From Petrosia ficiformis (taxonomy: Eukaryota; Porifera; Demospongiae; Haplosclerida; Petrosiidae), in NCBI GenBank assembly GCA_947044365.1, contig OX345641.1:7669065-7733064 (forward strand): a stretch of DNA of 64,000 bases. The letters are read 5' to 3'. Below the pieces are notes generated by a model. That model worked only from the letters and a program-made list of their open reading frames with translations, ran no database searches and had not been told where the DNA came from. Shown here one piece after another: positions 1-64,000 of this stretch (within the stretch, counting starts at the first letter, position 1; every line of letters begins with the position of its first letter). Both the position numbers and the translations under genes were made by a program.

Positions 1-766
1 CGCTTGTCTACTATCAGCAGTCTTCGTCAGTGAAAGTGAGACAGTGAGTTTGGTTTCTATTTACTGATAATTACTAGATCTACTGTTATCTTACGAAATA
101 TTAATGAATGTAAGCTCAGTGGATATTTGTGCGGTACGTGTAACGGACTCAGCTATAATGGGACGGCCCCTTTCTTTGTTTTACCTTTGTTTTTGTTTTT
201 GTTTTTCTTTATAATAATGATGTAATGTAACAAGATGCATATTTAATTTGAGAGATAAGCTAATACTAACAGTCCAACCAGAAAGGAAGCAAGGTGAATC
301 GTCTTTAGCGGTTACGCCCATCTTTGACTTTGTCGAGACAATCGCGTGGCTGTTTCCGCAGAACTGTCACTGCAGTCTAAGCTTGACAGAGCCTTAAGCT
401 TCAGGAATACCAACTTTGTTTAGATCTGAATTCTTCTGAGACAATCTAAGTACTGTTTCTATTTCTGCACTGTTGCCTGGCATTATCAATCACACAATTT
501 ATTTGTATCAGTTATATACCCGATAAATATCCACTGCCTAAATAAAGAACATGTAGGGATAGGTTAACTTCACAAGGAAATTAAACATTCCACTTCCACA
601 AATTTACAAAGTAATGTCATTACGTAGCATTACTTATAAAAAGGGTGAAAGTAGTTTTGTTGTATCCCAAACTTGTTGCATACATTTTTGTTATGATATT
701 CTTATAATTATGTACCTTGTTTTTATTATATAATTGTATATCGATCATTCATAGGATGTTGTAGTC
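1..766. other. 5' flank of the Roc-COR gene, no gene seen
   Basis: I see no convincing coding exon here. The stretch is shared with copy 2 (19860-20390), apart from an extra block of about 150 bases near 250-400. A short ATG frame near 158 is absent from copy 2, so I do not call it. The promoter of the downstream gene could lie in this flank or just before 1420. Confidence 0.4.
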
Positions 767-952
767 TCACATGCCAGACCTATACCATGAGAAAGAGTCG
801 GGTTGCATTACATCAGTTTGTCCAATGACAACACAAATGTAATGACATAGGCCATTTCCAAATCCAGTGTGTAACATTACAATCATGTCATAGTTGTGTA
901 GAAAATGCATAATAGCTTGCTTCTGTTTTGATTTCAAAGAGTCATAGCCCAT
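767..952 (-). pseudogene. RecQ-type helicase relic, copy 1
   Basis: The minus-strand frame reads like the start of a RecQ-family helicase core: GYDSLKSKQKQAIMHFL, then MLHTGFGNGLC, which matches the family's TGxGKSLC Walker A region. The lysine-serine pair is replaced by N-G, and the frame ends soon after without the later helicase motifs. It is a fragment, probably left by an old transposon or processed copy. The same relic, more decayed, is in copy 2. Confidence 0.55.
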
Positions 953-1005
953 ATCCCAAGCTACTGTATCATTTTTAAAAATGTTTTTTGTTAGTTTGGA
1001 TTATG

Positions 1006-1093
1006 AGACCTCCATGAAGTCCAATGAATTTGATTATAACTAAACAGTTCAGCTGCAATAAAATTCATTGGAATTACAATCTCTTGGAGGTCT
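1006..1093. mobile_element. Small palindromic MITE-like element, copy 1
   Basis: The ends are inverted repeats: AGACCTCCATGAAGTCCAAT at the left and the complement ending TTGGAGGTCT at the right, with an AT-rich loop. It is also present in copy 2 at 20890-20976, so it predates the duplication. Confidence 0.55.
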
Positions 1094-1399
1094 TGTACAA
1101 TAAAATTATTCACAACCTAAATTGTGATATTATTGTGTAGAATTTTTAATTTTTTTTCGGAACTGGTACAACAATCTCACAAGTGGTTGGTATCATTACT
1201 ATAGTAATCAAAAGGCTGGTCATCATTACAATATAATTTTACTTTGAAATTTATAGTCTCGAGGCTACTAGCTATATACAATATCTATTTATTTTGCACT
1301 GGTTATAACTGATATGTGCATGTAGATAATATTATCAATTTATACTATTATAATATATATAGTTTCAATTCGTAGTTTGTTAACAGTATTTACTGAGAC

Positions 1400-1442
1400 T
1401 CTTAATCTCTTCAGAAACTAAGACTTGGAATATAATCCATTA
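1400..1442 (+). other. Candidate 5' UTR exon before the array, copy 1
   Basis: A segment ending GGAATATAATCCATTA is followed by donor gtgagt at 1443. A 52-nt intron then runs to the acceptor before the ATG triplet at 1495. Copy 2 has the same arrangement with the same intron length (donor 21636, ATG 21688). The 5' limit of the exon is not defined by the sequence. Confidence 0.4.
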
Positions 1443-4400
1443 GTGAGTAATACAAATCCATCGCTAATTTATATTACATCTCTGATTCCATTAGATGGTG
1501 AGTGTAATATGTGTAATATATATAGTACATAGTTAATCATTTCTTACTTTTTGTGATTATCCATGGTGATGTTACTAGGGGGTAAGTGTGATCAATTATA
1601 ACTTATGTGATGAATAATAATTTACATTAAATTTTGTCATTCCTTTATTTCATTGTACACAATGTGATAATATTCAATCCACAATAGAACGTAAGTCTAT
1701 TCACAATGTTAATATGAGTATAATAATTATATCCATTTTTATTTTTCCTATTTTCCTTGATATTGTGAATCCTCCAGAAGGTAATTGAGTTCAATTTGTT
1801 CATAATTATTATCATTATTATTATTAACTCTCTTCCACAAAATAACACATAACTACATAGAATGTGAGTAAAATTTAAAAATTAATATGTGAAGTTTTGT
1901 ATATAGTAATTCTCATTAAAATCAATACATACATAAAGCAAATAAATTCATTTTATTCATATTTTACATTTCATGACAACACATCATTATGAATCCACTA
2001 TAGATGGTGAGTCTAATGAAACCTAATATATGTAATAGTATTGTATATTATCACTTTATTTCCTCTTTTTCATATCTTTGTGTCTTGATTCTATTTACGG
2101 CCCTTGTTTTCATTTCTTAATAACACATCATTATGAATCCACTATAGACGGTGAGTCTAATGAAACCTAATATATGTAATAGTATTGTATATTATCACTT
2201 TATTTCCTCTTTTTCATATCTTTGTGTCTTGATTCTATTTACGGCACTTGTTTTCATTGCTTAATAACACATCATTATGAATCCACTAGCCGGTGAGTCT
2301 AATGAAACCTAATATATGTAATAGTATTGTATATTATACCTAAAATGAATATTCATCCTTTGATGGGATGAGGTGTCTAAATGACGAATACACCTGGTAT
2401 CACATGACATGTCGACTAGGAGGTAGATAATCGCGAGTTAGATACCTGGAATCACGCGACACGAGGTATATAATTTTTTTTTATTCACCTAGCCACAACA
2501 AGGCAAAAAGGAGGGTTTAGTTGTGATATTGTGGTACAAAAATAACAACATCAAAAAAGTATGGAATTACCGACACAGCAGAAAATACAATTTGAAATAC
2601 TTCAACTATTGAAGCTCAGCAGAATGTTATTGTGATAACGCTCTGACACCTGCAGCATAATTTTCATTCTTGGAGTACTGATAGTACTGTAGTATAGGAA
2701 GACAGCAAGGCGAGTATGAAGGCAACGTCCTCACTTTACTCACCTGCATAACTTCCATATTTTAAACAGCACAGACTTTTAACTCACTTACTTTCACAGA
2801 AGAGCTTCCAACAAACCCATAAATATCAAAAATTATGCTTCGTTAGTTGTAGGAAAGCACCAAGGCGAGTGTTTCAGTGCTTCAGCCATAACCGTCACTT
2901 TCTTTCCATACGCAAATTAGAAATTGCGCAATATAAATTTGGCACCAAGAAAAACCACATCCTTGTTTTGTGGGTTTCTTCTGCTTTGTAGATTAGGTAT
3001 AAGACAGTTATAGGTCTTCAGGTCAGGATATTAGTTGTTTTAGAGCCCTCGCTTCGCTCGGGCTCTAAAACAACTAATATCCCTCCCCTCGACCTATAAC
3101 CTATACTTATTACTTTATTTCCTCTTTTTCATATCTTTGTGTCTTGATTCTATTTATGGCACTTGTTTTCATTTCTTAATAACACATCATTATGAATCCA
3201 CTAGATTGTGAGTCTAATATATGTAATAGTATTGTATATTATTACTTTATTTCCTCTTCTTCATATCTTTGTGTCTCGATTCTATTTACGACCCTTGTTT
3301 TCATTGCTTAATAACACATCATTATGAATCCACTAGTTTGTGAGTCTAATGAAACCTAATGTATGTAATAGTATTGTATATTATTACTTTATTTCCTCAT
3401 ATCTTTGTGTCTTGATTCTATTTACGACACTTGTTTTCATTGCTTAATAACACATCATTATGAATCCACTAGGATGTGAGTCTACTAATATATGTAATAT
3501 AGTATTGTAAATTATTACTTTATTTCCTCTACTTCATATCTTTGTGTCTTGATTCTATGTACGGCACTTGTTTTCATTGCTTAATAACACATCATTATGA
3601 ATCCACTAGGATGTGAGTCTAATGAAACCTAATATATGTAATAGTATTGTATATTATTACTTTATTTCCTCTTTTTCATATCTTTGTGTCTTGATTCTAT
3701 TTACGGCACTTGTTTTCATTGCTTAATAACACATCATTATGAATCCACTAGGATGTGAGTCTAATGAAACCTAATATATGTAATATAGTATTGTAAATTA
3801 TTACTTTATTTCCTCTTCTTCATATCTCTGTGTCTTGATTCTATTTACGGCACTTGTTTTCATTTCTTAATAACACATCATTATGAATCCACTAGCCGGT
3901 GAGTCTAATGAAACCTAATATATGTAATAGTATTGTATATTATTACTTTATTTCCTCTTTTTCATATCTTTGTGTCTTGATTCTATTTACGGCACTTGTT
4001 TTCATTTCTTAATAACACATCATTATGAATCCACTAGTCGGTGAGTCTAATGAAACCTAATATATGTAATAGTATTGTATATTATTACTTTATTTCCTCT
4101 TTTTCATATCTTTGTGTCTTGATTCTATTTACGACACTTGTTTTCATTGCTTAATAACACATCATTATGAATCCACTAGGATGTGAGTCTACTAATATAT
4201 GTAATATAGTATTGTAAATTATTACTTTATTTCCTCTACTTCATATCTTTGTGTCTTGATTCTATGTACGGCACTTGTTTTCATTGCTTAATAACACATC
4301 ATTATGAATCCACTAGGATGTGAGTCTAATGAAACCTAATATATGTAATAGTATTGTATATTATTACTTTATTTCCTCTTTTTCATATCTTTGTGTCTTG

Positions 4401-7010
4401 ATTCTATTTACGGCACTTGTTTTCATTGCTTAATAACACATCATTATGAATCCACTAGGATGTGAGTCTAATGAAACCTAATATATGTAATATAGTATTG
4501 TAAATTATTACTTTATTTCCTCTTCTTCATATCTCTGTGTCTTGATTCTATTTACGGCACTTGTTTTCATTTCTTAATAACACATCATTATGAATCCACT
4601 AGCCGGTGAGTCTAATGAAACCTAATATATGTAATAGTATTGTATATTATTACTTTATTTCCTCTTTTTCATATCTTTGTGTCTTGATTCTATTTACGGC
4701 ACTTGTTTTCATTTCTTAATAACACATCATTATGAATCCACTAGTCGGTGAGTCTAATGAAACCTAATATATGTAATAGTATTGTATATTATTACTTTAT
4801 TTCCTCTTTTTCATATCTTTGTGTCTTGATTCTATTTACGACACTTGTTTTCATTGCTTAATAACACATCATTATGAATCCACTAGGATGTGAGTCTACT
4901 AATATATGTAATATAGTATTGTAAATTATTACTTTATTTCCTCTACTTCATATCTTTGTGTCTTGATTCTATGTACGGCACTTGTTTTCATTGCTTAATA
5001 ACACATCATTATGAATCCACTAGGATGTGAGTCTAATGAAACCTAATATATGTAATAGTATTGTATATTATTACTTTATTTCCTCTTTTTCATATCTTTG
5101 TGTCTTGATTCTATTTACGGCACTTGTTTTCATTGCTTAATAACACATCATTATGAATCCACTAGGATGTGAGTCTAATGAAACCTAATATATGTAATAT
5201 AGTATTGTAAATTATTACTTTATTTCCTCTTTTTCATATTTTTGTGTCTTGATTCTATTTACGGCACTTGTTTTCATTTCTTAATAACACATCATTATGA
5301 ATCCACTAGTTGGTGAGTCTAATGAAACCTAATATATGTAATAGTATTGTATATTATTACTTTATTTCCTCTTTTTCATATCTTTGTGTCTTGATTCTAT
5401 TTACGGCACTTGTTTTCATTTCTTAATAACACATCATTATGAATCCACTAGTCGGTGAGTCTAATGAAACCTAATATATGTAATAGTATTGTATATTATT
5501 ACTTTATTTCCTCTTTTTCATATCTTTGTGTCTTGATTCTATTTACGGCACTTGTTTTCATTGCTTAATAACACATCATTATGAATCCACTAGTTTGTGA
5601 GTCTAATGAAACCTAATATATGTAATAGTATTTTATATTATTACTTTATTTCCTCTTTTTCATATCTTTGTGTCTTGATTCTATTTACGACCCTTGTTTT
5701 CATTGCTTAATAACACATCATTATGAATCTACTAGTGTGTGAGTCTAATGAAACCTAATATATGTAATAGTATTGTATATTATTACTTTATTTCCTCTTT
5801 TTCATATCTTTGTGTCTTGATTCTATGTACGGCACTTGTTTTCATTGCTTAATAACACATCATTATGAATCCACTAGCCGGTGAGTCTAATGAAACCTAA
5901 TATATGTAATAGTATTGTATATTATTACTTTATTTCCTCTTTTTCATATCTTTGTGTCTTGATTCTATGTACGGCACTTGTTTTCATTGCTTAATAACAC
6001 ATCATTATGAATCCACTAGCCGGTGAGTCTAATGAAACCTAATATATGTAATAGTATTGTATATTATTACTTTATTTCCTCTTTTTCATATCTTTGTGTC
6101 TTGATTCTATTTACGGCACTTGTTTTCATTTCTTAATAACACATCATTATGAATCCACTAGTCGGTGAGTCTAATGAAACCTAATATATGTAATAGTATT
6201 GTATATTATTACTTTATTTCCTCTTCTTCATATCTTTGTGTCTTGATTCTATGTACGGCCCTTGTTTTCATTTCTTAATAACACATCATTATGAATCCAC
6301 TAGAGGGTGAGTCTAATGAAACCTAATATATGTAATAGTATTGTATATTATTACTTTATTTCCTCTTTTTCATATCTTTGTGTCTTGATTCTATTTACGG
6401 CACTTGTTTTCATTTCTTAATAACACATCATTATGAATCCACTAGTCGGTGAGTCTAATGAAACCTAATATATGTAATAGTATTGTATATTATTACTTTA
6501 TTTCCTCTTTTTCATATTTTTGTGTCTTGATTCTATTTACGACCCTTGTTTTCATTGCTTAATAACACATCATTATGAATCCACTAGAGGGTGAGTCTAA
6601 TGAAACCTAATATATGTAATAGTATTGTATATTATTACTTTATTTCCTCTTTTTCATATCTTTGTGTCTTGATTCTATTTACGACCCTTGTTTTCATTGC
6701 TTAATAACACATCATTATGAATCCACTAGATTGTGAGTCTAATGAAACCTAATATATGTAATAGTATTGTATATTATTACTTTATTTCCTCTTTTTCATA
6801 TCTTTGTGTCTTGATTCTATTTACGACCCTTGTTTTCATTGCTTAATAACACATCATTATGAATCCACTAGGTGGTGAGTCTAATGAAACCTAATATATG
6901 TAATAGTATTGTATATTATCACTTTATTTCCTCTTTTTCATATCTTTGTGTCTTGATTCTATTTAAGACCCTTGTTTTCATTGCTTAATAACACATCATT
7001 ATATTATGGT
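1443..7010 (+). repeat. Tandem array of about 142-bp units with 3-nt microexons, copy 1
   Basis: Each unit ends in a T-rich tract and (c)cactag, then three bases, then gtgagt. Triplet starts: ATG 1495, GGG 1579, AAC 1688, AAG 1778, AAT 1861, ATG 2004, ACG 2148, CCG 2290, ATT 3205, TTT 3337, GAT 3473, 3610 and 3752, CCG 3896, TCG 4038, GAT 4180, 4317 and 4459, CCG 4603, TCG 4745, GAT 4887, 5024 and 5166, TTG 5310, TCG 5452, TTT 5594, TGT 5736, CCG 5878 and 6020, TCG 6162, AGG 6304, TCG 6446, AGG 6588, ATT 6730, GTG 6872. Most periods are 142, with some 136-144. The first five units have unrelated intron bodies (83-143 nt) but the same YAG-NNN-GTRAGT core; the one at 1778 has donor gtaatt. A final truncated unit near 7000 has no core. 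No triplet is a stop. Confidence 0.85.
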
Positions 7011-10000
7011 TTTGTTTGTCTATATTTATAAGTGTTGTGTTTCAATATTGTATTTAATGTTTTGGTGTATTGAGTTAGTGGTGTTCTGTTTTTAATTATT
7101 AACTGTACTCTACTGTACTGTACATATAAAAATACATTAATAATAATTTTTTAATCATATAGAGAGAAAGGGAGAGAGAAAGGGAGAGAGAATGTAAGTG
7201 CACATCTGTTATATAATTATGTAATAGTGATTGTTGTATCAATCATATGATATTTGTATTTGTATATAGAATCATTGTAACATGTAATAACTATCTATAT
7301 AGACACATACAATATCACAAATATATAATGTGTATTATATATTATATTGTATAGCAGTTTATAAAAATAAGATATGATTACTGTGTATTATAATGATGTA
7401 CTATCATTAAATTTCATCTTTACAAGTCTATGTTCATATTGCTACCCATACAATTAATGTGTTGTATAATAATTATTATGCCTATTATATAGGTACATGA
7501 TTTTTATTAATTTTTGTTGTGGTTGACATTTTATTTTCTCTTGTTTTGTACTCCTGTACATGTGTATGTATCTTAAAATCATTTGTTCAGCTTATAGAAA
7601 AGCTCTTTCACAAGGAGAGTTAGCTGTTGCCTATTCTCGTATTATGCTGATCGGATCAGCTGGCGTTGGGAAGAGTAGTCTGAAACGTGGACTAATGCAC
7701 TTACCATTTGATGCAAGAATAAACAGTACCATTATTGCTGATGTTCAATCAGTACGACCCAATGTTCCATTACTACGACCTGTGGGTTTCCAGTGGGCAA
7801 TGGCAGGAGATGAATGTAATAAAGGATGGAGAGGGGTGACCCCAGAGGATGAAATAGAGGAATTAGCTCAATTAATTTCCATTGTCTACAAGCAACCAGA
7901 AGATCGTGGCACTTCTTCAGCTCTAAAGGCAGCTTCTGCTCTTTTTTCACAAGTCATTCCAATTACGTCAGATGCTTCACAAAAGTATCATAGTTCAGAA
8001 ATAGAGCAGATGGTTGAAGAAATTCTTTCTCCTGCCATGAAGCGAGCAAGTGAGATGCATCGCTATGATATTGAACACATAAAACCACATCCTTTCTTTC
8101 ATGTTTGGGATTGTGGTGGTCAGCCAGTGTTTCTAGAGGTATTACCAGCATTTCTCACTTCACGTACCATGTTCCTCCTCCTCTTTGATGCCTCTATAGA
8201 TTTCAATACTAGATTGAAGGCTATACAGTACCAACAAGGAAAGAAGATTGAGGAAGGAGAAGTCAACATGACCACACTTGAGCTTATGGAGGGGTGGATG
8301 GCAAATATTCATGGCCATCTTGCAAAATATGATGATAAGGGTGGTTTAGTTGAGTATCCTCAAATTGTTGCTGTTGGCACTCGAGGAGATAAATTGACCA
8401 AAATAGACAAGAGTGAAGTGAAAGCAAATCTGGAACAGTGTCTAGAAGATACTTCCGAAAGTCAGAAAGACAAAAAGTTTTTACGACTATTAACAGATGT
8501 CATCATTGTTGATAATACTACATCAGGAAAGGGAGAGGATGAAGATAAAGCATACCAGTATTTACGAAAGGAGATTTACAATTTCACAAGCAAGAAACTT
8601 GCTGTCAGAACACCAATTAAATGGGTTCTTTTTCGTAAAGTTTTACAGTCGTTAGCAGAGAAATCAGTAAATACCATCACTCTGAGTGAGGCAGGTGATA
8701 TTGGTATTGCCTGTAACATCACACCTGAAGATGTTCCCAGTGTCCTCAATTTCTATCATGAGCTGGGTGTGATATTATTCTACTCTCACATCAAGGGCCT
8801 TCAAGAGAAAGTCATTCTTAATCCAAAGTGGTTTGTGGAATGTCTTGGAAAGGTCCTCACACTTCCAGGTAGAGAAGAATATAAGCAAAAAGATATGTGG
8901 AAGCTTCTTCGTGAGAAGGGCATTCTTATACAGGATCTATATGTAGCTGTATGGCAAGAATGTGAGGGGATTTATCCCGACGAAATGGTCCAACTACTCG
9001 TTAGTTTTCACTTAGCAGCTAAAGTCCAGACAGATGAGTCTGGTGAACGAAAATCCAAACAGTTCTTTGTACCTGCAGTGCTTCCAACAGGAGATCCGTC
9101 ATCAGCTCTGCCTCCTGGATATTACCATAGAGCTACTCCACTACACATTACGTTTGGGACAGGTTATGTCATACCAGGCTTTTTTACACGTCTTGTCACC
9201 ACAATCGCTGAATCACCTCAATGCCAACTTTACTTCCGCGATGGTATTTTTCGAAATAGAGTGACATTAGAATTTGGAGATATCAAGCTTCCCATCAATC
9301 GTATCACACTTACCGAGCTGTCTAATGCAATTCAAGTAGAATTGTTACGTTATGTTCCCGATGTGCCCACTCTAACGCCAATAAAAAAAAGTTGTCAAGA
9401 TTTACAGGTAATAATGTAATTATATACACTTGTATGATACATTAAATATAGCAATGTCACTAATAATGATAGGGTTAATTATAACACATGTACATAATAT
9501 AGAGTGCTAGTGTTCCATTTGTTATTATAATTAGGTATTATGTAAGACTTAATTTGTTTATAATACATGCAGGTTCTTCTGAAGACCTGTTCTCGGGAGG
9601 TAGAAGAAAGCCTACAGTCCAGTAATGTATCAATCTATACTGATGTTAAAGAAATGGCTGTTTCTAATGTTACAAGAGAAGTAAAGTTTTTATGTCAAGG
9701 GTTAGAATGTAATTCTTCCTCAGATCCTCACTATCTACTTCCTCTACCTGGTCAAACATGTGAGATTGATATTCAATGTGAGAAAAGCCGAGTTTATAGG
9801 AAGCTTACTCGTAATGAAGCATACTGGTTTCCTGGAAATATTGAAGGTGAAGTTAATAATTATTTTATAATTAAGCATAAAATGTGTATTATAATTGTAG
9901 TACTATAACAGGAGATAAAAAACCCTTTGAATAACAATTATGAAGCAAAAGAAGACATTATTGCTTTAATGTCATTATAGCCTTTTTACTGAATGCATGA

Positions 10001-13000
10001 ACATAGTACAACTTCTGTACTGTACTAATGTATAAAATGTAGTGTTTGAGCAAGGTCGAGTGCACAGAAGACTTCATTATGATATGCAGGCATAAGAGAA
10101 TTCTCATATTAGTGTTTAAACATTCGCTCACATACGGACCGTCTTGTGGTTGGTTACAAGATGTGTCTACATCTCTGTATCAGACCTGAGATTAAGTGTT
10201 TTCATGATGCAAGCTAAAATATTGAGGGGCCAGGCCTCTCTTGTCAAAATATTGACGGGACAGGCCCCCTTGCCACTGTTCTTACTCCTACGTAAATAGA
10301 AGATCAAACACTGGGGATGACCATTACAAGCATCGCACTACTTGCAATATCAAAGTAGTGGCACTTGCTATAATTATAGTTTACCATTTATATAATAGTT
10401 ATGATTATTTTATAATGATAGTACATTTGTTTGCTAAACTATTTCTGTAGAGCCCCTTGATCATACCACATCACATAGCCAACAGACACAACAACAGCAA
10501 GAATGCAGTTCACAAATCCAACCTCAACCAATACCACAATCTCAGAATCCTTTAACACGTAAGAATTATGATTGACATTTCAATAGTATTTGAATGATCA
10601 ATAACATAGTACATGTAGACTAACTACTAGATAAACTGATATAACATTCTTAAATTGTTTGTTCTTCATTAAAAGTGTTATAAATAATAGTAAAACAATA
10701 CTTGAACTAATTACAACACATAAATAACTATACTTATGTGTATGTCAGACTTATAAATACTATCATTTCTCAGTTGCTAGTGTTTCTATACTGAATAAAT
10801 CACCAGAGCCCCTAGATGTTTATCATTTGCTGCGAGAAAAGTCAGCTGATTGGAAAGCATTTCGCAGAGAGATGAACCTTCATGATAACTATGAAGACAC
10901 ATTGGCACGAGATCCCCGTCTTAATGATGATGATAGATTGTATAAGGTGTTCACAAAGTGGATTGAGGCAGAGCCATCTCCAGTCACATGGGCCAAGATT
11001 CTTGAGATATTGCAAATCCTACATTTTCTAAATATCGCAAAAAAAGTGAGAGATTACTTACAAGATGGTGATGTGATTAAGAAATACAGCAAGAAAGAGG
11101 ATTATTCTGGTTAGTGTAGTTACTTTAGTTTGAACTGTGCTAACCATTCTGATGATAATTATTATGTATGAAATGGAAATAATTGACTCTGTTATTATAA
11201 TTAATTTCTATGGAATTAATTGTGAGGTTGGGATGACAACTGTTTAAATGTATGATTACAGCAGTATTACAGCTACATGTGGATCCTGTGAAATTCAAAT
11301 AGCTGTAGATTTTTGTGAGCCTCTGCTAAAGCAAATTTACGGTATTTAATTACAATCAAGATGAAAATATTTATTTACGTTTTTCTCAAAATGGAAGATT
11401 AATGACTTTGAAAATTTACTAGGTATTCAAGGCTATGTCTTCATCTTGATTGGGATGTATGATATTCCATTCTAGAGCTAATTAACACTCTACGCAAAAA
11501 CAAAATCTTCAGAGCAGGTCATATGTATATAATAATTTATCAAAGCAATGCACACCCTTATTGTTGCTGGTCATTATCATGATAGTGCTAAAACTAGTAT
11601 TATGATATTGCTACTTACTATCATGATAATGTTACTATATATCAATACTATTGCTGCCCATGAATTTGTTTAACACAATAAGCTAAGCAAACTGTTTGCA
11701 TTGAAAGGATTCTCTAAAATTGAAGGCATGTTGTGTTAATGACTTGTATTGTAAACATTACAAGACAAGTCGTTATTTAGATGCAAATTGTTAGAGCAGC
11801 ATCTCACAATATTATAAATAAAATGCTGCATTGCAAACTCATCTTTTAAGTATTATCAAGCAGATCGAAAAAATTGAATCTTTAGTTCATTAACACATAA
11901 ATATACTGGTTCACTTCTCTATCATTTTGAAAACTGACTTATGATGTTTGTAAATTCTCTAATTAAACAGCTCCAAACATTTGCTATTTGAAATGTATGA
12001 AGACTGTGTATATCATAGATATTTTCTTTACTATTTGGTTATTAATTTATAACATGTTTAGGTGCTACAAGTACAACCCCTCCTCTGGATTCGGTATCAA
12101 ACAAACCACGAAGTACTACTAGTACAGCCCCTTCTCTGGATTCGATACCAAAAAAACCACAAAGTACTAAAAGTACAATTCATCCTCCTATACCAAAGAG
12201 ACGACGAAGTACTACAAGTACAATCCATCCTCCTATACCAAAGAAACCACAAATTACTACAACTACAACCCCTCCTCTGGATTCGATACCACAAACTACT
12301 ACCAATACAGCCTCTCCTCTGGAATCGATACCAAAGAAACCACAAAGTACTACCAGTACAATCCGTCCTCCTATACCAAAGAGACGACGAAGTACTACAA
12401 GTACAATCCATCCTCTTATACCAAAGAAACCACAAGGTACTACAAATACAACCCCTCCTCTGGATTCAGAACCAAAGAAACCACAAAGCACTACAAGTAC
12501 AATCCGTCCTCCTATACCAAAGAAACCACAAAGTACTACCAGTACAGCCCCTCCTCTGGATTCGATACCACAAAGTACTACCAGTACAGCCCCTCCTCTG
12601 GATTCAATACCACAAGGTACTACAAATACAACCCCTCCTCTGGAATCGATACCAAAGAAACCACAAAGTACTACCAGTACAATCTGTCCTCCTATACCAA
12701 AGAAACCACAAATTACTACCAGCACAGCCACTCCTCTGGATTCGATACCAAAGAAACTACAAAGTACTACCAGTACAGCCCCTCCTCCAGATTCAATACC
12801 AAAGAAACCACAAAGTACTACAAATGCAATCCGTCCTCCTATACCAAAGAAACCACAAAGTACTACCAGTACAGCCCCTCCTCTGGATTCGATACCACAA
12901 AGTACTACCAGTACAGCCCCTCCTCTGGAATCGATTTCAAAGAAACCACAAAGTACTAGCAAAACAATCCGTCCTCCTATACCAAAGAGACGACGAAGTA

Positions 13001-14217
13001 CTACAAGTACAATCCATCCTCCTATACCAAAGAAACCACAAGGTACTACAAATACAACCCCTCCTCTGGATTCAGAACCAAAGAAACCACAAAGCACTAC
13101 AAGTACAATCCGTCCTCCTGTACCAAAGAAACCACAAAGTACTACAAGTACAGCCCCTCCTCTGGATTCGATACCACAAACTACTACCAATACAGCCTCT
13201 CCTCTGGAATCGATACCAAAGAAACCACAAAGTACTACAAGTACAATCCGTCCTCCTATACCAAAGAAACCACAAAGTACTACCAGTACAGCCCCTCCTC
13301 TGGATTCGATACCACAAACTACTACCAGTACAGCCCCTCCTCTGGATTCGATACCGCAAAGTACTACCAGTACAGCCCCTCCTCTGGATTCGATACCACA
13401 AACTACTACCAATACAGCCTCTCCTCTGGAATCGATACCAAAGAAACCACAAAGTACTACCAGTACAATCCGTCCTCCTATACCAAAGAGACGACGAAGT
13501 ACTACAAGTACAATCCATCCTCCTATACCAAAGAAACCACAAGGTACTACAAATACAACCCCTCTGGATTCAGAACCAAAGAAACCACAAAGCACTACAA
13601 GTACAATCCGTCCTCCTATACCAAAGAAACCACAAAGTACTACCAGTACAGCCCCTCCTCTGGATTCGATACCACAAACTACTACCAGTACAGCCCCTCC
13701 TCTGGATTCGATACCACAAACTACTACCAATATAGCCTCTCCTCTGGAATCGATACCAAAGAAACCACAAAGTACTACCAGTACAATCCGTCCTCCTATA
13801 CCAAAGAAACCACAAATTACTACCAGTACAGCCCCTCCTCTGGATTCGATACCAAACAAACCACAAAGTACTACCAGTACAGCCCCTCCTCTGGATTCAA
13901 TACCACAAATTACTACCAGTACAGCCCCTCCTCTGGATTCGATACCAAACAAACCACAAAGCACTACCAGTACAATCCGTCCTCCTATACCAAAGAAACC
14001 ACAAATTACTACCAGTACAGCGCCACCTCTGGATTCGATACCAAACAAACCACAAAGTACTACCAGTACAGCCCCTCCTCTGGATCCGATACCAAAGAAA
14101 CTACAAAGTACTACCAATACAGCCCCTCCTCTGGATTTGATACCACAAAGTACTACCAGTACAATCTGTCCTCCTAATGTGGAAGACTATTTATGTGAAG
14201 AAGTGGTCAAAAAATAG
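1495..14217 (+). CDS. Roc-COR GTPase with Death domain, microexon N-terminus and S/T/P tail (copy 1)
   Basis: Proposed exons: 35 three-nucleotide microexons (1495-6874), 7163-7193, 7591-9407, 9573-9846, 10451-10558, 10774-11109 and 12062-14217. All phases agree and the sum is 1,609 codons including TAG at 14215. The 7591-9407 exon encodes a Roc GTPase: P-loop GSAGVGKSS, switch-II DCGGQP (from 8109) and a G4-like VGTRGDKL. A COR-like region follows. The next exon adds a Cys-bearing segment, then comes a Q-rich linker, a six-helix Death domain (10828-11100) and a 718-codon Ser/Thr/Pro repeat. Roc-COR proteins bind GTP and usually dimerise; the Death domain suggests apoptotic or innate signalling in the cytosol. 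The start is inferred: the first microexon is ATG. The GTPase and Death exons are secure; the microexon part needs transcripts. Confidence 0.75.
2337..3105. mobile_element. 770-bp insertion in a microexon intron, with a long terminal hairpin
   Basis: The distance between the triplets at 2290 and 3205 is 915 bases instead of 142. The extra DNA lacks repeat sequence and has no open frame. Near its right end is a perfect 21-bp stem (3028-3048 with 3060-3080, 11-base loop), flanked by an outer pair gttataggtc / gacctataac (3007-3016, 3091-3100). I found no clear terminal inverted repeat, and at most a 3-base duplication (TAT). A non-autonomous element is likely; the class is unknown. Confidence 0.6.
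7163..7193 (+). CDS. Charged R/E exon joining array to GTPase, copy 1
   Basis: This 31-nt exon lies between acceptor tcatatag and donor gtaagt. Read in the frame fixed by the next exon it starts in phase 0 and encodes RERERERERE, plus one base that completes a Ser with the GTPase exon. The paralogous exon in copy 2 is 79 nt. Both are 3n+1, and the phase is what makes the upstream triplets whole codons. It probably forms a highly charged helix. Confidence 0.65.
12062..14217 (+). CDS. Ser/Thr/Pro repeat exon, C-terminal tail of copy 1
   Basis: The acceptor is aacatgtttag. In the phase set by the Death exon (G|GT) the frame stays open for 718 codons and ends VEDYLCEEVVKK then TAG at 14215. Repeats include STTSTAPPLDSIP, KKPQ, STIRPPIP and an occasional basic KRRR. 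It is low complexity with many possible phosphorylation or O-glycosylation sites and SH3-like PPIPKK motifs; a flexible tail is likely. Two other frames (one plus, one antisense) are also long and open because the repeat lacks stops. I chose this one for phase continuity and for its exit into unique sequence. No equivalent exon exists in copy 2. Confidence 0.65.
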
Positions 14218-15936
14218 ATCCAGAAAAATGACTATAAAGGTAAGTAATTTACTCAAATATATAGGCTCATTATATATAGTGACAAACCAATAATGGAAAC
14301 AGTCCATATTAACTATAAGGAAATTAATGGGCATGGCGTGTAAAAAGAGCGCATGTTCGAGCTATACCAGCAGGAAGATTCAGATCTAAATATGAACTAA
14401 AGTACAGTGGAACCCCCAATAAAGATATTGAATAATAGTCTGGTGTTGCCACCACTTTGTATGCCAAATCAGTTCTAACACAACATTTCTGCATTTATTT
14501 AGTTTATCACACTTGTCATAATTAGCATTCCAGTAGAACTATTTTGTGCATGGGCTGAAGTTCGAAGTGCAACAGAAAACACAATCTGGATACTGAAAGC
14601 CCACATAAAATATATTCCAACAACTCGTTTTATATGATCAATTTGTGGTTAATCAGAGACTATTTTTGTTTGCACATAATGTGTAACTCCTGCAGGCCTG
14701 AGGACATTTTTGGGTGTTCCTTCATGTAGCTATACCATGATTACGTAATCATTATAAATTAGTATTATTGTTAGGATTGGGTTTGCCTTTTTATTCATTC
14801 TTATGAACCTAATTTGATAATTATTTTAGATACACTTGATTCAAATTTTCTTTTTTATATTCTACAGAATATTAATACCACTTCAAACTACATAGAATTA
14901 ATGCCGTAGCTAATATAATTAATTTGTCCCTTCATAACTATTATTATTAGTTATTATTATTTCTGTTTTTAATTTTGGTATTTTTGCTATTATTATTTTT
15001 GTTTATTATTATTTTTGTTTATTATTATTTTTGTTTATTATTATATTATTTTTGTTTATTATTATTTTTGTTTATATTATTATTGTTGTTTCATAATTTT
15101 TCTTGTTTTTGCTACTATTACAATTTGAAATTGTGCTTTTTTTGTTTTGGGGAAAGAAATATTTATTGTGTATTTATTAATTTTGTTTATTGTTAATTTT
15201 TTGTTTTCGTTTTTTGTTTTTATAGTATTCATTGTTTTTGTTGTTATAGTGTTCTTTTTTTGTTTTTGTTTTTATACTTATTTTTTGGTTTTGTATTGTC
15301 TATTCTTTTGTGTTGATAAGGTATAACAATATTGTATTATTTTTATTGGTTTTGTTAATTTTTTTGTTTGTGGAACATTTTGTTATGTAAATTTAATTTT
15401 TCTTTCCCCTTATTAATGATAATGATTATAAACATTTCCACAATTTTTGGGTGTTTCATCATGTAATCCATGTAGCGGGATTACATCATCATTCTATCGT
15501 ACAATTATTCTAGGCAGTATCATTTTTAGATTGGGTGTGGTTTATTTAAGCGAGTGTTTCTATTTATAGTAGCAAATGGTTACATTATATTGTGCAGAAC
15601 CCTCACAACTGTGGCATTGTTAATATTACATATGTATTAAAAACATTAGTAATATTCTTATATGAAAATAATATTAATCATTTGATGTATTATTTACCAA
15701 GCCACAATGGATCCGGAGAGTTCTGTGCCTGTAATAATTGGGTAGTTTCTCGATGTGCTATGCAGATTGTAGATATGAATATTGTTTAGCCATCTTGACC
15801 TTAGCAACCAATGAAACAAACATTAATCTGTTGCTAAGATATCTATAACTATACCATTTTATTAAATTTCTCCTCAAATAATAACTATAATAATTATAAC
15901 AATATAAAATAGTAAATCATTATAACTGATATTTCA
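14218..15936. other. Intergenic, AT-rich
   Basis: No gene seen. A short dispersed repeat (taatgggcatggcgtgtaaa, near 14326) recurs in the intron at about 54.2 kb. From about 14940 to 15380 is a T-rich low-complexity tract built on ttattatttttgtt, matching 30740-31150 in copy 2. Confidence 0.5.
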
Positions 15937-17012
15937 TTATATATTGAATTTATGTCCAGCTTTTATATCTTCCTGTACTTGTCGTAAATTATCTTGTGCA
16001 TCTTTAAAATCAGGTTTCAATTTCAGTGCAGTCTGTAAATCTCTCTCAGCATCTTTATAACGTCCTAATGACAAGAGAAGATAAGCAGAATATAAAGAGA
16101 TCAATACCATACATCCATTAATAACCAAATTAATGAGAAGCAACAATTTCGTAATAATCGTTGCATGAGTTAAAACATAATATGGTAGCCTAATGATATA
16201 AATCATGAAGCGGGCTATAGTTTAATCAATAATCATTGATCAGTTCAAGAACAGCACAAAATGTACTGTTGCTGACATGGATGGCTTCACATACCGTGTT
16301 TCCTGGAATAGTACCCGCGAGTATTATTAATTTCAGGCCCAGTGATGATGTGGGTAGTAATTGAGGGTGGGTACTATTAATTTAATGTGTGCGTTAGGAG
16401 AGGCGGAACACGCCTTTCAACTTAAACACGTACACCTTTCAATGTGAATACGTTGCCTGAGTGGGCGGTGCAGGTACTATTTGAGGGCGGATACTATTTT
16501 TATTCAATCACTATAATAGTACGGGCACTATTTGAGGGCGGGTACTATTCGACGTGTGGGTATTATTCGAGGAAATACAGTATATAGTAACACAAACAAA
16601 TGCCAATCAAGTGCTAGTGTTATAGTGAATGTGTTTATGGAATTACCATTTTAAATATTCCTTAATGATATTCATTATTAGAAATGTTCCTGTCTTTATG
16701 GATGTGTGTACCTCATATTAAGAATACACTAATCACATGATGTCATTATGATAATTTTTTACTAAATGACATGTTTTAAGTACATCCCATTACTAACCCA
16801 TTCTATAGTGTACTTGTCCTCTATTATAATAAGCTATGGAAAATTCCGGATCATGTGATATAGCGTGTGTGTAATCAACGATAGCCTCATTAAAGTTGAC
16901 CCATAAGTATTGAATATGGCCACGAGTATTATATACATCTGCTAATTCATGAGACGTTAATTTGATTGGTCTATTTTGGTCACATGATTGATCAATATTC
17001 AGTAATTCATGA
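15937..17012 (-). pseudogene. TTC32-like TPR gene, truncated (copy 1)
   Basis: The last exon (from 15937, GRYKDAERDLQTALKLKPDF and on) and the 3' half of exon 1 (about 16806-17012) match the intact copy at 31391-32994. Upstream of the conserved KLTSHELADVYNTRG region the frame runs back about 30 codons into a stop (TAA) without a start codon, and similarity then ceases. A MITE (16292-16582) sits in its intron. It is probably non-functional; a new upstream exon cannot be excluded. Confidence 0.65.
16292..16582. mobile_element. MITE with TA-flanked inverted ends
   Basis: The left end TACCGTGTTTCCTGGAATAG pairs with the right end, which ends CGAGGAAATACAGTA. Internal GGGCGGGTACTATT-type motifs repeat. 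Copy 2 has an empty site (catggctttacataataacac near 32340), so insertion followed the duplication. Confidence 0.6.
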
Positions 17013-18611
17013 CTGTTCTTAAAATCATTAGAATTGTACTTATAATATTCATGTTAGCGGCCATTTATTCATCGATCAAAACAAATCCACCCATAATATC
17101 CTTATTAGGTACTTATAATATTCATAATAGCACCCATTTATTCATCGATCAAAACAAATCCACCCATAGTCTGGTCACAGATACATCATCCCTAGCAACC
17201 AAATTAAACTAACCACTTGTACAGTTGTACATAAGTATAACTTGTTTGTGTTTCCCTACTTATGTAGGGTTGTTATATGAAAGTGGTTAGTTTAGTTTTG
17301 TTAGCTAAGGTACCATCCCAATCTTGTTCCTGTGCCTTTTCTATTTTGACATCTCAACAGTCCGTTTAAACGTGTTTTTTTTTTATTATTCTTGTTTCGA
17401 TACTTTTTTTCAGTAATCATTTTTGCAGCATAAATAGAAATATGACTTTATCAAGCTCATTCGTTATGTTTTATTATTCTCTAATCATACTAAAATGATA
17501 ATACTTATAGGATAAATATTATTAATATTAATAAAGCATTAGCATTCATAAAGTTTGGATGCTTACCAAAATCAATACATGACAGGTCAATCCTTTTTGT
17601 ATTTCAGTGATGATTATTCTTTTTCACTTACAGCTGGCATAAATGTTGTTTTTAGGAATATGGCCAATGACTACTTCAATAAATTATTAACCCTTACTTG
17701 CGTAGGCGGAGCAGAGGATTACTGCAATTGTTTTGTCTGTCTGTCTGTCGGCAAAATTGCAGCAAACCTACGAATATTGACACTTTGAAAATACTACCAG
17801 CAGACATCAAATCATACAAGGATCAAAATTAACAACAGGCTTTTGCTAAAACCTTTCTGTTTTAAAGTTATGAAAATTTTTGTAACTCACAGTCGCCGTT
17901 TAACAACTTTCAGATGACATCTGGTAGCAAAAGAGTTCACTGAAAAACAGCTCATCTTGCTTGAAGCCTATCACTGTCAAATCAAATAAAGTACAATTGA
18001 AGTAGTGGCTGCTACAACTTCAAGCTGGCTCTAAGCTTTCAGCCATGACTGGCAATTTCTAGCTCCACCCATTTCATTTCATTCATGCCTTTTTCTAATT
18101 GTCTTGAACACTGACTTTGAGTGTAAGTTGTAATGCACACACACACACACAAATATAATAATTATAATCTTAGTATAATAATTGTAATAATTACTATAAC
18201 AGTCAAATATTATTGGTGACTGAATCATTCTTGTTTCCCAAATCACACTTGTGGCGAGGGTTCTGCACTGCAAGTGCATTCATTATAATTATTAATTATG
18301 TCAATAAAATGTGCAGTTACATTCAACATGGCATCCATTCATCAGAAAGATATTGGTTGACTAGATCAAATTACAAAACAGTACGACAATTGTTCCATGG
18401 AATTTAACTTGATATAAATTTATGTTTGTGCTAAAATTACTTCGATAGCTCCGGAAATATAGAAATGTATTTATTGATGAAAATATTCGATATAAAAACT
18501 TATGTGTGTATCAAGACTTATCTGTATGTATTAGCAGAGATTTCAGCTCATCATTTGCAATTGAAATGTACGAGTGGTCATAGAAAACATATAATGGATA
18601 AATAGACTCAC
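17013..18611. other. Spacer between duplication copies, no gene seen
   Basis: It holds a direct repeat of about 70 bases (catttattcatcgatcaaaa at about 17061 and 17137), a segment with a tctgtctgtctg run near 17736 and a CA microsatellite near 18135. No exon set is supported. Confidence 0.4.
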
Positions 18612-19167
18612 CCTCCTAGTGATACACCAGTAGCTACTATGGGTGTCCCTGGATATAATGAGTTAATTGATTCTACAACACATTCCAGATCTTCAGTGTT
18701 TGTGGCTGAGTATAGGCGAGGGGTTTTAAGAGGGTACCTTGTTGATTAAATACCACTGGACGATATCCTTTTGATGGTATATCTTGTACAAAATGAAGAA
18801 TATAATTAAGAGTTCCCTACAGGGATAAATACATGAATGAATAGAGATAAGTGGATGAATCCAATGGATAGATGTAGATGAATGAACAAATCACAGAGAG
18901 ATGACAGGATGTGTGAATAGAATAGAAGTCCAGGAGAAATGGACGGATGGACTGGTGAGGTGGAGGTATAAAGAAGTGAATGGAAGAATAGATGTGTGGA
19001 CACAAGCTAGGAGTAATAACATCAAATATATGAATAGTCCAACAAGTTTCACTAACCAGTTAGCTAATCCTGGTAATATTAGAAAGATAGGAGCATCACG
19101 TTTAATAGATTCACACACACCCCAGTCCAAAGCCAACTCACCTCCATCAGGAAGAGTGAGTGTTTGA
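18612..19167 (-). pseudogene. ABHD1/ABHD3-like alpha/beta hydrolase fragment
   Basis: Exon A (19167 down to about 19050) follows acceptor tcctaccag and encodes QTLTLPDGGELALDW and then APIFLILPGLAN, like the N-terminal part of ABHD1/3 hydrolases. Exon B (18816-18612) encodes GTLNYILHFVQDIPSKGYRP, then a one-base frame break, then ATNTEDLECVVESINSLYPG and VATGVSLGG (nucleophile Ser) before donor gtgagt. The break and the absence of flanking exons point to a pseudogene or gene fragment. Confidence 0.6.
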
Positions 19168-19171
19168 CTGG

Positions 19172-19174
<3 letters not shown>

Positions 19175-19238
<64 letters not shown>
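19175..19238. repeat. (GA)n microsatellite
   Basis: About 32 uninterrupted GA units, next to the ABHD-like fragment. Confidence 0.9.
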
Positions 19239-19241
<3 letters not shown>

Positions 19242-20399
19242 AGAGCAATAAGATGACAGAAATGAAAGGAGGAGGACAGAGGAGCAGAGTGTAAATTAGA
19301 TAACCACTTAGCAGTATTTTAGTTAGGGAAGTTCAACTGAGGCCACATGCAAACTAAACTCCAAGGTAATGATCACATTACTGAACAAAACAAATGGATC
19401 ATGTAGGATCCAATTCCAGTATAGATATCGCTAATCCTAGAGGGTGAGTAGTGGCACACATCTATCAATCCTGGAGTCTAGGGGCACACATCCCTCAATC
19501 CAGGAAGGTAGGATTAAAACCTGATATACTATAAGTGATTTCATCATTAAATGCAAGGAGCCAGATACCCTATACGATCCCAACAAATGATGCATAAACT
19601 ACCTTTCATGTTTTACACCACGTTGTGTTGGTTAACTCGCTAGTTACAGTAGTACATAGTAGAGGTCTTTTAAATACTATATCTTGCAGTGTTTGAAATA
19701 CTGGATTTGGTAAAACCGAGGGTAAAACCCTTGTGTCTCTGTAGCCAGACAAGCCCCAAATGATCACATGACTCGACGGAGCGCGAAGGCGCGGTCAGGA
19801 ACAACGTATATACTGTTATTGGTCCGTTAACGCGTTATAGCGACCCTGCTGCACTGTATAGTCTTCGTCAGTGAAAGTGAGAAGTGAGTTTGGTTTCTAT
19901 TTATTAATAATTACTAGATCTACTGTATCTATACGAAATATTAATGAAATGTAGGCTCAGTGGATATTTTTCCAGTATGCGTAACGGACTCGGCTATAAA
20001 CAAGATGCATATTGAGATAGCTCAATAATCGACTGTTTAGATCTCAATTCTTCTGAGGGAATCTAAGTACTGTTTCTATTTCTGCACTGTTGCTTGGCAT
20101 TATCAATCACACAAATTATCATTTATATATATACCCGATAAATATCCACTGCCTAAATAAAGAATATGTAGGGATAGGCTAACTTCACAAGGAAATTAAA
20201 CTTTCTACTTCCATTTTCGTAACCCTACATAAGTAGCTACGAATTTACAAAGTAATGTCATTACTTATAAAAAGGGTGAAAGTGGTTGGTTTAGTTTTGT
20301 TGTATCCCAAACTTGTTGCATACATTTTTGTTTTGATATTCTTATAATTATGTTCCTTGTTTTTATTATATAACTGTATATTAACCATTCATAGGATGG
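19239..20399. other. Spacer and 5' flank of copy 2
   Basis: No coding exon is seen. From 19860 the sequence is the duplicated flank of the Roc-COR gene. Confidence 0.4.
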
Positions 20400-20602
20400 T
20401 CTAGTCTCGCATGCCAGACCTATAGAGTCTACATGCAACGAGAAAGCTTTACATCAGTTTGTCCAATGACAACACAAATGCAAACATACAGGCTATTTCC
20501 AAATCCAGTGTGTAAACATTACAATCATGCCATAGTTGTGTAGAAAGTGCATAATAACTTGCTTCTGTTTTCATTTCAAAGAGTTATAGCCCATATCCCA
20601 AG
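20400..20602 (-). pseudogene. RecQ-type helicase relic, copy 2
   Basis: This is the counterpart of the 767-952 relic and aligns by nucleotide sequence, but the reading frame is interrupted. It shows that the insertion predates the segmental duplication. Confidence 0.45.
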
Positions 20603-20889
20603 TTACTGTATTGATCACTACTTCTAGTTCAATTTATTTAAACATGACATAATGAAATGGGTGTATATATTATGATGTTTATGCAATCTAATTAGGACGA
20701 AGGTTTTCATGCGCTATAAGAACAAAATGATGTATAGTATGTTACCAGACCCTTTCTCATTGTATGAGTCTAGCATGCGAAACTAAGGATGCAATATTAC
20801 CTCATTAATGTAGAGATGAGTGACCACTGATAAAAACTATAACTGACTAAATATTAATAGTGCTTTAAGTGTAGAGATTATGAATCAAA

Positions 20890-20976
20890 AGACCTCCATG
20901 AAGTCTAATGAATTTGATTATAAATAAATAGTTCAGCTACAATGAATTCATTGGAATTACAATCTCTTGGAGGTCT
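20890..20976. mobile_element. Small palindromic MITE-like element, copy 2
   Basis: Same inverted-repeat element as 1006-1093, with the ends AGACCTCC and GGAGGTCT conserved. Confidence 0.55.
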
Positions 20977-21197
20977 TGTACAATAAAATTATTCACAACC
21001 TAAATTGGGATGATCTCGTGTAGAATTTTTTCATACTGATACAACAATTTTACAAGTGATTGGTATAATTATTATATCAATCAAAAGACTGGTCATCAAT
21101 GTGATATAGTTATACTTTGAAATTTATTCTTGAGGCTATTAGCTACAATAATTATTTGTTTTAGAATTGTAATAGTATTAATATGTTATTATTAATA

Positions 21198-21579
21198 CAC
21201 TGCAAAAATAAAATTATTAAAATAACAAATTTATTGGTTATTACGAACGCAAGGAATAATTGTAATTTAAGTGGTCATGTAGATTGTTATGGATTTACAT
21301 GTAATTATAATCTAATAATAATAATCTCAATATCCTTATGCTGTCTAGTAGATGTACAAAGAAATAGAATAAGTATTTTAATTGAGCCATTTTAGGTTGC
21401 CAAACCTTCTTTATGCATCTAATATGAGATATTAGGTATGATAATTAGTACTATATGATTAGTACAAAGCATTAGATGTATGTATTCTCAACAACCAACT
21501 AATTTGTTAAATCCTTGTAACTGCACTAACCAAGATATTGGTTATAATTATTAACAATTCTGTTTCTACAATGCAACAG
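21198..21579. mobile_element. CACTGC-ended MITE (TA target), copy 2 flank
   Basis: It starts TA-CACTGCAAAAATAAAATT, contains aaatttattggttattacga, and ends with the matching but decayed inverted half (ccttgtaactgcactaacca ... gcaacagTA). A better-preserved relative is at 61957-62347. The corresponding site in copy 1 (about 1290-1385) lacks it. Confidence 0.6.
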
Positions 21580-21635
21580 TATTTTCTGAGAATCTTAATC
21601 TTTTCAATCACTAAGACTTGGAATATAACCCATTA

Positions 21636-24600
21636 GTGAGTAAAACAAATCCATTGCTAATCTATACTACATCTCTGATTCCACTAGATGGTGAGTATAA
21701 TATGTATAATATAGTACTAAATCATTTTCAATTATTACTTTTTGTGATGATTGTCCATGGTTTATGGCCCTTCTTTTCATTTCTTAATAACACATCAATA
21801 TCAATCCACTAGGAGGTGAGTCTAATGAAACCTAATATAGTATTGTAAATTATTACTTTATTTCCTATCTTTGTGTCTTGATTCTATTCACGGCACTTGT
21901 TTTTATTTCTTAATAAAACATCATTATGAATCAACTAGTGGGTGAGTCTAATGAAACCTAATATATGTAATAGTAATGTAAATTTATTTACTCTTTTTCA
22001 TATATTTGTGTCCTGATACTATTTACGGCCCTTGTTTTCATTTCTTAATAACACATCATTATGAATCCACTAGTGGGTGAGTCTAATGAAACCTAATATA
22101 TGTAATAGTATTATGAATTATTACTTTATTCCTCTTTTTCATATCTTTGTGTCTTCATACTATTTACGCCCTTGTTTTCGTTTCTTAATTACACATCATT
22201 ATGAATCCACTAGACGGTGAGTCTAATGAAACCTAATATATGTAATAGTATTATGAATTATTACTTTATTCCTCTTTTTCATATCTTTGTGTCTTGATTC
22301 TATTTACGGCCTTGTTTTCGTTTCTTAATTACACATCATTATGAATCCACTAGACGGTGAGTCTAATGAAACCTAATATATGTAATAGTATTATGAATTA
22401 TTATTTTATTCCTCTTTTTCATATCTTTGTGTCTTGATTCTATTTATGGCCCTTGTTTTCATTTCTTAATAACACATCATTGTGAATCCACTAGGATGTG
22501 AGTCTATTCAAACCTCATATATGTAATAGTATTGTATATTATTACTTTATTTACTTTTTCATATATTTGTGTCCTGATACTATTTACGGCCCTTCTTTTC
22601 ATTTCTTAATGACACATCATTATGAATTATTAGCGGGTGAGACTAGTGAAACCTCATATATGTAATAGTATTGTAAATTATTACTTTATTTCTTCTTTTT
22701 CATATCTTTGTGTCTCGATTCTATTTATGGCCCTTGTTTTCATTTTTCATTTCTTAATAACAAATCATTGTGAATCCACTAGGATGTGAGTCTAATGAAA
22801 CCTAATATATGTAATAGTATTGTAAATTATTACTTTATTTTCTTTTTTTCATATCTTTGTGTCTTGATTCTATTTATGACCCTTGTTTTCATTTCTTAAT
22901 AACACATCATTATGAATCTACTAGTGGGTGAGTCTAATAAAACTTAATATATGTAATAGTATTGTAAATTATTACTTTATTTCCTCTTTTTCATATCTTT
23001 GTGTCTTGATTCTATTTATGACCCTTGTTTTCATTTCTTAATAACACATCATTATGAATCCACTAGTTGGTAAGTCTAATGAAACCTAATATATGTAATA
23101 GTATTGTAAATTATTACTTTATTTTCTTTTTTTCATATCTTTGTGTCTTGATTCTATTTACGGCCCTTGTTTTCATATCTTAAATAACACATCATTATGA
23201 ATCCACTAGCCTGTGAGTCTAATGAAACCTAATATATGTAATAGTATTGTAAATTATCACTTTATTTCCTCTTTTTCATATCTTTGTGTCTTGATTCTAT
23301 TCATGGCACTTGTTTTCATTTCTTAATAACACATCATTATGAATCTACTAGTTGGTGAGTCTAATGAAACCTAATATATGTAATAGTATTGTAAATTATT
23401 ACTTTATTTCCTCTTTTTCGTATCTTTGTGTCTTGATTCTATATATGGCCATTGTTTTCATTTCTTAATAACACATCATTATGAATCCACTAGTCGGTGA
23501 GTCTAATGAAACCTAAAGTATTCTAAATTATTACTCTTTTTCATAACTTTGTGCTTTGATTCTATTTACGGCCCTTGTTTTCATTTCTTAATAACACATC
23601 ATTATGAATCCACTAGACGGTGAGTCTAACGAAATCTTATATATGTAATTGTATTGTAAATTATTACTTTATTTCCTCTTTTTCATATCTTTGTGTCTTG
23701 ATTCAATTTACGGCCCTTGTTTTTCTTTCGTAATAACACATCATTATGAATCCACTAGATGGTGAGTCTAATAGAACATAATATATTGTATATTATTACT
23801 TTATTTCCTCTTTTTTTATATCTTTGTGACTTCATTCTATTTACGGCCCTTGTTTTCGTTTCTTAATAACACATAATTATGAATCCACTAGAATGTGAGT
23901 CTAAATACGTATATCTAATAGTATTGTAAATTATTACTTTATTTCCTCTTTTCATATCTTTGTGTCTTGATTCTATTTACGGCCATTGTTTTCATTTCGT
24001 AATAACACATCATTATGAATCCACTAGATGGTGAGTCTAATGAAACCTAATATATGTAATAGTATTGTAAATTATTACTTTATTTCCTCTTTTTCGTATC
24101 TTTGTGTCTTGATTCTATATATGGCCCTTGTTTTCATTTCTTAACAACACATCATTATGAATCCACTAGATGGTGAGTCTAATGAATATGTAAAAGTATT
24201 CTAAATTATTACTTTATTTCCTCTTTTTCATAACTTTGTGTCTTGATTCTATTTACTGCCCTTGCTTTTCATTTCTTAATAACACACCATTATGAATCCA
24301 CTAGGTGGTGAGTCTAATGAAACCTAATATATGTAATGGTATTGTAAATTATTACTTTTTTCATATCTTTCTGTCTTGATTCTACTTATGGCTCTTGTTT
24401 TCATTTCATCATATATTGTGAATCCACTAGCGGGTGAGTCTAATGAAACCTAATATATGTAATAGTATTGTAAATTATTACTTTATTTCCTCTTTTTTCA
24501 TATCTTTGTGTCTTGATTTTATTTACGGCCCTTGTTTTCATTTCTTAATAACACATCAATATGAATCCACTAGCGGGTGAGTCTAATGAAACCTAATATA

Positions 24601-25409
24601 TGTAATAGTATTGTAAATTATTACTTTATTTCCTCTTTTTCATGTCTTTGTGTCTTGATTCTATTTACGGTCCTTGTTTTCATTTCTTAATAACACATCA
24701 TTATGAATTCACTAGGAGGTGAGTCTAATGAAACCTAATATATGTAATAGTATTCTAAATTATTACTTTATTTTCTATTTTTCATATCTTTGTGTCTTGA
24801 TTCTATTTACGGCCCTTATTTTCATTTCTTAATAACACATCATTATGAATCTACTAGGTGGTGAGTCTAATGAAACCTAATATATGTAATAGTATTGTAA
24901 AGTATTACTTTATTTTCTCTTTTTCATATCTTTGTGTCTTGATTCTATTTACTGCCTTTGCTTTTAACACATCATTATGAATCCACTAGACTGTGAGTCT
25001 AATGAAACCTAATATATGTAATAATATTATAAAGTATTACTTTATTTCCTCTTTTTCATATCTTTGTGTATTCTATTTACGGCCCTTGTTTTTCATTTCT
25101 TAATGACACATGATATGAATCCACTAGGAGGTGAGTCTAATGAAACCTAATATATGTAGTAGTATTGTAAATGATTACTTTAATTCCTCTTTTGCATATC
25201 TTTGTGTCTTGATTCTATTTACGGCCCTTGTTTTCATTTCTTAATAACACATCATTGTGAATCTACTAGGAGGTGAGTCTAATGAAACCTACTGTATGTA
25301 ATAGTATTCTAAATTATCACTTTATTTCCTGTTTTTCATATCTTTGTGTCTTGATTCTATTCACGGCTCTTGTTTCATTTTTGTAATAACACATCTAATT
25401 TTCATATAG
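21636..25409 (+). repeat. Tandem array of about 142-bp units with 3-nt microexons, copy 2
   Basis: Same unit design as copy 1, with older and more diverged intron bodies. Triplet starts: ATG 21688, GAG 21813, TGG 21939, TGG 22074, ACG 22214, ACG 22354, GAT 22495, CGG 22634, GAT 22783, TGG 22925, TTG 23067, CCT 23210, TTG 23352, TCG 23494, ACG 23617, ATG 23759, AAT 23892, ATG 24028, ATG 24170, GTG 24305, CGG 24431, CGG 24574, GAG 24716, GTG 24858, ACT 24990, GAG 25128, GAG 25270. Donors are gtgagt except gtaagt at 23070 and gtgaga at 22637. The gap is always exactly three bases although intron length varies from about 120 to 150. No stop codon occurs. Confidence 0.85.
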
Positions 25410-28400
25410 AGAGAAAAGCAGAGAGAAAAAAAGAGAGAAAAGCAGATAGAAAAGCAGAGAGAAAAAGAGAGAGAAAAGGAGAGGGAATGTAAGTTTAATT
25501 ATGTAATGGTGATTGTTATATCAATCATATGACATTTGTATTCATACATAGAATGATGATAAGATTTAATAACTATTTATATAAACATACAATATCACAA
25601 ATATATAATGTGTATTATAATTATATTATATAGCAGTTTATAATTGAAGGGCTCAGAGGTAAAGTGGGCTAACCCAAAATCAAATACTGGAAATCATCCA
25701 TAGTGCATAAAAATGCATTAAAAATTAGGTGTATTCCACTGCCAAAATTGAAATATTTTTGATTTCTTAATTTTTATTTGCCCCTGAAACACATTTTAAG
25801 AGTGTTTTCATGTTAATCTCAGTGTATTGCTGTTTTGTGGGTTAGACCACTTTACTTCTCAGCTCTTCAATTATAAGGTATGATTACATTAAAATTGTGA
25901 TGATGTACTATCAATAAATTTCATCTTTACAAGTCTATGTTCATATTGCTACCAGTACAATTAATGTGTTGTATAAAGCTCATTATGCATATTATGTAGG
26001 TACAAGATTATTATTAATTGTTGTAGTTGATATTTTTATCTTCTCTTGTTTTGTACTCCTGTATGTATCTTAAAATCATTTATTCAGCTTATAGAAGAGC
26101 TCTTTCACAAGGAGAGTTAGCTGTTGCCTATTCTCGTATTATGCTGATTGGATCAGCTGGTGTTGGGAAGAGTAGTCTGAAACGTGGACTAATGCACTTA
26201 CCATTTGATGCAAGAATAAACAGTACCATTATTGCTGATGTTCAATCACTACGACCTGACATCCAATCGATACAACCCAATGTTCCATCACTACGACCTG
26301 TGGGTTTGGAGTGGGCAATGGCAGGAGATGAATGTAATAAAGGATGGAGAGGGGTGACCCCAGAGGATGAGATAGAGGAATTAGCTCAATTAATTTCGAT
26401 TGTCTACAAGCAACCAGAAGATCGTGGCACTTCTTTGGCTCTAAAGGCAGCTTCTGCTCTTTTTTCACAAGTCACTTCAATTACGTCAGATGCTTTACAA
26501 GAGATTATTAGTTCAAAAAAAAAGCAGATGGTTGAAGAAATTCTTTCTCCTGCCATAAAGCGAGCAAGAGAGATGCGTCACTATGATATTGAACACACAA
26601 AACCACATCCTTTCTTTCATGTTTGGGATTGTGGTGGTCAGCCCATTTTTCTAGAGGTATTACCAGCATTTCTCACTTCACGTACCATGTTCCTTCTCCT
26701 CTTTGATGCCTCTATAGATTTCAATACTAGATTGAAGGCTATACAGTACCAACAAGGAAAGAAGATTGAGGAAGGAGAAGTCAACATGACCACACTTGAG
26801 CTTATGGAGGGGTGGATGGCAAATATTCACGGCCATCTTGCAAAGTATGATGATAGGGGAGGTTTAGTTGAGTATCCTCGAATTGTTGCTGTTGGCACTC
26901 GAGGAGATAAATTGACTATTACTGAGAAGAGTGAAGTGAAAGCAAATCTGGTTAGGTGTCTAGAAGACACTTCCAAAAGTCAGAAAGACAAAACGTTTTT
27001 ACGACTATTAATGGATGTCGTCATTGTTGATAATACTACATCAGGAAATGGAGAGGATGAAGATGAAGCATACCAGTATTTACGAAAGGAGATTTATGAT
27101 TTCACAAGCGAGAAACTCGTTGTCAGAACACCAATTAAATGGGTGCTGTTTCGTAAAGTTTTACGGTCATTAGCAGAGATATCAGTAAATACCATCACTC
27201 TGAGGGAGGCATGTGCTATTGGTATTGCTTGTAACATCACACCTGAGGATGTTCCTAGTGTCCTTAAATTCTATCATGAGCTAGGTGTGATATTATACTA
27301 CTCTCGCATCAAGGGCCTTCAAGAGAAAGTCATTCTTAATCCAAAGTGGTTCGTGGAATGCCTTGGAAAGGTCCTCACACTTCAGGGTAGAGAAGAATTT
27401 GAGCAAAGAGATATGTGGAAGCTTTTTCATGAGAAGGGCATTCTTGTACAGCCTCTATATGTAGCTGTATGGAAAGAATGTGAGGGGATGAATCCCGAGG
27501 AAATGGTGCAACTACTCGTTAGTTTTCACTTAGCAGCTGAAGTACAGACAGATGAGTTTAGTGAACGACAATCCAAACAGTTCTTTGTACCTGCAGTGCT
27601 TCCAACAGGAGATCCATCGTCAGCTCTGCCTCCTGGATATTACCATAGAGCTACTCCACTACACATCACGTTTGGAACAGGTTATGTCATACCAGGCTTT
27701 TTTACACGTCTTGTCACCACAATGGCCGAATCGCCTCAATGCCAACTTTACTTCCGTGATGGTATTTTTCGAAATAGAGTGACATTAGAATTTGGAGATA
27801 TCAAGCTTCCCATCAATCGTATCACACTTACTGAACTCTCTAATGCAATTCAAGTAGAATTGTTACGTTATATTCCCGATGCCCCCACTCTAATGCCAAT
27901 ACAAAAAAGTTGTCAAGATTTACAGGTAATAATGTAATTATATACACTTGTATGATACATTAAATATAGCACATCACTAATAATGATAGGCATAATCATA
28001 ACACATGTACATAATATAGAGTGCTAGTGTTCCATTTGTTATTATAATTAGTATTTGTGTAACAATTAGTGTGTTTATAATACATGCAGGGTCTTCTGGA
28101 GGCCTGTTCTCAGGAGGTAGAAGAAAGCCTACAGTCCACTAATGTATCAGTCTATACTGATGTTAAAGAAATGGCTGTTACAAGAGAAGTCAAATTTTTA
28201 TGTCAAGGGTTGGAATGTAATTCTTCCTCAGATCCTCACTATCTACTTCCTCTACCTGGTCAAACATGTGAGATTGATATTCGATGTGAGAGAAGCCCAG
28301 TTTATAGGAAGCTTACTCATGATGAGGCCTACTGGTTTCCTAGAATTATTGAAGGTGAAATTATACATAGTCATAATTCTTTTATGTATTATAATTGTAG

Positions 28401-30149
28401 TACTATAACAGCTAGGAGATTAAAAACCCTTTAAATAACAAGAAATGAAGTAGACATTATTTCTTTAAGTCGTTGTACCTTTTTACTGAACACATGAACT
28501 TGGTACAACTTCTCTACTGAACTAATGTATAAAATGTAGTGTTTGTTGAGTGCACACAAGGCTTTATATGCAGGCGTGAAAGAATTCTTGTGCCTGCATA
28601 TCAATTCATATCAGTGTTTAAACATTTGCTATTTCTGTAAACTAATGGATAAATTATAGAAATGATGTCTACTGTCAATTATTCAGTACTACAAGGATTC
28701 TATTTTATGAAGCCATACCTAAACCCCAAATAGTTATCTTCGCTACCTGTTTATGTAAGCATGCAAGACATTCACTAAATTAATATTTGGAATCATATGC
28801 TCCTAATTAGCTAGTTTATTATACAGTAATATGGATGGTCATCTTCTCAGAGGGACAGGGGGAAGAGAGTCCAGTGGGGCCATTGGAACCCTCAAAACAT
28901 TTTTAGAAAACTAATCTTGCCGAGTTATAAGCATAATTCTACTGTATTATACACCTATAACTATTTAAAATCTCTTTCAAGTTTGTTTCTTAACACCTCC
29001 CCTCCCTCTAAAAATGAATTGTAAATTACAATACATATAATTTGTATAGTACTTAATGCCATAGTACTACATATTACAGCATTCCCCTTACACAGTACAT
29101 TGACATACTATGTCATCATACTTAAAAATTTTAAATTTACAATAATTTTAGTTATGAATTAATAATAATTATTTTTTATACATTCAATACAGAAATGAAT
29201 ACAGAAATGAATATAGGAACAAGCACAGACGATTCTGTGAATACAATGAAAGGTATATATTGAATATGTAATAATTATGTCCCAACCAATGGGGATTGCC
29301 TCCTTCCCACATCAAGCATAAAGCTGAAAATTTAGTATTATTTGAGACTTCCTACTCCTATGTAAATAGAAGATCAAACACTGTGGATGCCCATTACTAG
29401 TGTAGCACTACCTGCAATATCAAAGTAGTGGCACTTGCTATAATTCTTTACCACTTAATAGTTATGATTATTTTATATTGAAAGTACATTTGTTCTCTAA
29501 ACTGTTTCTGTAGAGCCCCTTGACCATACCACATCACATAGCCAACAGACACAACAACAGCAAGATCCTTTAACACGTAAGTATTATGATTGACATAGCA
29601 TCTGAATGATCAATGACATAGTACATGCAGACTAATTATAGATAAACTGATATAACAGTCTTAAAGTGTTTGTTCTTCATTATTATTACTGTTTTTTTAA
29701 GTATTATAGATAATAGTAAAATACTACTCGAACTAATTATAATACATAAATAATTTGTTCATATATACTTATGTGTATGTCATACCTATAAATACTATCA
29801 TTTCTCAGCTACTAGTGTTTCTATACTGAAGAAATCACCAGAGCCCCTAGATGTTTATCATTTGCTGAAAGAAAAATCAGCTGATTGGAAAGCATTTCGC
29901 AGAGAGATGCAGCTTCATGATAACTATGAAGACATGTTGGCACGAAATCCCAGTCTTACTGATGATGATAGATTGTATAAGGTGTTCACAAAGTGGATTG
30001 AAGCACAGCTATCTCCAGTCACATGGGCCAAGATTCTTGAGATACTACAAAGCCTAGAGTTGCTAAATATCGCAAAAAAAGTGAATGATTACTTACAAAG
30101 GCCAGATGTGATTATGAAATACATCAAGAAAGAGGATTATCCTGGTTAG
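21688..30149 (+). CDS. Roc-COR GTPase with Death domain, microexon N-terminus (copy 2)
   Basis: Proposed exons: 27 microexons, 25410-25488, 26088-27925, 28090-28354, 29193-29252, 29514-29576 and 29809-30149. Sum 909 codons with TAG at 30147. The GTPase exon has P-loop GSAGVGKSS, DCGGQP and VGTRGDKL, as in copy 1. The 60-nt exon at 29193 (phase 1/1) has no counterpart seen in copy 1. The Death domain matches copy 1 closely. There is no S/T/P exon. If the donor gttagt at 30145 is used instead, a short last exon after tattgatag (30480, six codons to TAA) is possible. Cytosolic Death-fold signalling is inferred from the family. Confidence 0.75.
25410..25488 (+). CDS. Charged R/E/K exon joining array to GTPase, copy 2
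   Basis: This 79-nt exon lies between acceptor ttttcatatag and donor gtaagt. It is open in phase 0 and encodes quasi-repeats such as REKQREKKREKQ. It is 48 nt (16 codons) longer than its copy 1 counterpart, so the length changed in whole codons. A single charged alpha-helix or coiled coil is likely. Confidence 0.65.
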
Positions 30150-31390
30150 TATAGTAGTTTGAAGTGTGTTAACTAATTGTAACCATTTTGATTATGTATG
30201 AAATATAAAATTAGTCAAGCAATCCATTTTATTATTATTAATTTTGTGAACCGGTTAAGTAAGGATAATAACTGTTTAAAACGTATTGACACAAAGTAGG
30301 GACATATGAACGACATTACAGTAGAGTAGAATATTTATAATGTAGTAGATGTGTCTGAGTGATGATTCATCGCCCACATTGAGCTATTATCATTATAGAC
30401 AAATTCAATTGAAATACTATAGTTTTACAAGATTATAATTATTATAATTATTAACATTTTTAATCCTCTCTTATTGATAGAGCAACCAATATTATAAACG
30501 CAAACAAGAAACGTACCGCACATCATTAACAAGCAAACAAAACAATGTGTTTGCATTATATATAAAGTGTGTTCATATTTAGTTATTTACTGTATGATAA
30601 TGTATAGTATTATTATTTACAAACTAGCTGGCTGAATATTATATATAAAGTATGTTCATATTTAGTTATTTACTGTATGATAATGTATAGTATTATTATT
30701 TATAAACTAGCTAGCTGAATATTGTTGATTTTATAATAAATTATTATTAATATTGTATTCCCTTTTTGATTTGAAATTGTTCTTTTTTTGTTTTGGGGAA
30801 AGAAAAATTTATTGTGTATAATTATATTAATTTTGTTTATTTGTTAATTATTTTTTTTTGTTTTTATATCATTTTTTGTTTTGTTTTTATGTATTTATTT
30901 TTTTGTTTTCGTTTTTTGTTTTTATACTTATTTTTTTGATATTATATTCATTTTTTTGTTTTTATACTTTTTTTTCTTTTTATATTGTTCATTTTTAGTG
31001 TTTTTTTGTTGTTATACTTATTTTTTGGTTTTTATATTGTATATTCTGTTGTGTTGGTAATGTATATCAATATTGTATTACTTTTTTTATTGGTTTTGTT
31101 AATTGTTTTGTTTATGGAACACTTTGTTGTTTAAATTTAATTTTTCTTTCCCCTTATTAATGATAATGATTACAATAAATCCGGAGGGTTCTGTGCCTGT
31201 AATAATTGGGTAGTTTCTCATGTGCTATGCGGATTGTAGATATATGAATACTGTTTAGCCAAGTTGACCTTAGCAACCAATGAAACAATCATTAATCTGT
31301 TGCTAAGATATCCAAAACTATTTCTTCTCAAATAATGACTATAATAATTATAACAATATAAAATAGTAAATCATTATAACTGATATTTCA
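30150..31390. other. Intergenic after copy 2 GTPase gene
   Basis: No gene beyond the possible short last exon near 30480. A direct duplication of about 75 bases occurs at 30560-30720 (motif agttatttactgtatgataa twice). A T-rich tttttgttttta tract spans about 30780-31080. Confidence 0.5.
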
Positions 31391-32994
31391 TTATATATTG
31401 AATTTATGTCCAGCTTTTATATCTTCCTGTACTTGTCGCAAATTATCTCGTGCATCTTTAAAATCAGGTTTCAATTTCAGTGCAGTCTGTAAATCTCTCT
31501 CAGCATCTTTATAACGTCCTAATGACAAGAGAAGATAATGATAACATAAATAGATCAATACCATACATCCATTAATAACCAAATTAATGAGTAGCAACAA
31601 TATCATTAAACACAATAACTATAATAATTGTTGCATGAGGTAAAACATAATATGGTAGCCTAATCATATATCTGATACATGAAGCTAGCTTAATTAATTA
31701 ACCCTTACAAGACTGATGTCACATATATGTGACATTTCACCCCTACCTGGTTCGGAGTGTGTTCCATGCATTACGAAGCACTCCCAATACTTGTAATTGG
31801 TGTCAGGCATAAGCCCATGCAAGTGGCTAAAAAGTTGATTTTTTTTCGGCTGTCTTTTGGCCTAAATAACGACTACGGGGGCAAATTATAAAGGGGGGTG
31901 TCCCCCCGTTAATGGGGGTTCGAAGGGAGCTGTGCCTTCTCACCGCCCATGCAAATTGTGGTTTTAGTGACCCCGCCCATGCACTCTGGTGGGTACTGAA
32001 GGCATTTCCCTTGCTGTAAAACCTGAAATCGTGGGTGTAGCTGGTGCCAACATGCACTGGGGTCATTTTGTTTCCCCTAGTTCCAGTCAAACGAAGAGCA
32101 CTGCATTTGATTTAATCCTACGAAGCGCTTGGGGACTTTCGAGTCCTGGTAAGCAAGTTGGTAGAAGTAGTACTCCATGTCAGAAAAGGAGCCAAGTTTG
32201 GGATAGAGAAAGTGAACAGTAGCCAAAATATATGCAATAGAGGCTCCAGTGTTGAAAATGGGAAGAATTTTGAAAAACAAGCTCAGTCCTCTAAGGGTTA
32301 ATTAATAAACAATCATTGATTAGTTGTAAATCAGCTGACATGGCTTTACATAATAACACAAACAGATGCCAGTCAAGCGCTAGTGTTATAGTGAATGTGT
32401 TTATGGAATTACTATGTATGTTCATAAATATTCCTTAATGATATTCATTATTAGAAATGTTCCTGTCTTTAAGGATGTGTGTATGTCATATTAAGAATAC
32501 ACAATAATCACATGATACATTACTACTAAATGACATGTTTTAAGTACATCACATTACTAACCCATTCTATAGTGTACTTGTCCTCTATTATAATAAGCTA
32601 TGGAAAATTCTGGATCATGTGATATAGCGTGTGTGTAATCAACAATAGCCTCATTAAAGTTGACCCATAAGTATTGAATATGGCCACGAGTATTATATAC
32701 ATCTGCTAATTCATGAGACGTTAATTTGATTGGTCCATTTTGCTCATATGATTGATCGGTGTACAACGAATCACGATTGTTCCTAAAATCATTGGACTTG
32801 TCCTCTCGATCCTCTCTACTGTTATGTGACACCAACTGATCATCAGATGACATTCCACAAGAATTAAGACTTACATCACGTGACAGACTAGTATCTACAT
32901 CCTTTACTATTTGAGACAATAGTTTATAACACATCTCCAGATCGTTTATTTGAAGCAAACTCATAGCTTCCTTATACAAATTCTCCATCATCAA
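31391..32994 (-). CDS. TTC32: Tetratricopeptide repeat protein 32-like
   Basis: Two exons: 32994-32562 (ATG first, ends phase 1 at donor gttagt) and 31518-31391, about 186 residues. The order of motifs fits TTC32: a helical N-terminus, a variable acidic or Ser-rich insert, then TPR helices with LADVYNTRGHIQYLWVNFNE, DYTHAISHDPEFSIAYYNRG and the second-exon GRYKDAERDLQTALKLKPDF. The human protein is about 150 residues; the extra length is the insert. TPRs mediate protein binding; the precise role of TTC32 is not established. A MITE sits in the intron. Confidence 0.8.
31702..32297. mobile_element. piggyBac-type MITE in TTC32 intron
   Basis: It is flanked on both sides by TTAA (31698-31701, 32298-32301). 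The ends are inverted: CCCTTACAAGACTGA at the left and TCAGTCCTCTAAGGG at the right. TTAA targets with CCCT ends are the piggyBac signature. It is about 596 bp with no transposase. The copy 1 intron has an empty TTAA site near 16222. Confidence 0.8.
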
Positions 32995-33550
32995 TTAATA
33001 ACTAGATGGGTGTGGTCAATATCAACACACCCACAATTAATAACTTACAAGGACTTTGTTTTTTTTTGTGCCTTCTTGACATAATACATGCATTTATATT
33101 AACTCACGAGTCCATAGTGGAGACTGTGAAGGTTAAAGTACTGTGGTTGTATTGACTGAATTATTTCTTTTCCTGGCTGCATTTCAGTTTCCAGCTTCAA
33201 TCTTTCATTCTACTTGTGCACTTTGATAGACTAAGGTTTGTAGATGATGCAATTCATGATAATAATCATTGTAGTATTTTCGAGCTATAATGGTAATTTC
33301 CTAAACATGTTGTGCTAATATACAATAACAATTATGAGAAATGTATTTTATATAGCGGTTGCATTTTCGTAAACAAAAATACAATTTGCAAATAAAAAAA
33401 TAGATAATTATGTATAAAAATAATTATCAATGATACATAGCTACATGTATAAAAAAGTGCTCAGTAGTATAAAATATAGTCTACAATAATTATGTTTTAA
33501 GAATGTGTATTCAACTTCATTTCTATATTTATTATATACAATAAGATATC
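32995..33550. other. Intergenic between TTC32 and the membrane-protein gene
   Basis: TTC32 starts at 32994 and reads away from this stretch, so its promoter probably lies here, together with the 3' end of the membrane-protein gene. I see no open frame. Confidence 0.35.
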
Positions 33551-34274
33551 TTACAATTCAGTGACAAGATCATTACCATCATCTGTCAGTGAGCCAGTAA
33601 AATCCAATACAGTTTTCATGAGATTATCCAACGAGTCACCATTAGTGGTTGGGGCAGTAGCAGACGAATCAAGAATGGGACCTTTCACTTTCGTATTTTC
33701 TTTTTCAGGGGATTTAGTATCTTGTTTCTCTTCTTTTGTTCCATTTTTCTTATCTTCATCAGTTTTCGTTTTTGTTTCTTTCTTCACATCTTCCTTATGT
33801 TCCTCTATATTGATAATTTCGTGTGGCTTAGTAGAGTCTATTTTAACACTACTTGCTTCTGTATTTGCAACTTCTTTCTGCTCATCATGGCCGCCATCCT
33901 TTTTATTCTTTCCCAAATCTTTGTTATCACTTGATCGATCATCTTCCGATTTCACTGTCTTGGTTTCTTTTCCATCAACTTGTTTTGTTTCATCAAGTTC
34001 TTTCTTTCCATCATTTACATCGCTCTTAATAACAGTTATCACTTCTTTTCCACCATCCATTTCCTCTTTCGTAACTGCGTCTATGTTCGTTATCTTTTCC
34101 TCCTCTTCATCATTCTTTGTTTCAATCACAGTTGTTAGTCCAAATGTTGTCACTACATCTTCGGATTTGTGTTGTTTATCACGATCAGGAGCAGATTCAA
34201 CATCTTGAGAAATACGTTTTGTAAACCTACATGTACAAAGACATACATTAAAAAAACATATATACATATATACA

Positions 34275-34306
<32 letters not shown>

Positions 34307-35040
34307 CATATACAAATGTATGTATATAATCATACATACATATACATACATACATACATAGATACATACATATATATTACATACATACATACATACATAT
34401 ATACATACATATACATACATACAAACATACATACATACATACATACATACATACTAATATGTACATACACGTATATACATACTTATACATACATACATAC
34501 ATTCATAGTTACATACATACATAATATATATTACCCTGCATCTTCTTCCAGAACATATTCTGTTACTTTAGTTAAAAGATAAACAAAAAAACATATGAAG
34601 ATCAAACATTAAACTATCATGCAAGTAGGTTTGAAGTTTGTATTACAAAGTGACATCTGTTTGTTTGTGTACATTGTCAACAAATCAATTCCCCATATTG
34701 TATACATAGTATAAAATGTAAATACGTAAATAGATTGATAGATATATAGATACATAGGTACATATACATGGATACATACATGGATACATACATAGATACA
34801 TGTATACATAGAATCATACATATAGATACACGGATAGATAGATAGATAAATAAATAGATAGATAGATAGAAGGATATACATAGATAGATAAATAGATAGA
34901 AAGATAGAGAGATAGATAGATAGAGAGATAGATAGATAGATATATAGATAGGTAGATAGATAGATAGATAGATAGGTAGGTAGGTAGGTAGATAGATAGA
35001 TACATACATATGTACATACATACATACATACATACATACA

Positions 35041-35072
<32 letters not shown>

Positions 35073-35733
35073 CATATAGAGAGATAGATAGATACGTAGG
35101 TATCTAAGCATCACACAACAAAAGACTAACAATTATAAGAGCAGTTCTGTAGTTCAGTTAGTCTATTAATTTATTTATTTAATTACAAACCTTTGAATGT
35201 ATAAGTTTGTTTTCGTTTTCTGCTTTTCTTACAATATATGCAAGTACAACACCAACAAAATAATATGTAACAAAACAATAATACACCACTTCCACCACCA
35301 ATTATATAATAGACATTTGATCCCTCTAGTAGTTTATCAAGAAATGGAGTTTCATTTGTAGTAGTCGTGCTTGAAGCACTTGGAGTACCTAAAACGAATG
35401 AAATTGTTATCTCAAGAAATATTATAATTGAATTCTTAACTGAATATTGTCAGCATAGATGACATAATTGAGATTCCAGATCCATCTGTTATAAGGAATT
35501 AAACTTCAGTAATTATAATGAATTAATCAATTACTAATTAATAATTAGCTGCAAAAAAATTAAGAGTTGGCTAATTAAAATAAGCACATTACTTACAACA
35601 TACAATCAATAATAGTAATACAAATTAACATACAATCAGAACAATCAGAACTCCCTGTATAAAAAGAACTAGAACGCTGAGAGCTACCAACAGTCAACAC
35701 AAAAATGAAGACAACAGCACCAACGAACTTCAT
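33551..35733 (-). CDS. Single-pass membrane protein with charged cytoplasmic tail
   Basis: Exons on the minus strand: 35733-35634 (signal peptide MKFVGAVVFIFVLTVGSS), 35388-35191, 34565-34535 and 34226-33551; phases 1, 1 and 2 agree throughout. Exon 2 has a short Ser/Thr stalk, then a membrane segment (VYYIIGGGSGVLLFCYILFC) followed by CxC cysteines and a basic KKSRKRK stop-transfer. The last exon is a 225-codon tail very rich in K, E, D, T and S, ending DGNDLVTEL. The topology is type I. I recognise no family. Two further signal-peptide exons upstream (37554, 38329) end in the same phase and could be alternative first exons. Confidence 0.6.
34257..34520. repeat. (CATA)n-type microsatellite in an intron
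   Basis: Interrupted catacata runs in the last intron of the membrane-protein gene. They create spurious YVCM open frames on both strands. Confidence 0.9.
34730..35098. repeat. (GATA)n/(CATA)n microsatellite in an intron
   Basis: Long runs of gatagata and catacata between the exons at 34565 and 35191. Predicted Tyr/Ile/Ser-rich frames here are artefacts. Confidence 0.9.
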
Positions 35734-35994
35734 CAGGCTTTAAAGTCTTGCAGTTACGTTTAACAGTGTATTTCAGTCAGCACAATTATTATGTTATGTG
35801 CATATGAAGTAAAGGTAATACGTTTTTATTCTTACAGTGTATACACACACCCCCCTAATATATAATTATGTTCCCATACAGGCATATAAACAAAACACAA
35901 CTCAGTAGTTGTAGCAGTTCATATTATTTTATCAGTGTATAATTATATAATTAATAATTACAAAGCAAAAGGTTCTGATATTGCCATGAGGCTA

Positions 35995-36137
35995 CTGTCA
36001 GTATAGTATAGTAATTACCGTTTCACTACTGTGGTGCTAAATTGACAAGTACATGCACTAATTACTGTCAAAACTACTGTTGAACTGCTGTAGTACTTTG
36101 ATAATGAAACTACTGAGTAATTACTGTACTATAATAA
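35995..36137. mobile_element. Small palindromic element
   Basis: The left half contains TATAGTATAGTAATTACCG and the right half is its near-complement, ending GAGTAATTACTGTACTATA. It is a MITE-sized foldback in an intergenic or intronic position. Confidence 0.4.
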
Positions 36138-36225
36138 TATGGTGATTTTTTATATATTGACATAATAATACTGTATATATCACATTTTCAACTCTACAAT
36201 CACATTCCTTCTAGATTACATGAAG

Positions 36226-36293
36226 ATTTAAAATTGCAACGAGTTATGCCTCGAAGAATGGATCAAGCCAGCAAGAAGGTAGCACAAGCAAGG
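36226..36293 (+). CDS. Possible lone plus-strand exon
   Basis: Between acceptor ccttctag and donor gtgagt is an open, basic frame: LHEDLKLQRVMPRRMDQASK and a few more residues. I cannot connect it to other exons and do not recognise it. It may be chance. Confidence 0.2.
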
Positions 36294-36421
36294 TGAGTGT
36301 TTATTATACATTATAATCAGGATAGTGGTTTAATAAGAAACATAAAGATGGTAAGTACATAAATAACTAAATTATGCTATTCTTGAATGGTGATTATATA
36401 ACTTTAAGTATGAATAACTAG

Positions 36422-36452
<31 letters not shown>

Positions 36453-36656
36453 TATATATATAGGTGGCTGTAAGTGATCTCAACAGTCAAGCCTATGTAT
36501 CTATATTGTACAGCCTCTGTTTTTGTCCTAGCTAATAACAGGATGAGTGGTATAACAAGTTACTGAGTATCATAGGTAAGAAACGTCCATATATCCAATG
36601 ATTTGTTATCTAGTAATCAGAGGATTTGGCCACGTGGAATGTTCTATATTACTAAC

Positions 36657-38329
36657 CTATGGTAAAAGGTTGTGTCGTAGTGAACTGTTGTGAATTTGGA
36701 GATGTGATTACTGAAGATGATGATGTCATGTTGACTATAGAAGTTGAGTCAGGTAATAGATTAATTGTTGTAACAAAAGATTCTGTAACCAAACTGCCAC
36801 TACTAGTAGTGTCTGTAATTACAAACAATTGCAAAAGAAATAATTCTTAAATATATATTATATAATAATTATAATTATACATTTCTATTTTATGTTTTAT
36901 GTAAAAGATCAACCAGTGCATAATTATACATAATTATATATACAGCAATAATGATAAGCTCACAAAATTATTTTATTCACGAATTAGAATAAAGCTATAG
37001 TAGGCTAAATGACAGTAACTAGAAATTTGTCATTCCTGCTTAATAAACTACAGTAGGCAGTTATATATAATAAAATGAATGTTATAATAAGTTACTGAGT
37101 ATGACTGTCAGGTAAGAAGAATACACTGATTAATGCATATCACTTATATGAGAGTTGTATTCACTATTCATTATAATGTTACATATTTGAAAATGTACCT
37201 TCTGGATTCAGAGATGGTGTTATGTCTAGAGATGTAGCAATAGTTATAGCTTCTGAACATAGTATAGATTCAATATTACTGTTGCCACTCACTGAAATAC
37301 CTGTTCCAGATTCCGATAATATAAAAACAAATATATATGAATTATAATGATGCTGTATATTTATAATATAATTATTACAATTATTATATCAATGCATGAG
37401 ATATCATACAGCTGCTAAAGAAAACTAAGCATTACTCTTTTATAAAAATATAATAACATACAAAAGCAATCATAACGGAGACCTACATACCAACAGATAA
37501 TACACAAAAGAAGATAGCAACTGCAGCCAACATCATTTTTGATGAAGAACACATTTCAAATGCACTAAGATCACCGTGTATGATGTATTATATATGCAAA
37601 GTTACAATAGAATGTTTTTTAACCTAAATGCAACCTACATACGCCACATGATCACAACCTGCCATAATTATCAAAAATCATGAGTAAGCTACAACAGCCA
37701 ACACCTATAAAATATGTAGGTGGCTGGCTGTATACCAAGCTTTTGTATCAACATATAGTAAATACTACACCTAATATATAATCACTGACTGTAGTTCCTC
37801 CATATATATGAACGAACTACAAGCATGCACTGTAATGTATGTAATTACATATTACTATGTATAACATTAAAAAAAAAAATTAACATACTGTTTTCACAAT
37901 CACCAGATCCAGATTCACTTTGGTCTATATATATAGGAATTATGATTGTATATAATAAAACTGCAAGAAACACCATGCATTTTTTGATAAAATGTTGGAG
38001 GCAATTTTAGCAGCACTATTATTAAGCCTGTACATTAAGTGATCTATGCAACAAGTTGAAATGATATGTACATATATAGTCCTGAATTTGACGAGTTAGC
38101 ATTATACATTAATTTCGCTATTCTTTTTTCACTGATTGGAATAATGCTGTTGTTAATAGCTGAATATAAGCTTAAGGTGTACAAATATATGTATATATGC
38201 ATATATAAATGTATAATGTAAATACTACTAATAATAATAAGATAATACTACATACATGTAGATATGGTTACCTTCTACAGTTATCCCATACAACATGTAT
38301 AAGAGAAGAAACACAGCAAACGTCTTCAT
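36657..38329 (-). CDS. Secreted or stalk exons with two more signal peptides
   Basis: Five minus-strand exons, each ending in phase 1: 38329-38272 (signal peptide MKTFAVFLLLYMLYGITVE), 37924-37889 (DQSESGSGDCEN), 37554-37491 (second signal peptide, MMLAAVAIFFCVLSV core), 37300-37199 (GISVSGNSNIESILCSEAIT...) and 36812-36657 (Ser/Thr-rich stalk). All internal ones are 1-1 exons, so they can be joined or skipped without frame loss, and they can join the membrane exon at 35388. Either two small genes or alternative 5' ends of the 33551-35733 gene; sequence alone cannot decide. Confidence 0.5.
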
Positions 38330-38613
38330 GATTGAAAGTCAATTTCAAACACTCTAACTACTACATATACTATTATATAAGCAGATATTTATCCAATACT
38401 ATAATCATAAACATTATGTACACATGAAAAAACACTTTCCTTATATGGATTAATTATGTAATTATATAAAACTGTTTTTTCAGTTGCACACAAATAAACA
38501 CAATTAACTTAAATGATTTTAAATGTATAGTTAATGATACTGAAAATCAGTACTCAAAATTAAGTAAACAAGTTAAATGAATCATGAATAGAAAAACTGA
38601 TACATATGATTAA
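38330..38613. other. Intergenic
   Basis: AT-rich gap between two minus-strand genes. It should contain the promoter for the first signal-peptide exon and the polyadenylation region of neither gene that I can define precisely. Confidence 0.3.
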
Positions 38614-41600
38614 TTAGAATTCTCCTTCAGATGGAAGTCCAACTACACCTGCTTCGGTAAATGAAAATGGAACTACTTTATAATTATCCTCTTCGTCGTC
38701 TTCTCTCTTCTCCAAGTCCTTGTTGTTCAAATTCTTGTTGTCATTGTCATATAGTTTCCTCAAACTGTCTCTCCTTCCTGATATATCCTCATTCTCTTTC
38801 TCTCCCATTTTAGAAGTTTCTGAAAGCAAGCGAGAGAATAATATGGACAGATCAAACCATTGGTTATTGACGCCACGTGACTTTGTGGATGCATCAGTAT
38901 GTCTCACTGATGTCACTAAGTCCTTATCAAAATGAGGAGTTTCATCCATTTGTAGACTCCCTAAAGATTTAGATAGCGTGTTGATTACTATTGGAGAAGA
39001 AGTGGAAACTTGTGAACAATTTTCTTCAAAGTGGTCTTCTACTGAATCAGTTATGTAGTCATTTTCTGTTATACAGTCACTTAGTGCAGTTTCAGTATCT
39101 ACTACCTCTCTAATTGATAACACTGTATTGGAATCAACTACATCTCCAGTTAATGATACATTCTTCATATCAGCTACCTCTTCAGTCAATGGAGCATTAT
39201 GTACAGTCTCGGTACTGGGTGCTTCTTCAGTTGATGAGACATTACATACAGTCTTGGTACTGGGTGCCTCTTCGGTTAATGGAGCAGTATATACAGTCTT
39301 GGTACTGGGTACCTCTTCAGTTAATGGAGCAGTATATACAGTCTCAGTACTGGGTACCTCTTCAGTTAATGGAGCAGTAAGTACAGTCTCGGTACTGGGT
39401 ACCTCTTCACTTAATGGAGCATTATGTACAGTCTCAGTACTGGGTACCTCTTCACTTAATGGAACATTATGTATAATCTCAGTACTGGGTACTTCTTCAG
39501 TTAATGGAGAATTATGTACAGTCTCGGTACTGGGTAGCTCTTCACTTAATGGAACATTATATAAAGTGTATATATCAACCACTTCTTCATTTAATGACAC
39601 ACTATGCACAGTCTCGATACTGGGTACCTCTTCAGTTAATGACACAGACTTGGTTTTGGCTATTTCTCTATTTTTTGCCATATTCAGATCCTTCCATCCT
39701 TCATGTGTTCTCCCAACACCTTCCACTCGTCTAGTGTTTAAACCATTCCCTCTGCCACGCCCACGTACTCTACTTACATTGTCACCAAATACCAAGGGCT
39801 GAATAGAATGAGAGGTACGTTCATCTTCATTTGAGGGAGATGTCAGTATGTGATGCATAATGTTTTTCGAAGGCTGACTAAACGTTTGTGGATGTGTTAC
39901 ACTACATGATTTGCGATGTGTTGACGAATACCCTTTTGAGGAATGATGTTTCTTCTGTAATAAAAGATAATTACAAACCTTTATCTATAATTATTAATAA
40001 GATATGGCTATCAATAGTAATATATCAGTTAATATTTATCTATTACCATACTTGCACACACAATGGCAGACTATATATATGTGAGTATAAACACATCCAC
40101 AAACCTTCTTCACTTTGCAAGGATCAATATTTTCTCCTTTTGTTTGAAATAGCAACAAAAGATTCGCAGCAGCAACTTTTCTGGCTTCCTTCTTTGTCGA
40201 ACCCATTCCTATAAAAGAACAAAAATCCAGTAGTAAATATATTATACATTATCTGCTAAGCAATAATCTATGTGGACTGGCTCTGGGAATAGTTATTCAA
40301 TATGCGAGGCTCATTAAATGGTCCTTATTCTGTCAAACATTTGCTATGCATAAGTAGTATACTTTTTGCATTGCATTTTGTTAACTTCGTATACAAATGG
40401 CTAAATACTGAAGCATTTAAAAATGGGTGTTGCCTCATAAATTGAATAATGAAAGTATTGATATTGTCGATTTAGTCATTATGTATGCATACTGCACTGT
40501 GAACACACTACAACAGTATATATGAGCAATAATACTATTGTGTTAGGAAAATTTACTATAATAACAATCACATACCAGTATGTAAACACACTCACTCCAA
40601 TAGTGCATCAATCTATTTGTGGTGATGCAGGCCAGTAAACAACATAGGTCATTATCAGTAGATAATCTATTTATAGTATAATGATCCACTGATAACCACG
40701 TCAGTAATCAACATAGGTCATTATCTACCATTAATATAGTATCAGTAATGACTACTCATAGTAAAACTTATAATTTATCAGACTATCAATACAATTCCCA
40801 TATCATTACATCATTAACTGTTACATTAGTTAAGTTGTATGTCTGTACTAGTGTGTTAGTACATCAGTTAAAATGTCTGACAACATACCCAGAGCTGAAC
40901 GCTGATCAGCAGTCACAGTACAAAGGAAATATTGAAACAATCCATTAACGTATGGACTAATAGAATATATAGGTAAAGTTAATTTCCTCTTCATCATGAG
41001 TTCATGTAATTGATCAATAGGATTTTCAAAATGGTGTGAAATATCGGCACTTGTGAGATCATGTTGAGAGTGTGATGGTGAAGGTGGGAGACAGGGGGGC
41101 ATGGAGACACAAGGCTGGCTGTGAAGAGATGGTTTTATCACATCTGGTAATTTAACAAGAATTTCGAGAAGTTTCTTTGCAGATAATAACTTAGCAACTC
41201 TTTTTTTGAAGTGAGTAGCTGTGCACTTATGTCTGCCAGCTATAGCTTGTGAAATGTATCTAGTCCCTTTATTATATGTACTGAGCTCAAAAGACACAAG
41301 AAGTCCTTTCTGTGCTGCAACTCGTAACAGTTCATCCTCAATCCCATTCTTCTTACCAGAATAGAAATTGAAAGATTTATATTCTTCTCCTGAGTCAGTA
41401 TCTTGTGAGTTCTTTGTTAGTGCTGCCATTACCTCATCGTATGTTTTAGGTACCGTGTAATATTTAAATCGGGATCTCTGAGAAATGCTGGTATTAGTTT
41501 TTGTAACATCATGGCATGGCCTGTTTCTGGAGGTTGATGAACTAGCAGTCAATCGCTGAGAATAATGAGTCCCTGGTTCATGCGACGTAAGAAGTTGTTG

Positions 41601-42209
41601 ACTTAATTCTGGAGCAACGTCTTTTTGAGTTGATTTTTGTAATTGAGTATCTTCATCGGAGTCGGAAACAGTATATAGTTTAAAAGGTTCGTCATCTTTC
41701 TCATTATTGTTACAATTAGTGTTACTAATAGGGACATCCTCAGCTAGCTGGCTGAAAGGTAAAGTTGATACTGTACTCTGAGAACACCCTTCAAAATTAT
41801 ATCCACGAATACCGGAACAATGTTCATCACTCTTCTGATCATGAATATCCTTAAAAGTATCATGTCTATGAATATCATTATAATCCACATCAGGATTTGG
41901 ATATACAGCATCAGATGACTTTTGATCTTTAATTTCAACAGTATTGTCAACTTCAGTACTAGTAATACACAATACTTTATACGCTTCATACTCTGCAGCT
42001 GTTCGGGCTATAAAAGGTGTAGGACCGAATCCATGGAAACGATCTTCTCCGATGTACACAGTTACCATGTAGCATTTCGTACCTGGGTACATCCGAGAAG
42101 GAGGTGGTGTTATGCTGCCATTAATGATAGCAGCTGGTGTGTACTTCAACTGCAATCCATTAATAGCAGCTGATCTCTTTAGGTAGTTATGATAGTTACT
42201 AACACTCAT
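38614..42209 (-). CDS. Protein with three double-stranded-RNA-binding domains
   Basis: Exons 42209-40889, 40208-40105 and 39954-38614; 922 codons with consistent phases. I chose the ATG at 42209 (MSVSNYHNYLKRS), just after an acceptor (cattgcttag), so a 5' UTR exon lies upstream. dsRBD 1 is near residues 5-80, dsRBD 2 near 300-370 (GIEDELLRVAAQKG ... HFKKRVAKLLSAKKLLEI), and dsRBD 3 near 405-475, split by an intron (NPIDQLHELMMKRKL ... TKKEARKVAAANLLLLFQ). The long C-terminus has an RGRGRG patch and about a dozen 15-residue PLTEEVPSTETV-type repeats. The layout resembles Staufen/TARBP-like RNA binders; exact orthology is unsure. Confidence 0.7.
39150..39640 (-). repeat. Coding minisatellite, 45-bp unit
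   Basis: Tandem 45-bp units inside the last exon of the dsRBD protein encode APLTEEVPSTETVYT-like repeats. The unit length is a multiple of three, so copy-number change keeps the frame. Confidence 0.75.
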
Positions 42210-42401
42210 ATCTTGTGATCTAAGCAATGAAGAAATGGAAATTAGTTAATTCTCTTTCTCGACTCAGTAAACTAAAAGTATTAATCAGTACATTACTCAA
42301 CTTATATACCTTGAAATCGAGTGATCACTGGTAATGTACTTTGTTTACTACTACTGTACTTGCTACACGTGGGTAGGGGTGTGGCACAACACAACTAGTT
42401 A

Positions 42402-42413
42402 TGCGCATGCGCA
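42402..42413. promoter_or_regulatory. NRF-1 type palindrome
   Basis: TGCGCATGCGCA is a perfect copy of the palindromic NRF-1 consensus, about 190 bases upstream of the dsRBD gene start. An E-box CACGTG is at 42365. The location fits a core promoter. Confidence 0.55.
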
Positions 42414-42490
42414 GTTAAACTTAATAAATGTCTCTTAAAAAATAATTTTATTATCAATGAAAAGTTTCTAAATTATATACATGTGATATA

Positions 42491-43543
42491 TTATGTACTA
42501 TCAGTCTTGTTTCCATGTATTAATTGAGACTGCACGTATCCTATAAATTGACTAATCATGCCGAGAGTAACAAACACCCCGCCCACAAGAGCACAGAGTT
42601 TAACAAGAAACATAATAAACGAATTCCTTTCTTCTTTTATGCTCACCATCAGAGAATAAATATCATATTTAAAAAATACTCCAGGCAGACCGTGGCTACC
42701 AGCAGTATGATTAATATGTCTGTTACGTTCAGTTACTGAATACTGATTGGACGAAAATGTTTGAAATTTAGTTTTTACAAAGGTGGGCACTATTTGGAGA
42801 TAGTACTGATATATGTGGCTATGATCTGAAGTAACGACGTGCGTTCCCTCTAATGGATCAATTATCCCAGGGGCTGACTCTCCGAAAGTAAATCGATCGA
42901 TACGATGAGAAAAATTTACTAAATGCGAAGGGACAAATGCATTTATATGAGCATGTCCTTGTATATGTGGTACAGCCTGTCCTGCAGTGATATGAAAATT
43001 TCCAGCAACTTTGTTAAGCTCAATAAACCCATGCAACCTACAGCTGTCATGATGAGGAGCCCCATCCTCATTCTGTCGAGGTGGAATCGGATCGTGGACT
43101 GCACTATTAACAGTTGGTAGGTCATGCAAAGTCCTCGGAGCGGTACTTGTAACTAACTTCTGGATGGCCTGTTTAGCTTTTAACCACTTCCTTTGCTTGT
43201 CAGTTAAGTCGAACACTACTGGTTCTTTGTGAATCTGTTGTACAAGCGTTCTACTCTCACCAGCAGCATCAATAACATCTGCTCCTAGGTATTCACATGG
43301 CATAGCTACTGTGACATCAAATACTAGACGAATACGAGAGTCCATATCTGTATCGACTGAATATTCATATCTTATATGAGTGTCTTTAAAATAGAAGAAT
43401 TCTGATATTATTAAGAAAATGATGATCGTTATAGCAACCACAGAGAATAATCCACCTCTGCCTGTGGATTTCTGATAGTCTTCTGACACCTTTGGAAATG
43501 CATCAAGCTCTCTTACAACCTTCAGAGCATGTCTTCTCCTCAT
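42491..43543 (-). CDS. ERGIC2: ER-Golgi intermediate compartment protein 2
   Basis: A single exon of 350 residues (family about 377). The start MRRRHALKVVRELDAFPKV fits the ERGIC N-terminal signature. An N-terminal membrane segment (GLFSVVAITIIIFLIISEFF), a lumenal domain with CRLHGFIELNKVAGNFHITA and a GHAHINAF/NFSHRIDRFTFGE block, and a second membrane segment near the C-terminus (LVKLCALVGGVFVTLGMI) are in the family order. ERGIC2 cycles between ER and Golgi with ERGIC3 and helps cargo transport. It lacks introns here, unlike its neighbours. It is head-to-head with PSMD14, 253 bases apart. Confidence 0.92.
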   Translation of the reverse strand: MRRRHALKVVRELDAFPKVSEDYQKSTGRGGLFSVVAITIIIFLIISEFFYFKDTHIRYEYSVDTDMDSRIRLVFDVTVAMPCEYLGADVIDAAGESRTLVQQIHKEPVVFDLTDKQRKWLKAKQAIQKLVTSTAPRTLHDLPTVNSAVHDPIPPRQNEDGAPHHDSCRLHGFIELNKVAGNFHITAGQAVPHIQGHAHINAFVPSHLVNFSHRIDRFTFGESAPGIIDPLEGTHVVTSDHSHIYQYYLQIVPTFVKTKFQTFSSNQYSVTERNRHINHTAGSHGLPGVFFKYDIYSLMVSIKEERNSFIMFLVKLCALVGGVFVTLGMISQFIGYVQSQLIHGNKTDST

Positions 43544-43796
43544 TTTGAATACAGTTCAAGTGATCCTGGAAATAAAGACCAATGTATATCATTATATAAT
43601 ATGATATTATACTCGATTATGACTATTTAACATGTTAATATTGAAGTATGTAAGAATACAAAACTTCATTTTACCTTCCTTCTTTATGAAGACACACCTT
43701 GTAAAAAAGGCGGGGCCAATTAATGGCCACACCTTAACCACACCCCCAGTCAATGTGCCTGTGGTTATTCTCCAGTCACAGAATACAGACTTGAAA
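43544..43796. promoter_or_regulatory. Bidirectional promoter region, ERGIC2/PSMD14
   Basis: The 253-base gap separates divergent start codons. It has a GC box fused to a CCAAT motif (GGCGGGGCCAAT, 43709-43720) and a TGTGGTT-type motif. Shared regulation of two housekeeping genes is likely. Confidence 0.5.
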
Positions 43797-46875
<3,079 letters not shown>

Positions 46876-47102
46876 AGTCTTAATTATTACTGGACATCAA
46901 TGATGAATTTTATTGTTGCCACACCGTAAATTGCATTTTAGATTGTATATGTAATCATGTACAGAGGTTGTAGGAAGGAAACAGCTTCAATCATAGGGAT
47001 GACCGTATCTTATTATAAAAAAGGTTAATTATAATAGGTGTGGGAAATATTTGACACTTCCTGTGATCACGACCAGTCTGAACAAGATACTCCTTCTTCA
47101 TC

Positions 47103-50100
47103 ATGTCTGAATGCTTTAGACCGAATCTACAACAACTAATGGAAGAGCTACAACCCATTGGTTTAAAATGGCGACTATTCGGCCTTTTTTTGGGAGTACC
47201 AATTGACTTACTCAATGAAATAAATATAGCGAATATTCGTATTGAGGACAAGCTATTTGCTGTATGCAATACTTGGCTAAATGGGACACTCGATGTTACA
47301 TGGAAGGATGTTGTCAAAGCTGTGAAGAAAATAGAGAGATTAGATATCGCACAAAAGGTTGAAATGAAATACATAAAACAGTCCCAAGAACAGCCATGCA
47401 GCTCAGACAAGCCATTCAGTTCCATTCGACCAAATCTAATACAACTAATGGAAGAGTTAAAATTTGGTAGTATGAAGTGGCAAGAATTCGGACTTTTTTT
47501 GGGGATATCAATTGATGCACTTGATTTAATAAATGTAGATGAAGCAAATATTGAGAACAAGTTATTAGCTGTGTGCCATAAATGGCTTCAAACTAATCCC
47601 TTTGGTACGTGGAACAATATAGTAGAAGCTTTGCGAAGAATTGGGGAAATGGTATTAGCAGAGGAATTGGTAATGAAGTACATGAGGCAACACCCATTTG
47701 AAGAGTTCCAACAACCTGAATCTTTTTGTATACAAAATGATGAAGCACAAAATCTTTTCTTAGAATCTTCTCTTACAACAGCAATGCAAGAAGGAGGTGG
47801 GAAGATCAAACCTTGTAATATCACCATGTACGGTCGTCCAGGAGCTGGTAAGACTAGCTTGAAAAGGGTTATATTCGGACTACCTCCTCCAATCTTAAAA
47901 ATACATACTACAAATGTTTTAGAGAAGGCTGTTCATCATAGTACAGTACGTACTGATCGATTCACCATTGATGGAAGCAAGTTAGTCGAGGTTGATGATG
48001 AAGAACTTATCAAGTTGCTAGCAATGAAAGTCCAGAGTCTTCATGTAACCAGTCCCCAACTGCAACACAAACCCGTGAGTAGATAAATACAAATTGTTGG
48101 AGTAACTAATTTATTGGTTAATACATGGATGCTGTAGCTACATTGTAATTCTAATTTTAGACAGCAAATATAAAACATGATGGGGCCAACCAACCACATC
48201 CTAAAGGGAGGTGGACCTTACATTGAATAGTTTCATTTTGTCAAAATAGGGGAGTGGGCTCTCACAAATTTGGGTGCTTTGTATGATGTAACTATACTCA
48301 ATAGTCACAAACGTTTGTAGTTATAACTTCCTTATGCGTTGTCATATTGATATGCAACAAAGACCATTCCACTCATCATAACTTGCCAAATCCAATCAAT
48401 GTGTGATATGATTGCGAATCATAAACTATAAGATACATTAGGGCCTGCACTTGAGCACAGAAATACCTAAGACTACAAAGAATTTACAAGCAGCTTTAAA
48501 ATAAGTGCTTTATACATATAAGAGGTACTATGTAAGAGATACTATGTAAATTATACACTGCAATTATTAAAATATATATTTCTATTCTCTATCACTACTG
48601 ATGCTGCCATCTGATCCTGAATTATGCATTCTAAGAATCAGCAGTCTTTTTACATAACTTAGGTGGAGTAGACAGACATCTGTCTTAGTTTGCCAATCAA
48701 AGTTGTCATGTACATTAGTCTTTGAGGTGCTCTTGACTCACTTTCATTTAATGTTGACAACAAGTTCGGGTTAATAAACACTTTCCTAAAACCTTCCTGC
48801 CAAGACAGTGCCTATACATGAGGTAACTACATGCTCACGTCAGAGTCCACAAACACGTAATAATTTTACATTCCAATGATGCAATTCTTCTAACGTTGAC
48901 TTCCACAACTCCCGAACTTGAATAGACTAAAAAACCTATTCTTCCAACTATAATAACCATTGACCAATGATTAGTTATTTTTATAATTTTTCATTACATT
49001 TTCATTCCAATAGACAATAAATGCACTTATAAACACTCGCATATGAATAGAAGTTAAATTTTTATGTCAATGCTTATACTGTGGTGAGATTAAGACTCCT
49101 GCTTTAGAACAATCCTTTTAAGGGCGATTATGCCCATAATGACCTTGAGGCAGGGAGGGAGGTATAATAATGATAATGCATTTGTAATATATTTGTAATT
49201 CTTAGAAAAGATTTGTAAATGATGACAAGAAGTGACTGTCCAAAAGTGTAAAGTTATGGCCATAATTATAACTCCCCTGTTGTGCATCAAAGGTTACCAT
49301 GACAACAAACTGCACACCATGGTTGAGCTTTTTATGATTATTGTCCCTTTGGCCTCATGTATTCAACAGACCACGGGCTCACAGACTGCAGAATAATTTA
49401 ATATTCATTAAAAAGTAAATATTCATAATATTACATGCTTAGAAATCAAATCCACAGTCGAACAAATATCTGAAAGATCTGTGTACTTAGACAGCATACT
49501 GATATTATGTATAATTTCTTCTAATTATCACAGGAGTCACAACAATCTATATCTGTTGAATCTGTGAGTGTTTCTCCTCAAATTACTAGTTATTCAGAAG
49601 CTATGAGATCTATCAAAGAGCAACTACCTAAAGTCAAACCATCAAATGAGCTATTTGATGTCGATTTGATTTACATGATCAATTCTGGAAACGAGCCACA
49701 GCTACTAGACATATTTCCTCTTCTGTTTTGTAATTTAGCACATCACATAGTAGTGATAAGGCTAGATGAAAGGCTTGACGACAAGCCAAAACTACATTTC
49801 TACGATAAAGAAAAAGATGTATATTATACACTTCCAGATCATTTAACACTTTCTAATCGAGAATTTATAGTTAGGACTTGTCAAATGGCAGAAGCTGTTG
49901 CCCAGGCAACCTCAGGAAAATTTATCCCCTGGGTGATGGTAGTTGGTACACACAAAGATAAGCTGGGAATCAACAGTGAAGCAGAGCTTAAAGAGATCAA
50001 CAGCGAGCTGACAAAAATACATCAAAAGTACAGTCGTGTTCTGATTCGCAAGTCCTCAGATGAGGTAATCTTTGCTGTGAATGCTATGGCTCCAGATGGA

Positions 50101-51661
50101 GAGGAACGCCAACAATACACTGAAGAGCTTAGTAAGTATATTTTGGAGGCAGTAAAGAAAACACCAAATGTGATTGATGTACCTTTGAAATGGCATGCAT
50201 TCTACCTCGATTTAGTCAAAAGAGGAGGTATTGTTCGAAAATCAGAATACTTCAAGAAAGATGATTTACTCGAAATGGGAAAGGGTGATGGCGAAGTAGC
50301 CCTGAAGTATTTCCACAATGTAGGATTATTTATTTACCACCCAGATGACGTTCCTGACTTGATATTCACAAATCCGGATCTGCTCCTTAGCAGACTATTT
50401 AGGTTAATCAAGGCCTCTTTTATTTCTCCAGGACTTGGTCCAACAGGAGAGAGTGAGAGATTGAGACAAAAAGGATTGTTTAACAAATCGTTTCTCTCCA
50501 CAGTATTTCATGATCTTGATCCTAGTCGAGACGAATTCTCCAATGATGAATTCCTGAATCTACTCGAGTGTTTATTGGCTGTCGTTCACACTGGAAAAGA
50601 TGAGTACTTTCTTCCGATTGCATTATCATTTGAGCCTTATTCTGATGATCCTCCGTTTAAGCCTAGCTGTGTTCCCCTTCTATTTATTTGGAATGGACAC
50701 ATTACACCTCATGGTTTCTTCTTTACTTTAGTTGTTGAGTTGCTGCAGAAAGAGAAATATGGAAATGTTTTTAATATTGAGCTGCACAAAGTCAATCAGT
50801 ACCGTGATGCGATACAGTTAACCATAGCAGAGAGTAAAATACATGAACCAGGTATTGTAAAACTAATGGACAAAGAGCAATGGATAGAAATACGCTACTC
50901 TTGTAGTACTACAAGATATTGCTTCGATCTTCGAAATACTATTGGCTATGCTATCAACAGTGTGATGAAACGTCTTAACCTCACAGGTATTGAGCCTCCT
51001 CGAATTGGTTTTCATTGTCATCTCTGTTGTTCAGATAACCACTATTGTGTTCTCTCACATGATGAAAATAGGGTTCAGTGTTTTGACTGTGATGGTCCGG
51101 TAACACCTGACATGTTGTGTTGGATAAACAAATCTAAGGGTTAGTGCATTGTATGTGGATTGTACCTATACTAGTATAATGTACTTGAAACAATGCAAGA
51201 CATGTATATGTGGAGTAGCAAATGCAACTGCATTACATATGCATTGCCTATATAACGTACAAAATGTCAGATTTTACAGAATGTAAGCTAGATAAATACA
51301 TATATTCACATAGACAATGATATCAGATCGGATCTGATAATACAATTTGCAGTATAGATGTATAGCCAAGCTGTGGTATACATGTAGGTCCAACCACATA
51401 ATTAAAAGTCTGCTTGTTGATGACTAGTTGTGTTTTAAGTTGTCTTTTTATAGTACTATGTTAGCTCTTCTATATGGCTGAATTTCACTTGTAAACTCAA
51501 GCTCGCAGTAATGTAACAAACACCAAGAGTGAATAGTAATAATCTATAATTATGTCTCTATTCTACAGTTGAATATCTACTCAAAATGTATAAAGAAATG
51601 TATCAATTGGCAGTAGAACTTGGTTCTGAAAAAAAAGAAATGAAGGCGTTAACAACAGGTG

Positions 51662-51712
<51 letters not shown>

Positions 51713-54700
51713 GTTACTATTATTTAGTATTATAATTTTGTTGACAATATTATTATTGTTTAGCCTCTTTGACACTGAGTTTAACCTGTGATTGTTGTCT
51801 TTTTATACATTTTAGATGTTATAGAATTTCATGACAAAATGATCGATACAGAAGTGAGCAAAACATTATTGATTGAATTGATAATGATGATCTATATATA
51901 ACCCAGGTATTACCTGATCCTAAAGCAGGAAAAGATTCTGAGCTATTTCCCAAATTTAAAGATGCTGCAGTTCAGTTTGATTACTGGGTACCTATGGAAG
52001 GTAAACATGCATGCATGTGTAGTAGAGTGAATTTCTTTGTAATACATTTCATCATAATATTCATGTGTTTGTTATTTCTCTCCATCCCCTCACCGGTTTT
52101 TATCATATCAATTACTATTAGATTTATTATATGGTGCCTGTGTCGTTGATGAAGTGGTGTTCAATGTTCACGGTGACAAACAACAGTTTTTTGACTGGAG
52201 CGAATGTGGCTTTCGACTATTTGTACCAGAAGGAGCTCTCTCACCTACAGAAACATGTCCAGTTGCTGTGAAAGCTCTGATCGGTGGAAGTTATATACTT
52301 CCTGAAGGTGCAGAACTTGTCAGTGCATTGTATGCAATATCAACAGCAGGAAAATTTCAGAAAGACATAAAGATTGAGATGCAACATTGTTTGTTGCTAG
52401 AAAGTGAAACACAAACGAAGTGTCTTAATTTCATTGAAGCTCATCAAACAAAGACTGGAAGGCCATACTCCTTTGATATACAAAAGGGAGGGGAATTTCC
52501 TCTTAATAATTTCTATGCTGTATTATGGCAGTCTCATTTTTGTATCAAAGGCATAGTTAAAGAAAACGGAGTTGAACCGCCGCCATCTGATAATAGTTCG
52601 CACACATCTTCAGAAGATGAAGATGGTGGTAATGAACAAAATGATGACAACGTGGAAGCAAGAAGTTTTCTACGACAGGGTAATGAATACTTAGACCTAT
52701 GATCATTCATACTATATTTACTCTTGTATGATTTTATAGATAATGATAATGCTGTGTATCGTGGACTTATTTTCTATAAGTGGGTTTCAAGAAACAACTG
52801 GATCTTCAAATTTGTGGTTGTAAGACACATAAATGTTCATATAAAGGTATAACAATTATCAACAACAATTTATTATAAAAATAACTTACTTTTTTATACA
52901 AAGTATGTCAAGGACTCGCTTTCATCTCTTGAGCAAGGTGAAACAATAGTGTTTAGGTTTAACACAGAAGAGGGCTCAAATTCTGGAATTACTCTGAAAT
53001 TTCCTGAAAAGAAAGTTATAGGTTGGACATTGCAACCACATTCTGATCCATGCCAAGTAAGCTGTATATTTAACTGAAACAGTACATGTACTTGTAACCT
53101 CTGTTAGACGTTTCATGCACATAATTATTTCTGTAATGTACAAACTATACAATTGATTGTCATATGTGGCATGTGGACGTCTTACTGGTTCAGCTGGTGG
53201 ATGAAATCTTTCTTTCATGTATTTAAAGTATTTGGTATGTCAAAAACTGTTTCCCTGATTTATGATTAAAACATAACCACAATTTCCACTGGTTGCAATT
53301 TACAGGTCACTATAATTATAACAACTTTTATCTGTGATTCACACTCTTGCAAAGTAATGGGAGTACATTGTTACAACAAAGTAGAAAATAAATAGATTAT
53401 ATTTTACAAATTCTTTGAGTCTTCTCTTTTCTATATACTGTTTGTTTTGCTTATTATGCTAATACATTAGTTTAAATATACTACCTTGTATTGAACAGGT
53501 TTCAAAAGAAGAAGTTGATTTACTAGCTACTCGGGAATTTACTAATCAAGATTCTCCAAATGATTTGGGTTTACATATACAATATCCAGATTTACCTAGC
53601 TGTATGGTATCGCTGTTTGCAGATGATAATGCTAAGGACCATCTGCAATATGGTGTAAAGGTTGAAGGGACCACTAAAGATAGAAACATTTTCATTATTA
53701 GATTTCTAGAGACTTCATACAGTCCAGGTAATAAATATATAATTGTATTTTGCTCCTTCGTATATGCCATTTCATATGATGCAGAAGTAAAATCTGCATT
53801 ATTTAATCTTCATAAAAAATAATTATCATTAATATAATAAATATTCTCTCTTTTACAGCAGTAGAAAGAAAACCTGAAGGATTACGTCGACACTACATGC
53901 CTCCTGAAGGTACATAGACCCTGCCTCTAGACTCTCATTAACATCAAATGGGAGCTAGAGTAACATTTTCTATTGTACAGCCAAAGCTATACTCCAATTA
54001 ACTGGCCTTGTCTTAGCTTTGTTGGAGTATAATACATAATGTAATATAGTTTTGTTGTACATAATTAGAATTGCATATTTATGGCCCGCAGGGCCATCCC
54101 TATGATTGCTTTCCCACGGGTTCGATGTATGTTTATATATATATTTTCTTGTGTCCACTTACGCGAGTATGCGTTGTATACGTAGTTAAGGAAGTTACAT
54201 CATTCCCGGGGGCTCGGTCAATTAATGGGCGTGGCGCGTAAAAGAACGCGCGATCATTGATCAAGCTCTAACAGCAGCAGAAAGAAATCTGTGTAGCTTA
54301 CGTAGAAACTGGAACTAATAGCTAGCTATTCTGCCTGAAATATATTCCTAAAGTTCTACAAGGTCCTTTGAAAGGTCAGGAGAGTAGATAATCAGCTGTT
54401 GTCTTTCATGCTTGATAAAGTCAGCCATGATTACCGAATGCTGGACACCACAAAGCAGTCATAGAGATATGTTTATCTTTACTTAAATTTGTAAAGCAAT
54501 CATAGGGATGTTTTTTTTCTCTATATACACTTGTTTATTATATACTTTGTATTATGAGAGTGCAAGGTTTAAAATAATGTTTGATTGTTAACCCATTCAC
54601 AAATCATTTTTATTTTATACTATTATTAGATGTACCATCGTCAAAAAGGAAAATGCGAGGCTTAGAGGAGGATGTATATGAAGGTAAATATGTAACTGCT

Positions 54701-55684
54701 GGTGTATAATGTTGAATGGGTGTATCAGCAGAACCACCAGTGCTACAAATCAGTTGTATCCATTAAATTTATATCTGTGTGTAGTCTCGTACCCAGGCTC
54801 TCTGAGATGGTGGAGAAAAAGAGCCTGGATTCAACTGTTTGTGCGTGTTAATTAACGTTATAATTTCCCAGATTTCGGAGGCAACCATGACACTATCGTA
54901 ATCTTTCCATTTCACTTAGCTGAAAATAATCAATATAGCCAGCTTTGATCCAGCGATCTCTGTTCTGTACAACACCTTGGATATCTAGATCTCATTCCAA
55001 ACCAGGAGCACATCTTGGCCATATTATTGTGTGCTACAAACCCTCATACCCTTTAGTGACCACGTGTTATTTTGCACATTAATTAGCACATGTACCAACA
55101 GTTAAATGCATGCTCTTTTTCTCCGCCATCTTGAAGAGCCTGGGTGTGTGAAGTAAGAAATCACATTCAAATCAGTTGATAACACCTCCAGGAGGCCTAT
55201 ATCTGATTTACAGTAACAGAACCCAAGACACCTGATGGACACATAAGGATCTATTATAAAACAGATGCTTATAATTATATCCTACTAATGAGTTATTCAT
55301 TCATTATGCACATATTAAACTGATCATTAATAACAACATGTGTTTTACAACAGAATCTTACTTAGTTCATTTTATATTTTAGATTCAGATGATGATATAA
55401 TGAAGAGATCACCAGTAAGGAAAGATGTTTACAAGTTACTCAGGAAACATTCAATTCACTACGACGAGTTTGCATTGCAACTGGATATTGACGATGATTT
55501 TCGAGATAACTTGAGAGCGAAAAATGAAGAAAACCATTGGAAATTGGAACAAGTGCTTAGGAAATGGATTGATTCAGAAACATGTGAAGTGACATGGGCA
55601 AAGATTATAAAGGTCCTTGATGACCTGGAAATGAAAAATGTTGCGAAAGAAGTAGTAGACTTTCTAAAATGTAATAACAAATAA
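47103..55684 (+). CDS. Death-Death-Roc-COR-ZU5-Death protein
   Basis: Exons 47103-48074, 49534-51139, 51569-51658, 51816-51853, 51907-52000, 52122-52679, 52740-52846, 52904-53056, 53499-53727, 53859-53909, 54630-54683 and 55383-55684; 1,417 residues, phases all consistent. Two tandem Death-fold domains (about 1-95, 103-200) precede a P-loop (GRPGAGKTS) and a G4-like VGTHKDKL. The switch-II DxGGQ motif is replaced by NSGNEPQ. A COR-like part follows, ending in a CHLC...C...CFDC cysteine cluster, then a coiled linker, a ZU5 domain (FRLFVPEGALSP, about 960-1060), a UPA-like segment and a C-terminal Death domain (LLRKHSIHYDEFALQLD...). ZU5-UPA-Death is also seen in PIDD and UNC5. A scaffold for death or immune signalling is inferred. 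Confidence 0.82.
48075..49533. other. Large intron of the Death-Roc-COR-ZU5 gene
   Basis: 1.46 kb without a supported exon. The left part has a decayed half of the CACTGC-type MITE (ggagtaactaatttattggt near 48098). Confidence 0.4.
51662..51712. repeat. (TTA)n microsatellite
   Basis: About 17 TTA/ATT units in an intron of the Death-Roc-COR-ZU5 gene; the antisense poly-Asn frame is spurious. Confidence 0.9.
54095..54510. mobile_element. MITE-like element with 18-bp inverted ends
   Basis: CATCCCTATGATTGCTTT at 54095-54112 is perfectly inverted at 54493-54510. It lies in an intron. A single end also occurs near 46986. Confidence 0.55.
54782..55160. mobile_element. MITE-like element in the last intron
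   Basis: The left end ACCCAGGCTCTCTGAGATGG and on (TGGAGAAAAAGAGC) is inverted at the right as GCTCTTTTTCTCCGCCATCT followed by TGAAGAGCCTGGGTGTG. About 0.38 kb, no open frame. Confidence 0.6.
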
Positions 55685-56394
55685 TTTGAAAAATATTTTG
55701 GTAGTTATTATAATTATAATTTTCCAATTTTTTAGTTTTATATTTTAAATATTTTTTTATAACAATTTTACTTTAAATAATTTTTATAATATTTTTTGAT
55801 AATTATTCTAATTATTGTGAAATATCTTTCAATGTACATTATTATTTATAATATCTGAATCAGCTGTATATTCCAGATGTAAGTGTGGAGGATGTGGATA
55901 TAACTTAGGTAATTAATTACATACACAATTATATATCAAAGTTCACTTCAAGAAAAAGTAGCCTCTCAAGTTCTTAGGATGTGTATAGATGGCTTCTATC
56001 TTTTTTCAGCCATGCTATATGACATGTCAGATGCAATTGCATGATCATACAGAGTTCAACAAACTGCTAACAATTGCAGTTGCTGCTGTTATTGTTGTAC
56101 TGGCTTTAATCACTAGGGAATAACAATATTTATTGTAGATGCATGTTTTTAATTATTATTAGATACTTGCTGCAAATATAAACACTTCCCATTTCCCATG
56201 GTCATTTGCTAGCTAACAAATTATATCTTATTTTCGAAACCAAAACACGTATTAATTAATAATCATTATATTCACACACAACAATTAATATATACCAGAT
56301 GCAATACATAATGCCATTTGATAAAATAATAAGAAAAAATTTTATACCTGAAAGTAAATTATGATCATAAAAATACAATTAATTTCATTGTTCT
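55685..56394. other. Convergent intergenic region
   Basis: 3' ends of two convergent genes face each other. AT-rich, no further exon seen. Confidence 0.4.
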
Positions 56395-59300
56395 TCATAA
56401 TTGCATATCATCAATATCACTAAACGATATTTGTTTACCAGCCGCATCAATCATAACAATTGAATCATGATCATAATAACGATCCATATCTGTTTCATGT
56501 GGCTTCCTTCTATCTCTTGTCTCTTCCTCTTTTAATGCTCTCCTCTGTTTATAATATCTCCTGAAAGATAGTTTGAAGTGTATGTACATATATACATACA
56601 TCATACACACATACATACATACAGACATACATATATATAATATGTAAATACTTAAATACACACATATCTATGTAAGTGCATACAAACATACATATGTACA
56701 TACAAACATACATATATACATATGTATGTACACACAGACCTAATAGCACAAACATACATACATATATACATACATACATACATACATACATACATACATA
56801 CATACATACATACACAGGCCTAGAGGTATATACATACATGATACTCACCATATTCTATGTATTATCCAGGACACACAGACACACACACCAATAAATATTG
56901 GTATATTGAAGAACAAAGTATAAAAAATCACAATATTGAAAGAACTAGGTATTTCTCGACCATACTCAGAAGGTACCATTGTCCCAGTATATTGATCCAA
57001 TGCATCCAGTAGTGTTTGTGGAAAACGAAGCACAAAGAGTATTATATAATTGAGAAGGACAATGGCTTCCAAAATATTTTGTATTGGATATTTGTAAGGT
57101 TGGAAGTAAAGATGTAGTACAAAGAAGAATGCCAGTATATAGACTGGAGTGACCTAGAGAATGTATAATAATATAATTATGCATGGTTGGTTATTGGTAT
57201 GTATATGCTAGCTATATACGGATCATGAGTACCTCATTAACACAAGCAGGAGAAGAGTGTAATACCTCCAAGCAAATTGTGAGCTCAGGGATTAGTCTCG
57301 CGTAGCCAGACCCAACCCTTTGCTATGCAATGGGAAGGGTCTGGTCAACCCAGTGTACTAGTGTTTGTCAAGAGCGTCCAGTATCTGGCAAACTGGTAAT
57401 CGAATTCATAACAGTAGTAATAATATTCATACAGCTGGGTTACTGGGAAAGTATAGTTATGAATATACTTATTTTGATTATGAATATTATTAGCAGTTCA
57501 TCACCCACTGAAATAGCCAAAACTCTGCCTAAATTTTTAACGAATGCTTGCACAGTGGGTTGACCAGACCCTTCCCGTCACATAGCAGAAGGTTGGGTCG
57601 GGCTACGCAAGACTACTCAGGGATGTAGCTGAAAATGAATCTTGACTTAATATATTCAGACACGGCTGCAATAATGGTACCCATATATGGTAACTACAAA
57701 CAAACACAATTTCATCTGAAATCTACAAATGCTATGAGAGCATGAGAAAAAATAATTTGATTTAAAATTATGTTATTAACAATTATCATGTAAGTATAGT
57801 AAGTGTGTATGGACACTTTCATTTTCATGCTATTTGCTATTGTGTTGGTTAAGTGACATAACATTACATCATATTACATCACTACACTTACCGTTCGTCC
57901 TGGCAACCCAATGACAATTCCAATCAACAATAATCTTCTTGAAATATCTATCACTGCCCACCATTTTCTATGTGGTTGATATCCTGTTTTTAATGCTTTT
58001 GTCACATTAATTAAAATAGGATATCTCTCCTGTAATTAAACAAATATAATTATAAGTAGCTGAAGTGAGAGCACATTCAATGTATGTATGTAAATATACA
58101 TAAATAGATGAATAGATAAATTGATAGGCAAATATCTACAATGAGAGATGAATAAATAGATAGATAGATGGATGGATGAATAGATAGATGCAGGCATGGA
58201 TGGATGGATGGATGTATGGATTGATGGACAGTTTAATGGATGAATTGATGGATGGATAGATAGATGCAGCATGGATGAATGGATGGATGGATGAATTGAT
58301 GGATAGATTGATGGATGAATTGATGGAAGGATTGATAGATGGATTGATGGATGGATGGATGGATGGATGGATCAATAGATGGATCAACGGATCAATGTAT
58401 GGATGAATATGTATACAGAAAGATATATAGGTGACTAAACATATTCTTTGTTACAATAGTGATACAGAGCACAGAGACATTATACTGATGAATACCTGTA
58501 TAAATGGATGCCATTCAAATACAACTAAAACAAATATGAGAGGAATAATTAAGACCAGACCCAGTAGAAATACCATAGCAATGGTTCCAAGAATTATGTG
58601 CGATGAATCATCAAAACACTTAATAGAGCCATCCAAAAACCATCTCTAAATATAGTAACAAATGATAATTATGTTATATACTACATAATTAGTATATGTA
58701 TGTATGTATGTATTATTGTATATATGTACATTATTACTACAAATATGTATGTAAAATATACGTAAGTTTTATGTATGTAACTGTGTATGTATGTATGTAT
58801 GTATGTATGTGTGTATGTATGTACATATGTATTTGTGTATGTATGTTTATACATAAGTATATACCATTATTAATATTATTATTATTATCTTATAGTTAAA
58901 CACGACTCACATTGACATTACCAAAGACTTCATTATTTGGAAGTCTGGGACAGTGTAGTAACATCACACATGTATAGACTAGAGGAGCATATGTCACTTG
59001 GACTAGTGCCCATACTCCATGCCACATTCCTATTCTACCTCTGAAATATAGGACGGATGGATAAATGGATGGATGGATGGATGGATGGATGGATGGATGG
59101 ATGGATAGATAGATAAATAATTGGATTGAATACATAAACTAAAACTAGATAGATCAGTCGATGAAGAGTTAAAAGATGGATTACCTTTTTGAAAACAAAA
59201 ACAAAGTAGAGATAATGAACAGCAGAATAGGAGGAATGAATCGTGGAATGAAACTTAAAATTGTATCAGCTCCAGGAATAAAACAAAAGTCAACAGGAAA

Positions 59301-62300
59301 ATAAAGACCAAGAAGATTGCTTAAATATAGCATCTACAAAATAATATAATTATGAATTATGACTATCAATAATTAATACATAAATATATCACCTCTTTGT
59401 CAGTACAAACGTAATTTTTTCATTTGCAACTTTAAATTAAAATGTTTGCTATATAGTGTACCAAAACCAGAGGCGTGCACAGAAGGGAAAGGATGTGTGG
59501 AGATATGACATATATATATACGTGGGGCAATGGAGATACATCATGAACATTTTTGGCTAATTAATTATTCATTTGGGGTGTGGTCAATTAATGACATTCA
59601 ATGCATGCCACTGAGTTACCAAACCCGGCCCCACCCTTACAGCTAAACTGCCTCGATTACATGGTACAATGCATAACATAATGAAGAGAATGGTTACATG
59701 AAGGAGACATGTAGTCATACATAGTCGCAGGATTCAATCACCTGACATATAGTCACATGATATAATGTAATGCAGTGAATGGTTACATGAAAAAGAAGCA
59801 CTTTGAAATGAATATCATTAACTGTGGCCAAAACGTTGAACTGAACCAAATAAATCATTAAATATTCACATGTGCAGTGTGGGTGTGGCCTTGTGAATTA
59901 CAAAGATAAGAGATCACATCCTATTAATACACAGTTACATACAGTAGAGATCATGCACATTAAATGATTGAGACATCCTCTATCATGATTGCTCTTAAAC
60001 AATATTTTAAGTATCATACCAATACTTACATATTGTCTTGAGTTCCAAAATTTAATAGGAAAGAACTCGGTAGCAATGTACACAGTCTAGATGAGTATAA
60101 AATGAAAGTAGTAAGATAAGAACATGATGCTGAATACACAAACCTGTATGTAGAATATAATTGCTCTCATTGAGTGAGGAAAACGAACACTGAATTTAAT
60201 GGATACCAGTAATGCAAGAATTATTACTACACTGTCAACAATAACTGAATATAAATGGATAGATAAATAGATAGATAGATAAATAGATAGATAGATGAAT
60301 AAATAAATAGATAGATATCATGTATAGACAGACAAACAGATACATGTAGATAAATAGATACATAGATAGATACATAGATACATAGATATGTAAACAAATA
60401 GAGACACCTCAAAGGTATCAATATCAAAAGTACTGATAAGGTCTTTGAACATTCAGAGACAAACAGATAGATGAATAAATGAATGACTGGATAGATTAAA
60501 AAAAAGGATTGATGGAGATATAACGGATATACATATTGTAATAATTTTATTGTCATATATTTTTACTAACTTAAAATAATTGTCGCATAGTAGATAGTAT
60601 ATTGCTGCTCTTCACAATTTTCTTTACACAAAAATCTCAGGATTGTAATAGTAGTACCATTACCACATGTTCCACACAGAGAACCTTGAAAGTAAATATA
60701 ATCAAGACTGTGACGTATTCATTCAAAATTCAGCTGTCCATCCATTCTTTTATTGAACAATCCACCATTACACATGTTGTACTCCATTCATTCATCCATT
60801 AAACAATGCATCAGTCAGTATGCTATGGTCCATCCATTCATCACACTATCCATCATCAAACATGGTCCATCCATTCATAATTATCTATCTATTCATCCTT
60901 TCATCAATTCATCTATCAATCATGTATATAAGGATAAAGGGCATGGCCATGAAAAGAGTAGATTGAGCCCGAGGTAATCTTTCAATATGGACTCCTACCC
61001 CTGCCTCAGTCTCTAGCTAACTGGCTAATTAGTGAAAATGGTTATAAGAATAATACTGACGGCAGTCAATGAATTTGGTATTAAAATTAATCTTATTAAT
61101 AACATTTCAATGTCTTTTAAAATGCTAAATATAACTGTTCTGTTCTTCCAGTGCCCTCACCTTCTCTTGGAGGATGACATTGTTCATTAGGATCATCACT
61201 ATAAAAGGCTGCTATACACGAACCATTAGTCCCATCACTTTGACACTGACAATATGGAACAGGACAAGTATAAATGTCCAAATGAGGTATACCACTTTCA
61301 TCTTCATCATCAATATAGTCTCCAGCCCAGTAACCATTCTGTATTGTGTAATAGAAACATTTCATACACATTTACAATGGTACATAAATACATACATACA
61401 TATATACATAGACACATACATACATACATACACACACACAACTATAGAGAGGTAACTAATAATTACCACTCTGATTTCAGAACACATACCTACATACATG
61501 GATACATATGTAGTTATGTGTAGTACACATACCCTTAGTATTATTGCATCTTTCTTGTCGTCACAGTCCAGCACTGCAAATGGATTGTCTTGTGCACCAT
61601 TACATACACAAGTAGCAACATTGGGATCAGTTAATTGTAAGTTGTATCCACCTTTACATGGCAACACAGTTAGGTTTAACTCAAGAGAGTCATACTAAAG
61701 ATTAATGGTACACATGTATGAAATTAAACAATAGCCATGCAAACCGTCATTATGTATACAGATGAATTACATGTACACATAATGTATGTGCATGTATACA
61801 TAATGTATGTAAATGAACAATATGTATGTATATTAACACATGTATGTGCATATACACATACATGTACACATGTATGTGCATGTATACATAATGTATGTAA
61901 ATGTACAATATGTATGTACATTAACACATGTATGTGCATATATATACACATGCATACACTGCAAAAACTAAATCGTTAAAATAACCATTTTATTGGTTAG
62001 TACAGTTGCAAGGAAAAGCATGAGTTCCAATTTAGATTGTCAATTGTCATAGAGGATGTTGTGGCTACATGCATTATGTTACTACGACATAATGTGCACC
62101 AAATATTGAAATGCATAATTAAATTATGTGTTTACAGGTTTACAAATCCTTTTGATGGCCAGATACAATTACATGTACTTTAGTATGAAATATAAGTAGA
62201 CAGCACCCTAAAATTGTTTAGCTTCAATTGTTATTGAATATAATTAGTACAAAGTATCTATGGTATTATATGTATTTATAACAACAAAATCCTTGCAACT

Positions 62301-63534
62301 GTACTAACCATTAAATTAGTTATTTTAACTATTTTGGTTTTGCAGTGTATACATATGTATGTGCATGTAACACGTTGCAGATTACTTACAGTCTTGCCAT
62401 TACTATTCTGTATCTCTATCAAGACCTGTTTATTGATGTTGCTAAGAGTCTCAACAAACCCGTCTTCTGAGTTCTCTTCTGATACAGGGAGTTCCAAATC
62501 AAAAATGATGTTAGTTATTGTATTAGGATATACCAACATAAGACTGGGGTCAAACCGTACTATTACTCTATTCTATAAACAATAACATGTAATTATATAA
62601 GTAAGTCATACATACAAACACAATAATACATATATTATGTACATATGTCATGTATGTCTTTATATGCATATATGTATGAGCACGTACATATATAATTAGT
62701 ACACAAATGCATATCTATTATCCCACATATGTCATTACTTACACATGTGTGTACAAACACATATTCACATACACAAAATATATGTACTATATAAACATAC
62801 TTTCTCGTTATAAACAACTGAAAGGTTAGCTAGAGGCTCGAATGATCCAGACACATTAAACAAGTCTGAGAGAGTACTACTAAAACTTTCATCTTTGTCA
62901 ATGATTCGAGTAATGAAGAAGGTAGGATTACCAAATTGATCTAATCCTGTAAGATTCAGGTTTCGTTCTTCTCCTGGGTGCAATTTAATCTGTAGATATT
63001 TAACAATGATCTAGTCATCCAATTATTTGCTTATTGTTTTATTCTTTTTATGTAAATAATTAACTAAATTTTGTATGATACAAATAATGAAAACATATCT
63101 CCAAATTAAACTGTCATTTCAATTATAATCATTATTACAATTATGTAGCTTATCTATACATTTTCTAAATATCACAAACAAAACATTTTTTTTTAGTTAT
63201 AATTACACATAATAATACGTTAACTAAAAGTTATACAGACTAAGGATCACGATGATATAAATAACAACAACAAGTTTCAGCTTGTCTCCTATTTCTATTT
63301 ATTTGAAGCTACTTGTCCTTCATATTAAAATCATATGCAACAATAGTAATATTCCATGAAGTACCTAATGCAATAACTAAATGTCACTCAACCCTAACTG
63401 CATGTTGCTCTATATTCTATCTGTGTCTACCAATGCTAACCTCGTTATTTTCATACATCTCAGTATTGATTCCAAATGCTGGTGTTTGAATGTAGTATTG
63501 CTGGTCCTTCTCATGAAGAGTGTTAGTATTATCA
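56395..63534 (-). CDS. Polytopic membrane protein with Cys-containing ectodomain (5' end not seen)
   Basis: Fifteen exons in transcript order: 63534-63441, 62989-62801, 62572-62390, 61694-61533, 61338-61161, 60684-60571, 60244-60144, 60086-60030, 59333-59185, 59040-58911, 58645-58496, 58029-57892, 57693-57266 (holds a MITE), 57153-56849 and 56560-56395. Phases match at each junction and give about 736 visible codons. The first six exons are extracellular: [21 protein letters not shown]-glycosylation sites, [30 protein letters not shown]. About nine hydrophobic segments follow, then a short cytoplasmic tail [19 protein letters not shown] ending DIDDMQL. I cannot name the family; a receptor or channel-like protein is plausible. 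The upstream part is missing or off the window. Confidence 0.65.
57293..57615. mobile_element. MITE inserted in a coding exon, 9-bp target duplication
   Basis: Perfect 9-base duplications CTCAGGGAT flank it (57284-57292, 57616-57624). The inverted ends are TAGTCTCGCGTAGCCAGACC and the complement of TAGTCTTGCGTAGCCCGACC. 323 bp with no transposase; a 9-bp duplication suggests a Mutator-like class, which is inference. Removing it with one duplication leaves a 96-nt in-frame exon. Confidence 0.8.
58136..58400. repeat. (GGAT/GATT)n microsatellite in an intron
   Basis: Interrupted gatggatggatt runs. Similar tracts are at 59050-59115, 60245-60380 and 61380-61440. Antisense His/Pro/Ile/Ser frames there are artefacts. 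Confidence 0.9.
61957..62347. mobile_element. CACTGC-ended MITE with TA target site
   Basis: Ends CACTGCAAAAACTAAATCG and GGTTTTGCAGTG are inverted, flanked by TA at 61955 and 62348. The inverted region is about 55 bases and includes ttggttagtacagttgcaag / cttgcaactgtactaacca. It sits in an intron of the polytopic membrane-protein gene. TA flanks fit the Tc1/mariner class. Confidence 0.75.
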
Positions 63535-63589
63535 CTACAGAGAATATTTTTGATGAATTAAGCTCCCTATATACCCTTCACTGCCCTTC

Positions 63590-64000
63590 CCTACACTCTT
63601 GATGTAAGACCACACCCCTTCCCTACATATAAGACCGTACACATTCCCTACACCCTTGGCCCTGTATGACCACACCCCTTTCATACACCTTTGAGGCTAA
63701 GGGTCACACCCCTTTCCTACACCCTTGACCCTAACATCACACCCCTTCCCCACATCCTTGACTCAGCCTAACACCACACCCTTTCCCTATACCCTTAACC
63801 CTAAGATAACACCCCTTACCTATACCCTTGACCCTAAGACCATGCACTTTCCCTGCACCCTTGACCCTAAGACCACACCCTTACCTACACCCTTGACTAA
63901 GGGACACCCCTTTCCTACCCAGCTAATATCATGCCAGACCCTTAGATAACACTCCTTTTCTAAACCTAAACCCTAAGACCACACCCCTTCCCTACACCCT
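63590..64000. repeat. C-rich minisatellite, about 32-bp unit
   Basis: Diverged tandem copies of a unit like ccctaagaccacaccccttc / cctacacccttga run to the window end. The ccctaa piece resembles a telomere motif but is not tandem by itself. Apparent Pro/Thr frames are not genes. Confidence 0.8.

Follow-up and report, generated by a model that had tools for sequence, protein, structure and literature searches.

Two Roc-COR GTPase genes of the stone sponge Petrosia ficiformis are preceded by tandem arrays of units in which an acceptor (YAG), three bases and a donor directly follow one another. Judged from the genomic sequence, the triplets are very probably spliced and translated as single-codon exons encoding a fast-diversifying N-terminal peptide. 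The arrays, of 35 units (copy 1) and 27 units (copy 2), lie in a forward-strand stretch of 64,000 nt (assembly GCA_947044365.1, contig OX345641.1, 7,669,065-7,733,064), hereafter the window. The explanation of the whole that we consider best, and likely, is that the 3-nt exons would belong to a Roc-COR transcript and would give rise to a hypervariable N-terminal peptide, with selected codons and homogenised introns.

Architecture of the two loci

Features of both loci are listed in Table 1. Units 1-18 of copy 1 carry the triplets ATG GGG AAC AAG AAT ATG ACG CCG ATT TTT GAT GAT GAT CCG TCG GAT GAT GAT, and units 19-35 carry CCG TCG GAT GAT GAT TTG TCG TTT TGT CCG CCG TCG AGG TCG AGG ATT GTG. 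None of the 35 is a stop, as the preliminary description had stated, and its placing of the next exon in phase 0 agrees with our reading. Reading on from the triplets, the frame stays open across Roc-COR as far as the Death-domain exon, to which it was followed, and the predicted N-terminus, MGNKNMTPIFDDD.., runs into the Roc GTPase. Up to the Death-domain exon, 40 predicted coding exons were seen, 35 of 3 nt plus exons of 31, 1817, 274, 108 and 336 nt. The copy 1 introns measure 80-141 nt in 33 of 34 cases; the remaining one holds a 773-bp insert, which carries a perfect inverted repeat of 23 bp close to one end; the splice sites of this intron are intact. Copy 2 likewise begins with an ATG unit (21688), and its frame is open from the array into Roc. 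Its upstream exon ends in CCCATTA/GTGAGT, resembling the end of the copy 1 exon, with an acceptor different from that of copy 1.

Pfam matches above the cut-offs identify Roc (5e-10) followed by COR (COR-A, 1.2e-17) in the window; in copy 1, the one gene followed that far, a Death domain (2.1e-05, also above cut-off) is in frame. The nearest solved chains to the Roc-COR GTPase are 4wnr and 3dpu. Homologous proteins numbered 866 in the protein collection, which carries no genomic context, and a cross-species DNA search retrieved no relative from viral contigs or prokaryote genome contigs.

Table 1. Features of the copy 1 and copy 2 loci (positions in the window; the slash marks the exon end)
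Feature	Position	Strand	Basis
Copy 1, predicted 5' UTR exon without ATG, ending CCATTA/GTGAGT	1415..1442	+	sequence reading only
Copy 1, first single-codon exon; ATG, candidate start codon alone in a 3-nt exon	1495..1497	+	inference
Copy 1, array of 35 exons of 3 nt (predicted)	1495..6874	+	splice-pattern scan
Copy 1, 773-bp insert in the intron after unit CCG at 2290	2338..3110	.	sequence comparison
Copy 1, three 707-bp block copies (A, B, C) of five units each	3403..5523	+	block alignment
Copy 1, 31-nt exon after the array, RERERERERE, phase 0 in, phase 1 out	7163..7193	+	frame reading
Copy 1, Roc + COR-A exon	7591..9407	+	Pfam Roc, COR-A
Copy 1, frame-continuing exon	9573..9846	+	open frame
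Copy 1, frame-continuing exon	10451..10558	+	open frame
Copy 1, Death-domain exon	10774..11109	+	Pfam Death + frame
Copy 2, array of 27 exons of 3 nt (predicted), MEWWTTDRDWLPLSTMNMMVRREVTEE	21688..25272	+	splice-pattern scan, frame
Copy 2, 79-nt exon after the array, phase 0 in, phase 1 out	25410..25488	+	frame reading
Copy 2, Roc + COR-A exon, end inferred from the copy 1 donor	26088..27925	+	Pfam, frame

Splice signals and unit length

A strict donor (GTRAG[T/C]) is present in 34/35 copy 1 units and 26/27 copy 2 units. The 35 copy 1 units reported earlier, each with a gap of three, were recovered in full, except that the donor of one of them, AAG at 1778 (GTAATT), is not of the strict type. 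In 200 dinucleotide shuffles, the number of strict units averaged 0.05 with a maximum of 1. Across 14 array regions, the gap between acceptor and donor was 3 nt in 208 cases, 6 nt in 10 and 9 nt in two; every other length from 0 to 30 occurred at most six times, length 0 once, and the antisense strand gave no case of length 3. Lengths 23 (five cases) and 29 (six cases) came mainly from five C2:11.5M paralogues. Array introns are short (~70-160 nt).

Coding signatures of the triplets

No stop was found among 212 triplets, against 7.5 expected by permutation (0/5000 permutations as low), or among the distinct triplets (4.3 expected, P=0.005), whereas the shifted-frame controls held 13/198 and 19/198. 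Third-base departures affected 4/94 fourfold codons and 33/101 others (p=3e-7). This count leaves out L051, which has no single majority third base; with L051 included, the figures were 10/100 and 34/112 (p=3e-4). Among distinct triplets they were 5/47 and 21/62 (p=0.006), and one separate distinct-triplet test left out L038 too. Since the units in one array are related by duplication, all these P values overstate independence. Third-base changes cluster in codons whose amino acid they replace, and each family has its own third base (G, T or A/T). Differences have reached saturation at codon positions 1-2, even among units with identical flanks.

A TAG at 1443 (TAG-TGA-GTAAT) was considered as a 36th copy 1 unit and dropped, as we take it for the upstream exon's donor; keeping it would give 1 stop in 213 and, with L051 left out, a non-fourfold third-base count of 34/102 instead of 33/101. 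Insertion of an introner at every codon was set aside, because the family-specific third bases are unlike interrupted ordinary coding sequence and because every insertion would have to fall in one phase.

Distribution in the genome

Of ~70 Roc-COR GTPase places known from the genome, at least 31 have two or more consecutive same-strand units in their upstream region. This number is a lower bound; most of the remaining upstream regions were covered incompletely. A pattern search independent of Roc retrieved 35 places, all of them with a same-strand Roc place downstream (16 genes, 0.8-15.7 kb); its reversed control gave 1+1 matches. Genome-wide, the 3-nt pattern matched 396+194 times against 2+25 in the reversed control. 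Nevertheless, raw counts were rejected as proof, given that a 4-nt control pattern was abundant too, with 7+258 (265) matches against 187+242 (429) reversed. All 4-nt places except the first two were 64-bp satellites among the matches listed, and weight was therefore put on Roc adjacency, triplet variability and coding signatures. Among the 3-nt matches listed, 25 of 26 representative places were followed downstream by a same-strand Roc place. The exception is a minisatellite at C1:9.64M, whose nearest downstream Roc place on that strand is 5.1 Mb away.

At L052, the frame is open from the ATG exon through 39 array codons into Roc (N-terminus MTNPNLLNPP..), and ATG exons ending in phase 0 were recognized by eye at L051, L052 and L054. 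The architecture first described for copy 1, with one codon per exon, in phase 0 and joined to the GTPase, recurs upstream of at least 31 paralogues. In three diverged paralogues, seven or eight microexons are in register, one of them of 6 nt, and microexon size is kept. Introns are unrelated between array clusters; AG and GT are invariant. Within ~1.5 kb upstream of 23 loci, an array was present only at L038; for eight of the remaining 22, units lie at a greater distance upstream. In paralogue L055, no array was found in the 9.6 kb read upstream.

Variable codons between homogeneous introns

In copy 1, variation is greatest in the exon bases, and most introns are near-identical. Intron bodies had previously been described as differing, which is true mainly of the first units; most of the others are near-identical tandem copies, and Tandem Repeats Finder detects a 142-bp repeat over 3214-7002, with 26.8 copies matching at 94%. 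The 707-bp blocks A and B are identical (0/15 triplet bases and 0/692 others), and block C differs from B in 2/15 triplet bases (CCG to TTG) and 3/692 others, the same counts as between A and C. When block copies were pooled, leaving out the copy 1 comparisons A-B and A-C, 4/39 triplet bases had changed against 14/1504 others (p=0.0008).

Where the flanks of two units were at least 99.5% identical over 120 bp, the triplet differed in 53% of 45 pairs in copy 1 and in 81% of 48 pairs at C2:11.5M. Fourteen units with identical flanks (24 nt left, 30 nt right) carry the triplets ACG, GCG, GGG, CCG, ATA and AAT. L051 contrasts with these arrays, as its triplet mostly follows intron type: differing triplets were found in 0/3 pairs at >=99.5% flank identity and in 3/21 at 98-99.5%. 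The sparing of the codons is not accounted for by homogenisation alone.

Proposed mechanism and alternatives

The earlier proposal of one-codon exons is strengthened by the absence of stops among 212 triplets, the exon sizes of 3, 6 and 9 nt, the preservation in diverged paralogues and the amino-acid-level bias. Under this proposal, the array and the downstream Roc-COR gene (in copy 1 with a Death domain) would share one transcript, and ordinary splicing would remove the short introns and leave one codon per unit, so that a hypervariable N-terminal peptide of up to ~40 residues would precede the Roc domain. Most transcripts would carry most triplets, in order. Because a unit consists of one codon and one intron, the frame survives any duplication, deletion or exchange of units. 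The array may grow and shuffle like a minisatellite while its introns are homogenised, presumably by conversion or unequal exchange, and amino-acid-level selection would keep or make the codons different. Such selection suggests that the peptide probably serves gene-specific recognition in an innate-immune-like family. A 3-nt exon has no space for exonic enhancers and its two splice sites are crowded; we know of no precedent for a long series of such exons.

The exons might be real but included as a variable subset in each transcript, so that one gene could make a great many different N-terminal peptides. With introns near-identical, a donor could be joined to any acceptor further along; splice sites would compete equally, as many unit flanks are near-identical or identical, and skipping an exon of 3, 6 or 9 nt leaves the frame unchanged. 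However, short introns favour nearest-neighbour, intron-defined splicing, as would be expected at ~70-160 nt, and the selection signatures fit constitutive inclusion equally, so that we regard variable inclusion as possible but doubtful. A mutator or templated process hitting the bases between the splice sites, then filtered by splicing and protein function, would explain why pairs with near-identical flanks so often differ in triplet (53% in copy 1, 81% at C2:11.5M) and why six triplets occur among 14 units with the same 24/30-nt flanks. We know of no mechanism that targets sites between such splice sites. Third bases change mainly with the amino acid, which points to selection, and at L051 the triplet is mostly the same in units whose flanks are near-identical; targeted mutation is thus unlikely. 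A broader proposal is a codon-by-codon diversity system, in which dozens of immune-like GTPases would have their recognition end written in interchangeable one-codon exons, and new peptides would arise without risk to the frame, through combinatorial splicing within one animal or a triplet-focused germ-line process. This proposal is tentative and on the whole rather doubtful.

Readings in which the three bases do not matter fare worse than translated single-codon exons. Juxtaposed acceptors and donors, as in these units, resemble the ratchet points of recursive splicing, by which a long intron would be removed stepwise. Ratchet points have zero-length exons, yet length 0 was seen once here and length 3 208 times, stepwise removal would leave three bases in the RNA, and the lack of stops and the nonsynonymous third-base bias also argue against this reading, which appears highly improbable. 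The arrays could also be non-coding minisatellites upstream of the gene, never exonic, and minisatellites of similar motif do exist at C1:9.64M (66-bp units, nearly constant CGG) and at C1:57.3 and 58.7M (64-bp units). Nevertheless, the C1:9.64M core is nearly constant and is remote from any downstream same-strand Roc place, whereas Roc-linked arrays combine introns unrelated between clusters and invariant AG/GT with variable codons and an amino-acid-level bias; a non-coding reading is scarcely credible.

If confirmed by transcripts, the arrays would be an unusual route to build and diversify a protein. They would represent an extreme of exon reduction, in which the exon is the codon, up to 39 times in one gene and with units upstream of at least 31 genes, and would test how the spliceosome defines serial 3-nt exons. 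Protein could then vary residue by residue without risk to the frame, and an early-branching animal might thereby possess a repertoire for innate recognition. Such arrays would probably escape ordinary annotation and aligners, and predicted proteins of the family may consequently lack their most variable part.

Comparison with known systems

Coding minisatellites and Dscam-type exon arrays vary proteins through tandem duplication; in Petrosia, the repeat unit is instead a codon plus an intron, not a domain-size exon. Other Roc-COR (ROCO) GTPases share the Roc and COR-A domains, and the Petrosia genes differ in the N-terminus of predicted one-codon exons and, in copy 1, the Death domain. Searches of an open-licence library brought up no array of 3-nt exons. 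Isolated ultra-short exons are known, such as a 3-bp exon in Drosophila homothorax (PMC7392893), a 1-nt exon in Arabidopsis (PMC4674806) and plant microexons of 1-15 nt (PMC8831610, PMC12409088). These indicate that exons no longer than a codon can be spliced, as proposed for Petrosia, although in the accounts cited they are single or few, not tens. The duplicated lipS lipase genes of Dactylellina haptotyla have two 3-nt exons (PMC5639578), hence more than one per gene as in Petrosia, but this is a fungus with only two, and the cited portion of that account describes no array or hypervariability.

The nearest kind appears to be the micro-exon genes of flatworms (schistosomes, tapeworms), with exons of 3-81 bp (abstract) or 6-81 bp, mostly 15 (main text), introns of up to ~5 kb and secreted proteins, according to the part of the source drawn on here (PMC10526429). 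Further hallmarks of these flatworm genes are an N-terminal signal peptide and exon skipping seen in transcripts. An operational definition, as given in the cited passage, asks for at least seven exons, at least half of them micro-exons (PMC7653826); copy 1 falls within it with 35 of the 40 predicted coding exons seen, and a loose definition covers the predicted 35 and 27 exons. Very short exons in long runs, divisible by three and frame-neutral when skipped, are common to both, as are difficult annotation, proposed protein variation and some tandemly expanded families. So far as these descriptions go (PMC10526429, PMC7653826), tandem-copy one-codon units with codon saturation have no counterpart in them. 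Flatworm micro-exons are mostly of 15 nt and differ in length (PMC10526429), in contrast to the uniform 3 nt (208 cases) of the Petrosia arrays, which are further set apart by tandem copies, near-identical short introns, hypervariable codons and the Roc-COR GTPases downstream.

Predicted microexon arrays in the window

A scan for units, each a YAG acceptor, three bases and a GTRAG-type donor read as a predicted one-codon microexon, recovered two arrays upstream of the Roc-COR GTPase genes copy 1 and copy 2. For copy 1, the count of 35 and the span are those of the preliminary description. Strict units numbered 34 in this array, against a mean of 0.05 in dinucleotide shuffles. Most of the copy 1 array is a 142-bp tandem repeat (94% match) whose most variable part is the triplet flanked by acceptor and donor, with diversities of 0.75, 0.74 and 0.54 at codon positions 1, 2 and 3 vs 0.00-0.43 across 22 positions on each side. 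An insert within one array intron resembles a mobile element.

Features in the window and elsewhere in the genome
Feature	Location	Description
Copy 1 array	window 1495-6874	35 units
Insert	window 2338-3110	773 bp; 23-bp inverted repeat close to one end
Exon after copy 1 array	window 7163-7193	12-bp purine-rich repeat encoding RE/REK repeats; length differs between copies; phase 1 end
Coding tandem repeat	window 12046-14217	Downstream of copy 1 Death exon; unit about 45 bp, Pro/Lys/Ser/Thr-rich; 723-aa open frame, long open stretches in other frames too
Copy 2 array	window 21688-25272	27 units
Exon after copy 2 array	window 25410-25488	As after copy 1 array; phase 1 end
Separate gene	window 47082-51144	Death the sole Pfam domain above cut-off; P-loop-like motif GRPGAGKTS by eye; no microexon array in unit scan of window
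L051 array region	C1:35325506-35335505, - strand	Triplets GAA, CTT, AGA and one ATT; peptide helix-like
L058 minisatellite	C1:9638000-9647999, from about 4333	66-bp unit, YAG-CGG-GTGAGT core nearly constant; closest same-strand downstream Roc place 5.1 Mb off
Satellite	C1:57338206-57340323	64-bp unit fitting YAG-N4-GTRAGT
Satellite	C1:58733182-58738173	64-bp unit fitting YAG-N4-GTRAGT

Arrays upstream of Roc genes

The search covered 191,215,263 bases in 29 contigs of this one marine sponge genome (odPetFici3.1 is given as 191.25 Mb in 35 scaffolds in the excerpted text of PMC12648040), the window being C6:7669065-7733064. With the Roc exon as protein query, at least 84 matches were obtained over 8 contigs after 72 of 487 candidates had been scored, and 69 of them, some being pieces of one gene, were used for the distance check. 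A pair pattern independent of Roc (TAG-ATG-GTRAGT, 105-135 bases, YAG-NNN-GTRAGT) matched 35 places, the reversed control giving 1+1. Each of these places has one of 16 Roc genes downstream on its own strand, no more than 7.4 kb away for 33 of them and 15-16 kb away for the remaining two. Two or more consecutive units precede at least 31 Roc genes, a lower bound from pattern searches and the regions read: 26 come from the 3-nt unit pattern or direct reading, and five (three on C9 and one each on C3 and C4) from the pair pattern only. Fourteen arrays were read directly, those of L018 and L033-L038 partially, and intron families are not alike between clusters. Counting against this, just one of 23 loci read over about 1.5 kb of upstream sequence, L038, shows an array within that distance; eight of the other 22 carry units farther up, and 14 were covered by about 1.5 kb only. 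The distant paralogue L055 has no array in the 9.6 kb read upstream. The L058 minisatellite could serve as a non-exonic control.

Predicted exon size

Over the 14 array regions, the pattern YAG-N{L}-GTRAG[T/C] had 208 matches at L=3, 10 at L=6 and two at L=9, with at most six at any other length within 0-30 and none antisense at L=3. Although introns have diverged among the C13 paralogues L053, L054 and L056 (mean column identity of 59% in a three-way alignment), all three share eight microexons in register, and two further ones are common to two sequences. One of the eight is 6 nt long (CCATTC, ACATGG, CATATG); another, AGG, is present throughout, although the exon used by L053 at this point may be 6 nt long. 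The others, in the order L054/L053/L056, are ACG/ACG/ACG, GAG/GCG/GCG, CCG/CCG/CCA, ATT/ATG/AGT, ATG/AAG/AAG and TTG/TTG/CTG, the CCG/CCA microexon having an AAG acceptor in two sequences. Several codons have been altered while size and splice sites were retained.

Reading frame and probable amino-acid selection on the triplets

The frame is open from the first triplet to Roc in copy 2 and through Roc-COR to Death in copy 1, which supports the earlier reading of the triplets as whole codons. Because the first triplet is ATG in both copies, a 3-nt exon may itself supply the start codon. In the paralogue L052, an exon ending in ATGACT before gtaagt is followed by 39 triplets and a phase 0 exon with the frame open into Roc, giving a predicted N-terminus of MT-NPNLLNPPLLFSYDSSPSLSPSSPDSSAVRYFSAAIPSV-LKDQISYDDLKEV... 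In L051, read upstream of Roc only, the exon ends in ATGGATGAAGATCTACAA before gtaagt, and the array peptide ELLEERLIRRLLREELE looks by eye like an amphipathic helix. By eye, the L054 exon ends in ATGGCTAGT before gtgagt.

That no triplet is a stop, noted earlier for copy 1, holds over a wider set: 0 of 212. When bases were shuffled within each codon position of each array, the mean was 7.5, and zero was never reached in 5000 shuffles. With each distinct triplet counted once per array, the expectation was 4.3 (P=0.005). When the joined triplets are read in the two alternative frames, stops make up 13/198 and 19/198.

The third base tracks array family (all G in L018, T in 36/39 in L052, A or T in L051). 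Departures from the majority base were rarer in fourfold-degenerate codons than in others, both without L051 (4/94 vs 33/101, p=3e-7; distinct triplets 4/46 vs 20/59, p=0.002) and with it (10/100 vs 34/112, p=3e-4; distinct 5/47 vs 21/62, p=0.006). Permutation within arrays gave 21 expected fourfold departures vs 10 observed (P=0.0002) and, for distinct triplets, 11.3 vs 5 (P=0.005); units are non-independent through duplication, an effect on these P values that the distinct-triplet tests lessen but do not abolish. At each third-base T of copy 1, G would change the amino acid.

Triplet change and a proposed mechanism

Diversities in the C2:11.5M cluster (L033-L037) are 0.75, 0.74 and 0.28 for codon positions 1, 2 and 3, and flanking columns lie at 0.00-0.15, save six at 0.50-0.58 by which intron types are told apart. 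Among unit pairs whose flanks share at least 99.5% identity over 120 bp, triplets differ in 81% in this cluster (n=48) and in 53% in copy 1 (n=45). Fourteen units with identical 24-nt and 30-nt flanks carry ACG, GCG, GGG, CCG, ATA or AAT. The neighbours L036 and L037 are identical in Roc (1740/1740), and in their last six units 7/18 triplet bases differ vs 18/649 others, the true register between the genes being uncertain. A cleaner comparison comes from block duplicates in register, with 4/39 triplet bases changed vs 14/1504 others (p=0.0008, odds ratio about 12-fold). In L051, in contrast to other arrays, the triplet goes with the intron type, and triplets differ in 0/3 pairs with flanks at least 99.5% identical and in 3/21 at 98-99.5%.

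We propose that ordinary splicing of the 3-nt exons would yield an N-terminal peptide, that arrays would grow and be shuffled by duplication and by exchange between near-identical introns, and that selection at the amino-acid level would act on the triplets. Recombinant flank combinations around triplets (four A-C and two C-G among 39) are consistent with exchange whose breakpoints lie close to the triplets. Near-identical introns beside saturated codons could be explained either by selection removing exchanges that cross a triplet or by faster mutation at the triplets themselves.

Relation to known micro-exon genes

Searches of an open-licence library, which covers neither subscription papers nor preprints, turned up no array of 3-nt exons and no micro-exon array in a sponge. 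The closest known kind, as far as the excerpted accounts go, is the flatworm micro-exon gene (PMC10526429, PMC7653826), and the predicted sponge gene comes under the operational rule excerpted from PMC7653826 (at least seven exons, at least half of them micro-exons). The excerpts of these two accounts contain nothing equivalent to one-codon units that are repeated in tandem and whose codons are saturated. Since it is unlike the flatworm genes described there in exon size, tandem unit identity, codon hypervariability and protein family, the predicted sponge gene would be filed as a new, extreme variant within the micro-exon gene kind.
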